This document shows positions 1-64,000 of a DNA stretch of 64,000 bases, one piece after another. The notes under the pieces are model-generated. The model was not told where the DNA came from. It saw only the letters and a list, made by a program, of their open reading frames with translations, and made no database searches. A program made the translations under genes and the position numbers. Source of the stretch: a virus; the IMG/VR virus record IMGVR_UViG_3300046804_002963, positions 1 to 64,000 of that record. One strand, 5' to 3'. The first letter of the stretch is position 1. Each line of letters starts with the position of its first letter.

Positions 1-500
1 CCGTTATTAGCCCAGAAGAAAGCAGCTGACTCTACAGCACCTTCAGGGGTTGTAAGGTATTCTATGGCTTCATCTAAAGTCATTTCTAAAGTTTCTGCAA
101 AACTAGTATAGTTTGAACGACCTGTTAACTGAATACAGCCACGACCTCGAAAACGATAACCATCACCAGTTTCAGGGCCACCATTACCCATACGGCTTGC
201 ATATACTACATTAGCAATCTTTTCTGGTTTACGCGAATATTCATTTGCGTCTCGTCCAGCATTTTTAAAATACTTAGGAAAAATCTTATTAAGACCATCT
301 GCAGAATAATTTAAATTTTCTTCTAGAAGTCTAAACCCACCAGATTCATGAGCTGCTTGAGCTAAGAAGTGAGCCATTCTCAAAGGAGTGTTAATTTCGT
401 AATCTTGAGTCCAAATCTCCCACCCGCCAATAATAGCTTCTAAAACTGCTACTTTAGCATTTGGAAATTCTTCTTTAAGGTCTTCTAATGTCAATTCCAT
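1..500 (-). CDS. Endolysin, chitinase-like GH19 domain (partial, 3' end off window)
   Basis: Reading the minus strand from the ATG at 500 gives 166 residues with no stop before the window edge. The protein has the glycoside hydrolase 19 signature seen in many phage endolysins: HESGGF at residues 51-56 with the likely catalytic acid E52, the LEENLNYS stretch at 59-66 supplying a second Glu, and FRGRGCIQLTG at 117-127. Such enzymes cut the glycan strands of peptidoglycan at lysis. A strong AGGAG ribosome-binding site lies just upstream of the ATG. It is the distal gene of the minus-strand fibre block, 10 bases after the HxH fibre gene, so it is likely transcribed with the late structural genes. 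No signal peptide is seen, so a holin encoded elsewhere is expected. The family call is firm; the substrate is inferred. Confidence 0.88.
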   Translation of the reverse strand, partial: MELTLEDLKEEFPNAKVAVLEAIIGGWEIWTQDYEINTPLRMAHFLAQAAHESGGFRLLEENLNYSADGLNKIFPKYFKNAGRDANEYSRKPEKIANVVYASRMGNGGPETGDGYRFRGRGCIQLTGRSNYTSFAETLEMTLDEAIEYLTTPEGAVESAAFFWANN

Positions 501-510
501 AATATTCTCC

Positions 511-2043
511 TTATATAATATTTTCATTATACATGATAAATGCTAACTCTACTGATGGTGGAGTGTAAGCAAAAGATTTACCAGGTTTTATATTTAAAAC
601 AGAAGCAACATCTGTAGCATTAAGCTTGAAAAAATCACTAGTTGCTACTGCATGGGTGTGTGTTAATTTACTTTCAAATGTATGATTGCCAATATCTGTA
701 GCAGTTCCAGTATTGAGAGTTGATCCATTAATAGCAGAAGTTCTTGTAGAGGCAGTACCTATTTCATCACTAACATGAGCGTGATTACCAGTCCATTCTA
801 CATCTACATAATTAACAGTTAGTGTGTTAGTAGAATTTAGTATAGCATCGTGAGAACTATTAGCATTACTTAAGTTTGCATATATGTAATAGCCTCTTAG
901 ATCTGGTGTACCATTTGTACCGTCACAAAAATGCCAGTTGGTAGGAAGAGTTTTTATATTATTATCTGCTCCATCATAACCAGACGTAGGACCAATAGAG
1001 TATGCAATAATCATACCATTTGCTAACGGTGTTTCATCTGTTTTTGTAACCCAGCTTTTTAATATTTTACTTTTTAATGTTAAATCAAAAGTATAAGATA
1101 CTTTATGAGAGTGTGCTCCTGCAGATCCTACTGATATATAAGCTGTTTGATTAGTTCTATTAGATAATTTTTTTGCAGTAATAGGAAGACTTACATGAGA
1201 GTGTCCAGGAGTAGTATTAGAAGATAAAGACATTCTAAATTGGCTATTATCTCCTACTGTTTCTAATACTCTTCTCATAGAAATAATAGGAAGTATCTGA
1301 CCGTTTCTAAAAGTTTCTAAATTTTCATCAATCATATCACCTTCCCAAAAATAAGTATTAGATAAACTTTGACCAAATACCATAACGCCTTTTGGAAGTG
1401 TTTTAATTTTTGTATCTTTATTAGCAAGTTTAGGATCTACTAGAAGAGGTAAGATCTGAATACTTCTTACGCCTTGATATTGATTTCTTTGTGCATCTGC
1501 AATATCGACGGTGTCGGGAAGCTCTCCCCAAGCAAGGTTTACTAGCTCAGTTTTTATAGATTCTACTCTATGAAAATGTCCAGAATGAGCACCTTTTTGA
1601 TCATAGTAAGTATCTGTTGCAGCAGTTGAAGCAACATCCCCTGGGGCTAAACCATGCATATTAAGGATACGAGTTCTTGGAATAGTAAGAGGTGTATGCG
1701 CACCACCTAAATTTAATAATGTAGCAGCGGAATCTGGCATATCTGTTGTAGCCATGTAGCATACACCAGTATTTGATTTCCAGTCATTAGCATTAGCAAC
1801 ACATCGAATTAATGGGTTGCCTTTTACATCTGGAATTATAGTACCATTCAATGTGAAGTTAGCAGTGGGATTAGTAATTTCAAAATACGGTCTTACACTA
1901 TCCTGTCCTAACTCACCATAGGTTTCTGTATTCCAATCAGAAGGTCGTTTGCAGTAAAACAATACTGAGTAAAAAGGAAGATATGCTTCTTCAGTAGAAG
2001 AATTAGTTGTACCTGCAGTTCTTGTTCCCCATAAACCAAACAT
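511..2043 (-). CDS. HxH-type tail fibre / tail-collar receptor-binding protein
   Basis: A 510-aa fibre-tip protein. A tail-collar-like segment (about residues 343-390) contains the family pattern LPTNWHFCDG...PDLRGYYIY. Five His-x-His pairs lie near residues 156, 281, 311, 421 and 462. In T4 gp37 such HxH pairs bind iron along the trimer axis of the fibre tip. The extreme C-terminus, ELAFIMYNENII, matches the usual hydrophobic end of collar proteins. The ATG at 2043 is preferred over a TTG one codon upstream because a GAGGA site sits about eight bases before it. It is a diverged paralogue of the 437-aa protein at 26473-27786. Role as receptor-binding protein is inferred from fold-level motifs; the receptor is unknown. 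Confidence 0.8.
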   Translation of the reverse strand: MFGLWGTRTAGTTNSSTEEAYLPFYSVLFYCKRPSDWNTETYGELGQDSVRPYFEITNPTANFTLNGTIIPDVKGNPLIRCVANANDWKSNTGVCYMATTDMPDSAATLLNLGGAHTPLTIPRTRILNMHGLAPGDVASTAATDTYYDQKGAHSGHFHRVESIKTELVNLAWGELPDTVDIADAQRNQYQGVRSIQILPLLVDPKLANKDTKIKTLPKGVMVFGQSLSNTYFWEGDMIDENLETFRNGQILPIISMRRVLETVGDNSQFRMSLSSNTTPGHSHVSLPITAKKLSNRTNQTAYISVGSAGAHSHKVSYTFDLTLKSKILKSWVTKTDETPLANGMIIAYSIGPTSGYDGADNNIKTLPTNWHFCDGTNGTPDLRGYYIYANLSNANSSHDAILNSTNTLTVNYVDVEWTGNHAHVSDEIGTASTRTSAINGSTLNTGTATDIGNHTFESKLTHTHAVATSDFFKLNATDVASVLNIKPGKSFAYTPPSVELAFIMYNENII

Positions 2044-2054
2044 CAATTAAATCC

Positions 2055-3458
2055 TCATGCTGGGGTAGCAAAACCTTTAGCAGATAACATTCCGTACCAA
2101 GTAGCACCACCATCCATAGTTGTGAGTGTTACTATATCAGTATAACCTGCTTGAGTAGATAGAGTAGGACCTGTAGGCGAATATATACCTTCTGCTGTTG
2201 GCCAGTATATGGTATTTAATGACCAATCCACTGTTCTACTACCAGTTCCATCCTGTTTTAAATAAATTGATAAAGAGTAATGCTTTGAGTTAGGAGCTGA
2301 CATCTGTACTGGAGTAATAGATCTATTAAGAGTCAATTTATAGATATTATAATGTAGAGCATTAATTAATACAGTACCAGAATTTGTTAATGTATCAAAT
2401 AACTCTCCGTAACTTTTAAATACAGTATTTGCTGTAGTAGCACCATTAAAATGTACGGTAGATACTCCAATTGGATTAGTTAGTACTGCAACGTTTGCAA
2501 ATATAACGTTAGTTCCGCCGCTGTTTACCATTAAGAAAGTGTTAGCGTAACCAGAATAGCTATCTGGTGTATCTGTTAAGTCAAGAATAGATCCGGTAAC
2601 AGCGCCACCTAAACCAGCAGACCCTTGATAGCCAGTTGGACCAATATCACCAGCTGAACCCTGATAGCCAATAAGTCCTAACGGACCTTCAGCTCCAGGA
2701 GAACCTGTATAACCAATAGACCCACTATAACCTACTGATCCTAAGTAGCCTGTTATACCTGCAGATCCTTGATAACCTTCTAACCCTCTTGATCCTGTAT
2801 AGCCTGCAGAACCTCTAAACCCTGTTGCTCCAGTTGATCCAGTATAACCAGCAGAACCTGCATACCCGTCACCATCAGGTCCTTTTGAGCCATCATAACC
2901 TACTGATCCTTGAACACCTGCAGAACCAATATATCCTGCAGAACCTCTATATCCTTCTACACCGCGTGACCCTGTATAACCAGTAGTACCAGCTGAGCCT
3001 TGATATCCTAGAAAGCCAGAAGAACCGGTATAGCCAGCAGAACCTGAAAAGCCTACTGCACCACGTGATCCTGCATACCCCATCTCTCCTTTTGATCCAG
3101 TATAAGCTATGCCAGGATCACCTGCAGAACCCTTATAACCTAGAGATCCTTGATAGCCCGATGAACCTTGGTACCCTACTCCACCAATAGAGCCAACATA
3201 ACCTACTGAACCTCTATAACCCTCAGAACCTTTATAGCCTGTTGTACCATCAGTACCCTTAGATCCCATATAACCAGTAGCGCCAATTGAGCCAGTATAC
3301 CCAGTATTACCTGTAGAACCAGTAAAACCAGTATACTCTAGTTGACCTTCATACCAGTAGGGACCTTGAGAGCCTAGGTATATAAAACTGCCAGATATAG
3401 CATTACTGCCATCCGGATTAGTTACATCTATCTGGGATACGAAAATCTTAGTGGTCAT
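2055..3458 (-). CDS. Collagen-like tail fibre protein with C-terminal head domain
   Basis: A 467-aa protein with three parts: a short N-terminal cap (about residues 1-38), a collagen-like stalk of G-x-y triplets dominated by G-Y-T-G-S, G-Y-Q-G-S and G-S-A (about 40-290), and a globular C-terminal head (about 300-467). The head ends with a pattern of Trp, Pro, LSTQ, TDIVTLTT, DGG and WYG. The same head type closes the proteins at 12259-12990 and 28303-34245. Collagen triplets imply a trimeric rod. The DNA has a perfect late-promoter octamer 31 bases upstream of the ATG and an AGGA ribosome-binding site. Probable role: trimeric side fibre or adhesin. No catalytic motif is visible. Confidence 0.82.
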   Translation of the reverse strand: MTTKIFVSQIDVTNPDGSNAISGSFIYLGSQGPYWYEGQLEYTGFTGSTGNTGYTGSIGATGYMGSKGTDGTTGYKGSEGYRGSVGYVGSIGGVGYQGSSGYQGSLGYKGSAGDPGIAYTGSKGEMGYAGSRGAVGFSGSAGYTGSSGFLGYQGSAGTTGYTGSRGVEGYRGSAGYIGSAGVQGSVGYDGSKGPDGDGYAGSAGYTGSTGATGFRGSAGYTGSRGLEGYQGSAGITGYLGSVGYSGSIGYTGSPGAEGPLGLIGYQGSAGDIGPTGYQGSAGLGGAVTGSILDLTDTPDSYSGYANTFLMVNSGGTNVIFANVAVLTNPIGVSTVHFNGATTANTVFKSYGELFDTLTNSGTVLINALHYNIYKLTLNRSITPVQMSAPNSKHYSLSIYLKQDGTGSRTVDWSLNTIYWPTAEGIYSPTGPTLSTQAGYTDIVTLTTMDGGATWYGMLSAKGFATPA

Positions 3459-3488
3459 TGTAGGTCCTGAATAATAGAAAATCTATTA

Positions 3489-3496
3489 TATTTATA
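3489..3496 (-). promoter_or_regulatory. T4-type late promoter octamer
   Basis: The minus strand reads TATAAATA, the exact T4 late promoter -10 element, in the short gap between the LamG fibre gene and the 467-aa collagen-like gene. It lies about 31 bases upstream of that gene's ATG, leaving room for a leader and its AGGA site. It probably drives 467-aa fibre, HxH fibre and endolysin. Confidence 0.65.
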
Positions 3497-3501
3497 ATAC
3501 G

Positions 3502-6333
3502 CTAGCGATTAGCAAATGGTGTAGATGAAGGTGTAAAATTAGCGCTATATCGTGCAGTTTTTGAAATTCTTATTTCATCCAAGTACCCCGTCATATAGGT
3601 ATTATTATACGCACCTATTGTTAAACGTGTGCCTGTGCTGGATGTCCCATCAGCCACTAGAGTTGTAGCTGCATTACCTACACCGTTTACCCATATTCTA
3701 TATCCTGTACCAGGAATATGAGTTACTGCAATATGATTCCAAGCATTTAAGTTAATAGTTTCAGTAGTTGTGGTGGTTGTGCCTTGAGGATTCCAATAAT
3801 AATACCATGTTACCTGTCTTGAAGAATTTACACCTACACTCCAATAATTATTAGTGCTATTATAATCTGCATTACTAATAATAGCGCTAAGACCGGTTGC
3901 AGTAGAAGCATAAAGCCAAAATTCAATAGTAAATTCTGTTCTCCACCAGTCAAATCTTGCTGAATCATAAAACGCTTGAAGCGCAGTTGCTCCATCAAAA
4001 TATAAACTAGATGGACCAAACTTTTTTTGCGTAGAAGAGAGATATACTCCATCTCTTGGAAATGCATAAAATACATTTCTTCCAGTTTGATCTATAATAT
4101 TTCCATTATTTCCTTTAAGCTGTAAAACTGCAGCAGAAGAACCAGATATAGTTGGTAAGGAAGAAGAAGGAACAGTAAATGGTCTAGTGTATATACCACT
4201 ACCTTTAATTACTCTTAAGTCTGCAATATAACCTGTCAATGCATTAGCACCTGCATACCCTGTACCTACTAATACTGGGCCGGATGCTGCATAGTTATTA
4301 GTATCAGTGTATGTAGATCCTACCTGTGTTCCATTAATGAACATTCTGGTAAAACCTGAATTTTTACATAAAGCTACATGAGTCCAAGTATTATAAAGAA
4401 GTAAAGTTGAGCCGCTAGTAATCTGATCAGCTACACCCATATACATTCTTAACTGTCTTCCAGCAATATAAAGTGTTGGGTGTGTAGTAGAAGTACCAGT
4501 TCTATTATCAAATATATTACCTGTGCTTGTACCAGTAAATATATTAACCCATGCTTCTATTGTCCAGTCGCCAGTACCAAAAGTAAAATTATTAGAAGCA
4601 GGAATAGAAAGATAGTCGTTTACATTAAAATGTAAACTTCCTCCGTAACCAGAAGAATAATCTATTTGAGGCATAACAGGGAAAGGATGTTCAGGTTTAA
4701 TAGAAGGACTGGATGTAGTAGTACCTATAGTAAAGGTATTAACACTATAATTATTAGCTTTTTCTATGTAAATATTATCTTGAAATCCTAAAAATCTAGT
4801 ATTAGTTATTGCAGTTAAAGGTTTTGTTGGAGGAGTAAAATTAGAAGTATACACAGCAGTGCCTACTACAATTCTAAAATTACTCACATAACCATATGAT
4901 CTATTACCTCCAAATTGACCCCCTACAACTAAATTTGAATTTCTAGCAACTGGTGCTACTGTTTGAGCTGTACCACCAGCATTTTGTAAGACACCATTTA
5001 TATAGAGATACCAAGTTGTATTAACTCTTACGGCTGCTAAATGTGCCCATGCTCCATTAGAAATAGTACCCCAAGTATAGTTTTGTTCTGTTGCACCGTT
5101 TGAGTCGCCAGTAGAAAATGTAAGAGTAGTTCCATTTATTTTAAATGTATATTCACCTACGTTTGTTCCTGAAGCTCCATCCTTATTAAAAATATAATCT
5201 GCAGCATCTTGGTTTGCTAAAGAATAAAACCACAATTCTATAGTACAATCACCTGCTGGACCAATAGATAAACTTGAAGGGATGTTGTAATATTCTACTG
5301 CGCTTGATCCATCGAAATAAGTTGACCAGTAGCCTGGAGGTTGCATATATGGTGAGAAAGAACCTTGTCCTACTCCTCCAGATCTAACAACTGCAATTGT
5401 GCCTGAAGTGACGGCAGGGGTGCCTGATATGGCTATAGTAAAAGCATTAGTAGATCTATCAGAAATAGTTTCAGACTGACAGGATAAAAATTGTGTATTA
5501 GTTATTGCTGTTAAAGGTGATGTTGGAGGAGTAAATGCACCAGTATAAACTGCAGTTCCTCTTACCCACCTCATATTACTAATATAACCATTAAAATCTA
5601 CAGAAACGTCAGTTCTTCTTCCTATAACAACAGAAGACATTCCTGATTGCCAATTAGTGTAACTCAACGTCTGCTGTACAGCACCATTTAAATATAAAGT
5701 TAAATTATTAGTAGTAGGGCCATTTCTTACTAGTGCAACATGATACCAGGTATTTAAATTAATAGCTGATAAACTGGCCATTACGTTACCAGTTTGTTGA
5801 TCATCTACATAAATTTTTCCATCAGTACCTAAATTAGGAGCAAGCGCAGCACCGTTAGGAGACCAAAATTTAGCATCGAATGATCCAGGAAGCGCGAGAG
5901 CATAAAACCAAAATTCTAAAGTAAAATCTACGTCTTGGTCAAAAGCAGTCGCATTAGTAACTGTAGTAAGATAGTCGCCAGAACCGTCAAAATATACACT
6001 ATATGTTCCAGGAAAAGGTACTTTATCTGATACTACAGTTTCGCCAACATAATTAGAATGATTATAATTACCTGTTCCGTCTATACCATCGGCATGAATA
6101 TGAAGAAGATTTAAATAATAATCAGTAGAAGGATCAACTGATGGCCATGTACTAGAAAATTTCTTTTGTGTACTTTGTACTGTACTCCATACACCAGATG
6201 CTGAAGTATTGCTTGTAGATATACTAGTACCTATATAACTGCCATAGCTCTTTCTGCTCCATATTGTATTAGCAGAAGCTGTAGTGTTTCTTTCTAATGA
6301 TCCTATAATATTGCCAGGATAACGAACAGGCAT
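3502..6333 (-). CDS. Large adhesin with four LamG-like (concanavalin A-type) domains
   Basis: A 943-aa protein made of four repeats of a LamG/concanavalin A-like lectin fold, at about residues 110-285, 335-515, 560-735 and 765-943. Each repeat shows the family's pattern: an opening such as YSVYFDGSGDYL, then FTLEFWFY or TIELWFY, WYHVALVRN or WTHVALCKN, LYLNG or MFING, and a closing GYISNMRWVRG or GYLDEIRIS. Between repeats 1 and 2 is a GSFSPYMQPPGYW linker that recurs in the protein at 9413-12259. Such folds usually bind glycans, so a role in recognising capsule or LPS sugars is likely. No glycosidase residues are apparent. The N-terminal 100 residues are probably the attachment region. Confidence 0.82.
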   Translation of the reverse strand: MPVRYPGNIIGSLERNTTASANTIWSRKSYGSYIGTSISTSNTSASGVWSTVQSTQKKFSSTWPSVDPSTDYYLNLLHIHADGIDGTGNYNHSNYVGETVVSDKVPFPGTYSVYFDGSGDYLTTVTNATAFDQDVDFTLEFWFYALALPGSFDAKFWSPNGAALAPNLGTDGKIYVDDQQTGNVMASLSAINLNTWYHVALVRNGPTTNNLTLYLNGAVQQTLSYTNWQSGMSSVVIGRRTDVSVDFNGYISNMRWVRGTAVYTGAFTPPTSPLTAITNTQFLSCQSETISDRSTNAFTIAISGTPAVTSGTIAVVRSGGVGQGSFSPYMQPPGYWSTYFDGSSAVEYYNIPSSLSIGPAGDCTIELWFYSLANQDAADYIFNKDGASGTNVGEYTFKINGTTLTFSTGDSNGATEQNYTWGTISNGAWAHLAAVRVNTTWYLYINGVLQNAGGTAQTVAPVARNSNLVVGGQFGGNRSYGYVSNFRIVVGTAVYTSNFTPPTKPLTAITNTRFLGFQDNIYIEKANNYSVNTFTIGTTTSSPSIKPEHPFPVMPQIDYSSGYGGSLHFNVNDYLSIPASNNFTFGTGDWTIEAWVNIFTGTSTGNIFDNRTGTSTTHPTLYIAGRQLRMYMGVADQITSGSTLLLYNTWTHVALCKNSGFTRMFINGTQVGSTYTDTNNYAASGPVLVGTGYAGANALTGYIADLRVIKGSGIYTRPFTVPSSSLPTISGSSAAVLQLKGNNGNIIDQTGRNVFYAFPRDGVYLSSTQKKFGPSSLYFDGATALQAFYDSARFDWWRTEFTIEFWLYASTATGLSAIISNADYNSTNNYWSVGVNSSRQVTWYYYWNPQGTTTTTTETINLNAWNHIAVTHIPGTGYRIWVNGVGNAATTLVADGTSSTGTRLTIGAYNNTYMTGYLDEIRISKTARYSANFTPSSTPFANR

Positions 6334-6336
6334 TCG

Positions 6337-6696
6337 TTATCCTATTATTTCATAAGAACATACTACTTGTAAATTGTTAGCGCCAGCTATAACACTTAAA
6401 GCATCACCTTCTTCAAGATAAATGTTAGCATCTTTTGATACTGCTATTAATGTAGAGTTAGCAGGAACAGTAATAGAAGAGGCAATTCTATAGTTGATAG
6501 CTGATCTTAAAACGCTTGCTGTGATAGCAATATTGTTTGCAGTGTCGGTATTGGTAACTAAAAGACTATTAATCTTTACTACAGTACCACTATTAGAAGC
6601 GTTTGTTATAACGTTAGAAGTGGCTGTACTGATTGCGTTTGCAACAGCAGTTTTTCCTGTAACCGTTGTAATACCTATTAAGTTTGGGGCTACCAT
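6337..6696 (-). CDS. Small beta-rich virion protein, paralogue of 15951-16280
   Basis: A 119-aa protein of short beta strands rich in Ala, Ser, Thr and Asn. It shares order and pattern with the 109-aa protein at 15951-16280: an opening lysine- or threonine-rich strand, a central INSLLVTNTD/TICNQG strand, and a final strand ending near VVCSYEIIG or FNLFGTEIT. Proteins of this type recur among fibre genes of marine T4-like phages and are annotated as virion structural proteins. It lies between the LamG adhesin and a 140-aa fibre protein with gaps of one to three bases, so the three are probably translated together. Function beyond a likely adaptor or decoration role is unknown. Confidence 0.6.
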   Translation of the reverse strand: MVAPNLIGITTVTGKTAVANAISTATSNVITNASNSGTVVKINSLLVTNTDTANNIAITASVLRSAINYRIASSITVPANSTLIAVSKDANIYLEEGDALSVIAGANNLQVVCSYEIIG

Positions 6697-6697
6697 A

Positions 6698-7120
6698 TTA
6701 TCCTCTTCCTAATATAATTCCATAAAGATATGAAGATGGAGCTGTGTTTGACCAATATACACCAGTTCCGTTTGATGTAAGCACTTGTCCAGAAGAACCA
6801 GAACTACTATTTGCAATTAACGCTGATTTAACATGGAGATTAGCATTAAATCCAAACGAAACTGTTATATTGTTGCTCCAATAAACCTTGGTTGCATTAG
6901 ATGTTAGAATAAATCCAGCAGAGCCTGCAGAACCATTTGCAGTCAATGCTGAATTTACAGTTAATCCTAAATTAGATATTAATAGAGAATTAAATGTAGC
7001 AACATTAGAAGCAGTTATTGTAGAGTTTGCAGTTACTGCAGAGTTAAAAAGTATTGTATTTGCAAATGTAGTTGCAACAGTACTATCTACATAATCTGTT
7101 CTTACTTTAGTAATAGACAT
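6698..7120 (-). CDS. Short fibre protein with two VLTSNG-VYWS modules
   Basis: A 140-aa protein composed almost entirely of a repeat found in many fibres of this cluster. After an N-terminal segment (residues 1-60) there are two copies of a unit ending GFILTSNATKVYWSNN and GQVLTSNGTGVYWSNT. The same unit is present once or twice in the proteins at 12259, 16293, 21670 and 25283. Only ten residues follow the second copy (ending GIILGRG), so this protein looks like a bare fibre shaft without its own receptor-binding head. It could be a capped short fibre or a remnant of a longer one. It is tightly packed with its neighbours. Confidence 0.62.
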   Translation of the reverse strand: MSITKVRTDYVDSTVATTFANTILFNSAVTANSTITASNVATFNSLLISNLGLTVNSALTANGSAGSAGFILTSNATKVYWSNNITVSFGFNANLHVKSALIANSSSGSSGQVLTSNGTGVYWSNTAPSSYLYGIILGRG

Positions 7121-7131
7121 TCAATCTCTCA

Positions 7132-7917
7132 TCAATATGTTGATGCTTCATCCCAATCAACAGAAACTACTAGTGCTGCAGTACCTGCACCTGTTGTTCC
7201 ACCAATAAAAGCATTATCGTTCTTAATACGGAAGCCTTCACTACCGGATAATACTAGAGGATAAGTTGATAAATTAATACCATAATCCATACCACCGTAA
7301 GGAGGAACATATGGCTGGAAGAAGTCTCTCAAACCACCTCCACTTAAACCGTTATTTGGAAACGGTAGCCCGTTTGAGCCTGCAGATCCTACAAACCCAT
7401 AGTGAGGGAATACAGTAATAACACCTGCAGGACCGCCCAATGCTACTTGAGCATAGGGAGATGTATCTTCAGTAGATGCTGTATCACCAGTAATACCAGC
7501 ACCAGAAGCATATATTACCATAGATGCTGCAGATGTTGGCATAGAAGTTCTTTTCTTGGCTACTAGAGAGTTACCTTGACCTGCACCATACCCTGTACCA
7601 CCTGTAGTACCTTGTGTGAAAGACGTAGGTACACGGTATAGAGAGAAGCCTTGTCTCGCTGTTGTAGTAAACCCAGTAGTAATAATCTGCACACCAATTT
7701 GTACTGATCTAATCAAACAAAGATTAGAACCGGTATTTTTAAAGGTAAATAAAACACCGTTTGAAGCTGTAATGCTAGAAAAAGTTATAGCGCTGCTTAC
7801 TAATGATGTTCTATACGACCCTACTATTTCGTTAGGGCGAAGATTAGCTCTCATAGCAGCTGGAGTTCTATCAACTACTACGAGATCATTAGATGCACCT
7901 GACTGAATATAACCCAT
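7132..7917 (-). CDS. Virion protein, long paralogue of the tandem pair 7132/7945
   Basis: A 261-aa beta-rich protein, clearly homologous along its length to the 213-aa product of the adjacent gene at 7945-8586. Shared stretches include NLRPNEI-GSYR-SLVS near residue 25, FTQGTT near 105, KKRTS, GDTA near 148, and a C-terminus with GFRIKND-AF and VDWDEA or VEWEEA. Relative to its partner it carries a Gly/Pro-rich insertion around residues 160-220 (GGPAG, GSAGSNG, PPYGGMDYG). The pair arose by tandem duplication. Role is unknown; position and composition suggest a fibre-associated or capsid-decorating structural protein. Confidence 0.65.
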   Translation of the reverse strand: MGYIQSGASNDLVVVDRTPAAMRANLRPNEIVGSYRTSLVSSAITFSSITASNGVLFTFKNTGSNLCLIRSVQIGVQIITTGFTTTARQGFSLYRVPTSFTQGTTGGTGYGAGQGNSLVAKKRTSMPTSAASMVIYASGAGITGDTASTEDTSPYAQVALGGPAGVITVFPHYGFVGSAGSNGLPFPNNGLSGGGLRDFFQPYVPPYGGMDYGINLSTYPLVLSGSEGFRIKNDNAFIGGTTGAGTAALVVSVDWDEASTY

Positions 7918-7944
7918 GTTAATTTTTCCTTTTCAAGAGTTAAA

Positions 7945-8586
7945 TCAGTATGCTGTTGCTTCTTCCCACTCTACAGTTACTACAAGGTTACCTGAACCTG
8001 TTGCAGCAAATGCAGTATCGTTCTTGATACGGAAGCCTTCGTTCTGTGCTAGAACAAGTGGGTAAGCAGAAGCGTTATAAGGACCGATAAAATCACGAAG
8101 ACCGTCTACTGGAGTAGTAGTAATTGCAGCTGGAAGGTTTAAAAGAACGTGTGCGTATGCAGTTGAATCTTCTGCACCTGCTGTATCACCAGTAATAACA
8201 GTTGTAGTAGAAATAACTGCAGAAGCGTTTGGTGTAGCTTGTGAAGTTCTCTTTTTATTAACTGAGAATGTAGTCAATGTACCGTTAGTAGTACCTTGTG
8301 TAAATGAAGAACGAACTACATATAGGCCAAGACGCATTGAACCTTGTGTATATGCAGTTGTTACCTGTTCACCAACTTGAACTGAACGAACGATACAAAC
8401 GCCAGTACCAGTATACTTAAATGTGTAAAGAACACCAGCTGCAGTAGAAGCAGCAATAGTACCTGAAACAAGTGAAGCACGATATGAGCCGGTAATTTCG
8501 TTAGGACGAAGATTTACACGAGCAGCGTTTAATGTAGGATCAACTGTCATAGTTGATGTTGATGCACCTGATTGAACAATAGCCAT
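7945..8586 (-). CDS. Virion protein, short paralogue of the tandem pair 7132/7945
   Basis: A 213-aa beta-rich protein, the upstream member of a tandem duplicate pair. It has the core shared with its neighbour (NLRPNEITGSYR, YTFKYTGTG, VRSSFTQGTT, EGFRIKND) but lacks the Gly/Pro-rich insertion. The ribosome-binding site is excellent (AAGGAG about eight bases before ATG). Together with apparently cleaner codon choice than its neighbours, this suggests an abundant product, which is an impression rather than a calculation. No enzyme motif is visible. Probable structural protein. Confidence 0.66.
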   Translation of the reverse strand: MAIVQSGASTSTMTVDPTLNAARVNLRPNEITGSYRASLVSGTIAASTAAGVLYTFKYTGTGVCIVRSVQVGEQVTTAYTQGSMRLGLYVVRSSFTQGTTNGTLTTFSVNKKRTSQATPNASAVISTTTVITGDTAGAEDSTAYAHVLLNLPAAITTTPVDGLRDFIGPYNASAYPLVLAQNEGFRIKNDTAFAATGSGNLVVTVEWEEATAY

Positions 8587-8597
8587 TTATTTTCTCC

Positions 8598-9038
8598 TTA
8601 TGACAATATGTAATTAAAGAATCTGGTATTTGAAACTGGACCTGGAGTTACCGTAATGTAATAACTTATAACTCCATTAGATGAAACATAAGCTGAACAA
8701 TTATAGCCGTCAAATTCGTTTTCATCACCGTAATAAGATGTCGTTGATGAACCGTTTGATGAAGCTGCAGAGCTAAACATTGATACTGCTGTTACATAGG
8801 TACTATTAGCAATAGCTAAAGAATCTGAAATTGTACCGTAAGCTTCATACGTTGCATTTGGACCAAAATCTACTCTGATAGTTTTTTGAGCTTTCTGTAA
8901 AGCCTGTCCACCTGCAAGTGATCCGTCATGTACATGAATAGTATCAGTATCTGTGTTAATAGCAATCTCACCTGCTGCGCCTGTAAACGCTTGCATCGAT
9001 GCAGTATTGCCTCTTCTAAATTGAAGTACAGTAGCCAT
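8598..9038 (-). CDS. Fibre protein with Mtd-like N-terminal domain
   Basis: A 146-aa protein whose first about 50 residues match the N-terminal domain known from the Bordetella phage major tropism determinant and many fibres: LQFRRGNTAS, FTGAAGEIAINTDTDTI and HVHDGSLAGG. This domain usually anchors or trimerises a fibre. The rest (about 55-146) is a beta-rich segment containing SLAIANSTYVTAV and DENEFDGYNCSAYV. It is short for such a fibre. An AGGA site precedes the ATG. The neighbour at 9048 is also short, so the two may work as small adaptor adhesins. No reverse transcriptase or template repeat of a diversity-generating retroelement is seen in the window. Confidence 0.68.
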   Translation of the reverse strand: MATVLQFRRGNTASMQAFTGAAGEIAINTDTDTIHVHDGSLAGGQALQKAQKTIRVDFGPNATYEAYGTISDSLAIANSTYVTAVSMFSSAASSNGSSTTSYYGDENEFDGYNCSAYVSSNGVISYYITVTPGPVSNTRFFNYILS

Positions 9039-9047
9039 TATTGATCC

Positions 9048-9389
9048 TTAAATATTTAAATCTATTGTAGCAGAACCGTTAAAAGGTGTAGAGGAACAAT
9101 CATACGTATAGGCATATTTTGTTTCATTACCTAGAGTGTTTGTATAATCTTGAGATAGTGATCCAAAATCACCATAAGGAAATGATAGTGCAGCAGTACC
9201 TAATTGTACCCAGCCACTTCCAGCAGTATTAGAAAAATATGTTTCAAATTGTCCAAGTGTTGAATTGAAGCGGAATTGTCCAGCTGAATATGTTGTCACA
9301 CGATCAGTAGAAGTTCCTACTGCAGTAACAAACGAATTTCCAACAACTTGCAGGCCATTTTTGACCCTAAAATCTGATTGCGTAGCCAT
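9048..9389 (-). CDS. Short fibre-type protein
   Basis: A 113-aa protein beginning SDFRVKNGLQVVGN, an opening common to tail-fibre proteins of marine T4-like phages. A beta-rich segment follows with RFNSTLGQFETYFSN and GWVQLGTAA, typical of the pattern in which one strand describes a repeat element of a fibre shaft. The remaining about 40 residues contain one Cys and no known motif. A perfect late-promoter octamer lies 25 bases upstream of its ATG. Function is inferred from resemblance and context only. Confidence 0.58.
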   Translation of the reverse strand: MATQSDFRVKNGLQVVGNSFVTAVGTSTDRVTTYSAGQFRFNSTLGQFETYFSNTAGSGWVQLGTAALSFPYGDFGSLSQDYTNTLGNETKYAYTYDCSSTPFNGSATIDLNI

Positions 9390-9412
9390 CTTTCCCTTTC
9401 CAGATTGCTATG

Positions 9413-12259
9413 TTATTTATAAAGAAATCTACCAGGAGGATTATAATTAGAGTATAATGGTGTTAAAGTTCCATTTGCAGTAAAGGAATGTACAGTATTT
9501 CCGCCAACTTGAGTTATAGTTCCACCAGTAAATTTAGCAGGACTAGGATATGAAAAAACTACTATACCAGATCCACCAGATCCTCCTGTTTGATAACCAG
9601 ATACTGCTTCTCCAGCACCACCTCCTCCACCTGTATTTACAACTCCGCTACCTGCAGTAGTGCTAATAAGGTAGTTAGAGCCGTTAGCGCCTCCTCCAGA
9701 ACCACCTGGTCTTTGACCTGCTCCTCCTCCTCCAGCATAAGTTTGAAGAGTTCCATCTCTTAATGAAGATGATCTCCCTACGCCTCCTCTACCAGCACTT
9801 ACTGATCCGACCGCAGCCTCACCCTGTTCTGATGCACCACCACCGCCACCACCCTGGCCCGGACCTGCACCTATACCTCCGTTATACCCTTGTCTAGTAA
9901 CTGAATTAATATAAGTTGAACTAGGATATACGCCAACTCCACCTGCTAATGTACCTGCACCTGTTCCTGTACCGCCACCACCAGAACCTCCATTACCTCC
10001 TGTACTTCCACTACCACCGGCACCTCCACCAATAGCAGTAAAAGAAATACTAGTATCTGCGTTTATTATACTACTATTACTTCCAGCAGCTGCTGCAGCT
10101 CCTCCAAGCCCAACTGTTACTGTATAAATATCACCACTATTAAATAATGCAGTTGAAGTGGAGTTACCAGAATAATCATTAAACTCTAGCATTCCTCCGC
10201 CTCCACCACCACCTCCATTGTGGTTGCCTACAACAGATGATCCACCACCACCACCTCCTCCTACAATAAAAAATGAAGGATTAAAAGATTTAGAAGGATC
10301 TGGGTATCGAGCATAGTTAGAAACTCTTATATTATCCATATACCCTGAAAAATATAAACCGTCAGTTCCTCTAGCACCTATGTATATGTTAGAAGGGGTA
10401 GATACAGGAGTTGAAGCAGGAGTATAAGGAGATCCTACTAAATTGCCATTTTTAAATACATAGAATGTATTATTTTTTCTTACCCATGCTACATGAGTCC
10501 AAGTATTAAGAGAAATTGGATCTGTTAATAGACCTGTATTATTATCTACAGTATAAATTTGCCATTGTAAATAAGCACTACCACTACCGTTACCTACAAA
10601 AAATTGAAATCCTGGTGATGTCCAATCTGTAGCAAATATGATTGCAGCAGATGCAGGAACTGCAGTTAAATAAATCCAAGCTTCTACAGTAAAGTCACTA
10701 TTAATTAAAGTAAGCGATGAGCCAGATGCTCGAAGATACCCTGTACTACCGTCAAAAAATATACTAGTTCCGCCAAATTTACTTTGAGTGTTAGAAATAA
10801 AAGTATTTCCGTAAGAAGTCCAGTTATTTTTACCTGTTAGATCTTTAACACCAACATTTGTATCACTAACTAAAAGAGAAGTGGCTCCGTTAGCATTTAA
10901 AGGGTATTGTGGAGAAGAAAAACTTTTAGTGTAAAGAGCTTCTTTTACTATTCTCATATTAGAGAGATAACCAGTATAGGGAAACCCGAGACCAAACTGT
11001 CTAACTCCAATATATAAATCACCTGTATCATTAGGTATAGATGCAGGAGAAGCACCATTTGCTTCTAATACTCCATTTATAAACAATCTAGTTCTAGTTC
11101 CATCATCTGTAGCAGCTATATGATACCATTGATTGTTTGCTATTGTCGTAGTAGAAGTAATTAGAACACCGCCATCATTATAGTACCCCATTTTTTGATT
11201 ACTATCAATTCTAAATGTATATCCATAAACACCAGAATCATTTTTATTAATAGTATCATATCCTCCACCAGGAAGAAGGTTAGTACCATACATCCAATAT
11301 TCTATTGTATAGTTTGTTCCGCTTATTGAATGACTGTTACTAGCTGCTACAAGTAAGTAGTCTGGAGTTGAGCCATTAAAATATGTACTTCCTCCATTCA
11401 AGGATTCTGAATATGCGGTTGGGGTATTAAATGGACTATTAGGAGATACTATAGGAGAACCTCCTACAGTTGGAGCTACTGCGTTACAAATGTCTAAAAA
11501 TCTATTAGATTGACAAGCAAGAAATGTTGTTCCTGGTATAGCAGTTAAAGGAGATGTGGGTGGAGTAAAAGTAGTAGTATATAGTGCAGTACCGACAACT
11601 ACTCTTACATTAGAAAGAAACCCATTCAATTGATAATTAGCTGCAGCAGGCACGTTTCCGTCCCCACCCAACATAGGCCTATTCACGCTACTTGTGTAGG
11701 TTTGAGTATCTGTGTAGGTACTGCCTGCTTGTATACCATTAATGAATAATCTAGTACTTGTTCCACTTCTAGATACTGCTATATGATTCCATGTTCCTGG
11801 AGTAATAGCAGTACCTGTAATAACAAGACCTCCTGCAGTATAGTAATTTACAGTACCGGATCCTAACGCTATACCAGCTTTACCTGCATTAGAGGCTGTT
11901 CCAGTTGGTCTCTCATCGTAAAATGTCTGTATATTAGAGGTGCTTAAAACCATTACCCATAGTTCAATGGTAAAATTACCTGAGCCTAATGCAACGCTAC
12001 TTTTACTAGAATTAATATAATCTGCGTTACCAGTAGGATTAAATTGTACTGACCAATAACCTGGAGGTTGACTAAATGGACTGAACGTACCTTGAATAGG
12101 TCTACCACCATAAGTTATAGTATTTCGAGCAGGTCCATTGTCTGCCCAGGTAGTATTATTAGAGTTAATAACTCCGTCCGCATCAATCATTACTAAATTA
12201 TTTTTAAGTAATTGATCTCTTTTTAAATTAGTACGACGAAGATTACCTACTCCAGGCAT
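9413..12259 (-). CDS. Adhesin with three LamG-like domains and a polyglycine-rich C-terminal domain
   Basis: A 948-aa protein. Three LamG/concanavalin A-like repeats lie at about residues 67-260, 285-470 and 490-660, each with the TIELW, TIEYW or TVEAWIY strand, WNHIA/WYHIA/WTHVAW, a LFING or FKNG hairpin and a closing GFLSNVRVVVG-like strand. From about residue 665 it becomes a glycine-rich domain with runs of up to eight Gly (VGGGGGGG, GGGGGGGG) separated by beta segments, ending GGSGGSGIVVFSYPSPA and a short C-terminal tail. Polyglycine-II bundles of this sort form the tip of some T4-like adhesins. The protein thus pairs a lectin array with a glycine-rich tip. It overlaps the 243-aa gene upstream by one base. 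Confidence 0.82.
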   Translation of the reverse strand: MPGVGNLRRTNLKRDQLLKNNLVMIDADGVINSNNTTWADNGPARNTITYGGRPIQGTFSPFSQPPGYWSVQFNPTGNADYINSSKSSVALGSGNFTIELWVMVLSTSNIQTFYDERPTGTASNAGKAGIALGSGTVNYYTAGGLVITGTAITPGTWNHIAVSRSGTSTRLFINGIQAGSTYTDTQTYTSSVNRPMLGGDGNVPAAANYQLNGFLSNVRVVVGTALYTTTFTPPTSPLTAIPGTTFLACQSNRFLDICNAVAPTVGGSPIVSPNSPFNTPTAYSESLNGGSTYFNGSTPDYLLVAASNSHSISGTNYTIEYWMYGTNLLPGGGYDTINKNDSGVYGYTFRIDSNQKMGYYNDGGVLITSTTTIANNQWYHIAATDDGTRTRLFINGVLEANGASPASIPNDTGDLYIGVRQFGLGFPYTGYLSNMRIVKEALYTKSFSSPQYPLNANGATSLLVSDTNVGVKDLTGKNNWTSYGNTFISNTQSKFGGTSIFFDGSTGYLRASGSSLTLINSDFTVEAWIYLTAVPASAAIIFATDWTSPGFQFFVGNGSGSAYLQWQIYTVDNNTGLLTDPISLNTWTHVAWVRKNNTFYVFKNGNLVGSPYTPASTPVSTPSNIYIGARGTDGLYFSGYMDNIRVSNYARYPDPSKSFNPSFFIVGGGGGGGSSVVGNHNGGGGGGGGMLEFNDYSGNSTSTALFNSGDIYTVTVGLGGAAAAAGSNSSIINADTSISFTAIGGGAGGSGSTGGNGGSGGGGTGTGAGTLAGGVGVYPSSTYINSVTRQGYNGGIGAGPGQGGGGGGASEQGEAAVGSVSAGRGGVGRSSSLRDGTLQTYAGGGGAGQRPGGSGGGANGSNYLISTTAGSGVVNTGGGGGAGEAVSGYQTGGSGGSGIVVFSYPSPAKFTGGTITQVGGNTVHSFTANGTLTPLYSNYNPPGRFLYK
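9414..9421 (-). promoter_or_regulatory. T4-type late promoter octamer
   Basis: The minus strand reads TATAAATA, 25 bases upstream of the 113-aa gene. It overlaps the last codons of the preceding LamG/glycine-rich adhesin gene, so it would start a new transcript unit inside the block. Confidence 0.6.
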
Positions 12260-12990
12260 TAGAAGTTTTGCCCTGAATTGAATCCATACCAGTTAGTACC
12301 ATCATTTAAGAACGAGAATATATCTCTCTTAGAAGTAGTAGTTGTTACAGTTGGAGCAAAACCATCAGGCCATGTAACTCCGTTCCATGTTACCGCATAA
12401 CCGCCACTACCAGTATTTAAAATAAGAGTAAAGCTCTTACCTGAATTAGCTGATGGCATTGATATAGTAGTATTAGATGTTAAAGTGAGTAGCTGTACTG
12501 ATCCTAAACTAGGATCTACAGTATAAGAAGCACCAAATGTAGTATTTGAATATGTCTGATCTTTATAATTATTAAACGTAGCGTTAGAAACGTATGTAGA
12601 ATTCAAGTTTGCAATAGTTACAGTATTAGAAAATGTAACTGCACTGTTAAATGTACTAGTATCATTATAATTTACTGCACCGTTAAATGTCGTGGTAGTT
12701 GAAAATGTGACTGCATTAGTAAACGTTAAACTAGAGCTACCTATAATATCTGATATAGAACTCCAGAATACATTAGAAGTACTTCCTCCTGAAGTAAGAA
12801 TATAGTTAACAGATCCTAAACTACTATTAGCCAGAATATATTTTAAATTAGTATTGCCAGTGACATTTAAAATGTTAGTATTAGTGGTAGAAAATATAGC
12901 AGGAGAAATAGTATTAGCAAATGTAACATTCTTATTAGAAGAAGTAGTTACTAAAGTACCAAGTGAAGAAAGATTACGAGATACTGACAT
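12259..12990 (-). CDS. Fibre protein with shared C-terminal head domain
   Basis: A 243-aa protein. Residues 1-150 are Asn/Thr/Ser-rich shaft repeats (FNGAVNYNDTS, FNSAVTFSNTV) with one YILTSGGS...VFWSS unit near 75. The last about 90 residues form a head with WNGVTWPDGFAPTV, SKRDIFSFL and GTNWYG, the same head type seen at the ends of the 467-aa and 1980-aa collagen-like proteins. It therefore looks like a short version of those fibres in which the collagen stalk is replaced by a beta shaft. Start and stop overlap neighbouring genes by one base on each side (TAATG), indicating translational coupling. Confidence 0.68.
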   Translation of the reverse strand: MSVSRNLSSLGTLVTTSSNKNVTFANTISPAIFSTTNTNILNVTGNTNLKYILANSSLGSVNYILTSGGSTSNVFWSSISDIIGSSSLTFTNAVTFSTTTTFNGAVNYNDTSTFNSAVTFSNTVTIANLNSTYVSNATFNNYKDQTYSNTTFGASYTVDPSLGSVQLLTLTSNTTISMPSANSGKSFTLILNTGSGGYAVTWNGVTWPDGFAPTVTTTTSKRDIFSFLNDGTNWYGFNSGQNF

Positions 12991-13961
12991 TAAACACCTA
13001 CCGCTACTCTATAAATTTTAACTGTATTATTTGAATTTGTTGGTGTCCCAGTGACAAACAAGCTACTACCAGCAATACTTGCATCAAAAGACATAAGAGA
13101 GTAGCTAGAATATAATGAGCCATACTCTGTAATAAATGCAGATGTTCCATTATGCAACACTAATAACTCGCAAAAATGATAAAGATTGTTTGTTGTATCG
13201 GTTATCTGTACCATATATTTTGCTGATCTATAAGAGTTAATATTTAATACATCTATAGAAATTGCACTTATAGAAGAAGTGGTTATTTGTCCTACAGTCT
13301 CAAAAGCAATAGATCCTATTGTTACTGAAGGAACAGATTGTATAGAGATAGAAGGTTGTACAAAACTTACTGCAGATTGTGATACAACTTCTACAACATC
13401 TCCTTCATATAAATTGCTAGTAAATACAACAGATGATCCATCACTCGCAGTAAAGTCAATAGAAGGAACTTGTTTTACACCGTTAATATATACTGTAATT
13501 GCGCCAGGCACATAAGATAGTATGTTAGTATTATTATCTGATCCTGAAAATGTATTAGCACCAGCGGTTGCAGTATAATAATAATTAGTAAGAGTAGTAG
13601 AAGTAGGATTAGAATAAATGTTAAAAGCACTAGGAGTTCTAACCTCTATAGCTGCTCCGTTTGCTATAGCTTCTGTGAATGTTATAGTGGTTCCAGATAT
13701 AGAGTATGCAGAGGTAGGAAGCTGACCTAGACCTGAAACAAATACTAAGCTGTTATTAGTAGTGCTAGAAGTAGATAAAGAAAATACCGTATTACTTCCA
13801 TTACCAGTAAAAGTATCAGTAAAATAGTTTATTTGAGAATATATGGTTGAAGTAGATCCGCTAGATCCTGCCCATGAGCTACCGTTCCAAGTCCATGTCT
13901 TGTTATTCAGTGTGTATGTATCACCTACTACCGGTGAACTTGGAAAATTAATATTTGCCAT
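12990..13961 (-). CDS. Fibre protein with FP-x-W attachment module and NG-Q-P repeats
   Basis: A 323-aa protein. Residues 1-35 form a small module with pattern NFPSSPVVGDTYTLNN-KTWTWNGSSW, also found at the N-termini of the proteins at 16293 and 28303, and probably a common docking end. Two copies of an about 65-residue beta module follow: FTGNGSNTVFSL...VSGLGQLPTSAYSISG...IEVR (about 48-115), and TAGANTF...VYINGVKQVPSIDFTA...VVEV (about 128-195). A unique C-terminal domain (about 200-323) ends VKIYRVAVGV. A late promoter lies 20 bases upstream. Probably a fibre; receptor unknown. Confidence 0.66.
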   Translation of the reverse strand: MANINFPSSPVVGDTYTLNNKTWTWNGSSWAGSSGSTSTIYSQINYFTDTFTGNGSNTVFSLSTSSTTNNSLVFVSGLGQLPTSAYSISGTTITFTEAIANGAAIEVRTPSAFNIYSNPTSTTLTNYYYTATAGANTFSGSDNNTNILSYVPGAITVYINGVKQVPSIDFTASDGSSVVFTSNLYEGDVVEVVSQSAVSFVQPSISIQSVPSVTIGSIAFETVGQITTSSISAISIDVLNINSYRSAKYMVQITDTTNNLYHFCELLVLHNGTSAFITEYGSLYSSYSLMSFDASIAGSSLFVTGTPTNSNNTVKIYRVAVGV

Positions 13962-13980
13962 TTAATTCCTTAGTTTAAGA

Positions 13981-13988
13981 TATTTATA
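13981..13988 (-). promoter_or_regulatory. T4-type late promoter octamer
   Basis: A perfect TATAAATA on the minus strand in the gap between the 648-aa glycine-rich gene and the 323-aa fibre gene, 20 bases upstream of the latter's ATG. The spacing fits a short leader. Confidence 0.65.
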
Positions 13989-13992
13989 GAGT

Positions 13993-15939
13993 TTATATAC
14001 CTCTAGTAAGTCTTATAATTACTGCACCGTTGCTGCCGTTTTGACCAAATACTATTGATGCACCACCTGCTCCATATAGACCACCGTTAACCACATTTCT
14101 ATTAAAGAAGTAAAGCGGCCCACCGCCTCTAGAAGTTGCTGTTGTCGTGTTACCACCTGCTATACCTGATGGACCTTGTATTATGAATGTGTTAGATCCA
14201 ATACTATAATTATTACCACCGCTCGAAACTGCAGATGTAGTGTTTTGACTTAAACCTCCGTAGAAGCCTCCACCTCCACCTCCGTATCCACCACCATCAG
14301 AAAGAAGTGAAGCAGAACCATTACCACCACTAAAGCTTACAGCACTATTACCATTATTCTGTATTCCACCGCCTGCAGCTCCAATTGATTTAGGGTTACC
14401 TTCGTTAGCACCACCACCACCAGCGCCTCCACCAGCAACTACCAAATACTGACTGTTACTAGTAACCATGACGCCAGACCAGCCGCCACCTCCTCCGCCA
14501 CCACCTGAACTACCTGCACCACCAGCGCTACCACCAGCGCCACCTCCGTTAGATCCAGCATAACCTGCGGTGGCGGCAGTAGAACCAATAACGCCTGCGC
14601 CGCCGCCTCCACCCACATAAACAGTATAATTGACGCTATTGCTTACATTAAAAGTGCTTATTACTGCACCACCTGAGCCACCAGTAGCACCAGTAACACC
14701 ATCAGTACCACCAGCGCCTCCACCAGCTCCAATTGCTATAATATCAAATGTTCCTGTCCCAGTAGAGGATGTAAGAGTAAAGGTGTATGTTCCTGGTGTA
14801 TTAAAAGTATAATAATCATATATGTCATATGATTGCAGATTAGCATTAACTACACTATTATTAGATGTAAATATAAAACTAGAATTGCTTCTTGATTCTA
14901 TGGATTGCGCCGGAGAAACTAGCACTTTTACCAGAATAACACCGTTTGCCCCAGGTATACCACCAGATGAAGCTCCACCTGCTCCATATGTATTAATAAA
15001 TTGATTTTCTGGGTATAATGTATCCCATGTAAAGTTAATTACTGCACCCCCGGTGCCTCCCGCAGAACTGAGCCCTATAGTTCCATTATCACCTCTGTAA
15101 GTGTATGAACTTAAAGCATTAGAGGAGACAAAATTACCGCCTGCGCTAGTTAGCCCATTATTAATATTTTGAGTTGCACCTGCATATAAACCACCGCCGC
15201 CTCCACCATAACCCCCACCGTCACCAGCACCAAAAGCTGTACCGTCTGCTCCAGTCATACTAGTAGCGCTATTACCGTTAGGTTGATTACCACCACCTAC
15301 TCCAAAAAATAATCTTGCATTGCCTTCGTTAGCACCACCACCACCAGCGCCGCCTCCTGCAACTAAAATAAATGAATTTGATGTATTGGCTATTCCAGAC
15401 CATCCGCCACCAGCTCCACCACCGCCTGATGTACCAGTTGTACCAGCAATACCACCAGTACCTCCACCATTTATTCCTCCTACACCGCCGCCTGCGCCTA
15501 ATGCACTTGATGTTGCTGCAGATCCTCCACCGCCAACCCATACATTATATCTTCCAGATGGTAAAATAAATGAGCCGTGTACTAGACCTCCTGATCCTCC
15601 ACCTGATCCTCTCACACCACCATCGGAGCCTCCAGCACCACCTCCTCCACCTACAGCTAATATTTCTAAAGTACTAGTAGTATCTGCAGCTGTACCAGAA
15701 TTAATAAGATACAATCCATGAGAATTTTGAGAAGATGGTGTTGAAAAAGTAAAAAGTGTATATGCATTAGCATAAGTTACGCTAGTAGGATTAATAGCGT
15801 AGCCTAAAAGATAAGTGTTGCTAAAATATGGATCGTAAAAAAAATTACCTACAGATGTTACTGCTCGAGCTGTTGCTTTATTAGCTTTAATTGATTGCTG
15901 AGCTGATCTAGTAGTTTTTCCTATTAACTTAATAGTCAT
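13993..15939 (-). CDS. Polyglycine-rich adhesin with internally duplicated domain
   Basis: A 648-aa protein. After an N-terminal part of about 90 residues come two homologous glycine-rich domains, about residues 91-345 and 385-645. Both start with an LEILAVGGGGGAGGSDG or FDIIAIGAGGGAGGTDG strand, continue with YNVWVGGGG or YTVYVGGGG, WSGIANTSNSFILVAGGGAGGGGANEG or WSGVMVTSNSQYLVVAGGG, and end in a strand such as VILVKV or AVIIRLTRGI. This indicates an internal duplication. Glycine-rich sandwiches of this kind form polyglycine-II helix bundles in some phage adhesins. Variable residues between Gly runs are candidates for receptor contact. The high G-content makes a long proline-rich antisense reading frame, which is an artefact. 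Confidence 0.76.
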   Translation of the reverse strand: MTIKLIGKTTRSAQQSIKANKATARAVTSVGNFFYDPYFSNTYLLGYAINPTSVTYANAYTLFTFSTPSSQNSHGLYLINSGTAADTTSTLEILAVGGGGGAGGSDGGVRGSGGGSGGLVHGSFILPSGRYNVWVGGGGSAATSSALGAGGGVGGINGGGTGGIAGTTGTSGGGGAGGGWSGIANTSNSFILVAGGGAGGGGANEGNARLFFGVGGGNQPNGNSATSMTGADGTAFGAGDGGGYGGGGGGLYAGATQNINNGLTSAGGNFVSSNALSSYTYRGDNGTIGLSSAGGTGGAVINFTWDTLYPENQFINTYGAGGASSGGIPGANGVILVKVLVSPAQSIESRSNSSFIFTSNNSVVNANLQSYDIYDYYTFNTPGTYTFTLTSSTGTGTFDIIAIGAGGGAGGTDGVTGATGGSGGAVISTFNVSNSVNYTVYVGGGGGAGVIGSTAATAGYAGSNGGGAGGSAGGAGSSGGGGGGGGWSGVMVTSNSQYLVVAGGGAGGGGANEGNPKSIGAAGGGIQNNGNSAVSFSGGNGSASLLSDGGGYGGGGGGFYGGLSQNTTSAVSSGGNNYSIGSNTFIIQGPSGIAGGNTTTATSRGGGPLYFFNRNVVNGGLYGAGGASIVFGQNGSNGAVIIRLTRGI

Positions 15940-15950
15940 AATATACCCTA

Positions 15951-16280
15951 TTAAGTTATTTCAGTTCCAAATAAATTAAAGCTTACAGAAGAAGTGTTAG
16001 CTAATACTGAAACTACATCAGTAGCGCCAAGCGTTATGCCTAATGTAAGTGCAATTGTATCGTTGCTAGGAACTAATGTATCATAACTAATGTAGTGAGA
16101 TGCTGTTACAGTAGCATTTGCAGGTCTTATAGCTACTCTATATGCAGCATTTGCAGCGCCTTGATTACAAATAGTAAGAGTGGAAGCAATAGAGCTAGTA
16201 CCTGCAGGAACAGTGTATAATGTAGTAAGAGTATTTACTACCGGGTTAGATTGTCCTAATACTTTATATGAAACTGCCAT
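15951..16280 (-). CDS. Small conserved beta-rich virion protein, paralogue of 6337-6696
   Basis: A 109-aa protein opening MAVSYKVLGQSNPVVNT-LTTLYTVPAG and ending SFNLFGTEIT. This is a familiar small structural protein of marine T4-like phages, placed among fibre and baseplate-peripheral genes. The central strands (STLTICNQG, YRVAIRP, HYISYDTLVPSNDT, LGITLGATDVVSV) suggest a single beta-sandwich domain. It lies between a polyglycine adhesin and a collagen-like fibre and is closely spaced with both. Precise role unknown; it may be a cap or adaptor for the adjacent fibre. Confidence 0.68.
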   Translation of the reverse strand: MAVSYKVLGQSNPVVNTLTTLYTVPAGTSSIASTLTICNQGAANAAYRVAIRPANATVTASHYISYDTLVPSNDTIALTLGITLGATDVVSVLANTSSVSFNLFGTEIT

Positions 16281-16292
16281 TTTAAATAACCT

Positions 16293-17486
16293 TTAAATAC
16301 CTAAGAATAGGAAAGGATGTATAAACGTAGGAGCATCAGTCCAGTACACATTTCCTGTTTGACCGCTAGAAACTAATACCTGATTAGTATTACCTAAACT
16401 GTTATTTGCCGATACTCTAACTACCGTTAAAGTACTAGTAGAAGTAATATTACCAGAAGTTAAATTATTTATAGTAATACCATTAGCAACTACGTTGCCA
16501 GTTAAAGTTAGAGTTTTTGCAACTAAAGTATTACTTGATGTGATATTATTTGCAGTAATAGCATTTGCACCTAAGTTATTAGCTGAGATGTAAAGCGAGT
16601 TCATACTTGTTGATGCATTTACCGTAGCAGCTAATACCTGACCAAATGATAAGCTACCAGTTACTGTTAAATTACCAGTAGTAATTCCGCTTGTTACTGT
16701 TAGAGTATTAGCTGCAGCTGATCCAGTAACTGATAAAGAAGCACCAGATAAAGAATAAGTAACTGCTAGAGTATTTGCAGATATTGATCCTGGAATTGAT
16801 ATGGAGCTAAAATAAGGATTAGGATTAGATGCATCTACCCAAGCACTTGAATCTACATCCTCATAATAAATCTTTAAAGTGCCTTCTTCACTATTCCACC
16901 ATAAATCACCAGCAGCAGCTACTGGCGCAGAATTTGAAATAGTCACTGACGCTCCACCGCCACCGCCGCCAGCGCCTGCTGAGCCGGTATAACCTCTTAA
17001 ACCTTGATCACCCTTAGAACCAACATAACCTATAGAGCCAGTATATCCAAGATCGCCATATGATCCTGTATACCCAACACCTTGTGAACCAACATAACCT
17101 ATGGACCCAGTATATCCTAGTGATCCGGTATATCCTACAGAACCTGTAAATCCTATTGATCCTGTATAACCAACAGAACCATTATAACCAGCCGATCCAG
17201 CAAAACCTACTGAACCTGTATAACCTGCACCAGTAGAACCTGTATAACCTACACCAGTCGAACCTGTGTATCCTGTTGTACCAAATGAACCTGTATAACC
17301 AGTACTACCCAATGAACCTGTATAACCAGTACTACCCAATGAACCTGTATAGCCGGCTGATCCAGTATATCCAACTGTAGTAGAAGAAGCCTGCCAGAAT
17401 CCTCCAGCAGCAATCCATGTCCAGGATCTACTACCTAGAGTATAAACTTGACCGTTTGTAGGACTATTTGGAAAATTTATTGCCAT
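16293..17486 (-). CDS. Collagen-like fibre protein with FP-x-W docking module
   Basis: A 397-aa protein. Residues 1-35 are the shared N-terminal module (INFPNSPTNGQVYTLGSRSW-TWIA). A collagen-like stalk of G-Y-T-G-S, G-S-T and G-S-L triplets spans about 38-170. A small domain with SNSAPVAAAGDLWWNSEEGTLKIYYED follows at about 178-220, a type that also occurs in the 726-aa and 1130-aa proteins. The rest (about 220-397) is an Asn/Thr-rich shaft ending with one NQVLVSSGQTGNVYWTDA unit and a short FLFLGI tail. Two exact 27-base tandem repeats occur in the stalk DNA. A trimeric fibre is inferred from the collagen triplets. Confidence 0.78.
   Translation of the reverse strand: MAINFPNSPTNGQVYTLGSRSWTWIAAGGFWQASSTTVGYTGSAGYTGSLGSTGYTGSLGSTGYTGSFGTTGYTGSTGVGYTGSTGAGYTGSVGFAGSAGYNGSVGYTGSIGFTGSVGYTGSLGYTGSIGYVGSQGVGYTGSYGDLGYTGSIGYVGSKGDQGLRGYTGSAGAGGGGGGASVTISNSAPVAAAGDLWWNSEEGTLKIYYEDVDSSAWVDASNPNPYFSSISIPGSISANTLAVTYSLSGASLSVTGSAAANTLTVTSGITTGNLTVTGSLSFGQVLAATVNASTSMNSLYISANNLGANAITANNITSSNTLVAKTLTLTGNVVANGITINNLTSGNITSTSTLTVVRVSANNSLGNTNQVLVSSGQTGNVYWTDAPTFIHPFLFLGI
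17287..17340 (-). repeat. Exact 27-base tandem duplication in collagen stalk
   Basis: Two identical 27-base units (17287-17313 and 17314-17340) lie head to tail, followed by part of a third. Each encodes nine residues, that is three collagen triplets, so gain or loss of a unit keeps the reading frame and the triplet register. Confidence 0.9.
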
Positions 17487-17511
17487 TTAAATTCTTTTGT
17501 TAGTATCCAAG

Positions 17512-17519
17512 TATTTATT
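17512..17519 (-). promoter_or_regulatory. Late promoter-like octamer (AATAAATA)
   Basis: A one-base variant of the T4 late -10 element on the minus strand, 26 bases upstream of the 397-aa collagen-like gene, in a 39-base intergenic gap. Position matches the other late promoters of the block. Confidence 0.45.
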
Positions 17520-17525
17520 CATATG

Positions 17526-18275
17526 TTAAAATATAATTCTATAAGAACCAGCAGCAGTCCATCTGTATATTCTATAATCACCTGAGGTAGTAATAGTAGG
17601 ACTACCAGTAGTATTTGCAATTGGTTCACTTGCTAAATGTCTTAATATAACTGTACCAGTACCACCTTTACCGCCTGCTCCACCATTCCACACATTAGGA
17701 GCTCCTCCTCCACCAGTACCGTCTGTGCCTGCTCCAGCAGGATACACACCCCCTCCAGCTGATGAAGTTCCACTCATTCCAGATCCACCAGGACCTAATC
17801 CTACAAAACTTCCTGTTAAATAAGTTCCTTGAGAGACACCACCATTAGGAACATCACCACCGCCCCCAGCACCACCGCCACCTGGACTACCTAATGCTTG
17901 ACTTCCTCCAGAACCACCTGTATTTCCACCACCAGTTGTTATAGTGTCTGCTGTTCCTGCCTGCCCTCCAGTACCATATCTACCACCGATTCCACCGCCA
18001 GCATAGTAATGATGAAATTGACTGTAACCTCCCGGGTTACCTAATCTTCCATCAGCAACGTTGCCAATTGTAGCTGCTCCACCATTACCTACTACTACTG
18101 GATAAGGTACTCCTATATCGACACAAACTGTATTAGCAGTTTTTACACCACCTCCTCCACCTCCACCAGCAGTATAATTACCCCCGTTACCAGCTCCTGA
18201 ACCACCTCCACCAGCAACGGCCAGATCTACAAATGTAACTCTTGGACGTCCTGCTATAACATTAAAAATAGACAT
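17526..18275 (-). CDS. Polyglycine-rich adhesin
   Basis: A 249-aa protein from the ATG at 18275. A longer reading frame begins 51 bases upstream but overlaps the preceding gene and adds an unlike, aromatic-rich leader, so the shorter start is preferred. After FNVIAGRPRVTFVDLAVAGGGG the protein is dominated by Gly runs (GGGGGGG near 40, GGGGAGGGG near 150) with beta segments between. It closes with GKGGTGTVILRHL, then a C-terminal strand pair containing TTSGDYRIYRWTAAGSYRI, the usual end of marine-phage glycine-rich adhesins. Probably a trimeric or bundle-forming tip protein that binds the cell surface. Confidence 0.74.
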   Translation of the reverse strand: MSIFNVIAGRPRVTFVDLAVAGGGGSGAGNGGNYTAGGGGGGGVKTANTVCVDIGVPYPVVVGNGGAATIGNVADGRLGNPGGYSQFHHYYAGGGIGGRYGTGGQAGTADTITTGGGNTGGSGGSQALGSPGGGGAGGGGDVPNGGVSQGTYLTGSFVGLGPGGSGMSGTSSAGGGVYPAGAGTDGTGGGGAPNVWNGGAGGKGGTGTVILRHLASEPIANTTGSPTITTSGDYRIYRWTAAGSYRIIF

Positions 18276-18277
18276 TA

Positions 18278-21669
<3,392 letters not shown>

Positions 21670-21670
<1 letters not shown>

Positions 21671-23130
21671 TAGCTAATACTCACGTAAGTAGTTCCTGGC
21701 TGCAGAGTAATACCGTAAAGAGAGTAACTTTCTGCAATATAACCAGATGGGGGTGAATCTGGTTCTAAGTTAACTGAACTCGAGGTATAAGAAACATCAC
21801 TAAGAAGTGACGGGCTTGCACCTGTTTTAAATGATGTTGGCTGACTAGCTGATGTTCTTACACCTAACCAGAAAGCTTTAGGACTTGCATCTGCATTATT
21901 TACATATGCAGCATATGTTTTTACTTGATTGCCTAGTACTGTTGCTGCACTCTCAAATCCAGTACCATCAATAATATCAGCTCTTGAAGGAGGCGAAGAA
22001 GTGCTGCTTGTAAATATCCAGAAAGAAGGGTATGTGAAAGTTGCAGATACAGAAGCATTAGAAGATAAATCTGCACTATAAGCAGTACCTTGAACAGCTA
22101 CAGGACGAGTAAACGTAGTAAGCACATCAACTTTACGAGTAGTTGATGTGTTGTTTTTATGTACAGGAGTTGTAAAGGTAAATGTTCCTGATGTATTGGA
22201 ATTATTTACTGTACCACCTGTAGGAGTGACTGAGGTAAGATAGTTTGCAGGGTCAGTAATATTAGTTATAGAAACAGTATATGTTGTAGATGTATATGTT
22301 TCTAGGAACGTATTACCTGATAATGCAGTTACTGAGCATGAGAGAGTAGGGGTGCGCCAGTTAACTGTTAGAGTAGCTGTGTTTGCAAACACGGAACTAG
22401 AACCGCTGTCACTAGCTACAAATTGAATAGTAGAAGTAGAAGTACCACCAGTTATTGTATTGCTACTTGAATAAATGTAAGCAGAACCTGCAACAGTAAA
22501 TGTTTGAACCCAATCAACTCCACCTGCAGGAGTCATAGATTTTGCACCAGCACTGAATGTAGATAAGCTACTAATAGAACCAGTAACTGCTGCTAAACTA
22601 TAAACGTTACTAATCCACTGTGATGGAAAATCAAAAGGGTTATCTACAGTAACAGTAAAAGATGATACTGGAACATCCCAGTTTAAAGTAGCAGAAGGAG
22701 CTGCAGTTGCAGTAAGAGTAGGAGTAAAAGAAGCGAGAACAAACTCAAGCAAACCACCACTAAATGAAGTAGTTCTTACTGGATAGGTAGTAGTACTTTC
22801 TTTATAACCTGTAACTGTACGTGAATAACCGTTAGTAGTAAATACTAAAGGAGATGCAGGAGTCCAATAGACTGCTGATCCGTTACTTGTTAATACTTCA
22901 CCAGCATTACCAATAGAGTTATTAGCAACTATAGACTTAACTGTAAGATTGCCTGATACTTTTGTATTAGTGTTGTTAGCACCAATTTCAAACACAACTG
23001 AACCGTTACTGGAATATAAAATTCCATCGGTCATATTGAGCGCTAGCTCACCAGGATTTGAGAGAGTTGTTGTGTTAGCCGCGCGACCAGATATAGAGGT
23101 GCGCTTGATCTGTATCAAGTTATTAGCCAT
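21670..23130 (-). CDS. Fibre protein with IQIKR attachment module and Ig-like repeats
   Basis: A 486-aa protein. The N-terminal ANNLIQIKRTS...NPGELALNMTDGILYSSNG (residues 2-45) is an Mtd-like attachment module shared with the 620-aa protein at 23420. One EVLTSNGSAVYWT unit lies near 80-95. The rest is long beta-rich sequence that looks like several Ig-like domains (about 100-370), with FTVTVDNPFDFPSQWIS, FTVAGSAYIYSS and YTVSITNITDPANYL. A C-terminal domain from about 375 contains FWLGVRTSASQPTSF. It overlaps the 1130-aa gene by one base (TAATG). Probable fibre or adhesin; no enzyme motif seen. Confidence 0.68.
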
Positions 23131-23143
23131 ATGGCCCTCTTAC

Positions 23144-23159
23144 AGCAGTATATACTGCT
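23144..23159. other. 16-base perfect palindrome before a fibre gene
   Basis: AGCAGTATATACTGCT is self-complementary and sits in the 42-base gap between the small coiled-coil gene and the 486-aa fibre gene, 14 bases upstream of that ATG and just before its GAGGG ribosome-binding site. It could be a weak hairpin or a binding site. No T-run follows, so it is not a normal terminator. Confidence 0.55.
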
Positions 23160-23172
23160 AAGTCAAAACACT

Positions 23173-23382
23173 TTAAAAATCTTCTGATTTTTTTGTCTTA
23201 GTGTTAGCCTTATCTAAGGCTTTCTCTAGACTCCTTTGAAGATCTTCTACTTGTTTATTTAGGCTACTGTTTTGCTTTTCATAATAAGCAATTTGAGCTG
23301 ACTGCAACAATGAAGTCTTAGTCAGCTCAGTAACCATTTGAATCAATTTTTCAATGTAGATATTAACTATTTCACTATTCAT
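23173..23382 (-). CDS. Small coiled-coil protein
   Basis: A 69-aa protein from the ATG at 23382. A TTG two codons upstream is a less likely start. It is mostly helical with a predicted coiled coil from about residue 25 to 60 (QSAQIAYYEKQNSSLNKQVEDLQRSLEKAL) and a Lys-rich tail. It sits downstream of the terminator at 23413-23433, so it may need its own transcription or read-through. Small coiled-coil proteins between fibre genes are often chaperones or trimerisation clamps, but nothing here identifies the function. A similar 72-aa coiled-coil gene lies at 41538-41756. Confidence 0.6.
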   Translation of the reverse strand: MNSEIVNIYIEKLIQMVTELTKTSLLQSAQIAYYEKQNSSLNKQVEDLQRSLEKALDKANTKTKKSEDF

Positions 23383-23390
23383 AATCAAGT

Positions 23391-23414
23391 ACTTTCATAA
23401 TAAAAAATGAAAGT
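23391..23414 (-). repeat. 8-base stem inverted repeat in the leader of the coiled-coil gene
   Basis: ACTTTCAT and ATGAAAGT flank an A-rich 8-base loop. On the minus strand the stem includes the GAAAG that would serve as the weak ribosome-binding region of the 69-aa gene. It directly follows the stronger hairpin at 23413-23433. Confidence 0.45.
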
Positions 23415-23433
23415 GGCACTTAGAAAGTGCCAC
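23413..23433 (-). terminator. Intrinsic terminator after the 620-aa fibre gene
   Basis: A perfect 9-bp stem, GTGGCACTT and AAGTGCCAC, with a 3-base loop, overlaps the stop codon of the 620-aa gene. On the minus strand it is followed by a T-rich run (TTTCATTTTTTA). This is the clearest rho-independent terminator in the window and would separate the 620-aa fibre transcript from the genes to its left. Confidence 0.75.
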
Positions 23434-25282
23434 CATCTAGAGAGCTGTAAACTAATGTTGTACCATTTGACTGAAGTGTAGTACCATCAGCACCAATACC
23501 AAGCTTAGTAAGAGTGTTACCAGCGCCTGCAACTAGAATGTCGCCTACACTATAAGTGTTTAGACCAGTACCACCAGATGTTGCAGCAAGTGGTGTTGAT
23601 AATGTTAAAGTATTAGCAACAATATCAACTGCTAGAGAACCTGTTGCAGTAATTGCAAGGTTAGTAGCATTAGATACAAGTGCACCAGAGTTTAAGTAAG
23701 CTTGTAATGTACCTTGCTTATAAGATCCATCACCTGTGTCCACATAAGTTGTTGGAGCAACTGTTAGACCTTGGAAGATCTTATAAATGCCATCAGAAGC
23801 ATCGCGGAAGAAACCTGTATGCTCATGACCACCACCATCAGCATTATAGTTGCCATAGAAACCAATATCAAGTGTATCTGATAAAGTATTATTAGCAGCT
23901 AACTGAATTAATGGGTCAGTTACAATATATGTTTCAACGTTAGAGTATACAACATTACCAGTAATAGATAATGTACCACCAATTGAAACATCATGATAGA
24001 ATGTTGCTGTATTAGCAACAATCGAAGAGTTAACAGTAAGAGCATGTACTTCAACTGTATTACCAGTTGCAGAAACTACCGCTTCACTACCAGAACCGAG
24101 TCTTAAACCACTAAACCAACCAGTAGAATAAATCGCACCAGGTGAACCAACATCATAAGTGTTGTTTACTGTTGGGATTAATGTACCGTTTAAGCTACCA
24201 TTAATGTCAATCTTATCTTGGATTGCATTACCAAGAGCAACGTTACCGTTTAAGTTAGTCTGACCACTTACTGTAAGTGAATCAAATGTCTGTCCTGCTG
24301 TAGTATCAACAAAGAGACCTGAAGTATTAGAAACAAGACCAGCGCCTACGTTAATACTAATTACAGGTGTTGAACCTTCACCAGAAGTTACAGAAACATT
24401 AATACCATTTCCAGCAGTTACATTCTGGACATAATCACCAGTAGTTTTAGTACCAAGAGCGATACCATTATCTTTAACTTGAAGTGCCCCACCAGAAACT
24501 TCAATTGTACTGTTATCTACGTTTGCAGAAACAGTAGGAGTAGATGTTGCACCACCGGCACCTGATATAGAAATACCACCACCAGCAACTACGTTAGCAA
24601 CGTATGCACCTTCTGTTTCTGTGCCGAGTGTAACACCGTTAGCATTATTAACTGTAACGCTGATGTTTACATCGCCTAAGTTTGTAAGAGTGCCGCTACC
24701 TGAAACATCACCACTTAATGTGATTGTTGGTGAACGGTTGATAGTTCCTACATTAAGGTTGTCAATTCTAGTATTTGCACCGGTAAATTGAACATTACCT
24801 GAAAGTGTAGCATTTTCTGTCTTACGAAGATAATCCGAAGCTGCATAACCGCCAAGGTTTGTAGCATTATTAGCATTACCTGCAGAATCTGCGAAAGCTG
24901 CATTAGCAACTTGACCACCAGTAACAGTAGCAATCTGACCATCTACGTAACGCTTAACTGCATAAGTAGAAGCAAGTTCATTATTAGCAGCAGAGCCTAA
25001 AGCAGTATTACTACCAGTAGTAATAAATGTATTAACAGACTTACCGTCGACGGTAAGTGTGCCAACTTTAATTTCGTTGATGTAACTAGTTGAATTAGCT
25101 ATTAGTGCTTGATTAGCAGTTAATACACCAGGGTTTCTGGCACCAGCAATGGCAACTACGCCAGATGTGTTGCCAATATAGAGTACATCTACTAGACTGG
25201 AATACGCAAGTTCACCATCAGCAAGAGAACCAGGTACTGCAGTCGTAGACGAACGCTTAATCTGAATAAGATTGTTAGCCAT
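23420..25282 (-). CDS. Tail fibre protein with IQIKR attachment module
   Basis: A 620-aa protein. The N-terminal module (ANNLIQIKRSS...SLADGELAYSSLVDVLYIGN, residues 2-45) is the same attachment type as in the 486-aa protein. The body is repetitive Asn/Thr/Val-rich shaft (VLTANQALIANSTS, ATLSGNVQFTGAN, TVSGQTNLNGNVAL) with GGGISISGAGGATSTPTVSAN-type beta repeats about 210-330. The C-terminal third contains SDTLDIGFYGNYNADGGGHEHTGFFRDASDG (about 460-490), a motif common to cyanophage fibres, and ends QSNGTTLVYSSLDGGTF. The adjacent 363-aa protein ends similarly (ALDGGNF). An intrinsic terminator overlaps its stop. Probable long fibre shaft. Confidence 0.76.
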   Translation of the reverse strand: MANNLIQIKRSSTTAVPGSLADGELAYSSLVDVLYIGNTSGVVAIAGARNPGVLTANQALIANSTSYINEIKVGTLTVDGKSVNTFITTGSNTALGSAANNELASTYAVKRYVDGQIATVTGGQVANAAFADSAGNANNATNLGGYAASDYLRKTENATLSGNVQFTGANTRIDNLNVGTINRSPTITLSGDVSGSGTLTNLGDVNISVTVNNANGVTLGTETEGAYVANVVAGGGISISGAGGATSTPTVSANVDNSTIEVSGGALQVKDNGIALGTKTTGDYVQNVTAGNGINVSVTSGEGSTPVISINVGAGLVSNTSGLFVDTTAGQTFDSLTVSGQTNLNGNVALGNAIQDKIDINGSLNGTLIPTVNNTYDVGSPGAIYSTGWFSGLRLGSGSEAVVSATGNTVEVHALTVNSSIVANTATFYHDVSIGGTLSITGNVVYSNVETYIVTDPLIQLAANNTLSDTLDIGFYGNYNADGGGHEHTGFFRDASDGIYKIFQGLTVAPTTYVDTGDGSYKQGTLQAYLNSGALVSNATNLAITATGSLAVDIVANTLTLSTPLAATSGGTGLNTYSVGDILVAGAGNTLTKLGIGADGTTLQSNGTTLVYSSLDGGTF

Positions 25283-26374
25283 TTAAAAATTGCCTCCGTC
25301 CAGAGCTTGATTAGTTAAATCCAAAGGAAGTACGTAGTATTTATCATTTTGAGCAACGTAAGTTAAAATGTGACCATTTGATGGAGGGTTATTAGACAAA
25401 TCACCTTCAAATACATCATTTAGAGCATCTAATCTAGGATATCCCCAAAAAATACTATCTCCATTAGAAGTTAGTATTTGACCAGCTGATCCAGAAACAT
25501 TATTTGCAATTATTGTAGAATTGCCAGTTATTACAACGTTTGATTCAAAAGTAAGAACACCAGTTATAATATAATTGTTACCAATATTGACATATTCTTC
25601 TGCGGACACACCACCTAAGTTATAAGCGTTATTAGCAGAATCTTGATTATCAGAAAGTACTGCTACTCTATTGCCTATCTGAATAGAAGTAGAATTAATA
25701 GTAGTATCACCAACTTCTATAGTAGAACCAGATATATAAGTACTTCCTATAGTAATACTATTATTAGAAATACCAACACTACCTACATTAATAGATTGCT
25801 CGCGTATTTCAGTGTTACCAATAATGATCTGATCAGCAGAGATGTAGGAATTACCAAAAGAAATAGCAATAGTATTAATACTTACTGTACCTACATCTAT
25901 TTTTCCGTCAGTTACATAAGTTTGACCGGAAGATAGGCTGGTAGTGTTTATACTGATAGATCCTACATTAATATAGGAATCAGTAATATAGATATTGCCT
26001 ACATCTAATCCGCTAGTATAAATTCCTACGCTTCCGACATTGATACCGTTTGCAGATAAAGCAACTATATTATCAACTGTCGTATTACTAATGAAAATAG
26101 CGTCACTAACTATAGATATATTACCTACAGTTATGCCACCTTCTGTAAATATTAATGCATCAGCAGTGTTGCCAATGCGGAGAGTAGAGCCGTTTAGATA
26201 TACATTACCGGCCCAAATCTGCGTATTTACAGAATTATTACCAACACTTATATAATCTGGATAAACTAGCGCAGTATTTGACCAAGCGACACCCGTTCCG
26301 TTGGATGTTAAAACCTGCCCGGTTTGACTGTTATTAGCATTTATTTGAAATAAATCTAGTTTTATTATGGCCAT
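25283..26374 (-). CDS. Fibre protein with an exact 12-residue beta-repeat shaft
   Basis: A 363-aa protein. The N-terminal segment holds one GQVLTSNGTGVAWSNTA unit (19-35). Residues 111-230 are ten consecutive units of exactly 12 residues with pattern [I/L]-x-x-G-x-x-x-[I/V/T]-x-x-x-x, for example INVGSVGIYTSG and IDVGTVSINTIA, preceded by looser copies from about 42. Such periodicity fits a beta-solenoid or triple-stranded beta shaft with Gly at turns. A NAYNLGGVSAEEYVNIGNNYIITG segment (about 245-270) is a typical fibre motif. A second GQILTSNGDSIFW unit follows, then a LDALNDVFEGDLS domain ending ALDGGNF. A late promoter lies 36 bases upstream. Confidence 0.74.
   Translation of the reverse strand: MAIIKLDLFQINANNSQTGQVLTSNGTGVAWSNTALVYPDYISVGNNSVNTQIWAGNVYLNGSTLRIGNTADALIFTEGGITVGNISIVSDAIFISNTTVDNIVALSANGINVGSVGIYTSGLDVGNIYITDSYINVGSISINTTSLSSGQTYVTDGKIDVGTVSINTIAISFGNSYISADQIIIGNTEIREQSINVGSVGISNNSITIGSTYISGSTIEVGDTTINSTSIQIGNRVAVLSDNQDSANNAYNLGGVSAEEYVNIGNNYIITGVLTFESNVVITGNSTIIANNVSGSAGQILTSNGDSIFWGYPRLDALNDVFEGDLSNNPPSNGHILTYVAQNDKYYVLPLDLTNQALDGGNF
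25685..26044 (-). repeat. Ten tandem 36-base units encoding a 12-residue beta repeat
   Basis: The 360 bases code for ten uninterrupted 12-aa units with conserved Ile/Leu at position 1, Gly at 4 and usually Ile/Val at 8. Nucleotide identity between units is low, so the array is old or held by protein selection. Unit boundaries are exact, with no insertion. Confidence 0.85.
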
Positions 26375-26409
26375 TTATTATTCTTGATAGTGCGCATGCT
26401 TGTCTATGA

Positions 26410-26417
26410 TATTTATG
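26410..26417 (-). promoter_or_regulatory. Late promoter-like octamer (CATAAATA)
   Basis: A one-base variant of the T4 late -10 element, 36 bases upstream of the 363-aa gene, in the 98-base gap 26375-26472. This is the largest gene-free gap of the window. The rest of the gap holds nothing I can identify. Confidence 0.45.
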
Positions 26418-26472
26418 ATATGTTTTTCTTATAGTTTGAGCACTGACGCATTACAAAAATATAAAGTTAGAC

Positions 26473-27786
26473 TTAGGGTAGGTATATTATAAACGAAAAT
26501 CCGCATGTGCATGGTTCGCAGTTGTCTGAAAACGGCCCAGTAGTACCTGTATGAGTATGCGGCCAATTGTATGTTTCATGGTGTTCTTGAATAGTTCTTC
26601 CTGAAGTAGTATTATAAGTTCCTAAGGCACTAGGATAATGTGCATGAGAATAGGGTGCAGGATTTGTAGGGCTCACAGGTGCTGCAAGCCCAGCTGCAGA
26701 TAATGATACTGTATTTGTACCATTATTTACTACTGTTCCAGTTGCTTGAGCAGAGTCAAATTTAATAATATAACCGGCATTAAGATTAGGAGTAGTTACT
26801 CCATTTACTGTTTGACCATTACAAAAATACCATCCTGCTGGTAATTCCGTACTTCTATCTCCCCAAAGAATTATAGTACCAGATGTTATACGGGCACCTC
26901 CTACTGGTGCAACAAATGCTTTAACAGTCATCCAGTTATTTACAGCAAATGTAAAAGCTCCAGTTGCTGATACTGTATGAGTATGCGCTCCACCTGTTGC
27001 ACCATGTCCATTATAAATGCCAGATACTGCAACTATAGGTGATCCAATAGAAGTTGAATAAGTTTGAGTCGGTCCACCGAAATGACTATGTCCGCCTGAA
27101 GATGATGTTGTAGATAGTGTAGTGCTTACCGTACCTCCAGAAGGTGTTAAAACTATGTTAAGTAAAGAAGATCCGCTTACATAATTTGCAAAATAACCAT
27201 CATGCCCGGTATATGCTGAAAAAGAATTAGGGGTGCTTATACCAAGAACTACTGTACCTTGAGGTAAAATATTAGCACCAGGCTTTCTAAAAACACCTAA
27301 ACCTTTTACTTGGTTTGCAGGGAATCTTCCTGATGCTGGTATAGTACTATCAGTATCAGACCATTTAACATTAATGGTATGTGTATGCGCTCCAGAATCA
27401 CCTCTCCATACAGTAACACCAGATTGAGTAACTCCCATAGCAGTATTAAAATATAATGGAGTAGGTGCTAGTGTACCATGTGTACCTGCTGATCCAACTG
27501 TACCACCTGCTATACCATTTGGAAGCCATCCAGGTGTAGCTGTAAATACTGATCCAGGAGATACTCCGCGAACAAGAACGTTCTTTAATCTAAATCCAGC
27601 ATAAACGTTAAAATTACCACTAGTACCTGCTACACCGTAACTGCCAGACCATGTACCATTACCTGCAGTTGTTAAATCGGTATAAGCAAAAACATAGCCA
27701 TTATTAGGCATAATGCCAAACGTAGGCGCTACACCATTAGGACCTAAATCACCAAGTTCCGAACCAAAAAGTTTATTAGCTAGCAT
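26473..27786 (-). CDS. HxH-type tail fibre / tail-collar receptor-binding protein
   Basis: A 437-aa fibre-tip protein. A tail-collar-like segment at about residues 303-342 reads GTIILWGDRSTELPAGWYFC then PNLNAGYII. HxH pairs occur at 134/136, 233/235, 268/270, 381/383 and 410/412, the pattern that coordinates iron in T4-like fibre tips. The C-terminus has an unusual cluster of three Cys (CEPCTC) before FSFIIYLP. The next gene upstream encodes a tail-fibre assembly chaperone, one base away, a common pairing for a receptor-binding fibre and its folding helper. It is a distant paralogue of the protein at 511-2043. Receptor unknown. Confidence 0.8.
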   Translation of the reverse strand: MLANKLFGSELGDLGPNGVAPTFGIMPNNGYVFAYTDLTTAGNGTWSGSYGVAGTSGNFNVYAGFRLKNVLVRGVSPGSVFTATPGWLPNGIAGGTVGSAGTHGTLAPTPLYFNTAMGVTQSGVTVWRGDSGAHTHTINVKWSDTDSTIPASGRFPANQVKGLGVFRKPGANILPQGTVVLGISTPNSFSAYTGHDGYFANYVSGSSLLNIVLTPSGGTVSTTLSTTSSSGGHSHFGGPTQTYSTSIGSPIVAVSGIYNGHGATGGAHTHTVSATGAFTFAVNNWMTVKAFVAPVGGARITSGTIILWGDRSTELPAGWYFCNGQTVNGVTTPNLNAGYIIKFDSAQATGTVVNNGTNTVSLSAAGLAAPVSPTNPAPYSHAHYPSALGTYNTTSGRTIQEHHETYNWPHTHTGTTGPFSDNCEPCTCGFSFIIYLP

Positions 27787-27787
27787 A

Positions 27788-28291
27788 TTATAAATCTAAC
27801 AAAGGCCAAATTACTTCTTCTATTGAATTATATTTTGTAGTTATATCTCTTAATTCCTGTCTATATGCTAACAATTTTTGATATTGCTCTGCAGTAATAG
27901 AAGTATTAATATTTAGTTCTAGCTGATCACGGTGTCTAATAACCATCCAATCAGTTTCCCATAACTTATTAGATCTTACTTCCTGTAAAGTAGGAAGAGG
28001 TGCTAATGCTCCATAACCGTTATCATAAGCAGCTTGAATTATTTTATCTCTATTATTAAGAATCCATTGAAATTGTTCTTGCTCTATGCCTGATTGAACT
28101 ACACCTCCTGGTAGTTCAACAGTAAAAAAATTTCTTACAGGTTCAAAAGACAGATTAATTATTTCATAATTAAACCCTGTTAGAGAAGCAAAATCATCAT
28201 AAGATCTAAAAAGATGATCTACACCTTCTAATCTAACATACGCATGATTGTTAAATTTATCTAAAGTTATACATTCATATATTTCACTCAT
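27788..28291 (-). CDS. Tail fibre assembly chaperone (phage tail APC-like)
   Basis: A 167-aa protein. The C-terminal half matches tail-assembly chaperones that fold or attach fibres: EVRSNKLWETDWMVIRHRDQLELN (about 105-128), then TAEQYQKLLAYRQELRDIT (131-149) and a terminal WPLL. The N-terminal half resembles small beta domains that would contact a fibre. It lies between the 1980-aa collagen-like fibre and the 437-aa HxH protein and probably assists one or both. It is expected to be absent from the finished virion, as for related chaperones, but that is inference. Confidence 0.8.
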   Translation of the reverse strand: MSEIYECITLDKFNNHAYVRLEGVDHLFRSYDDFASLTGFNYEIINLSFEPVRNFFTVELPGGVVQSGIEQEQFQWILNNRDKIIQAAYDNGYGALAPLPTLQEVRSNKLWETDWMVIRHRDQLELNINTSITAEQYQKLLAYRQELRDITTKYNSIEEVIWPLLDL

Positions 28292-28302
28292 TATTATACC
28301 TC

Positions 28303-31300
28303 TTAGAATCTAGCTGCTAAGGAACCAAACCAAGAAGTTCCTCCATCAGTTGTAAACAATGTTACTGCATCTGTTTTAGTTGCTGCAGTAGAAAGAACTG
28401 GCGCTACTCCACCATTCCATCTAATAGTGCCTGGCCATGACACTAATCTACCACCAGTAGCATCTTGTGTAATAAGAAGAGTCACGTTGAAAGCTCTACC
28501 AGCAGATAAGCCAGTGGTTGATAGTGTAATAGGAACAGTTGCTGCTGCTAGAGTAAGTGATTGAGTATCTCCTAATGTAATATCAATAGCAGTAGATGTT
28601 GTTACTGATCCTATTGCTCTTACTAATTCACTATAATATTGGAAATTAATAGCACCAGTAAATGTATATGAAGAAGCTGGGTTAAAAGCTCCCTGCGGCC
28701 CTGTAGGACCTGTGGCGCCTTGCGCACCTGTTGGACCTGTGGCGCCTTGCGCACCTGTTGGACCAGTAGAGCCCTGCGCACCTTGGGCACCAGTAGCTCC
28801 CTGTGGGCCTTGTGGACCAATAGGACCAACATCACTTATATTCCACGCAGCAATAGTTCCAGAACCACCAATAAAATCAACGTTTACTATTAATGTAGTG
28901 CCAGAGAATGATGTTATTACACCATCCATAAAGTTTGTAGGTGTTGCAGACGATGCAACACGAACACGCTGTCCTGCAGCAAATGCGCTGGCAGTAGATG
29001 CTAGATTAGTGGTAAATGTTTGAGAGCCAGTTGCTATAGCAACTGATGTGGTACTAGTAAGACCGCGATAACCAATACCCTGCGCCCCTTGTGGTCCCTG
29101 CGCCCCTTGAGCTCCTGTAGCTCCTTGGGCTCCAGTTGCACCTTGTGGTCCTTGAGGTCCTGTAGCACCTAAAGTACCACTAACACCTTGAGCTCCCTGT
29201 GAACCAGTATAACCTACTACACCCTGAGGACCAGTAGGACCAGTTGCACCTTGCGCACCTGTTGGGCCTGTAGCACCTTGAGCTCCCTGTGCTCCAGTTG
29301 GACCGGTTGAACCAGTTGGGCCGGCTGGACCAGTAGAACCTTGAGCACCTTGGGCGCCAGTAACACCTTGTGCTCCAGTTGCACCTTGGGCGCCTGTAGG
29401 TCCAGTTGGACCAGTAGAACCTTGCGCGCCAGTAGCACCCTGTGCGCCAGTTGATCCTTGAACACCTTGTGGGCCTTGAGCGCCTCTAGAACCTGTGTAG
29501 CCAGCATATTCTAAGAAGATTTCTGATACAGCCCACAGATCATTATTATTAGATGAAAATGTTGATTGATTATATCTTAAATAAACACCAGTAGCTCCTT
29601 TTGCACCTACAGGAATTATTACTGTATTAGTATACCATATACCTGGGGTGCTATCAGTAGCTATAATTGTATGTGCTGTTGTCCAGCTAGATTTATCTAA
29701 AGAATATTCAATAGTTACATCTTCACCAGATTCAGGAGCATTCCCCCACACTCCGTCACCAGCAACATAAGAAAATTTAAAGTTTACAGCATTTTGTAAA
29801 TATGATTTATAGTTTGAATAAATGTATCTATTTGCTTCACCGTTTAATACAGCTATTAAACTAAAGCCGTTCATATCTAAGCTAGAGCCAGTTCCATCTA
29901 CATCGTTGTAAATTTGTATGAAGCTAGCTATACCATTTGCAACATATTGTCCTTCTCCAAAGCTTAAGCCCTTGAAAGAGGATATAGCAGGTAGCCCTCT
30001 AGAACCTGTGTAGCCTGTATTACCTTGTGGTCCCTGAATACCCTGTGCACCCTGTGCACCTGTAAGTCCAGTAGTACCTTGAGTACCTTGAGCACCTTGT
30101 GGTCCCTGCGCACCCTGCGCACCTTGTGCTCCAGTTATCCCGGTAGGTCCAGTTGAACCAGTATCACCTTTTGATCCAGTATAACCAGCTGAACCAGTAT
30201 AACCTATTGATCCTGTATAACCAGTAGATCCAGTATAGCCAGTAGATCCATCATAACCTGTGATACCTCTAGACCCAGTATATCCTATTGATCCTGTATA
30301 TCCTACAGAGCCTGTATAACCTTCTGAACCAGTATAACCAATAGATCCTGTATAACCTTCTGAACCTCTATAACCTATATTACCATCTAAACCTGCAGAC
30401 CCAGTATATCCTTCAGACCCAGTATAACCGGAAGAACCTGTAAATCCTGCTGAACCAGTATCACCTCTATCACCAGTTCTTGCAAAAGTAATGATAGTGT
30501 TAGTACTATCAGTAAAATACTCATCTCCGCTTACATAAGAAATAGGAACAGAGAAATATTCTTCAGTATAATTATCATATAATGTGCCTACAATAGCAAA
30601 CATGCTAAAGTGTGCAGCATTTGTTAGATCAGTTATCTTGAAATGACCTTTTATTTGAGAAGTAGAATCATCTATAGTTCTCAAATAAGAAGATATCTCA
30701 TCTCCGTATGCATCATAATAACTAATATAGAGTGTATTAGCATCACCAAAAGGTTGATCATTTATTGTAAAAAAACCATTTGCAGGTGCTATTACACCTA
30801 AATCAGCATCTAAATTATAGTGAAAAGATGCACCGCCAAATTGACCTGTAGGTCCTTGAACTCCTTGAGGACCAATTGCTCCTCTAGAACCAACATAACC
30901 TAAGTCACCTCTTGAGCCAGTATAGCCTCTTGAGCCTGTAAATCCTATAGAACCAACATCTCCCTGTGGTCCTATAACCCCCTGAGATCCTACAAAACCT
31001 GTATCACCTCTTGAGCCAGTAAATCCTTGACGAGATGCTACACCCTTCTCAACATTTCTTACTTCTACATAAGTGCCTTCAGGTGGTTCAAAAAGTAATA
31101 CTAATGTATTACCAGAAATAGTATAAGTTACGTCTGGTACTTGAATAATACCATTTACTGATACAATGGCGTTATTTTGACTTCCTATCCATTCAGCAAG
31201 AGAGAAAGTATTTTGTCCTGCTGTAGTAATAAATGATTCAGATGTAGAATTAGCTGCACCTGTTGAACCTGTATAACCAGTATCACCTTGAGATCCTGTA

Positions 31301-34245
31301 TAGCCTGCACCTCTAGAGCCTGTATATCCTATAGATCCAGTATAACCGTCGCGACCAATATATCCAGGTGAACCGGTATATCCAATGGCAGCATATTCAC
31401 CACTTGAACCAGTATAGCCGGCGCCCGCTGACCCGGTGTAACCAAATTCACCCTGTGATCCAACGTAACCTACATCACCTCGTTCACCTATAGGTCCTAT
31501 ATCACCTTGTGAACCAACATAGCCTACATCACCTTGTGAGCCAACATACCCAACAGATCCTGTGTAACCTATTGATCCTGTATAACCTAATGACCCATCG
31601 TAACCGGTGTTACCTTTTAGACCTTGTGACCCAGTAAAGCCAACAGATCCAAAGTAACCATGACTACCAGTATACCCAACAGAACCATCATAACCAGTTC
31701 CAACAGAACCTGTATAACCTAATGAGCCTGTATAACCAGATGAACCAGTAAAACCAACAGAACCTGTATAGCCAGTGTCACCGATATCACCTGTTCTTGC
31801 AAAAGTAATTACTACATCATCATATGCATTCCAATAATGAATACCATCAATAAATCCTACTGGAAGTCTATAACTAGTTCCTGTTTTAGTTGAATGACCT
31901 ACTATAGTAAATAGAGAATACAATTCTCTATCTTCATATCTTCTAGTAATAGTAAAGTGACCTTTGATACTAGAAGTAGAATCATCAACAATTGCTAGAT
32001 AGTCAGTTATATCTGTATTAGATATATCTTGAGTATCAATAACTAAAATAGTTGCTTCTGCAACATTAGCACTATTTAATTTTAAGTAGCCAGGTAATGT
32101 GTCTGATAAGTCAGTATTTGCATCAAAGTAGAACTGGAATGCTGCACCACCAAATGTACCTGGAGGTCCTTGTGAGCCGGTATAACCTATCGGACCTGCT
32201 ACATCACTTGCTGAACCAGTATAACCAGTAGAACCTGTATAGCCTTCACTACCAGCAAAGCCTCTCGATCCAGTAAACCCTGCGCCAGAAGATCCTGTAA
32301 ACCCTCTAAACCCAATTACACCTTGTAGGCCGCGCGAACCAGTATATCCAAGTGAACCAGTATAACCTACGTCACCTATTGAACCAGTATATCCAGTTTC
32401 ACCAGTTTCACCAAACGAGCCTGCTGCTTTTTCTACGTTTCTTACTTCTATAAATGTTCCCTGAGGGGCATCAAAGAGAAGGTGTAAAGTATTACCAGAT
32501 ATAACATAACTAAGATCTGGTACTTGTACAATACCGTTTACTGTTACTATAGCGTTATTTTGACTAACTATACTTTCAAATAATGAAAAAGTATTTTGAC
32601 CATAATAATCTAAAGAAAAAGCTTGTGAGGTAGCATTCGTCATACCACCTGAGCCGGTATAACCGGTAGAGCCAGTAAAGCCCTTAGAACCTGTGTAACC
32701 TTTAGAACCAGTATAACCAGCACCAGTAGAACCAGTAAAGCCAGTCTCACCTATGAATAGATTTCTTAAACCTGAAATTGCCCAGTTATCAGAAGTACCT
32801 CCAGAACTATTAATTTGTTTAATTCTGAGATAGACACCTCCTGGAACTCTCATTTCTACTGGAGGTTCGATTCTTCTTTCTACCCAAACATTCCCTGCTA
32901 CGTTTGCAGGGAAAACATTATCAACACTTATCCAGGTATTACTATTAACACTATATTGAATTGTTATACCTTCAGGTACTCCACCTGGAGGATTTTGATC
33001 TGGAGCATCTCCCCATACAGCAGCTTTATTAACATAATAAGAGAATAGATGTACGTCGGTAAAAGATCTTCTTATGTTAGAAGTAATTACACGATCTTCT
33101 GTGAAACCTTCTAGCTTACCGAATAGAAATACCTTACCTAGGTAGTCGGTACTCATACCATCAATTAAGCTCGGGTAGTCAGTACTTACCGCAGAGCCAA
33201 GAGTAAGTATATCTAATGTTTCTGGATCTAGTAAGTAATCAGAAGATACACCTGGTGTGCCTCTTGATCCAGTAAAACCTATTGTTCCTTGTGAACCTCT
33301 TGAACCCGTATAACCAGTAGAGCCGCCATACCCTGCACCTGTAGAACCAGCATACCCTCTTAGACCTTGCTGACCGGTTGATCCAGTATATCCTAAAGAT
33401 CCTGCATAACCTGTAGATCCAACATAACCAGAAGACCCAGTATAGCCTGCCTCTTCAAAAAATCTTACTTCTACATCTGCACCAACAGCAGGTAAGTTAA
33501 TGAATGTAAGAGTGCTACCATTTGCAGTATAGTCTGTGTCTGGTACTTGAATAAGACCATTTACAGATACAAAGAGATGTAAAGCGTTTTCTGTTTCTAC
33601 ATCAAGTGTGTATTCGGAAGAACCGTCTGCTGTTATAACTTGATTTCTTGTTGGAGCTCCTGCCGGGCCTCTTTCACCTTGAGAACCAACATAACCTGAA
33701 CCTCGAGGACCTTGTGTACCTGCAGGTCCTCTAGAACCTACGTAACCTATAGAGCCAGTAAATCCGGATAGTCCTTGTGAACCTTCTGATCCAGTATAAC
33801 CTCGAGGACCACCTGGATCACCTTGTATACCTTTAGAACCTTGATAACCGGTTAACCCTTGTGAACCTCTATATCCTGTTTCACCAAAATATCTTATTTC
33901 AATATCAGCAGTGGCAGGAGGAGGTGAGTTAAAGAATATTAAATTGCCGCTTACATTATAATCTTCGGCAGGTAAAAGTACTAGACCATTGGATATAACC
34001 ATTATATGAACAGGGTTATCAATAACCTCTGTCATATTAAATTCAGTAGTTAATCCGTCACCAATAAATCTATCACTTTTTCTAGGAGCGCCTGGACCTC
34101 CTCGAGAACCAGTAAACCCGGAAGAACCAGTATACCCTACTTCTATATCAACTTGAAGCCAACGCTCACCATCATACTCCCATGTATTGCCGTTAATATC
34201 GACAATATCACCTGGACTAGGATTATCTGGAAATACAATTGCCAT
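28303..34245 (-). CDS. Giant collagen-like fibre (1980 aa) with many inserted domains
   Basis: The largest protein here. Residues 1-35 are the shared FP-x-W docking module ([19 protein letters not shown]). Collagen-like stalks alternate with globular modules: an about 65-residue NG-x-x-x-P-x-x-D/S-Y module at about 58-125, 200-262, 538-602 and 1000-1060; a reeler-like beta domain at about 345-500 and again about 1415-1578; and an FGGA...ITFARTGD domain at about 697-817 and 1133-1257. From about residue 1580 the triplets change from G-Y-T-G-S to Q/A/P-rich types ([16 protein letters not shown]). The last about 125 residues are the head found also in the 467-aa and 243-aa proteins ([31 protein letters not shown]). 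Probably a very long trimeric side fibre. Confidence 0.84.
28706..28759 (-). repeat. Exact 27-base tandem duplication in the Q/A/P-type collagen region
   Basis: Two identical 27-base units (28706-28732 and 28733-28759) encode three collagen triplets each. They lie near the end of the 1980-aa gene just before the head domain, in a patch noticeably richer in G and C than its surroundings. Confidence 0.9.
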
Positions 34246-34248
34246 TTC

Positions 34249-36429
34249 TTACCTTACAACCGTAATATAAACATAAGCGCTATCATAAGCACCAAAATTA
34301 GAAGAATTTATTGAAATATCAAAACAAGACGTGTTAGGTATTGTGTTGTAAGATAAATTAACCATTACCGGATCTGTTGAATTAGATTCAGCTCTACACA
34401 TGCCTGTAACTATATAATTTTCATCTGTTTGCTTATTATCAAAGAATATTCTATAACTACCTATATTTAGTTTTGTTACATAAGCAATATTATTATTAGA
34501 ACGCATAACTTGATTAGAATTATTAGAACCGGTTCCGTTAAAATTTACCCATGCTTGTAAACCAGATGTAGTACCTTTAGATCCTGTATAACCTATACCT
34601 GTTGATCCTGTATATCCAATTGAACCTGAGTAACCTAGATCCCCTCTTGATCCATCATAACCGGTTGAACCAGCATATCCTATAGAACCTGTATAGCCTT
34701 TACCGCCAAATCCTTGAGAACCAGTATAACCTACTGCTGCATATGCACCACTAGAACCAGTAAAGCCTTTAGCGCCTCTAGGTCCTTTAGCAATACCTAC
34801 CCAGTTATTAGCGTCTTCATAAAAAATATTTAAAATACCGTTATCTGTATCCCACCAGAACGTTCCGTTGTTTGGAGTGGGAGGACCAGAATTACTCATA
34901 TAAACTACTGTATAACCTTCACGACCAGCTGAACCTCTATAACCGGTTGAACCTCTATAACCGGTTGAACCAAAATAGCCAGCCTCTGCAAAGTATCTTA
35001 CTTCTATATCAGAATTAATAGCAGGCTCGCTAATAAAATCGATATATGATACTTCAGTGTTTACATTATAATCAGTAAACGGCATCTGTAGTAGACCGTT
35101 TACTGTGACTAGAATAGTAACTGGATTGGTAACTGTATAGTTTAAAGGATAAGAAATAGATCCATTAGCAACAAAGAATTCAACGGTACTAGGAGCTCCT
35201 ATCGGGCCCACAGAACCAGTATAACCTCTTCCTCCAGCAATGCCACTACTTCCAGTATGTCCAATAGAACCAGTATATCCTATTCCAACTGAACCTGTGT
35301 ACCCTGCTCCAATAGAACCAGTATATCCTAAAGAGCCTGTATATCCTGTTGTGCCTCCTGGTGCACCTGCTGAGCCTTGATAACCTACTGACCCCTTATA
35401 TCCTACAGAACCTGTATAACCTGCAGGTGAGAAATATTTTATTTCTATATCAGAATTTAATGGTGGAGCATTAAAAAGTAGTAGCTTATATTGATCAGGG
35501 GCATTATAATTTACTGTGTAATCAATATCTGCTAATTGTACTAATCCATTTACTATTACGAATATGTGAAATGAATTAGATACAGGGAGTGATAAGTTAT
35601 ATTCAGTAATAGAACCGTTACTTACAAATTGTTCGCATAATGTAGGTGCACCAGCTGGACCCATTTGTCCTCTAGAGCCGGTATAACCTGGAAAACCTCG
35701 AGGTCCTAGCGATCCGGTAAAACCAGTTGATCCCATATAACCGGTAGGACCTCTATCACCTACTGCTCCTACAGATCCTCTGTATCCGGTTGAACCTGGT
35801 ACACTTCCAAAGTATCTTATTTCTATATCTGAATTATTCTCTGGTACGTTTATAAAAGTGATAATATCATCTTCAACCGTATAATCCAGAGATGGTAGTT
35901 GCATAAGTCCGTTAACAACTACAAATATGTACTCTGGTTTACCAGTATTTTCTAATAGATTATACGTATCACTTCCGTCAGCAACAAAAAATTGAGTATC
36001 AGTGGGACGTCCTGTTAAACCTCTTGACCCGGTATACCCAATACCAGTGTCACCTCTATCGCCTTTTGAACCTGTATATCCAGTAGGACCACCTGGAGCT
36101 CCTGGTGCACCTTCTGACCCTTGATATCCTTCATCGCCTCTAGAACCTTGATATCCTGGACCTCCTGCTCCTACTGAACCTTGATATCCAACAGATCCTG
36201 TATAACCAGTATTATTTGCAGCAAAAATTTTTACTTCAATATCTGTTTTATTTACTGGAGGATATACAAAGGTTACAACACCATTAAAAATGGTGTAATC
36301 AATTTCAGCTAACTGTGACAACCCATTCACAATAACAAGCGCACTTTCAGTGCTTACATTACTAGTTAACGTGAATTGAGTGTTGCTTCCGTTACCTTGA
36401 AAATATTGACTGTTAATTACAATGGCCAT
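34249..36429 (-). CDS. Collagen-like fibre protein with four NG-Q-P modules
   Basis: A 726-aa protein. Four copies of an about 65-residue beta module lie at about residues 8-70, 143-210, 270-342 and 415-480. Each has F-x-G/A-N/D-G-S near the start, VNGLxQxP or VNGLSQLA in the middle followed by xDY, and SDIEV/I-R/K-YF at the end. Short collagen-like stalks ([18 protein letters not shown]) join them. Near 535-575 is a TVVYMSNSGPPTPNNGTFWW-DTDNG domain as in other collagen fibres. The C-terminal about 105 residues (AWVNFNGTGSNNSNQVMRS...AYVYITVVR) form a distinct head. A late promoter lies upstream. It is divergent from the glycosyltransferase gene. Confidence 0.82.
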   Translation of the reverse strand: MAIVINSQYFQGNGSNTQFTLTSNVSTESALVIVNGLSQLAEIDYTIFNGVVTFVYPPVNKTDIEVKIFAANNTGYTGSVGYQGSVGAGGPGYQGSRGDEGYQGSEGAPGAPGGPTGYTGSKGDRGDTGIGYTGSRGLTGRPTDTQFFVADGSDTYNLLENTGKPEYIFVVVNGLMQLPSLDYTVEDDIITFINVPENNSDIEIRYFGSVPGSTGYRGSVGAVGDRGPTGYMGSTGFTGSLGPRGFPGYTGSRGQMGPAGAPTLCEQFVSNGSITEYNLSLPVSNSFHIFVIVNGLVQLADIDYTVNYNAPDQYKLLLFNAPPLNSDIEIKYFSPAGYTGSVGYKGSVGYQGSAGAPGGTTGYTGSLGYTGSIGAGYTGSVGIGYTGSIGHTGSSGIAGGRGYTGSVGPIGAPSTVEFFVANGSISYPLNYTVTNPVTILVTVNGLLQMPFTDYNVNTEVSYIDFISEPAINSDIEVRYFAEAGYFGSTGYRGSTGYRGSAGREGYTVVYMSNSGPPTPNNGTFWWDTDNGILNIFYEDANNWVGIAKGPRGAKGFTGSSGAYAAVGYTGSQGFGGKGYTGSIGYAGSTGYDGSRGDLGYSGSIGYTGSTGIGYTGSKGTTSGLQAWVNFNGTGSNNSNQVMRSNNNIAYVTKLNIGSYRIFFDNKQTDENYIVTGMCRAESNSTDPVMVNLSYNTIPNTSCFDISINSSNFGAYDSAYVYITVVR

Positions 36430-36432
36430 GAG

Positions 36433-36460
36433 TTGCCTAAATTAGCGTAAGATATATAAT
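36433..36460 (+). promoter_or_regulatory. Sigma70-like promoter for the glycosyltransferase
   Basis: TTGCCT (36433-36438) and TATAAT (36455-36460) are separated by 16 bases, a good host-type promoter about 33 bases upstream of the plus-strand ATG. If used, the gene would be expressed before the late genes that surround it. Confidence 0.5.
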
Positions 36461-36474
36461 AATGATATTCGTTA

Positions 36475-36482
36475 TATTTATG
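36475..36482 (-). promoter_or_regulatory. Late promoter-like octamer (CATAAATA)
   Basis: A minus-strand variant of the T4 late element, 46 bases upstream of the 726-aa fibre gene. Its predicted start almost coincides with that of the plus-strand sigma70-like promoter, so the two would compete for the same DNA. Confidence 0.45.
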
Positions 36483-36492
36483 TGAGGTTATT

Positions 36493-39351
36493 ATGGATCG
36501 TATTTCGATCGCTTTTCTTGATTTAATTGGTCTAGTCTATGATGGTAATGCTTTAAATAAGCGCGGACTAGGCGGTTCAGAATCAGCTATTATTCTTATG
36601 TCTCGCGAACTCGTCAAGCTTGGTTTTGACGTTACAGTTTTTTGTGCATGCGAAGACGAAGATAATAAGCCTGGTACATATGATGGTGTAGTCTATAGAC
36701 CTGTTGAATCGCTTGATAAAAACGACAAATTTGACATTGTAATCTCATCACGCACTGTTATACCATTTGTTCCAGATTGGATGTATGAGCATTTTGATAC
36801 ATCTACTGCATTTCCTTGCAAGCTCTTTAAGACTATTCGTGATAATGCAAAGTATCGTATTCTTTGGATGCATGATACATTTTGCCGTGGTGATCAGGCT
36901 ATCGAAGATCTTCTAGTGTACGGTAATATTGACAAAATTTTTACACTCAGCGATTTTCATACATCATATATCACTAACTGCGATCATGGTTATAAGAAAC
37001 GTAATTTTGAAGTTCTTAAGAATAAAACATTTATTACTCGCAACGGTGCAGTAAATTATTTTGATGAAGTAGATATTTCACAAAAGGATCCCTTCCTTTA
37101 CGTTTATAATGCTTCACTTACTAAGGGAATGATTCCTCTTATTGATTATATTTGGCCAGAATTTAAAAAGCGTGTTCCTGAAGCTAAACTTAAAGTTATT
37201 GGTGGTTACTATAAGTTTCGTTCAGATGGTCCATTAGACGAACAGGGTGTTCGCTGGCATCAGCTTGTTAAAGAACAGAAGTATAAAGATCTTGATATTG
37301 ATTTTACAGGTATTATTCCTCAGAGAGAGATTGCTGAAATTCTTTCTCGTGCTTCTTTCTTTGCATACCCTTGCGCTTTTCCGGAAACGTTTGGTATCTC
37401 TACACTCGAATCACTTCTCTACAATACACCTGTGCTTGGTACACGCTTTGGTGCATTAGAAGAGACAGCTGTAGAAGCTGCATCATATCTTATAGATTAT
37501 GCTATTGAACCAAATGGTCTGTTTCCTAAGATTGATGCTTCAGAACAAAATGCTAAATTTGTTGAAATGATGGTACGCGCTCATCATGATAGTTACTTAC
37601 ACCAACAAAAGCAATACTATTGCAATATTGTTAAAGATGTTGCTGGGTGGGATACAGTAGCTCTTCAATGGAAGCAGCATTTTTATAAGTTTTTTAAGAA
37701 ATACCTTCCTGTAGAAGAATATAGAAACGTATCTTATATTAATGATAAGGTACATCGAGTGTTTGGACGCCGCTTTAGTAATCCTCAAGAATGGAATACA
37801 CTTAAAGCTAATAAAGAACGTCACATTAATATTATTAGTCCATTTTATAATGCTGAGAACTATATTAAAGATTTAATTATGTCTACTGCAACTCAAGATT
37901 ATGAGTCGTGGACACATTATCTTTTAGATGACAGTTCAACTGATGATTCATTAAAGGTGCTAGTTGAAACATTAGCAGAATTACCAGTACATTTGCGAGC
38001 CAAATATAAGATTGCAGCATATAAAGAAAATAGAGGTGCAGTACGCAATCAGGTAGATGCTATCCGTGATTGTCAAGATGGCTCTCTTATCATGTTGCTG
38101 GATGGTGATGATTGTCTTATGCCAGACAATAACATTTTTAACTACTATAACCGTCTTTTCGAAAATGATAAGACTGAATATGCTTATGGAAGTTGCTGGT
38201 CACTAGCAGATAATATACCGCTTATTGCGCAACCATATCCGTTGGAAGTAAGAAGAAATAAGTCTTATCGCACTCACAAATTTAACTGGGGTATGCCATA
38301 CCCACATTTACGAGTATTTCGTAAAGATCTTATCAATAATCTTGAAGACTATCTCTTCCAAGATGAAGCAGGCGAATGGTACCGCGCAGGTGGCGATAAT
38401 GCTACTTTCTATAATATTATTGAACAAGCAGATCCAGATAAAATCGTTGCAGTTCAAGATATTTTCTACATTTATAACGATAAAAATCCACTAAACGATT
38501 ATAAAGTTAATGGTGAGATTCAAAACATTAATGCAGGTAAAATTGCTAATCGAGTTTATAAGCAACCTGCTGCAACACCAAGAAACGCTGGTAGAAGTAG
38601 AAATAATTTAGGAAATTCTGCCAATAACCCACAACCACTTCCAGTTATTGAAATAGATCCTACTATCTCTAGAGTACCTCTCTCATTTAAAACAAATGAA
38701 GGAAGAGAGAGTATTCAGGATAGTGAAACGGAGGATAGTAATATTACTAAAAAGAAGAAAATATTAATTGCAATCCCTATGGCAAAATATATTGAAGTGC
38801 AGACATTTAAAGCTGTTTATGATCTTGATGTACCAGATAATGTAGAGACAGTATTTCAATACTTCTATGGTTATAATGTAGACCAGGTACGTAATCTCAT
38901 TGCAGATTGGGTAGTCAAAGGAGACTATGATTATCTGTTTGCAGTTGACTACGATATTGCTTTCCCTTCAGATACTCTTACTAAGTTCCTATCATATGAT
39001 AAGGACGCAGTTTCAGCTATCTACAAGCAACGTGTACCTGATAGACAAACAATAGAAGTCTTTAAGAAGAATGAACAAGGTGGATATTATCATATTCCTT
39101 ATGATGAACTTAAAGATAAGGGGTTAGTAGAAGTTGACGCATGTGGATTTGGTTGCGTACTTATTAAACGTAAAGTGTTTGAAGATATTGGATATCCTCA
39201 ATTTGAATACAAGTCTGCAATCAGTCATGAGCATACATTCTCAGAAGATCTTGACTTCTGCAGAAAAGCTACAAATTTAGGATTTAAGATTTATGCCGAT
39301 ACAAGTGTGATATGTGATCACTACGGCCAATATAATTTTAGAATATCTTAA
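36493..39351 (+). CDS. Three-domain glycosyltransferase (GT4 + GT2 + GT-A-like)
   Basis: A 952-aa protein with three transferase domains. Residues about 1-405 are a GT-B fold GT4 domain with GLGGSESA at 25-32 and the E-x7-E pair E298/E306 in PETFGISTLE. Residues about 443-665 are a GT2 (GT-A) domain with IISPFYNAENYI, DDSSTDDS and the DGDD motif at 537-540. A low-complexity linker (about 690-752) leads to a third GT-A-like domain (755-945) with VDYD at 818-821, SEDLDFC at 917-923 and CDHYG. No signal peptide or membrane segment is seen, so it is cytoplasmic. It is the only plus-strand gene within the left 60 kb and lies between collagen-like and S74 fibres. It may glycosylate fibre stalks or host surface sugars. 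Acceptor and sugar are unknown. Confidence 0.86.
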   Translation: MDRISIAFLDLIGLVYDGNALNKRGLGGSESAIILMSRELVKLGFDVTVFCACEDEDNKPGTYDGVVYRPVESLDKNDKFDIVISSRTVIPFVPDWMYEHFDTSTAFPCKLFKTIRDNAKYRILWMHDTFCRGDQAIEDLLVYGNIDKIFTLSDFHTSYITNCDHGYKKRNFEVLKNKTFITRNGAVNYFDEVDISQKDPFLYVYNASLTKGMIPLIDYIWPEFKKRVPEAKLKVIGGYYKFRSDGPLDEQGVRWHQLVKEQKYKDLDIDFTGIIPQREIAEILSRASFFAYPCAFPETFGISTLESLLYNTPVLGTRFGALEETAVEAASYLIDYAIEPNGLFPKIDASEQNAKFVEMMVRAHHDSYLHQQKQYYCNIVKDVAGWDTVALQWKQHFYKFFKKYLPVEEYRNVSYINDKVHRVFGRRFSNPQEWNTLKANKERHINIISPFYNAENYIKDLIMSTATQDYESWTHYLLDDSSTDDSLKVLVETLAELPVHLRAKYKIAAYKENRGAVRNQVDAIRDCQDGSLIMLLDGDDCLMPDNNIFNYYNRLFENDKTEYAYGSCWSLADNIPLIAQPYPLEVRRNKSYRTHKFNWGMPYPHLRVFRKDLINNLEDYLFQDEAGEWYRAGGDNATFYNIIEQADPDKIVAVQDIFYIYNDKNPLNDYKVNGEIQNINAGKIANRVYKQPAATPRNAGRSRNNLGNSANNPQPLPVIEIDPTISRVPLSFKTNEGRESIQDSETEDSNITKKKKILIAIPMAKYIEVQTFKAVYDLDVPDNVETVFQYFYGYNVDQVRNLIADWVVKGDYDYLFAVDYDIAFPSDTLTKFLSYDKDAVSAIYKQRVPDRQTIEVFKKNEQGGYYHIPYDELKDKGLVEVDACGFGCVLIKRKVFEDIGYPQFEYKSAISHEHTFSEDLDFCRKATNLGFKIYADTSVICDHYGQYNFRIS

Positions 39352-39554
39352 AAGAAACTAGGAACATCGTTATTAGTTCTTGGCACTGTTGGTGTGGTGC
39401 CAAGAACATCAGATGCTCTCTGCTTAAGTACAGATAATGTTTCTATAATTCCATTATTATTTTTACAAATTATTTTAGTTTCTAGAGGTGCAGTTCTAGC
39501 AACAGTAACTAAAATATTATCATATTTTCTTATAGTTATTTTAGTATCACGCAT
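39348..39554 (-). CDS. Small protein of unknown function
   Basis: A 68-aa protein, first about 45 residues basic and beta-rich (ITIRKYDNILVTVARTAPLETKIICKNN), then a Thr/Pro-rich tail. It is not recognised. The gene follows the 108-aa gene with a one-base overlap, and its stop overlaps the stop of the convergent glycosyltransferase gene through the bases TTAA. A strong inverted repeat lies within its last third. It is probably a real gene by packing and an ATG start, but evidence is limited. Confidence 0.5.
   Translation of the reverse strand: MRDTKITIRKYDNILVTVARTAPLETKIICKNNNGIIETLSVLKQRASDVLGTTPTVPRTNNDVPSFF
39376..39407. terminator. 11-bp inverted repeat between convergent genes (possible terminator)
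   Basis: GTTCTTGGCAC and GTGCCAAGAAC form a perfect 11-bp stem with a 10-base loop, 25 bases past the glycosyltransferase stop and inside the last codons of the 68-aa gene. Neither strand has a convincing T-run after it, so it may be a terminator, a pause site or an mRNA-stabilising hairpin. Confidence 0.4.
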
Positions 39555-39880
39555 TAGCGTGTTACTCCAGGATTAACTGTTATAAAACCTTCAATAATTC
39601 TAGAAGTGACATTATTAGCAGACAGTTCTAAATCATATACATATCTTAATTGATTTAATGTTGATGTAGTTTCAGCATTCATAGATAATGATATTAGACC
39701 AGCTCCTCCATCTACAGTAACATTCATAGATACCGAATTAGAAGAAGTGTATGTTCTTCTTAGTTGAGCTTCTCCGGTATAACCACTGATATCAAATATA
39801 TTACCGTCTTCATCTATAAGATATAAATTGTAGATAAAGTTAGCACCTTGATCGACAATAAGGTTAGTCTTTATTGCCAT
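39554..39880 (-). CDS. Small baseplate/fibre adaptor-like protein (BppU N-terminal-like)
   Basis: A 108-aa single-domain beta protein: DQGANFIYNLYLIDEDGNIFDISGYTGEAQLRRTY in the first half, then GGAGLISLSMNAETTSTL and a final RIIEGFITVNPGVTR. This strand order resembles the N-terminal domain of upper baseplate proteins such as BppU, which attach receptor-binding parts, and similar small proteins recur in cyanophages. The gene overlaps its upstream neighbour by 10 bases. It may link the adjacent S74 fibre to the baseplate. The homology is judged by eye. Confidence 0.6.
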   Translation of the reverse strand: MAIKTNLIVDQGANFIYNLYLIDEDGNIFDISGYTGEAQLRRTYTSSNSVSMNVTVDGGAGLISLSMNAETTSTLNQLRYVYDLELSANNVTSRIIEGFITVNPGVTR

Positions 39881-41541
39881 TCGTTTACCTTATAAGGGTT
39901 CTTTAGTCTATCTACTTCTTTAGATAGATCTTTAATAGCTTCTATAAGCAATGCTACAATTCTATCATACTTAACAGCTTTTGTACCATCTTCTCTAGTT
40001 GTAACTACTTCTGGTAATACCTGCTCAATTTCTTGCGCGATTACACCTACGTCATGTTTACGTATAAATGTACCGTCTTCACCACCGTGAGTTGCAATAT
40101 AATCATCAGTCCAGTCAAATTCTACACCTCTAATAGCGTTTACTTTTGCTATAGCATCCATAATTGGTAGAACGTTTTCTTTTAATCTCTCATCTGATGA
40201 ATAATAAGAAGTAATATTATCTGTAGCTCTTATCTCACCCGTTACGCCAGATGCACCAGTACCTACACCAAGTGATTTTACTTGAAGGTCATATGTTGGT
40301 CCAATATTAGGAATAGTGAACCAGCTTAATTTACCTGAACCATCAGTGGTTAGCAATTGACCTGCAAGACCAGCATCACCTGGTAATGTTAGAGTATATG
40401 CACCAGCAGCTGCATTTGCTTGCAATTTAATAGAACCAGATGTGCTACCTAGTACTCTAATAGCACCATTTACAACTAATCTTTCATTAATTCCGTTTCC
40501 AGTAATACCAATACCTAGGAACGAATTAGCAAAGTATGATAATGTTTCATCTACTCTAAATTGTTCTAATAAAGTTGGAGTACCACCAGTGGTTGCTCCC
40601 TTAAAGTTACCAAATTCTAATTTAGTCTCACCCATTCTTAAATATTGACCAGAGGTGTTACCTGCTACATCAGAATTATCAAGTGCTTTATAAAGGTTTC
40701 TTGTAATCCAGGAAGCATTACCAGCAGCATTATAAAAGAATGATCTATTATCATTACCTACCCAAGAATGACTAAAACTTAATGCATTTCCAGTTAAAGA
40801 TACATTGCTGGTTAGTTTTAATGGGTATAAGAAAGCAACATTGGCGCCAGTAAAATATACATTGCTAGTTATTGTATTTACAGATAATACATTGCAATTA
40901 ATAGTGTTTGCCCAGATAGTATTAGCATGGATATTAGTAATCCATAAATCAGTTGCAGTCATCTTGGCATTAACGACGTAGGTGCCTAGAGGGTTATCAT
41001 ACACCTCAACCATTTTACGTGTTACATAAACGTTAGCTTCATTATCACCAAAACTGGCCGCGTTAGACACATTAATGTATCTAGAATTAGCAGTATAAGT
41101 GTATGTAAATGTATTAGCTATCTTAGTAACACCTACCTGAACTGAGTTTGCAGAGTAGATGTCATTAGCTGTAATATTAGCAGAATTAAGGATAGAAGAA
41201 CCAATTGCTGCTTGTGTGCTAGTTAAAATAGCAGCACCACCATTTACTGATATTCCATTAGCGTTATAAACAGTATTTGAAGATGAACTAGTTTGAATTA
41301 AAAGAGTAGTAGAGTTAGCAATTGCATTAGATGTTGAAGTGCTAAAACTTACAATACCAGTGTTTGGAACGTTAAATACGTTAGCGGTAAACCAACCAGA
41401 TACTGCAGCATTACCTAGCGCTGTATTTGATTGAGTTGTAACTGCAAATGTTTTAATAGCAAAGAGAGCTTGATTGGTTCTGGTAACCCATCCACCAAAA
41501 GAGTCTGTGCTTGTTTCTACGTTAGCTATAGCTATTGTCAT
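39871..41541 (-). CDS. Tail fibre with C-terminal S74 intramolecular chaperone (self-cleaving)
   Basis: A 556-aa protein. Residues 1-440 are Asn/Thr/Val-rich shaft with one GQLLTTDGSGKLSWF unit near 395. The C-terminal about 110 residues form a peptidase S74 chaperone: SDERLKENV at 449-457, GVEFDWTDD at 472-480, DVGVIAQEIEQVLPEVV at 497-513 and a closing helix LLIEAIKDLSKEVDRL. Family members help the fibre trimerise, then cut themselves off with a Ser-Lys pair five residues apart; here S449 and K454 fit. The final ALLIEAIKDLSKEV helix probably forms the trimer bundle. It overlaps the 72-aa gene by four bases (ATGA). Strong call. Confidence 0.88.
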   Translation of the reverse strand: MTIAIANVETSTDSFGGWVTRTNQALFAIKTFAVTTQSNTALGNAAVSGWFTANVFNVPNTGIVSFSTSTSNAIANSTTLLIQTSSSSNTVYNANGISVNGGAAILTSTQAAIGSSILNSANITANDIYSANSVQVGVTKIANTFTYTYTANSRYINVSNAASFGDNEANVYVTRKMVEVYDNPLGTYVVNAKMTATDLWITNIHANTIWANTINCNVLSVNTITSNVYFTGANVAFLYPLKLTSNVSLTGNALSFSHSWVGNDNRSFFYNAAGNASWITRNLYKALDNSDVAGNTSGQYLRMGETKLEFGNFKGATTGGTPTLLEQFRVDETLSYFANSFLGIGITGNGINERLVVNGAIRVLGSTSGSIKLQANAAAGAYTLTLPGDAGLAGQLLTTDGSGKLSWFTIPNIGPTYDLQVKSLGVGTGASGVTGEIRATDNITSYYSSDERLKENVLPIMDAIAKVNAIRGVEFDWTDDYIATHGGEDGTFIRKHDVGVIAQEIEQVLPEVVTTREDGTKAVKYDRIVALLIEAIKDLSKEVDRLKNPYKVNEWQ

Positions 41542-41756
41542 TTATTTTTTTCCAAAACCTTTAGTAGTAGCTCTTTAATATCATTCAAATCATTTTTAAT
41601 TGATTCTACTTCTTCTTCTACTTTATTTATTTTAGTTGCAGCGTTATGCATTTCAATTAACTTTTTACGCTGCATACGGTACTGTTCTAAACCATTATCG
41701 TCAGTACTTACAACAGTACCTTTATTAATAAATTTCTCAGAATTTTTAGCTAACAT
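41538..41756 (-). CDS. Small coiled-coil protein
   Basis: A 72-aa, highly charged helical protein. Heptad-like hydrophobics from about residue 35 to 70 (MHNAATKINKVEEEVESIKNDLNDIKELLLKVL) indicate a coiled coil. It fills the space between the Hint-containing structural protein and the S74 fibre, overlapping the latter by four bases, so it is almost certainly translated. It may be a fibre assembly factor. Not recognised as a named family. Confidence 0.65.
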   Translation of the reverse strand: MLAKNSEKFINKGTVVSTDDNGLEQYRMQRKKLIEMHNAATKINKVEEEVESIKNDLNDIKELLLKVLEKNK

Positions 41757-41759
41757 ATC

Positions 41760-44700
41760 TTACTTCTGTAATGCTATTGCTCTGATATCTCTCACAATTG
41801 GTATTGTGACAGGGTCTGTTGATAAGAATACCATCTTCAAGCAGAATGTAGAATAGCGATAGTACTGTACACCTGCAGAATCAAAGTAAGTTATACAATC
41901 AGCAGCACCTTGAGAAGAAAGTGAATTAGGATCTAAGTATGCGGTAGTTGAATTTGCTACTGAATTGCCAGTTGGAAGAGTAAATACAAGTTCTTTATAA
42001 TCTTCTCTATCTTTAGGAGAACTATAAAGTGTATATTGTGAAGTAGTTGTGAAAACTAATTCAGTCCATTCTTTAGTATCAAACAGGTCATTATCTGTTT
42101 GATTCTGAAACTTAGCGTATACCTTTACATCAGTCTTTACAGGACGATAAGCTGTCACGTAGACTAATAGATCTTCTGCTTCTTGAGTTAAAGATACATT
42201 CTTAGAAATATACTTATTGAGAGCACTACCATAACGAGTATTTTCGTTAGTAGTATCATTGTTAATTAAATTTTTAACAAAATTAAGTCTCTTAGTAGAA
42301 AGATCAACTACTGGTGATACGTATTCGTTACCAGTAAACATATCTATCACATATGTGGCAGATCCGTTAGCACCATATCCACCTTGAGCTAGTTCATTAG
42401 AATAACTACGCAATACTCTTTCATAATCACTTAATTCAAATAAACTTTCATTCTTTACTTTGAGAGGTAAAGTATCCTTAGTGAAGGAGTTAGTAGAATT
42501 ACTAGTTCCAAAATAACTAATTTCTGCAATAGTGCCTACAGGCTCTAGAATAGAAAATTTAGGAACCATTCCATGATAAGCTTTATCATCTACTGTTTTA
42601 AGAACAGCATTAGCAACTAGGTAAGTATTAGATAGATACGCTACATTTCCTACTTCTGGTACTCTAAATAATCTTAAGTGTGGGTATGTTGTATTACTAA
42701 ATTTACCTGTTGATGTATCGATAACTAACTTGTTATTTAATTCGTCAATATCTTGAATAATACCAAAAGGATAGTAAGTATTATCTATTAAAATTTGGTT
42801 TACGTTAGCTGTATTAGCAGCATATATAACATCCCCAATAGCAGGTGCTACTGAATTGTTTGCTCTTATAATAGAATCTGTTGTTAAGTAATCATCTTTT
42901 TCGTTATTAAATACAGCCTTACCTGTTAAATATTTAAATTTAGCACGATATAGGTTAAATTTAATATCTTGAGATTGAATAGGGGTCCAGTTATTACCAG
43001 TAGATGAAGCGTACATAATTCCTACGAAAGGATTACCTGTAATAGCATTTCCAGAAACTTTATCTATTCCTCCCACCTCTGAAATCCAAAGTTCATAATC
43101 CGGATTTGCAAAGTCTGGTTCTAGATAGAAAGCATATTGTTGGTCTGATTGAAGCAATACTGGAGTTTCGAAAGTAAATACAGTTTCACCAGAAGAATCA
43201 TCACTAGTAACAACCTCGCTTGATTCTTTTCTAGCATGTCCTAATATTCTATTTGTATTAGGAGCACCATTAGTAGTTTCACATACGAATGCAGTTATGC
43301 CAAGAGATTGACTCTTCTTCTTAAAGAAAGCGCCTAATTGTGTTAAGTATATGCCAGGAATATTAGTTCCTGGAAGATTGTTAATTGTGAATGTTTGCGC
43401 AATAGGGTCTCTATTATGAGCAAGATAACCATCTGCATAGTAAGTATGATCGCCATCTAACACAAAATTATAAACTGTTTGTGTCTTGTCTATATCTTCA
43501 TGTCTTTCAATACTCTTAACTATAACTGAACCATTATCAGTAATAATTTCATCACCAACATTTAATCTAGAAGTGTCAAGATAGTTAATATGTGGTTTAG
43601 CTAGACGGGTAAGAGCAGGATCTATAGACTTCCATCCACTCTTAGTTAGCAGAGGATGCTCAGAAGTAATAAAAGGACGACCCCCGTTGATACCGTAAAG
43701 GTATGGATCTCTTATTCCATCATCTAGTGGAGGATGATCAAAACCTAAAACGACATTATTTACATCTTTACCTTTGAGAATATCACCTATCTCTACATTT
43801 TGAATTTCTTTATAGGAACCGTCTGCCATAGTAACTAGAGTACCGGCTGCAAAACAAGAAAGCCAAGTAGAGGTCGTAGTGGTAGTTGACCAATTAGCAG
43901 TATTTACTTCAACGCAAGTAGTAGGGTAGAACGTAGGATTAGTAATGTTAAAAGTAAGTTTAGTCTTTCTAGTAGAAAGAGCACTTGCCGTATACACACC
44001 TTCAGCAAAAGTTATAATAGCATCTTTTGCATTAATATCATCTACGTTAGTTAACGCTAAGATACGGTCTCCAGATCTAAAAGTGTTTGCTGGAAGATTA
44101 AAAACTAAGTATGCATTACCAGCACTATCAGAATAAATTTCACCATTATTTACATTAGAAGGATATAGAGCAGGAAAATAATCTTTATAATTATTTACTG
44201 CTTTAAGAATATTATCTTCTTTACCTGCTGCACTTGCAATACCTACACCCCCAGCAAAATCTGGATTAACTATAGCGGGAGAACATTTATCAGTTACGTT
44301 TACTTTATCAAAAAATGCATATAACTTTGTTAGTGGTTTTAAACCTCTAGCAATTACTGCAATTCTTCTTGGAAGCATGTAGTATAAGTTAGATACGTCA
44401 GTAACAAAATTACCAGCATCAACGTTAATGTTTTCAATATTAACACCGATGTCAGTAATTGTTCTTGTAGTTGTTTGAGAATAATAATTTGTAGTAGTAT
44501 CGTATCTTGTATTATTCTCTACATGTGAATCTACTAGAGTAGATCCTGTTAATCTTACTGGACCAACTACTGTATCAATATTCTGTGCAATTTTTGTTTG
44601 ACGTAAAAATGTATTAAAAGCACCAGCAATATCAATGTTAATATTTTGTGGTGCATTATCTACGTTTTGATTTGAGTTATCATAATTAGGGTATAAGTTA

Positions 44701-45167
44701 ACAAACCCATTAAATCTATATTGTGCTTCTGTAGCGTTTCTATAAATGGTAGCATATTGATTACCTGCAAACTTTTCATTATCGTAATCAATTAATGCAA
44801 GTCTACCCTTTACTTTAATATTTGAACTTATAGTAGCTTCTAATCTAAAATCACTAAAGAGTTCTTCAAAAGTAGGGCGCGCAATAGAACGGGAAGGACT
44901 AACAGCTATTCTATATTCTGCATCATCTGTCTTACCTAAAGTATGATCGTTGAATGGATCAGCAAAAATACCATTCTTAAAACGTTCTATAGTACCAGTT
45001 GCGTCTCTAATAGAAAGAGCTTTTGTTTCTAGTGCTAACGCATTTAAAGTAGCATAATATTCGAGTGTCTTGATACGTTCTTCTAACGCACCAATTTCTT
45101 TCATAGTATAGCCTTTAGTGGCTCTAATATTTACTTTAACAGCAAGATCTTTTCTTTTATAAGACAT
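41760..45167 (-). CDS. Large virion structural protein interrupted by a Hint (intein-like) domain
   Basis: A 1135-aa protein, second of two large proteins after gp8. It resembles the C-terminal part of the cyanophage DUF4815-type baseplate-peripheral protein: MKEIGALEERIKTLEYYATLNALE-like helix near 22-46, and after the insert DPIAQTFTINNLPGTNIPGIYLTQLGAFF (587 on), DYELWISEVGG and KFNLYRAKF. Residues 438-585 are a Hint domain (see separate entry). The bulk probably forms the wedge periphery that carries fibres. If the Hint domain cleaves or splices, the mature protein would be two pieces or a joined about 987-aa chain. The gap to the upstream gene is five bases. Confidence 0.8.
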   Translation of the reverse strand: MSYKRKDLAVKVNIRATKGYTMKEIGALEERIKTLEYYATLNALALETKALSIRDATGTIERFKNGIFADPFNDHTLGKTDDAEYRIAVSPSRSIARPTFEELFSDFRLEATISSNIKVKGRLALIDYDNEKFAGNQYATIYRNATEAQYRFNGFVNLYPNYDNSNQNVDNAPQNINIDIAGAFNTFLRQTKIAQNIDTVVGPVRLTGSTLVDSHVENNTRYDTTTNYYSQTTTRTITDIGVNIENINVDAGNFVTDVSNLYYMLPRRIAVIARGLKPLTKLYAFFDKVNVTDKCSPAIVNPDFAGGVGIASAAGKEDNILKAVNNYKDYFPALYPSNVNNGEIYSDSAGNAYLVFNLPANTFRSGDRILALTNVDDINAKDAIITFAEGVYTASALSTRKTKLTFNITNPTFYPTTCVEVNTANWSTTTTTSTWLSCFAAGTLVTMADGSYKEIQNVEIGDILKGKDVNNVVLGFDHPPLDDGIRDPYLYGINGGRPFITSEHPLLTKSGWKSIDPALTRLAKPHINYLDTSRLNVGDEIITDNGSVIVKSIERHEDIDKTQTVYNFVLDGDHTYYADGYLAHNRDPIAQTFTINNLPGTNIPGIYLTQLGAFFKKKSQSLGITAFVCETTNGAPNTNRILGHARKESSEVVTSDDSSGETVFTFETPVLLQSDQQYAFYLEPDFANPDYELWISEVGGIDKVSGNAITGNPFVGIMYASSTGNNWTPIQSQDIKFNLYRAKFKYLTGKAVFNNEKDDYLTTDSIIRANNSVAPAIGDVIYAANTANVNQILIDNTYYPFGIIQDIDELNNKLVIDTSTGKFSNTTYPHLRLFRVPEVGNVAYLSNTYLVANAVLKTVDDKAYHGMVPKFSILEPVGTIAEISYFGTSNSTNSFTKDTLPLKVKNESLFELSDYERVLRSYSNELAQGGYGANGSATYVIDMFTGNEYVSPVVDLSTKRLNFVKNLINNDTTNENTRYGSALNKYISKNVSLTQEAEDLLVYVTAYRPVKTDVKVYAKFQNQTDNDLFDTKEWTELVFTTTSQYTLYSSPKDREDYKELVFTLPTGNSVANSTTAYLDPNSLSSQGAADCITYFDSAGVQYYRYSTFCLKMVFLSTDPVTIPIVRDIRAIALQK
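43413..43856 (-). other. Hint / intein-like domain inside structural protein
   Basis: Residues 438-585 of the 1135-aa protein. Block A: C438 in CFAAGTLVTMADGSYKEI, followed by GDIL. Block B: FITSEHPLLT with H504. C-terminal block: VYNFVLDGDHTYYADGYLAHN ending H584-N585. At about 148 residues there is no room for a homing endonuclease. The residue after Asn is Arg, not Cys/Ser/Thr, so ordinary protein splicing is unlikely. This matches A-type bacterial intein-like (BIL) domains, which can cleave or use other chemistry. Confidence 0.85.
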
Positions 45168-45172
45168 ATTAA

Positions 45173-48106
45173 TTATTCTGCTTCTTTAAAGGTTAACGAA
45201 GGATAAGGAGGTACAACTATTTCTGCAACAGGAAGCCCTGTTTTATTTATTGATGGTGGAACAGGCTTAGCTGAAGGTGTTCCTTTTTTAACAGAAAGAT
45301 TACCATCTTTATCAATAATTAGAATATCTATTCTAGGTAGATAGTAAGAAATATTATATGTAAAATCAGAACCAGGATCTGCTACTAAAATATTAGTAGT
45401 ATTATATGATGTAGTATTATTAGCTGGATTCTCGGTTGCTGAAGCTAAAGTATTTGTACTTACAGCTGTATTAGCGAGTAATGGTCTAAAATCAATAAAG
45501 TTTCTTAAATCATATCTATTATTTAACGTATCATAGAATACTGGAATTTCAGCAGTAGCAATAGCGCTAGTATTAGCAGTATTAGCATCATCGATAGGAT
45601 ATGAATCTATTGAGAAGAATCCAGCTTTAGATATAGAAGCGGTATTAGCTTCAAAATGAGAAACTTCAACAACTAATTTAGAAAGATTGGTAAGTGAAGC
45701 AGCATATTGAGGACGTAACTTAAGGTAAGATAAACCATACGCGTATTCAGTTTGTCCGTTATCTAATTCAAACCAATCAATTACATCAGAATTAGTAATA
45801 TCATAAGTTGTACCAAAATATACTGCGTCTAGTCTATAAGCATCAGTAAGACCTAGACACCAAGGACCTGTAGTACCTGCAACATGAGTACCACAATCAA
45901 TTTTTACATATCTTTTTTCTTTAACTACTTTTGGTGTTGCTACTGCAGAAGTTCTTTTTACTGGAATTTGAGCAGCCAAATTATATACACTAGTAGCAGG
46001 ATCGATGCATAAGTTAACAGTAACTGAAGTACCAGAATTTACATAGAAGGTATTTCCAGAACCGTTAAAGTTAACATGGGTTCCTTTTTTAAAGAAATAT
46101 TGTATACTTAAAGTATCACTTGGTATAGTAGCAGGAGATACTGTAATGGAGTTAGCTGCATTAATAGCAGACACTGTATTATACGTAGCGCTTGTAGTGT
46201 TACTTATTTTAACACCCATACCAACATACATACCACCTGCAAACCCAGTAGTAAGATGAGTAATATTTGCAGAAGTAGCATTAGCAACACCACCTACTGC
46301 TAAGCTAGTAGCTACAGTATTTGATAAGGTATCTTGTGCAAAAATAACGTTAACATCTTCTGCATCTTGGTCAGTAAGATAACCTACACCTAGATTAAAT
46401 TCATCAGGACCTGCAATATTAAAGGTAGTTATTCCACCACCTGATGCTAAACTGTATGCATAAGAAGAAGTTACAATAGGCTTGTAGATAAATGTAGTAT
46501 TGTTATTATTGTTACTATCTACTAGTGATTTAACTCCAGAGAGACCAGTATCAAAAATAGCTTTTTGAAGATCAACGTCAATAAGCGCTACTCTATTATT
46601 ATTATCTAGAACAAAATCTGCATAACCTTTACCGTAAGTAGCGTCATTTACATATAAACTTTTAACATCAGAAGCAAAAAACTTACCAGGATTCATACGA
46701 ATATTAAAGAGATAAACGTTATGTCTTCCTTCTGGAATACCTTTAACATTCTGATCGTAGTTAAATCCGCGTATATTAGCATAACCTATTAAGTTACCTG
46801 AAGGGGCAGAACGAGACTGGTAGAGTGATAAGGTCTGTTGAGGTTGATCGTACAGTTCTACTACAGTAAGAGTTTGCGCGTTAAATATGCCTGCAACTTC
46901 ATTAACTTCAGCATAGCTTCCTAAGCTAATTCGAATAGTTTCTGAAGTAAAGGAATTAGAAGAAACGGCGCGCTCAACTGGTATTTTTCTTGGAGAAAGA
47001 AATTCTACTCTATAACCATCAACATAAGCTACACCTGGTGAAGCATTATAATAGAACAATGAAGTATTTGATTCATGAGATGTTACGTCAACTTGGAAAG
47101 GGTTAAGTACGTAATTGCCAGATTCTTCATAAGTTCTTTTAGCCATAACATCCATAAGAATGCTATATTGCGGATCCTTATTATACTGAACTATACCACC
47201 ATTACCACCGTCAAACTCAACTATAGGTAAAAAATTGCTAGGAATAGTAACTTCATTATTTGCTTTGTCGTAGCAGATAGGAACAGGATCTAGCTTGAGA
47301 CGATATGCACCTGGAGCATTATAATTTGGTGAACCAACTGAATTATCATAAAGGGATGGATCTTCTGACGGTTTAACAATATATTCTTGAGTATCAAAAC
47401 CAACAATCATGCCAGCCGCGTTCGATGTGTGTTCTTTTACTACAATATTTTGTGCTTTAGCGTTTTGAAAAAAACCTTTCTGGTATACTATACCAGGTGA
47501 CATTCTCATAGCATATCCAACACTATGAGTATTAATTGTAGAATTTGCAGTTATAGTATAGATAGAGCCTAATAAATTAGAGCTGCTAAGAATGCCTGTC
47601 TTATCTTGTACTTCACTATAAACATCAATCTTCTCACTAGTAGAACTAAACATAAGTTCACCACCTGTGCCAGGCCAGATATAATCTACATATGCGCGAT
47701 TAGTATCTAAACTACCTGCATCTACTAATGATTCAGCGCCTGTAAATGCTCTAAACACTGCAGCTCTAACACCTGTTGTGTTAGAAACTAAAAGATAGCT
47801 ATTACCAGTATCAAGATACTTGTCTACTAATAGACCAAAATCATATGTTACTGTATTGCTATCTTTAAATCTTACTTGCGTCTTTGTTGGATATGAAGTA
47901 AACCCGCACCCTTCTACTAAAGTACCATCTTTATAAATGCTGTTACCAAATCGAGATATTTGTCTTTGTAGAATAGTTTGAAGTTGAGTTAACTCACGAG
48001 CTTGTACAGCTGTAGCGCCGCGAAAAAGGATGCGGTAATATTGCTTTTCCTCATCGTAGTCGTCGTAGAACGGTGCGACGTTAAAATTAGTTTGAAGCTC
48101 GGCCAT
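45173..48106 (-). CDS. DUF4815-type large virion (baseplate-peripheral) protein
   Basis: A 977-aa protein opening with the DUF4815 signature LQTNFNVAPFYDDYDEEKQYYRILFRGATAVQARELTQLQTI-LQRQISRFGN (residues 3-57). DUF4815 proteins are large structural proteins of marine T4-like phages, found after gp8 in the place of T4 gp10. The rest is beta-rich with a PGIVYQKGFF motif near 209 and GVAYVDGYRVEF near 366, typical of the family. It is followed five bases later by the Hint-containing protein, which looks like its partner. Usual family members are longer; here the function appears divided over two genes. Probable role: wedge arms and fibre attachment. Confidence 0.8.
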   Translation of the reverse strand: MAELQTNFNVAPFYDDYDEEKQYYRILFRGATAVQARELTQLQTILQRQISRFGNSIYKDGTLVEGCGFTSYPTKTQVRFKDSNTVTYDFGLLVDKYLDTGNSYLLVSNTTGVRAAVFRAFTGAESLVDAGSLDTNRAYVDYIWPGTGGELMFSSTSEKIDVYSEVQDKTGILSSSNLLGSIYTITANSTINTHSVGYAMRMSPGIVYQKGFFQNAKAQNIVVKEHTSNAAGMIVGFDTQEYIVKPSEDPSLYDNSVGSPNYNAPGAYRLKLDPVPICYDKANNEVTIPSNFLPIVEFDGGNGGIVQYNKDPQYSILMDVMAKRTYEESGNYVLNPFQVDVTSHESNTSLFYYNASPGVAYVDGYRVEFLSPRKIPVERAVSSNSFTSETIRISLGSYAEVNEVAGIFNAQTLTVVELYDQPQQTLSLYQSRSAPSGNLIGYANIRGFNYDQNVKGIPEGRHNVYLFNIRMNPGKFFASDVKSLYVNDATYGKGYADFVLDNNNRVALIDVDLQKAIFDTGLSGVKSLVDSNNNNNTTFIYKPIVTSSYAYSLASGGGITTFNIAGPDEFNLGVGYLTDQDAEDVNVIFAQDTLSNTVATSLAVGGVANATSANITHLTTGFAGGMYVGMGVKISNTTSATYNTVSAINAANSITVSPATIPSDTLSIQYFFKKGTHVNFNGSGNTFYVNSGTSVTVNLCIDPATSVYNLAAQIPVKRTSAVATPKVVKEKRYVKIDCGTHVAGTTGPWCLGLTDAYRLDAVYFGTTYDITNSDVIDWFELDNGQTEYAYGLSYLKLRPQYAASLTNLSKLVVEVSHFEANTASISKAGFFSIDSYPIDDANTANTSAIATAEIPVFYDTLNNRYDLRNFIDFRPLLANTAVSTNTLASATENPANNTTSYNTTNILVADPGSDFTYNISYYLPRIDILIIDKDGNLSVKKGTPSAKPVPPSINKTGLPVAEIVVPPYPSLTFKEAE

Positions 48107-48115
48107 CTCTATCCC

Positions 48116-49618
48116 TTAGATTTTAAAATATAATTTAACTTGCTCAGAAGAAGCACCAGATCTACTAATTGGTTCTAGGTTTCTATAATAGTAAATTTTA
48201 CCTGAATAAGGTACTAAATCTCTATTATTTATAGCTGTAGGAGTACAAGTTATACCTGATGTTGAACTAGTGATGGTTTCAAAAGGAATGAAAGTACCAA
48301 TAGTTTCTCTTAAAACAAGAATATCTGCATCCATGTATAGTACAGTACCAGTAGCACCGCTTGTAAAGCCGTATACTTGCTCACCAGCAGCCATTGGCGC
48401 AAAGACATTAGTAATATTGAGAACTATGTATTGTACAAATGTAGAATCTTTATATACTGTATTATTTGCAGTTGCAAGTGGGTTATAAAGAAGAGATACT
48501 TGTCTATACGTTGCCCATTCTGGAAAATTGTCTGTAGTATTAATGTCTAAAGATATACCTATTCTATCTACACCTAGTTCAGAAATAACATCTGATCCGT
48601 GACCGCCTGGTGGTGAAATAATAGGATGTATATAACAATTAGAACCAAATAATGTGTTAGCTACTATAGTAGCTGTTGCATAATGATATCCTTGTCCATT
48701 ATCAATAACATCAATACTGGTAATAGCACCGGATATAGAATTAACAGTAGATAAAGCTAATGCACCAGTACCGTCGCCTACTATATTAACTGTTGGGCTA
48801 ATTTTATAAAAAGAAGTGGAGTCAATATTATTAAGCTGAGTTAATGTGGTAACATACTTACCAGAAGTGTTTACCGTATAATCTGAAATGATAGAGTAAT
48901 CACCTCTACCTGTACCAGCAGCAATATAAATGGTAGAAAGATTATATGCACCATTAATACTTGAAGGTCCAGAATTGGCTAACTTAATAAGAGAAGGGTT
49001 AACACTCACATCACAATATCCATTAGCAGCTTCATATCCGTTACCTAAACTATCTACTACTACTACATGAATAGCACCTTCTGTAGCATACTGAGGGACG
49101 TAATAGTCTGGAATAACTGGCATACTGCCAACTGAAGTAAACTTTTTATTTTGTAAACTATTAATAGTGTACATATACTTCCAGATATAACCATCTGAAG
49201 TTTTAAAGTCGCCAGTAGCAATAGTAGCTGTAGGTTCTACTGTTGAGGGTGCTCCACGATTATTATAAAGACACTTATAAACTCTTTTATCTGAGTTCAT
49301 AACATAAAATTCTCTATTATATAAATCAGGATCTGTATGATCATAATAATCATAGACTGTATTAGATGCCCATGTAATTTTTCTAGCGCAGTATTGAATA
49401 TCCGAAACACTTAATTTCTTGCCAAACATTAAGTCTTTTGAAACATCAAGATAGGAAGTAAGAATGCTAGAATTAGTAGCCGGAGGATCATAGTCATCAG
49501 GCCACTCATAGCCTCTACCAAAGGCAACATAATAGGAAGAATTAGAAGCACTTACATCATCGATAAAGTCTTCTACAAACTTATTTTTAAAAGTACTGCT
49601 ATATTTTCCTGCTACCAT
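48116..49618 (-). CDS. gp8: Baseplate wedge protein gp8-like
   Basis: A 500-aa protein. The N-terminal 170 residues carry the gp8 pattern: SYYVAFGRGYEWPDDYDPP, CARKITWASNTVYDYYDH, FYVMNSDKRVYKCLYNNRGAPSTVEPT and DGYIWKYMYTI. gp8 is a dimeric wedge subunit in T4, where it is 334 residues, so this version is extended by about 160 residues of beta-rich sequence in the middle and C-terminus. Synteny with gp6 and the gp7-position gene upstream supports the call. It ends with LVPYSGKIYYYRNLEPISRS, a usual gp8 closing strand. Confidence 0.85.
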   Translation of the reverse strand: MVAGKYSSTFKNKFVEDFIDDVSASNSSYYVAFGRGYEWPDDYDPPATNSSILTSYLDVSKDLMFGKKLSVSDIQYCARKITWASNTVYDYYDHTDPDLYNREFYVMNSDKRVYKCLYNNRGAPSTVEPTATIATGDFKTSDGYIWKYMYTINSLQNKKFTSVGSMPVIPDYYVPQYATEGAIHVVVVDSLGNGYEAANGYCDVSVNPSLIKLANSGPSSINGAYNLSTIYIAAGTGRGDYSIISDYTVNTSGKYVTTLTQLNNIDSTSFYKISPTVNIVGDGTGALALSTVNSISGAITSIDVIDNGQGYHYATATIVANTLFGSNCYIHPIISPPGGHGSDVISELGVDRIGISLDINTTDNFPEWATYRQVSLLYNPLATANNTVYKDSTFVQYIVLNITNVFAPMAAGEQVYGFTSGATGTVLYMDADILVLRETIGTFIPFETITSSTSGITCTPTAINNRDLVPYSGKIYYYRNLEPISRSGASSEQVKLYFKI

Positions 49619-49629
49619 AATAGATCTGC

Positions 49630-51225
49630 TTAGTATGTAATTGTGATTTCTTCTTCGCTAACTTCAAAAGGTTCATCTATAACTTCTGAAATTACTGCTT
49701 TACCGAATACTTTATTACCAATAGGGTGAGCTACTTGTTTTAGTATATCAATATATTTATCAAGGGATTTTTCTAATTGAATTTCGTAAGAATATTCCTG
49801 ATAATAATAGCTATCTTGTAGATATTTGTCTAAGTTAACATGACCTTGCTCATCAACCCATTCTCCACATTCTTTACCTACACCCTCTAAGCTTAAAACT
49901 AATGTAGCATAAAGATCGTTATTGCTAGTATTATAAAATTCTACAGTTTTACCTTCTGTATTAAATCCTAGACCAGATGAGCAAACTACAACTTTATCAA
50001 CTACACCGTTGCCACTAAACGCACCTCCAATAATATCGGCGTTATGTCCCCAGCGCTTACCTTTACTATCTAATATTCCATATGCATATGTTATTGCTTC
50101 AAACACATCTCCGTTAACAGTACCATTATACTGCTTATCTCCGGAAGTAATAGCTCTTAAACTTGCAATTTTACCAATTGTTGCAGTTTTATATACTAAT
50201 GCATCACTTAATGTAGAACTTATAAATGTATGGTTAAGATTTGCACCGTAATCGCCATCAATAATATTTCTATAAGCTTCTGGTCCAATTAATGTATCAT
50301 TATAAGAGAATGTGGTAGTGTTAGATAACGACCCCACTTTAAAATTAGCATATTGACCTGAAGTGGCGGTTTTATAAGTTACCGCTACATTAGAGTTTAA
50401 AGTATAACCATATCCACCGTCTAGAATCTTAAATGTAATATAGCCTTTAGTGAGCAAAGGATTTCTAATTGTAGAGACATAAAATTTTATATTTTCACCA
50501 CTTGTGCTTATTGCAGCTAATTCATCACCTGGTTTATGGCCCTCTGTGGAAGAGTCTGCAGTAGCAATCATAGCAGATCCTCTAACTACTGTAGCTTCTC
50601 TAACATCTAACCCATCATAAATTAATCTTTCTCCTACCATAAAGTTGGAGCCAGTTGATCCACCAGTTATGTTAGTAATATACAACACATAACAAATTTG
50701 ATTACCTAGATAAATTTCTTCTGCGGAAGATACATAGGCAGTTGCACCGCTAGTAGTTCCTGTAATAAATTTATTATCGTAGCTAAAAAATGAAGGTCTA
50801 TTTTCTACTTCAATGTATCTTTTTTCAACCCATTTACTACCAGAAGCTTTAAATATGTCTTTTTGTGGAACATATACTTCTATTTCTTGCTTGTAGAGAA
50901 GCGAAAATAATAATTTTAAGCCCTCTACTGATCCTTTAGATCTATAGACATCTAAGATATGTTTTTCTAAGAGTCTTCTGTCTGAAAGAATATTTTTAGG
51001 AATGCCGTAGAGGTATTTGTTAAAGAAGTGTTCTATATACTGATCTGCAGTATTATCGATATCTCCAGTTTCAAATAAATTTCTATTTTTATAGATATCG
51101 CCTTGCTCTTCAAGCCATTCATAATATGCTTTAACAAACTGAACAAAGTTTTGTCCCTCTTCTTGATAAAAAGAAGGGAATTGAAGAGCTACTAATTCAG
51201 ATATTTTTTTAAAATTTTCAGACAT
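49630..51225 (-). CDS. Baseplate wedge protein in the gp7 position
   Basis: A 531-aa protein. The N-terminal 150 residues are a conserved helical module: LQFPSFYQEEGQNFVQFVKAYYEWLEEQGDIY, DNTADQYIEHFFNKYLYGIPKNIL, RRLLEKHILDVYRSKGSVEGLKLLFSLLYKQEIEVY and VPQKDIFKASGSKW. The rest is beta-rich with GGSTGSNFMVGERL and ITFKILDGGYGYTL repeats. In marine T4-like phages this protein sits between gp6 and gp8, as gp7 does in T4, though it is about half the length of T4 gp7 (1032 aa). It overlaps the gp6 stop by eight bases. A wedge role is secure; equivalence to gp7 is inferred from order. Confidence 0.7.
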   Translation of the reverse strand: MSENFKKISELVALQFPSFYQEEGQNFVQFVKAYYEWLEEQGDIYKNRNLFETGDIDNTADQYIEHFFNKYLYGIPKNILSDRRLLEKHILDVYRSKGSVEGLKLLFSLLYKQEIEVYVPQKDIFKASGSKWVEKRYIEVENRPSFFSYDNKFITGTTSGATAYVSSAEEIYLGNQICYVLYITNITGGSTGSNFMVGERLIYDGLDVREATVVRGSAMIATADSSTEGHKPGDELAAISTSGENIKFYVSTIRNPLLTKGYITFKILDGGYGYTLNSNVAVTYKTATSGQYANFKVGSLSNTTTFSYNDTLIGPEAYRNIIDGDYGANLNHTFISSTLSDALVYKTATIGKIASLRAITSGDKQYNGTVNGDVFEAITYAYGILDSKGKRWGHNADIIGGAFSGNGVVDKVVVCSSGLGFNTEGKTVEFYNTSNNDLYATLVLSLEGVGKECGEWVDEQGHVNLDKYLQDSYYYQEYSYEIQLEKSLDKYIDILKQVAHPIGNKVFGKAVISEVIDEPFEVSEEEITITY

Positions 51226-53005
51226 TGGTGTTTATATTTACTGATATTTTACTAAAATCTATTTTTAAAAATTTACTCTCTTTTACTGTAATATCAGGAG
51301 AGTTTAGTCTAGCATATAAATCAATAGTTCCATTATAGTCATATGCATTAATATCAAAAGATAAAACCCCTGTATCATAATTTACAGTACCAATATTAGA
51401 TTCCAATATAATTACTGGATTTAAAGGAGTAGAGTAATATATTCTTAAATTACCTACACCATCATCTGAAATAAATGCCTGGTAACCAGAATTATTTTTA
51501 ATATACGTAAATGCGTTACTTTTAATAGTTTCTGTTTGACCAGGAACATATGCGGCTGCAGGTTTAAAAAGCTGATTAGAAAATGTAAAATCTACTCTTG
51601 TTTTAACAGTCTTTCTTGGAGCTATTTTATAAATTGCTCTTAATTGCGTATCATTACCTACTACTGCTGCATCAGCGCTATCAATCATAGCTGATAGTTT
51701 AGAGTGTCTTATATCGTCACCAAAATTAACCAAGTACATACTATCATAATCTTTAATCTTATTAATAATATCAGTTCTTAATTGAGTAACTGATTTATTA
51801 GAGAGTAAAGGGTTAAATGACACAGCACTAATTACTTCTGCATAAAGATACTCTGGATCTTTAATAATAGGTTCAGTAGTAATAGTTTTTGTTAAAAGAT
51901 AATTAGATATTTCCGTTTTTAGCTCATCCGATACTATAGGAGATGAACCAAACGGAATCATTGTAACTATAGCTTTACCATACTGAGGTGGATCTGCTTC
52001 TTCTCCACCATATACGTTAACAGTTTTAATTTGAGGAAATTTTTGTTTAATTAGATTAATATAGTCATCTCTTGTTACTGCTCTATTTTGAGTAGTAAAG
52101 AATCTAGGAGCATGAAATTTAATCTCATCTGTATCTTCACGTTCTGATCCATCAGATGCTGCAATAATAGTAGATACAACTACTGGATACTTACCTTCTA
52201 TATCATATGAAGGTTCAAAGTAACTAACTTTATTACCTTGTTCTCCGCTGCAAGAACGATAAAATACTTTTACAATATTACCGTTAACTAGCGATTTTCC
52301 AGTAACATCATCTCCAAAAACTATCTCATACTGGTTGCTTTCATACCCTTGAATAAAGTAAGCTTTTGAATTAGGATTTAATCCATACAAGCTCTCAGCA
52401 ACACTGTAAATTGAATTAGTTGAATCAGTTGATGAATTAATAACTGTAACTTCTATACTATTAGTATCAATATTTTCTGATTGAAGTACATATTTTGTAA
52501 CTCCATCAACAGTAAAATATTCAGTTACTTGTTTACCTTCGTAAATGTAAACATAGTCAGATGTATACACTCCGGTTGAATCTGGAAGTACTACAATAGG
52601 TTCTAATGTAGAATATTCTAACTTTGTTCCATCTACCACTGCCTTACAGGCATAACCTTTAGGTATAAGAACAAAATTAGGTGTCTCATTACCAGTGTTA
52701 ATAGTAAATTGAACTTTCGCGCGCGCCGAGGTTCTAGAACGAGGAACGTAATTTAATTCTTTAGCATGAGATACAACTGAACTCTTAATTTGAGAAGAGT
52801 CAAGAAACATTTCACTCCCTACCATATTAAGATAGTAGGAGTTAAGATATGTGTTGTATGATAGCAAATCAAGTAAAGCGCTTAGATTAGATCCTTCAAA
52901 ATCATAATCTTGAAACTCAGTTTTAGCCTTAAGAAAGTTCTTAAGATTGCTTTTTATACCATCAAAACTTACTTCTGATACACTTAGAAAACCTGTGTTA
53001 GCCAT
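51218..53005 (-). CDS. gp6: Baseplate wedge protein gp6 (baseplate J-like)
   Basis: A 595-aa protein, near the 660 of T4 gp6. It opens GIKSNLKNFLKAKTEFQDYDFEGSNLSALLDLLSYNTYLNSYYLNMV and continues with SQIKSSVVSHAKELNYVPRSRTSARAKV, the hallmark start of gp6/baseplate J proteins. The middle has NRAVTRDDYINLIKQKFPQIKTVNVYGGEEADPP (about 328-361), the conserved J-type core. gp6 forms the inner wedge ring that holds gp25 and gp53. It overlaps gp25 by one base and the next gene by eight, so translation is coupled. Secure call. Confidence 0.92.
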   Translation of the reverse strand: MANTGFLSVSEVSFDGIKSNLKNFLKAKTEFQDYDFEGSNLSALLDLLSYNTYLNSYYLNMVGSEMFLDSSQIKSSVVSHAKELNYVPRSRTSARAKVQFTINTGNETPNFVLIPKGYACKAVVDGTKLEYSTLEPIVVLPDSTGVYTSDYVYIYEGKQVTEYFTVDGVTKYVLQSENIDTNSIEVTVINSSTDSTNSIYSVAESLYGLNPNSKAYFIQGYESNQYEIVFGDDVTGKSLVNGNIVKVFYRSCSGEQGNKVSYFEPSYDIEGKYPVVVSTIIAASDGSEREDTDEIKFHAPRFFTTQNRAVTRDDYINLIKQKFPQIKTVNVYGGEEADPPQYGKAIVTMIPFGSSPIVSDELKTEISNYLLTKTITTEPIIKDPEYLYAEVISAVSFNPLLSNKSVTQLRTDIINKIKDYDSMYLVNFGDDIRHSKLSAMIDSADAAVVGNDTQLRAIYKIAPRKTVKTRVDFTFSNQLFKPAAAYVPGQTETIKSNAFTYIKNNSGYQAFISDDGVGNLRIYYSTPLNPVIILESNIGTVNYDTGVLSFDINAYDYNGTIDLYARLNSPDITVKESKFLKIDFSKISVNINTNV

Positions 53006-53394
53006 TATCTTACTCTTCTTAATACGACTTCTAGAGTAACCGGGGTAATATTATTATTAACTGAAAAAACTATAGTTGCCAAATAAGCATTATCATCTGG
53101 TAGCACTTTAACTTGTACTTCTATAAGATTAGCTCTAGGCTCGTAATTACTAATTACGTCTTTAATTCTTTCTCTAATTAAATACTGTGTATCAGTATTA
53201 ATATTTTCAAATAAAAAAGCTTTTAATCCTGCACCTATTTGAGGACTGAAAGGTCTTTCAAAAGGATCAGTAAATAATAGATTTTTAATAGAACGCTTTA
53301 CACTATTAACATCATACAGCAATGACAAGTCACCTTTGATAGGATGAATGTCTAAATTAACGTTGAAATCTGAAAAAGTACTGTTTATGCTCAT
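53005..53394 (-). CDS. gp25: Baseplate wedge protein gp25
   Basis: A 129-aa protein, the usual gp25 length (132 in T4). It shows GDLSLLYDVNSVKRSIKNLLFT (20-41), PFERPFSPQIGAGLKAFLFE (44-63) and a C-terminal strand TIVFSVNNNITPVTLEVVLRRV. gp25 binds gp6 and nucleates sheath assembly at the inner baseplate. The EPR-like core motif of the family is present as YEPRANL near residue 89. Overlaps gp6 by one base. Confidence 0.93.
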   Translation of the reverse strand: MSINSTFSDFNVNLDIHPIKGDLSLLYDVNSVKRSIKNLLFTDPFERPFSPQIGAGLKAFLFENINTDTQYLIRERIKDVISNYEPRANLIEVQVKVLPDDNAYLATIVFSVNNNITPVTLEVVLRRVR

Positions 53395-53399
53395 TTAAT

Positions 53400-53407
53400 T
53401 ATTTATA
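53400..53407 (-). promoter_or_regulatory. Late promoter-like octamer just upstream of gp25
   Basis: Minus-strand TATAAATA overlaps the end of the 393-aa gene and lies only six bases before the gp25 ATG. If used, the transcript would be almost leaderless. No ribosome-binding site is visible before this ATG. It could be a chance match. Confidence 0.35.
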
Positions 53408-54584
53408 AAGATGTTCTGCATGCTTCTAGATAAAGCGGTTGCTGTTTTTGAACATCATTTCCAACTGATGAAGCTAACTGCCATCCGCCTGTAAAATGCT
53501 TAGTGTTAAAAGGACATCTTTCTGATTCTGCTATACCGCTAGCTAATCCTATTAAGAAAGGAATAGCATTATCTGCTCTTCGAAGTTCTAAAGTAGCAGT
53601 AGTGGCTACATTAAGTACACTTGCTACATTAGAAATTATACCACCCATACTTTGTCCGATAAAAGTGCTAGGAGAAGGTAGTGATGTTGTGCCTATTATC
53701 ATTTTAGATACTACACTACCCAGGCTTAATGCTCCTCCAAAAGATGCAAAGTTTTGCATACCAAAACTAACACACCCGTTACTTCCTTGCTCCTTATTAA
53801 AAGCACCTATTCTTCTGCAGAACAGTTGATCTACTGCTGGAATAGCCGTTGATCCTTCTCCAAAGAAAGCTTTGCCTTGATAAGAAGGAGGAGTAAGTGA
53901 AGGGTTACGTGCTATTTGCTGAGTAGTTAATCTGGTGCCTGTAAGTAATTCAGACATAAAATTACCTATAGCTAAACCGCCTGTTTGTTCAAGCAATGGT
54001 CCTGCTAGAGCTCCAGCAGCTCCTGCAATTGCAGCTACCTTATTTAATAGATTATCATGTTTGTCAGTCTTAGTTTGTACTGCATTAAATCTATTAGCAA
54101 AAGCTTGTATTACTGCAGAAACTGCATTAGCAAGAAAAGCTACTTTATAGATGTCTGGTATTAAGCATATATCTCTAATATTGCGGATATATCTAGTATC
54201 TCCTAAATCAGGCACACCTATTACATCTGCAACAAATAATAAATCGCTTATATTGTCTATGCAAGCTAATATATAGAAAAATTTCTCTAATACATCATAT
54301 GGAATAAATCCTAATAGAGATAACTCTATACATTTTATTCGAATAGCTTCTTTTTCTACATTAGTTAGAATATAGTTAGCATGCGTTCTAGTATAATTAG
54401 GAGGCGCAGTTCTAGAAGCAAGTACAGAAGCTGCTCCTACTAAATTAGCACAAATATTTACTGCTTTACCAAAATCAGAAGTTGAAGCTTTATTATTCGA
54501 ATCACCATAAAAGCCTGGTTGAGTAATTACAGACTTCTGGATAAGTGCGGTTGATTCACAACCAATTACTACATCATCGGCCAT
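53403..54584 (-). CDS. Structural protein of unknown function in baseplate block
   Basis: A 393-aa protein, largely helical and Ala/Ile-rich. Features are an N-terminal region with CESTALIQKSVITQPGFYG, a Cys-containing helical segment (about 80-150), an Ala/Gly-rich hydrophobic stretch VAAIAGAAGALAGPLL near 183-198, and a C-terminal part with LELRRADNAIPFLIGLASG and CPFNTKHFTGGWQL. No named domain is recognised. It lies between the spike gene and gp25, overlapping the spike gene by one base, so a role at the spike or hub, or as an assembly factor, is plausible. The hydrophobic stretch could interact with membrane or line a channel; this is speculation. Confidence 0.6.
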   Translation of the reverse strand: MADDVVIGCESTALIQKSVITQPGFYGDSNNKASTSDFGKAVNICANLVGAASVLASRTAPPNYTRTHANYILTNVEKEAIRIKCIELSLLGFIPYDVLEKFFYILACIDNISDLLFVADVIGVPDLGDTRYIRNIRDICLIPDIYKVAFLANAVSAVIQAFANRFNAVQTKTDKHDNLLNKVAAIAGAAGALAGPLLEQTGGLAIGNFMSELLTGTRLTTQQIARNPSLTPPSYQGKAFFGEGSTAIPAVDQLFCRRIGAFNKEQGSNGCVSFGMQNFASFGGALSLGSVVSKMIIGTTSLPSPSTFIGQSMGGIISNVASVLNVATTATLELRRADNAIPFLIGLASGIAESERCPFNTKHFTGGWQLASSVGNDVQKQQPLYLEACRTSL

Positions 54585-56359
54585 TATGCACTCCTAATTC
54601 CTAAAGCGGCCTTTGCAAAAGAAGGAATAATTCCTTGTCTCTTTTCATTACAACCTGGATCAGCACAAGTTAATACTAGACCATTTGATCCAGAACCAAC
54701 CGGTGCGGCCCAAACGTGGACGTGGATACCGCCTTGATTATTTTTTTCTAGAAACAATTGTCTTGTTGGTGTATTATCTCTCAAGAAAGCTGCCATTTCA
54801 GCTGTCAAGTCGTGACTACCTCTTGGCATAGCCGAGAAGTCGATAGCACCACCTGTACCGTGATTTTTAGTACCTTTTCTAAACCAACTAGAAATTCTTA
54901 CACGACTGCCATACTTGTCTATAAGTGGATCCATACAGTTCCATGCAGTATTCATTGCTTCTTTAATAACAGCCTGGAACTGATCTGGTGAACAAGATCT
55001 AATATCAAGAATATGACCAACAGTTAGATGTCTTGATATTTTTTCATTAGAGTTCATTGCTGATGAAGGGATAGGTAAAGGATTCTGTTCTGACTTACCA
55101 GCACCTGAAATACCTTGAGGTTTATCATAAGAAGATTGAGCAGGAGGAGGGATAGTCTCCCCACTTCTTTCTTGATTTTGTTGAGGTGCACCTGCGCCGT
55201 TGTTACCCTTTGCAGCTGCTTCTGCTCTAGGATTAATAGTATCACCATCCATCTTATACATAACAACCTTACTATCAGGCATTCTCATAGCATTTTTAGG
55301 GAAGTCAGGAGCTTCTCTTACTGTTGTCATATTATCGATAATCATTTCTGGTGTAGCGTATTGTGCTTGAGGTGCTACTTTTGCTGTTGCCGGATCAACT
55401 GGGCTAGCTCCCCCTTCGTTTACATCTACTCTTGCACTACTTCTGATATCCATATTACCAGTAGAGTGTGTCGTCATAGTACCTTTAGTTGTAAACTTAG
55501 CATCTCCAGTAGAAGCTAACGTCATGTTATCTTTAGTAGATACTGACATAGCTTTATCTGCTTTAACATTAAAGCCTTTTTGAGAATCCATGGCCATATC
55601 TTCTTTTGATTGCAATGCCATGTTCTTATATGCGCTTATTGATGTATTAGCATCAGCTCTAGCAGTAAAATTCTTTCCTACATCAAGTGAGTAATTACCA
55701 GTAACTTGAGTACGACCTTCTCCAGCCACCGTAGTTCTAGCATCTCCAGCAACTGTTATCATATGATCTTTAACGATTTCTTGAATAAGTCTGCCGTCTG
55801 TAAACTGTTCAATAGAGCCTTCAACGTAAGTAGACATGTCACCGCCTACCCATATATCAAAATTACCACCTACGTTGAGATCTAAGTCACCGTTTGTTTC
55901 TAAAGTAATTTTTGACTCACCTTTAATGATAATATGACCTTGTGCATGAATAGCACCGTCACCTTTAGGAGCAACTACACCGAAACCCTTTTTACCGGTA
56001 GAGATAATATGAATAGAGCCGTCAGCATCAATCATAACTGTTGCACCTGTATGATGATGCATAGTAATAACGTCACTTCCCATATTGTTATCGATAGTGA
56101 CTCTGTTACCTGTTGGTGAAACAAATCCTTGCACATCGGTAGGTTTTCCAGCACCACCAATTGCGGTACCTGCATTTGGACCAGTATGACCAATTGTTGT
56201 TTCACTACCTATACCAGGCTTTTCTTTAACATCTATACAATAGCCTGGTGTACGTATGGGAGCGTTAATCATCTGAGGTGAGTCGCCTCGAGAAGCACCG
56301 TCGCCTTCTCTATTAACTACTCTACGTGTACGTTCTGAGTCTGATGCAAACTGATCCAT
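54584..56359 (-). CDS. Central spike: gp5 C-terminal-like beta-helix with M15-type peptidase domain
   Basis: A 591-aa protein from the ATG at 56359. A TTG five codons earlier overlaps the previous gene and is less likely. The first about 320 residues resemble the T4 gp5 spike: an OB-like start then short-period beta repeats with VxxGD/VxG (TVAGDARTTVAGEGRTQVTG). From about 440 to 570 is a zinc peptidase of the M15 type: RVRISSWFR, then H-x-x-G-x-A-x-D with H500 and D507 in NHGTGGAIDF, and HVH at 546-548. M15 enzymes cut peptide crosslinks in peptidoglycan. A Pro/Gln-rich linker joins the parts. The protein may carry both puncturing and peptide-cutting functions, complementing the lysozyme on the neighbouring gene. 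Confidence 0.8.
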   Translation of the reverse strand: MDQFASDSERTRRVVNREGDGASRGDSPQMINAPIRTPGYCIDVKEKPGIGSETTIGHTGPNAGTAIGGAGKPTDVQGFVSPTGNRVTIDNNMGSDVITMHHHTGATVMIDADGSIHIISTGKKGFGVVAPKGDGAIHAQGHIIIKGESKITLETNGDLDLNVGGNFDIWVGGDMSTYVEGSIEQFTDGRLIQEIVKDHMITVAGDARTTVAGEGRTQVTGNYSLDVGKNFTARADANTSISAYKNMALQSKEDMAMDSQKGFNVKADKAMSVSTKDNMTLASTGDAKFTTKGTMTTHSTGNMDIRSSARVDVNEGGASPVDPATAKVAPQAQYATPEMIIDNMTTVREAPDFPKNAMRMPDSKVVMYKMDGDTINPRAEAAAKGNNGAGAPQQNQERSGETIPPPAQSSYDKPQGISGAGKSEQNPLPIPSSAMNSNEKISRHLTVGHILDIRSCSPDQFQAVIKEAMNTAWNCMDPLIDKYGSRVRISSWFRKGTKNHGTGGAIDFSAMPRGSHDLTAEMAAFLRDNTPTRQLFLEKNNQGGIHVHVWAAPVGSGSNGLVLTCADPGCNEKRQGIIPSFAKAALGIRSA

Positions 56360-56364
56360 TTTAA

Positions 56365-56748
56365 TTACCCACAATAATTTCTATAAAGAGAATGTAAACC
56401 TAATTCTAATTTTTCACTATCTTCACAAGTTATTTCTGCTGAATCACCCCAACGAGAATGTTCTCTCATCATCTCATAAAGAGTTACCTTCTGTGGTTCT
56501 GAGATATAATAATTTGAATTAATTCTCTTTGCCTTTTCGTTGACAAAAGTATCATCACCACCAATAATACAAACTGTAGCCGAATCTTCTCCAGGCTCCT
56601 CACCCATATACAACATACCATTAACGTCTAAAATATAGTTAAAAGAAGAATATCTATTAAGACTAATTGATTCGTTTCTTTTAGTTCCGGAAAAACTAAA
56701 AGATAAATTTTTTGAAAAAGAAGGTGCTCCAGGAGAAACTAACTTCAT
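56365..56748 (-). CDS. Degenerate amidase-like protein between two spike genes
   Basis: A 127-aa protein. FNYILDVNGMLYMGEEPGE (36-54) and TVCIIGGDD (58-66), then ISEPQKVTLYEMMREHSR, resemble by eye the central strands and helix of T7 lysozyme-type amidases (VGVCLVGG-type strand followed by a TPAQ...L helix). The zinc ligands expected near the N-terminus and in the later helix are not present: the only His are H97 and H119. It may be an inactive domain kept for structure or binding. It overlaps the lysozyme gene by four bases (ATGA). Alternative: an unrelated small protein. Not an established family call. Confidence 0.55.
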   Translation of the reverse strand: MKLVSPGAPSFSKNLSFSFSGTKRNESISLNRYSSFNYILDVNGMLYMGEEPGEDSATVCIIGGDDTFVNEKAKRINSNYYISEPQKVTLYEMMREHSRWGDSAEITCEDSEKLELGLHSLYRNYCG

Positions 56749-57746
56749 GCGCTGTTTCCTTTAGCATTAGCTGATCCAGTATAGGACATAGAAGAATATA
56801 TTTTCTGTGCCATATTCATTTTAGCTCTAAATGTTCCTTCATTCTTATCTACTTGCCACACACCATTAATTTTTTTCCAAGCAGAACCGCGTCCAGACAT
56901 ATAAACTGCAACCATTGCATCTTGTAAATTAGTTGCAACAAGGAGTCTATTATAAGCTTTCTTTTCAGACGTGTGTAATTCATGCCAGAAAAAATCTAAC
57001 TGTTTTTCTAACGGTGGTAAATTTGGAGGTTGAACACGAGTACTTATACCGCAAAATCTTAACATAGGACCATAACGATCATATTTACCTTCACGCCATT
57101 GTCCAATACCATAAGAAGCTTTATTACCCTCTTCTCTATTCCAGTCTGCAGCATTTTTAGCTTGTGGGTTAATACTCGCTCCAGATTCATTTTGTAAGTG
57201 TCCCACTAATGCAGAACAAATTGCTTTAAGGTCTCCAGAATAAGCACCCTCTGAAGTAAACTTTTGCCAAAAATAATTGTAGCATTTTTGAGGGTTGCCT
57301 CCGCCTTCAAGCGCAGTAGTAGTGGGAGCTCCTGTATTACTATCTATATTTCCATTTGCTCTTGTTTCTGCTGGATTAGAAGAGTTAGATTCACTTGTAT
57401 TAGTATCAGTATTATTACTTTGTTTAGGAGAAGAATCGCTTGATCCTTGACCCCCATTAACAACACCAAATACAATTGGTTGTTGACTGTCTACATGGTC
57501 AGCAAAAAAGCCTACAACCCAGGTACCAGGTGTTAACGCGTGACTAACTGTCCCACCAGAAGCTCCTGTAGTTGTAGGCAGCAAAACTAAAGCCCAAGGT
57601 AAGTCACCATCAGATACTTTAGTTGTGTCTTCGGTATGATGTATACCAAATATTCTTACGCGTACACGAGAACGATCATCGCCAATATCTTTGACGACGC
57701 CAACAAACCATCTAAATTTATCACCATAAAAATCTTCTGTTATCAT
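56745..57746 (-). CDS. gp5: gp5-like hub protein: OB-fold plus tail lysozyme
   Basis: A 333-aa protein. Residues 1-98 are a gp5 N-terminal OB-fold (FRWFVGVVKDIGDD, RVRVRIFGIHHTE, LPWALVLLPTTTGASGG, PGTWVVGFFADH, QQPIVFGVVNGG). A Ser/Asn/Thr-rich linker (99-150) leads to a phage tail lysozyme domain (152-318): LVGHLQNESGASINPQAKN with likely catalytic E187, SYGIGQWREGKY, and AMVAVYMSGRGSAW. It cuts glycan strands during injection. T4 gp5 continues directly into the beta-helix spike; here the spike is on a separate gene, 54584-56359. It overlaps the gp27-like gene by four bases. Confidence 0.88.
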   Translation of the reverse strand: MITEDFYGDKFRWFVGVVKDIGDDRSRVRVRIFGIHHTEDTTKVSDGDLPWALVLLPTTTGASGGTVSHALTPGTWVVGFFADHVDSQQPIVFGVVNGGQGSSDSSPKQSNNTDTNTSESNSSNPAETRANGNIDSNTGAPTTTALEGGGNPQKCYNYFWQKFTSEGAYSGDLKAICSALVGHLQNESGASINPQAKNAADWNREEGNKASYGIGQWREGKYDRYGPMLRFCGISTRVQPPNLPPLEKQLDFFWHELHTSEKKAYNRLLVATNLQDAMVAVYMSGRGSAWKKINGVWQVDKNEGTFRAKMNMAQKIYSSMSYTGSANAKGNSA

Positions 57747-59164
57747 TGTTTAGGTTTGCCAGTTTGTGGGTCTATTACAGTATCTTGCGAACGTTGATTA
57801 CCACCATCACTATATTTGGATGATGTAGCCAGCCTATTCAAGTAACCATCTTTATTAACTCTCATAGTAGTAACAGCTCTATCACCTGCTGTTAGAACTT
57901 GTTTTACTTCTGTTACTATAAAGTAACCTGAAATATAGCCATCTTGTTCAACAATATTAAATGCGTGATTTTCTGGTAACTCACAGAATATTATATCACC
58001 TGCGTTTAATTCCATATTAGCAGGAACTGTAATGTTGAGATCTACTTGATTAAGAGCATATAGGTACTTATTAGCGTTGCCAAACTTATATCTAAAATTT
58101 TGAATCATCTGACTTTGATCATCAGAGTCTGGAAAGTTATTTAAGATATAACGAATTCTATTTGAGTATTCTTTTTGCTCTGGTTTATTCTTTACGTAAT
58201 CTATATATTCTTTTGTATTAAGAGGAAATTTACCTAATGTAACTTTACCGGGATTATCATATTCGAGTTCAGTAGGAGTGCTTTCATAACTTTTTTGAAG
58301 CATACTAATCTCAAATAATTCATTTTGAAAATATCCACCCGCAACTTTTTCTATAGATGAAAATCTTTTATTAGTAACAAGATTAGTAATAAATCTTAAA
58401 TCTGAATCACTATCTGTACTCTTTGCTCGACCAAGTTCTACATCCGAAACGTATTTGTATTTCTTATTTTCTATAGTTTTAGCGCCCGCTCCATCTAGCG
58501 CATCTTCTATTAACTTTTGAACTGTTAGAAAATTAAATTTATCCATATCTTCATAAAACAGATATAGAAAGTGGTCTTTATATTCTTTAGCAACTGCATG
58601 CTTAGCCAACCACTGAATAGCAGCTAATGGTCGCATATTTGGAATAACAAACTGTCTTACTTTAATAGATTCTTCTATTTTAAGATCTTTAGTTACTTTA
58701 AATTTTTCTTCTGTATCTTTTTTAATATATTCTTCGTATAGTAGTTTAGCTGCATCTTCTGCACGTTCATTATATGCATGTGATACCATCTTACGAGTGT
58801 TTTGAAGGAACTCAACACTAACAAGATCAATAATAAACATAAGGGCGCGCGCTCTATCGTCAGCTGCGATATCTCTTACACCTTTAATAAGGAACTTAAT
58901 ACTTTTTGTTTCTTCTTTTGATCTCTCAGCAACATTTTTAAATGTATATGTTACGTCTACTATCTCTTCACCATTAAAAGGGTAATTAACAAACAAACCG
59001 ATATTATCGTTAATAAGCATCTCTGCTTGTATAACAGGTTCAAAGATAGATTGAAATAAAGAAAGTTCAACAAATTGCGGTAGGATACTTTGTTTAAAGC
59101 TTCCATTAAACTTATTGATAGTTACTTCTTGTATTTTAATCTGTAAAGGATTAAGATTAGCCAT
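57743..59164 (-). CDS. gp27: Baseplate hub protein gp27-like
   Basis: A 473-aa protein. The start QIKIQEVTINKFNGSFKQSILPQFVELSLFQSIFEPVIQAEMLIND (8-53) and HMVSHAYNERAEDAAKLLYEEY-type segment fit the gp27 hub fold. It also shows VPNMRPLAAIQWLAKHAVAKEY near 173, and near 380 PANMELNAGDIIFCELPENHAF, a tube-like domain. T4 gp27 has 391 residues. In T4 it forms the trimer adaptor between tube and gp5. It overlaps gp5 by four bases and gp53 by one. Its place between gp53 and gp5 matches the call. Confidence 0.82.
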   Translation of the reverse strand: MANLNPLQIKIQEVTINKFNGSFKQSILPQFVELSLFQSIFEPVIQAEMLINDNIGLFVNYPFNGEEIVDVTYTFKNVAERSKEETKSIKFLIKGVRDIAADDRARALMFIIDLVSVEFLQNTRKMVSHAYNERAEDAAKLLYEEYIKKDTEEKFKVTKDLKIEESIKVRQFVIPNMRPLAAIQWLAKHAVAKEYKDHFLYLFYEDMDKFNFLTVQKLIEDALDGAGAKTIENKKYKYVSDVELGRAKSTDSDSDLRFITNLVTNKRFSSIEKVAGGYFQNELFEISMLQKSYESTPTELEYDNPGKVTLGKFPLNTKEYIDYVKNKPEQKEYSNRIRYILNNFPDSDDQSQMIQNFRYKFGNANKYLYALNQVDLNITVPANMELNAGDIIFCELPENHAFNIVEQDGYISGYFIVTEVKQVLTAGDRAVTTMRVNKDGYLNRLATSSKYSDGGNQRSQDTVIDPQTGKPKQ

Positions 59165-59736
59165 TAGCTAATAAGATCTCTAAATTGCATTTTAAATTCA
59201 GAAATAAAATTTTCTCTAAGAAGTTTTATTTCTCTTTTACTTTCATTTACTTCATGTTCATAATCATAGATGGTTTTTGGTACCCATCCTGCTACACTAT
59301 TAACATCTTGAGCTAATTTATAATCATAAGTTTCAGGTGTCATAGTGTAGTTATATGAGTTTATTTCTTCTTTTGAATCTGAGTTTAGGCCTTTGTAGTA
59401 GTAGTGCTTAATTGATGATTGTATAACAGATGAAGCTAATCTTTCTGCAGCTGTATTATATTTTTGTTCGAGATATACTTTAAACTGGTTATCGTCCATA
59501 ACCCAATCTTTGTAAGGATCAATTATCTTATTTACTACTAGCACAACCCAATCAAGTTTAGGATCACCATATTCATTATATGCAATAATATCTGGACGCT
59601 CACCTTCTTTAACAACATAGTTATAAAAACGATTATAGTCTTTAAGGTAAGTATCTATAATAGCTACTTTACGAAGAATATGAGTTCCTACTTGATTATT
59701 ATAGTCTATATACGGAAAATAGTTAAACATAGACAT
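59164..59736 (-). CDS. gp53: Baseplate wedge protein gp53
   Basis: A 190-aa protein, close to T4's 196. It has the gp53 core, RPDIIAYNEYGDPKLDWVVLVVNKIIDPYKDWVMDDNQFKVYL (48-90), in which the phage takes the place of the ANAIYGNPQLYWVLLMCN pattern of T4. gp53 clamps the wedge to the hub. It overlaps gp27 by one base. Secure by pattern and position. Confidence 0.88.
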   Translation of the reverse strand: MSMFNYFPYIDYNNQVGTHILRKVAIIDTYLKDYNRFYNYVVKEGERPDIIAYNEYGDPKLDWVVLVVNKIIDPYKDWVMDDNQFKVYLEQKYNTAAERLASSVIQSSIKHYYYKGLNSDSKEEINSYNYTMTPETYDYKLAQDVNSVAGWVPKTIYDYEHEVNESKREIKLLRENFISEFKMQFRDLIS

Positions 59737-60557
59737 TAGCCTAAACTCCCTGAGCTTCCGCCAGTGGCACTTCCTAATGTACTTGCTCTTCTATTTCTAT
59801 TGAGAAAATTTTCTCTAGTTTGAATATTAATTTCTGTAAATCCTAATGTCATTTCAATTGTTACTGGTCGACCATCTTTAAAGAACGCTGGTACACCTGA
59901 CCCCATAGAGTTAATATCTAGACGAGTAATAAAAGAATCGCTTACTTCCGGAAGAAGGTTTGTATCACCTACATCAAACTCTACTCTTGCAATATAAGGA
60001 TATTCAAGTGCAAATCCACCACCTAATATTCTTGGATGCATATAAGCTTTTATATAGTTAATAATATTTTCTATATCTTGAGCTTCTTCTTGAGAGCGAG
60101 GAGCAAGTTTCCAGTTGAAAGAATAGTTCTTCAGACGTACACCTTCAAAGATAGTAGTTAAGTGAGGGTTTCTAATAAACCCTGCTCTTGTTTGCGCATA
60201 ACGACCTGCTACAGTATCAGAAATACCAGGAGCAACAGCAGCTGTTTCTACTGCTACTTTTTTAAGAAGATCTAGAGTAGGACCTTCAGACTTTAATTGC
60301 TTCCAATATTGTTCTGCTTTAGTAGCACCAGCGGCATATACTTCACCTGCTTTACCTAAATTACCTAACAAATCCATCTTTTCATCGTTAGTTGCGATGT
60401 TAAACGAATCAGTAAGATTCGTTGGCAGAGGAAGTCTAAAGACAGCTTCTGTTGTAACTGTCTGATTAGATCCTGGTGTGGGTCTCGAATACTTTCTCAT
60501 GATGAGTCTAGTACCGAGATTCTCTTGTTCTCTAGGAAAGTTGTACTGTACAGCCAT
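59736..60557 (-). CDS. Baseplate tail-tube junction protein, gp48/gp54-like
   Basis: A 273-aa protein with a tail-tube-type fold: NPHLTTIFEGVRLKNYSFNWKLAPRS (about 133-158), EDIENIINYIKAYMHPR and a closing GRPVTIEMTLGFTEINI. This pattern is typical of the proteins that cap or start the tube (T4 gp48 and gp54). T4 gp48 is 364 aa. It is the first gene of the minus arm, with a late promoter 28 bases upstream, and overlaps gp53 by one base. Choosing between gp48 and gp54 needs structure comparison. Confidence 0.78.
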   Translation of the reverse strand: MAVQYNFPREQENLGTRLIMRKYSRPTPGSNQTVTTEAVFRLPLPTNLTDSFNIATNDEKMDLLGNLGKAGEVYAAGATKAEQYWKQLKSEGPTLDLLKKVAVETAAVAPGISDTVAGRYAQTRAGFIRNPHLTTIFEGVRLKNYSFNWKLAPRSQEEAQDIENIINYIKAYMHPRILGGGFALEYPYIARVEFDVGDTNLLPEVSDSFITRLDINSMGSGVPAFFKDGRPVTIEMTLGFTEINIQTRENFLNRNRRASTLGSATGGSSGSLG

Positions 60558-60568
60558 TTAATTCCTCA

Positions 60569-60576
60569 AATAAATA
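60569..60576 (+). promoter_or_regulatory. Late promoter-like octamer for plus arm (AATAAATA)
   Basis: A one-base variant of the late element ends 28 bases before the gp4 ATG at 60605, in a 47-base divergent gap. It matches the position of the opposite promoter at 60585-60592. Confidence 0.5.
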
Positions 60577-60584
60577 GTTAATTA

Positions 60585-60592
60585 TATTTATA
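60585..60592 (-). promoter_or_regulatory. T4-type late promoter octamer for minus arm
   Basis: Perfect TATAAATA on the minus strand, 28 bases upstream of the gp48/54-like gene. It probably drives the hub and spike genes. Confidence 0.65.
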
Positions 60593-60604
60593 TGGTATCT
60601 CAGA

Positions 60605-61051
60605 ATGGCTTACAAAGGACGATTTAAACCTCATAACCCTCAAAAATATAAGGGTAATCCAACTAACATTATATACAGAAGTTTGTGGGAGTTAAGGTTT
60701 ATGAGGTATTTAGATCAACATAATGATGTTATAGAATGGTCATCTGAAGAGATTATCATACCCTATAAGAGTCCTATTGATAATAGGTATCATAGATACT
60801 TTCCAGATTTCTATGTTAAAATGAAAGATCAAAACAACCAAATAAATACTATGTTAGTAGAAATAAAACCGAGAAATCAAGTTAAAGAGCCAGTAAAGAA
60901 AGATGGAAAAGTAACTAAAAGATATCTCAATGAAGTCTTTACTTTTGGTATCAATTCAGCTAAATGGAAAGCAGCTGAAGAATTTTGCAAACAAAGATCC
61001 TGGCAGTTTAAAATACTTACAGAGAACGAATTAGGAGTTGGTAAAGGTTAA
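60605..61051 (+). CDS. gp4: Head completion nuclease gp4
   Basis: A 148-aa protein, the T4 gp4/50 head-completion family. YRSLWELRFMRYLD (24-37), RYFPDFYV (64-71) and MLVEIKPRNQ (83-92) give a TnsA-like nuclease pattern, with E29, D68 and E86-x-K88 as candidate catalytic residues. In T4 gp4 finishes the DNA-filled head. The gene opens the plus arm. Its stop overlaps the next start by one base (TAATG). Confidence 0.9.
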   Translation: MAYKGRFKPHNPQKYKGNPTNIIYRSLWELRFMRYLDQHNDVIEWSSEEIIIPYKSPIDNRYHRYFPDFYVKMKDQNNQINTMLVEIKPRNQVKEPVKKDGKVTKRYLNEVFTFGINSAKWKAAEEFCKQRSWQFKILTENELGVGKG

Positions 61052-61641
61052 TGCCTATTTTTACAGATATTCTAGAAGAAGGTAGAAGATCTTTTAGTAA
61101 ACCAGGTGGGTTAGATTCTCGAGACTGGTTTAGAGAAAGAGCACGTGAAGTTCGTAATGTTAATCCTAATAATATTATTAGAAGTAATCGCGAGCTTAAT
61201 CGCAATATAATAAGACCAGGCTTCTTATACCTGTTCAATTATGATCCTCTCAATAAACAAAAGCTACCATATTATGATAGATTCCCGCTTGTATTTCCTT
61301 TTCATGATGACGGCGATAGTTTTCTTGGTATGAATCTTCACTATATACCTCACATTTATAGAGCACGATTAATGGATTTGCTCTATGATTTAACTAACAA
61401 TGATAAGTTTAATGAAACTACTAAGATTAGAGCTTCATATCAATTATTAAGTTCTGCAGCTCGATATAAATATTTTACACCATGTGTAAAGAGATATCTC
61501 TATAGTCATGTTAAATCAAGATTTTTATTAATACCTGCAAATGAATGGGATATTGCTCTATTCTTACCATTAGAGAGATTTAATAAAGCAGGTCTTAATC
61601 AAGTTTATAAAGATTCAAGAAAGATAATAAATGGCCTTTAA
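61051..61641 (+). CDS. Conserved phage protein next to gp4 (possible gp2-like DNA-end protector)
   Basis: A 196-aa protein with MYLFNYDP-type strand GFLYLFNYDPLNKQKLPYYDRFPLVFPF (57-84), DDGDSFLGMNLHYIPHIYRARLMDLLYDL (86-114), SSAARYKYFTPCVKRYL and EWDIALFLPLERFNKA. This pattern is widespread in T4-like phages. I recall it linked to the gp2 DNA-end protector, but cannot confirm. In T4 gene 2 lies next to gene 4, which fits. The N-terminus is basic with Arg/Asn repeats. The start overlaps the gp4 stop. Function is not firmly assigned. Confidence 0.6.
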   Translation: MPIFTDILEEGRRSFSKPGGLDSRDWFRERAREVRNVNPNNIIRSNRELNRNIIRPGFLYLFNYDPLNKQKLPYYDRFPLVFPFHDDGDSFLGMNLHYIPHIYRARLMDLLYDLTNNDKFNETTKIRASYQLLSSAARYKYFTPCVKRYLYSHVKSRFLLIPANEWDIALFLPLERFNKAGLNQVYKDSRKIINGL

Positions 61642-62335
61642 AGTATCAGAAATGATGGGGAGCATAAACTCTCATGGCGGCTTAGTTAAGTCGTCAAAAT
61701 ATGATGTAGTTTTATATCCTCCTCAAGGCTTAGTAGGCGAAATTCTTACTAATGACATTCGCTTTATGTGTGAATCTGCTCAGCTTCCTGGGCTAACATT
61801 CCAGACTGATGAAGTAAGACCATCCGGGTATGGTAATATAGAAAAAAGACCATATACTACTATTATACAAGACGTTAATCTTTCTTTTTATATTGATAAT
61901 GAAGGTAGAGCTATTAATCTTTTTCACGCTTGGCAACAAGCAGTTTACAACTTTAACGGTACTACTAGTCCTTATGCAGCATCTCAAAGAGGTCTACAGA
62001 AATGGCTGTTTGCTTACCCTAAAGAGTACTATGGTTCAGTTGAGATTAGATTGTATGACGAATCTGCAGGCAAAGAAGGTCCAGATAGTGAGATAATTGT
62101 ATATACTCTACATGAAGCTTATCCTCTTACTGTTGGAGAAGCTCAGGTAAGCTGGCAACAATCAGATCAATTACTACTTCTTCCAGTTACTATGACTTTT
62201 AATTATTGGACCACTCAGGCAATCGATCCTGGATCTGTTACAGAACAGGCTCGTACAAGAGCACAGGCTCTTCCTAGCACTCAAACTAGAATTGATCCAA
62301 ACCTTTCACAGATTAGAGAACGCGTTGAACTTTAA
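61631..62335 (+). CDS. Tail-tube-fold protein (gp19 or gp54-like)
   Basis: A 234-aa protein: KYDVVLYPPQGL (23-34), DIRFMCESAQLPGLTFQTDEV (42-62), VNLSFYIDNEGRAINLFHAWQQAVYNF (82-108), WLFAYPKEYYGSVEIRLYDES and YPLTVGEAQVSWQQSDQLLLLPVTMTFNYW. These match the tail-tube/tube-initiator fold. The main tube protein lies with the sheath in most T4-like phages; no sheath gene is in view, so it may be the initiator gp54. It overlaps the previous gene by 11 bases. Confidence 0.7.
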   Translation: MAFKVSEMMGSINSHGGLVKSSKYDVVLYPPQGLVGEILTNDIRFMCESAQLPGLTFQTDEVRPSGYGNIEKRPYTTIIQDVNLSFYIDNEGRAINLFHAWQQAVYNFNGTTSPYAASQRGLQKWLFAYPKEYYGSVEIRLYDESAGKEGPDSEIIVYTLHEAYPLTVGEAQVSWQQSDQLLLLPVTMTFNYWTTQAIDPGSVTEQARTRAQALPSTQTRIDPNLSQIRERVEL

Positions 62336-62359
62336 CATTCTATAGAATAGGAATTTGAA

Positions 62360-63055
62360 ATGGCACTACCTAAGATTAAACATCCAACATATAAGGCTAC
62401 AATACCTTCTACTAAAAAAGAAGTTACGCTTAGACCTTTTACTGTTCAAGAAGAAAAGATTCTTCTTATGGCTAAGTCTACCGAAAAGACTGCTGATATA
62501 GTATCTGCAGTAAAGCAAATTATTCAAAATTGTGTGCAAGAAAGTATTGATATTGAGAAGCTTGCTACATTTGATATTGAATATTTGTTTATTCGTTTAA
62601 GAGCTAAGTCTGTAGGTGAAATAGTAGATCTAGAATATACAGACCCGGATACAAAAGAAGTAATTAGATTTAAGCTTAACTTAGATGATGTTCAGGTTAA
62701 ATTTAACGATGGACATACAAATAAAATTAAGATTATGGATGATGTGGGCATTGCTATGCGATATCCTACATTGGAAGAGCTAAAATCTATTGAAGAAGGT
62801 GGTGATGAGGAAAAGACAGTCACCACAGTATTAAAGAGATGTATTGATAAAATATATGATAAAGATAATGTATATACTGACTATACAGATCAAGAATTAG
62901 ATGAGTTTATTAATAGTTTACCTTTAGAGAGCATGACATCAATAAAGGAATTTTTTGATACTATGCCATCTTTAGAGCACACAGTAGAATTAAAGAATAA
63001 AGCAGGTGAGACTAAAAAGATTGTTCTAAAAGGAATTAATAGTTTTTTTACGTAA
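62360..63055 (+). CDS. gp26: Baseplate hub assembly protein gp26-like
   Basis: A 231-aa protein of the T4 baseplate gp26 family (208 aa in T4): LPKIKHPTYKATIPSTKKEVTLRPFTVQEEKILLMA (3-38), DIEYLFIRLRAKSVGEIVDLEYTDPDTKE, ALRYPTLEE-like MRYPTLEELKSIE and FFDTMPSLEHTVELKNKAGETKKIVLKGINSFF. The last portion resembles a zinc-less ribbon. It precedes gp51 and the tape measure, the usual order for tail assembly chaperones. AT-rich 24-base gap upstream with GGAA before the ATG. Confidence 0.87.
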   Translation: MALPKIKHPTYKATIPSTKKEVTLRPFTVQEEKILLMAKSTEKTADIVSAVKQIIQNCVQESIDIEKLATFDIEYLFIRLRAKSVGEIVDLEYTDPDTKEVIRFKLNLDDVQVKFNDGHTNKIKIMDDVGIAMRYPTLEELKSIEEGGDEEKTVTTVLKRCIDKIYDKDNVYTDYTDQELDEFINSLPLESMTSIKEFFDTMPSLEHTVELKNKAGETKKIVLKGINSFFT

Positions 63056-63240
63056 TGACCGGGTATAGTAATATTGCGGTCTATTATAATACATTATTTT
63101 CTTTAGTTCAACACCATAAATATACATTGACTGAGGTTAATGAGATGTATCCGTTTGAGCGTGATCTCTTCGTTGAGCTCATAGTAAAATATTTAAAAGA
63201 AGTAGAAGAACAAAAGAAGAATAATGGCCAGTCTTGGTAA
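63055..63240 (+). CDS. gp51: Baseplate hub assembly catalyst gp51-like
   Basis: A 61-aa protein, YYNTLFSLVQHHKYTLTEVNEMYPFERDLFVELIVKYL (10-47), the pattern of gp51 or of the short chaperone following gp26. It starts inside the stop codon of gp26 (TAATG). A downstream start at 63224 overlaps its last 17 bases. In T4, gp51 is needed for hub assembly but absent from the mature particle. Confidence 0.75.
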   Translation: MTGYSNIAVYYNTLFSLVQHHKYTLTEVNEMYPFERDLFVELIVKYLKEVEEQKKNNGQSW

Positions 63241-64000
63241 TCTAACTAAAAGAGTAGCAATGGCTCCTGTTAATGCGGTAACAGGAACAGCCAAATTTGT
63301 AGGCAAAACTGCTAGCAATATTGGCAGCATGGTTGGAGGTGCAATATCTCAAAACCTTGGATTGGCTAGCTTTAAACCAAGCAATATCTTTAGAAGCACA
63401 GTAGCAGCTGCAGGGTTAGGTGGAATTATACCTATGACTCTTGGCGCTGGTGGTGGTAAAGGAGGCGGCGGTAAAGGCGCAGCTCCAACTACTCCTACTA
63501 CAGCAGCTCAACCTGGTGCTCCCGTAGCAGGTATGGCAACTATTAATATTGAAAGCTTATTAGGTAAGTTAGTAGATGTTAATAGTAAAATGCTAGAAAC
63601 ATTAACCAGCATTTCTGATACCTTACAGCAAAATAATAATCTTCTTTCAAAGCAGAATAATCAATTAAATGATCTTGCTGGTTTAATTAGACAGCAAACG
63701 CTAGCTCAAATAGAAGCTCGTAGAGAAGCTGCGCAGCAAAAAGCTGGTGCGCCTGGTGGACAAGCTCCTGCAGACCCTACTAAGGGTAAAGGTGGAATAC
63801 TAAGTGCACTTGGAGGTGTCTTTTCCGGTCTAATGAGTTTCTTTAGTGGTTTAATGAATATATTTTCTGGCGCTAGTAAACTCTTTAGTGGTATTCTATC
63901 ACTTGCAGGTAGCTTTATTGGTGCACTAGGATCTGTGTTTAGCTTTCTATCAAGTATAGGTTCTGTACTATTAAACTTAGGTAAGTTCTTATTACGTTTT
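63224..64000 (+). CDS. Probable tail tape-measure protein, N-terminal part (runs off window)
   Basis: An open frame from ATG 63224 to the right edge, 259 residues with no stop. It starts MASLGNLTKRVAMAPVNAV, then a Gly/Ala/Thr/Pro-rich segment (70-100), a coiled-coil-like stretch about 105-165 (LVDVNSKMLETLTSISDTLQ, LLSKQNNQLNDLAGLIRQQ), and from about 190 long hydrophobic stretches (LMSFFSGLMNIFSGASKLF, FIGALGSVFSFLSSIGSVL). Helical plus hydrophobic segments and position after gp26 and gp51 fit a tape measure, which sets tail length and may enter the membrane. Full length is unknown. Confidence 0.75.
   Translation, partial: MASLGNLTKRVAMAPVNAVTGTAKFVGKTASNIGSMVGGAISQNLGLASFKPSNIFRSTVAAAGLGGIIPMTLGAGGGKGGGGKGAAPTTPTTAAQPGAPVAGMATINIESLLGKLVDVNSKMLETLTSISDTLQQNNNLLSKQNNQLNDLAGLIRQQTLAQIEARREAAQQKAGAPGGQAPADPTKGKGGILSALGGVFSGLMSFFSGLMNIFSGASKLFSGILSLAGSFIGALGSVFSFLSSIGSVLLNLGKFLLRF

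Follow-up and report, generated by a model that had tools for sequence, protein, structure and literature searches.

A three-domain glycosyltransferase of 952 amino acids (P0001), encoded in a 64,000-nucleotide stretch of viral DNA (here called the window) taken from a 65,186-base fragment in IMG/VR, is probably a cytosolic modular enzyme whose targets are the collagen-like tail fibres of the same phage as they are being assembled. The enzyme and fibre stalks built of GYTGS repeats occur together whichever of the two is used to select the contigs, indicating that a fixed Ser site in the stalk is probably where the enzyme attaches a coat of sugars. Judging from the sequences compared below, the most likely product would be a short glycan, in many cases capped with methyl, on the Ser residues of the stalk and perhaps also on Thr. 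Phage glycosyltransferases are usually assigned to DNA protection or to host serotype conversion. For the large family described here, a link can be drawn to one specific virion substrate that has a candidate sequon.

The gene for P0001 (positions 36493 to 39351, plus strand) is an open reading frame with an ATG start, with Pfam and PHROG profile matches and with full-length orthologs in dozens of phage contigs. The earlier note had described a GT4, a GT2, and a third GT-A-like domain fused in one 952-amino-acid protein, and the intact reading frame, the Pfam and phrog_1574 matches, and a GT-A fold modelled by AlphaFold confirm this. Domain 1 (amino acids ~4 to 430; 36502 to 37782) has the GT-B fold and belongs to GT4. 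The Glycos_transf_1 and Glyco_trans_1_4 profiles (PF00534/PF13692) match amino acids 199 to 336 with an E value of 2e-9 and 37.6 bits against a cut-off of 26.4, the E-x7-E motif (E298...E306) is at least 90% conserved in the ortholog alignment, and the fold matches include GT4 enzymes such as 3mbo and 6kih. Domain 2 (amino acids ~441 to 686; 37813 to 38550) has the GT-A fold and belongs to GT2, with a Glycos_transf_2 match (PF00535) over amino acids 447 to 614 (E 1.9e-15; 57.6 bits against a cut-off of 23.3) and a DxD motif, D537-G-D539-D540, that is invariant in the ortholog alignment. A linker with a pLDDT below 50, predicted to be disordered (amino acids 688 to 751; 38554 to 38745), leads to domain 3 (amino acids ~752 to 952; 38746 to 39348). 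Nothing above the Pfam cut-off was found for domain 3, and its assignment to the GT-A proteins of phrog_1574 comes from the profile match over amino acids 793 to 950 (E 2.6e-23), the GT-A fold, and the DxD motif. The motifs D819-x-D821, S917-E-D919, and H943-x-G945 of this domain are conserved among the orthologs. No GT25 or procollagen galactosyltransferase profile was present among the Pfam matches of P0001 up to an E value of 0.1, Pfam detected no TPR, and no membrane segment was predicted (maximum Kyte-Doolittle value over 19 residues, 1.35).

Structure searches with the full-length protein gave mainly general GT-B enzymes and enzymes with tandem GT-A domains, and domain 3 was therefore modelled alone, giving a GT-A fold with a pLDDT of 92. 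In a Foldseek search of the PDB with this model, STIV A197 ranked first (5.9e-12), followed by human COLGALT1 (3e-9), LH3 (1.6e-8), yeast Mnn9 (4.7e-8), and mimivirus R699 (6e-8), which we take to be the mimivirus collagen galactosylhydroxylysyl glucosyltransferase. Polypeptide GalNAc-transferases ranked below R699 (3e-6 and weaker). Apart from STIV A197, a glycosyltransferase of an archaeal virus, the closest folds predicted for domain 3 are thus collagen glycosyltransferases. Since the identities are 10 to 16%, this likeness is a hint about the type of substrate and not a sign of family membership. A mimivirus enzyme with collagen galactosylhydroxylysyl glucosyltransferase activity is described in a published report (PMC9546862).

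P0001 is encoded within the tail module of a T4-like phage, together with a gp6-like baseplate protein (51218 to 53005) and further baseplate wedge and hub genes up to ~59.7 kb; a DNA end protector is encoded at 61051. All other plus-strand reading frames of at least 90 amino acids before position 60,600 overlap longer minus-strand genes, which leaves P0001 as the sole plus-strand gene in the left 60 kb, as had been noted earlier. The flanking genes are likewise the collagen-like and S74 fibres named in that note. On the left, across a divergent intergenic region of 63 bp (36430 to 36492), lies the gene for a collagen-like fibre of 726 amino acids (34249 to 36429, minus strand; PF01391, E 2.9e-25), with 84 triplets and 16 G[YF]TGS motifs. 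On the right, a tail-fibre assembly-type protein of 108 amino acids (39554 to 39880, minus strand; phrog_1084, E 7.6e-25, and phrog_3304) comes before an S74-type fibre with an intramolecular chaperone (39871 to 41541, minus strand; PF13884, E 6e-14). Like the 726-amino-acid fibre, the following minus-strand products are proposed substrates: collagen-like fibres of 1980 amino acids (28303 to 34245; PF01391, E 1.3e-103; 54 G[YF]TGS) and 1130 amino acids (18278 to 21670; PF01391, E 1.2e-88; 52 G[YF]TGS), and collagen-like proteins of 397 amino acids (16293 to 17486; 14 G[YF]TGS) and 467 amino acids (2055 to 3458; PF01391, E 9e-34; 7 G[YF]TGS). PF01391 matches in the four window genes scanned, together with long Gly-X-Y runs, place these products among the collagen-like phage fibres, and stalks alternate with globular modules in the fibres of the window. 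A promoter scan of the 63-bp gap gave a promoter-like match within chance expectation. Several structural genes have late-promoter matches (TATAAATA) close by on the minus strand, but no such match falls exactly in this gap.

A scan of IMG/VR with P0001 yielded 80 loci with 45 to 62% identity, nearly all of them full-length or cut by contig ends, and the relatives form 29 clusters at 90% identity. Among 84,980 bacterial and archaeal genomes, we found one relative, on a 12-kb MAG contig with a phage-type gene order that includes GYTGS collagens; matches in annotated phages were partial and distant. One phage-like MAG contig alongside dozens of phage orthologs indicates that P0001 and its kin are a phage enzyme family, and a bacterial origin or use of the family was rejected because its sole relative in the genome set lies on that contig. 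The family varies in its modules. Of 54 representative loci, 30 have an FkbM methyltransferase (PF05050) fused to the enzyme and 4 more have one encoded next door, and some relatives have an extra GT-A domain, a duplicated GT4 domain, or a split into two genes at domain borders. The stretch corresponding to the linker (amino acids 688 to 751) is either absent from relatives or replaced by the extra GT-A or FkbM methyltransferase domain. No FkbM domain was found in P0001 or elsewhere in the 65-kb record, which is itself a fragment.

In these loci the glycosyltransferase gene is consistently in the structural region, and adjacency to collagen is mainly a trait of the T4-like group. There, a GYTGS collagen fibre is the opposite-strand 5' neighbour in ~20 loci, and the 108-amino-acid protein is the 3' neighbour in 22 loci. 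In jumbo phages, giant fibre genes, sometimes GYTGS collagens (loci L586 and L605), precede the gene, or it lies next to genes for a tail-sheath stabiliser or other structural proteins; the collagen gene often does not adjoin it, and another fibre or structural gene takes that place. The expectation that related phages keep the gene beside a collagen-like fibre therefore holds for the divergent loci of the T4-like group but often fails in jumbo phages. Conserved linkage to unrelated loci, which would have argued against a role in fibre modification, was not what we observed: the gene is linked to fibre or structural genes, and in most cases its contig also encodes GYTGS stalks. No flippase-type partner was recognised among the conserved neighbours examined. 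We infer that the collagen neighbour is the substrate of the glycosyltransferase.

To sample GYTGS stalks independently of the enzyme, contigs were picked solely by DNA encoding three consecutive GYTG repeats, and the whole contigs were then searched. Contigs known from the enzyme search were left out, and 1 of 36 was dropped because it had no real GYTGS stalk. A full-length ortholog (E <1e-150, 46 to 67% identity) was present in 25 of the remaining 35 contigs, compared with none of 50 contigs selected on GPT or G[A/P]Q repeats, ~43 of which had a real collagen frame. Without phylogenetic correction, Fisher's p is 8e-14, or 1e-12 when only real collagens are counted. The 25 positive contigs form 20 clusters at 80% and 14 at 70% identity of the glycosyltransferase, indicating that they are not one phage counted repeatedly. 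The reverse selection gave a matching result, with GYTGS stalks in 17 and PF01391 matches in 18 of 20 contigs picked by the enzyme, a few of which are the same phage. The three without GYTGS stalks are fragments of 31 to 38 kb, two of them starting inside the glycosyltransferase gene. In 24 contigs picked by gp6, stalks and enzyme were both present in 2 and both lacking in 22; this sample adds little independence, as its two positives are closely related to each other and to the window. One of its contigs (G028) has a GPT/GAQ collagen and no ortholog. A tie of the enzyme to collagen in general was rejected on the 0 of 50 result. The 10 GYTGS contigs without an ortholog are mostly fragments, although one (G062) measures 259 kb. 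A stand-in glycosyltransferase in these contigs was also considered and rejected, since the weak pairs of GT4 and domain-3-like proteins found (G062 and G077) do not lie beside GYTGS stalks in the stretches read.

The regular G-Y-T-G-S pattern pointed out earlier is real: the five GYTGS-type genes of the window contain 195 triplets with an aromatic residue at X; Thr occupies Y in 67% of these triplets, and in 97% the next triplet brings Ser. We counted the motif in all collagen genes of the enzyme-positive loci without a motif filter (2,234 aromatic triplets). The X residue of the next triplet is Ser in 99.6% of the 1,501 cases with Thr at Y and in 96.5% of the 733 cases without, compared with 9 of 78 (12%) in control phage collagens. 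Thr follows the aromatic residue at Y in 66 to 69% of cases. In 25 of 38 genes, codons of both the TCN and the AGY family are used for the motif Ser, and the GYTGS repeats have diverged at the DNA level, indicating that the residue is apparently under selection and is not a product of recent duplication. With Phe in its place in about a quarter of the motifs, Tyr is an unlikely acceptor. Thr at Y was rejected as the sole determinant, as the GPT-repeat phage collagens mostly have Thr fractions of 0.36 to 0.93 at Y and the enzyme was never present in the sample tested. The earlier idea that Thr in the third triplet position carries the sugar thus probably needs changing, the fixed residue being the Ser one triplet after the aromatic residue. 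By these counts the Ser of G-[YF]-x-G-S is probably the best candidate acceptor, with Thr second. However, the near-invariant Ser could be structural. The 10 GYTGS contigs without an ortholog keep the Ser rule (99%), which may reflect either their being fragments or a structural role of Ser. Glycosylation of collagen-like fibres, as first proposed, finds good support in the reciprocal link to GYTGS stalks, the adjacency in T4-like phages, and the fold of domain 3, whereas the Thr site would probably have to be revised.

Shared ancestry explains part of the association, since every GYTGS contig in which a capsid gene was recognised has the Gp23 type, compared with only 4 of 43 control contigs; these few lineage-matched controls also make the lineage-matched comparison small. 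That the enzyme and the stalks both mark shared clades of large aquatic phages, with no functional link between them, is nevertheless improbable, and of the explanations weighed here we give it the least credence. The large enzyme-positive contigs have Gp23-type capsid genes in several size classes (reading frames of ~392, 400, 424, and 461 amino acids), and a clear T4 gp6 in only some cases, indicating that the pair spans several phage groups and recurs across capsid and baseplate classes. Moreover, T4-like relatives at a similar gp6 distance from the window have either both or neither, and the divergent adjacency is kept in ~20 loci.

The main rival to fibre glycosylation is that the enzyme remodels a host surface polysaccharide (O-antigen or capsule) against superinfection, the tail-fibre region being a host-interaction island. 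Related pelagimyophages often have glycosyltransferases in their host-recognition island, where they were read in this way (PMC7029224), combinations of GT4, GT2, and FkbM also occur in surface polysaccharide pathways, and the weak NCBIfam matches of P0001 include TuaG and WcaA. One relative (L069) has adjoining genes for a PfkB-type kinase and a cytidylyltransferase, as in sugar-nucleotide synthesis. Yet surface remodelling predicts neither the near-invariant Ser after aromatic triplets nor the tracking of GYTGS stalks (25 of 35 against 0 of 50), although shared lineage could still produce the latter, and we consider it unlikely. Slightly less likely again is that the enzyme glycosylates fibres or another virion protein somewhere other than the collagen stalk, for example in globular modules or the capsid. 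The alternation of stalks with globular modules in the window would suit such a target, as would the non-collagen giant fibre that is the immediate neighbour in some lineages, and glycosylation of mycobacteriophage capsids and tail tubes is known from work cited in PMC12619734. The stalk motif is, however, the feature common to the lineages, and the Ser rule is absent from other collagens.

In the scheme that we infer for modification of the stalk, one GT-A domain would add the first sugar. This is most likely domain 3 (phrog_1574), as its predicted fold is closest to those of collagen glycosyltransferases apart from the archaeal-virus enzyme. Lengthening the glycan would fall to the GT4 and GT2 domains, and a methyl cap would be added by the FkbM methyltransferase that is fused or encoded next door in many relatives. 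The enzyme probably recognises G-[Y/F]-x-G-S; the main acceptor would be the Ser at X in the triplet that follows the aromatic one, and the Thr at Y between the two is a possible second. Modification may serve to stiffen the stalks, to mask them, or to alter their binding properties. Stabilisation is not a given purpose, since an unglycosylated E. coli prophage collagen melts at 42°C (PMC3368898). In the wider reading, to which the sequence comparisons lend about even odds, several groups of large aquatic phages would carry a dedicated, phage-specific collagen-glycosylation machine with a new sequon, G-[Y/F]-x-G-S, in up to hundreds of repeats along triple-helical stalks, and a methyl-capped glycan sheath that is Ser-based and evolved without hydroxyproline or hydroxylysine. 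If true, this would show how collagens outside animals can be modified on a large scale, offer a compact enzyme for glycosylated recombinant collagen, and account for a repeat motif that recurs in the fibres of aquatic phages.

A literature search found no report of glycosylated phage collagen fibres, but by analogy several known systems provide precedents. The principle is shown by SgtA, whose gene lies beside bclA3 and which adds GlcNAc to Thr of collagen triplets in the exosporium of Clostridioides difficile (PMC7157674). As in that system, a glycosyltransferase gene adjoins a collagen-like gene here (63 bp, divergent) and in ~20 relatives, the GT-A fold is related to WcaA, and Ser/Thr residues occupy regular positions in the Gly-X-Y repeats, as acceptors in BclA3 and as proposed acceptors here. 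SgtA differs in having a single glycosyltransferase domain with TPR and GPT triplets as its target, whereas the phage enzymes have three or four glycosyltransferase domains and often FkbM, no TPR was found, and the motif is G-[YF]-x-G-S. COLGALT1 (GT25), LH3, and R699 are GT-A enzymes acting on collagen whose solved folds are nearest to domain 3 after STIV A197. These enzymes act on hydroxylysine; P0001, in contrast, has no GT25 Pfam match and no fused hydroxylase domain, and Ser/Thr is its proposed acceptor. A similar modular logic may be seen in flagellin-glycosylation islands, in which genes or domains for glycosyltransferases and methyltransferases, including FkbM, lie beside the modified protein (PMC4875605), as they do here beside the presumed substrate. 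Those islands are bacterial, however, target flagellin, and use other glycosyltransferase families (mostly GT41).

Modification of a phage's own particle has a precedent in mycobacteriophages, which glycosylate their virion proteins with phage-encoded glycosyltransferases (Freeman 2023, as cited in PMC12619734). The arrangement differs from the one proposed here, and the sites are the C termini of capsid and tail-tube proteins, not collagen fibres. Homologs of domain 3 with ~30 to 35% identity occur among the phrog_1574 GT-A proteins of cyanophages and of the methanogen virus vir323, where, unlike in P0001, they are stand-alone single domains. No collagen gene was found near the phrog_1574 gene in the two cyanophages checked. 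In vir323, the phrog_1574 gene lies two genes upstream of a collagen-like tail protein.

In locus L584, which carries a relative of the three-domain glycosyltransferase gene, a 2OG-Fe(II) oxygenase gene (PF13640; 7200-7760, + strand) lies immediately ahead of the glycosyltransferase gene, and relatives of this oxygenase were found close to the glycosyltransferase in L593, L595, L596, L059, and L070. The pairing of a hydroxylase with a glycosyltransferase recalls animal collagen modification. In locus L069, cytidylyltransferase-like and PfkB-type genes (15044-16175, + strand), the same gene types as in ADP-heptose synthesis, are located shortly downstream of the glycosyltransferase gene and possibly supply its donor sugar. 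The methanogen virus vir323 (L630, 7381-9520) has a stand-alone homolog of the third domain (phrog_1574), with a GDTGATG collagen-like tail protein gene two genes downstream. Among the other relatives, that in L067 (1296-6032) contains two GT4 domains in tandem, and the GT4 domain was matched twice within a single frame on each of the phage contigs G048, G059, and G079.

Within the window, two large minus-strand proteins contain several Laminin_G_3/concanavalin A-like lectin domains (3502-6333, E = 9e-65; 9413-12259, E = 8e-58) and may be glycan-binding fibre components. In the 1,980-aa fibre (28303-34245, - strand), the collagen stalks are separated by reelin-subrepeat and F5/8 type C-like modules. 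The baseplate-type phrog_358 protein (41760-45167, - strand) contains a Hint/intein-like segment (CFAAGTLVTMADG ... GYLAHN) at about aa 437-585; the profile search matched this segment to PF05203 with an E value of 5e-6, a match that falls short of the cut-off.
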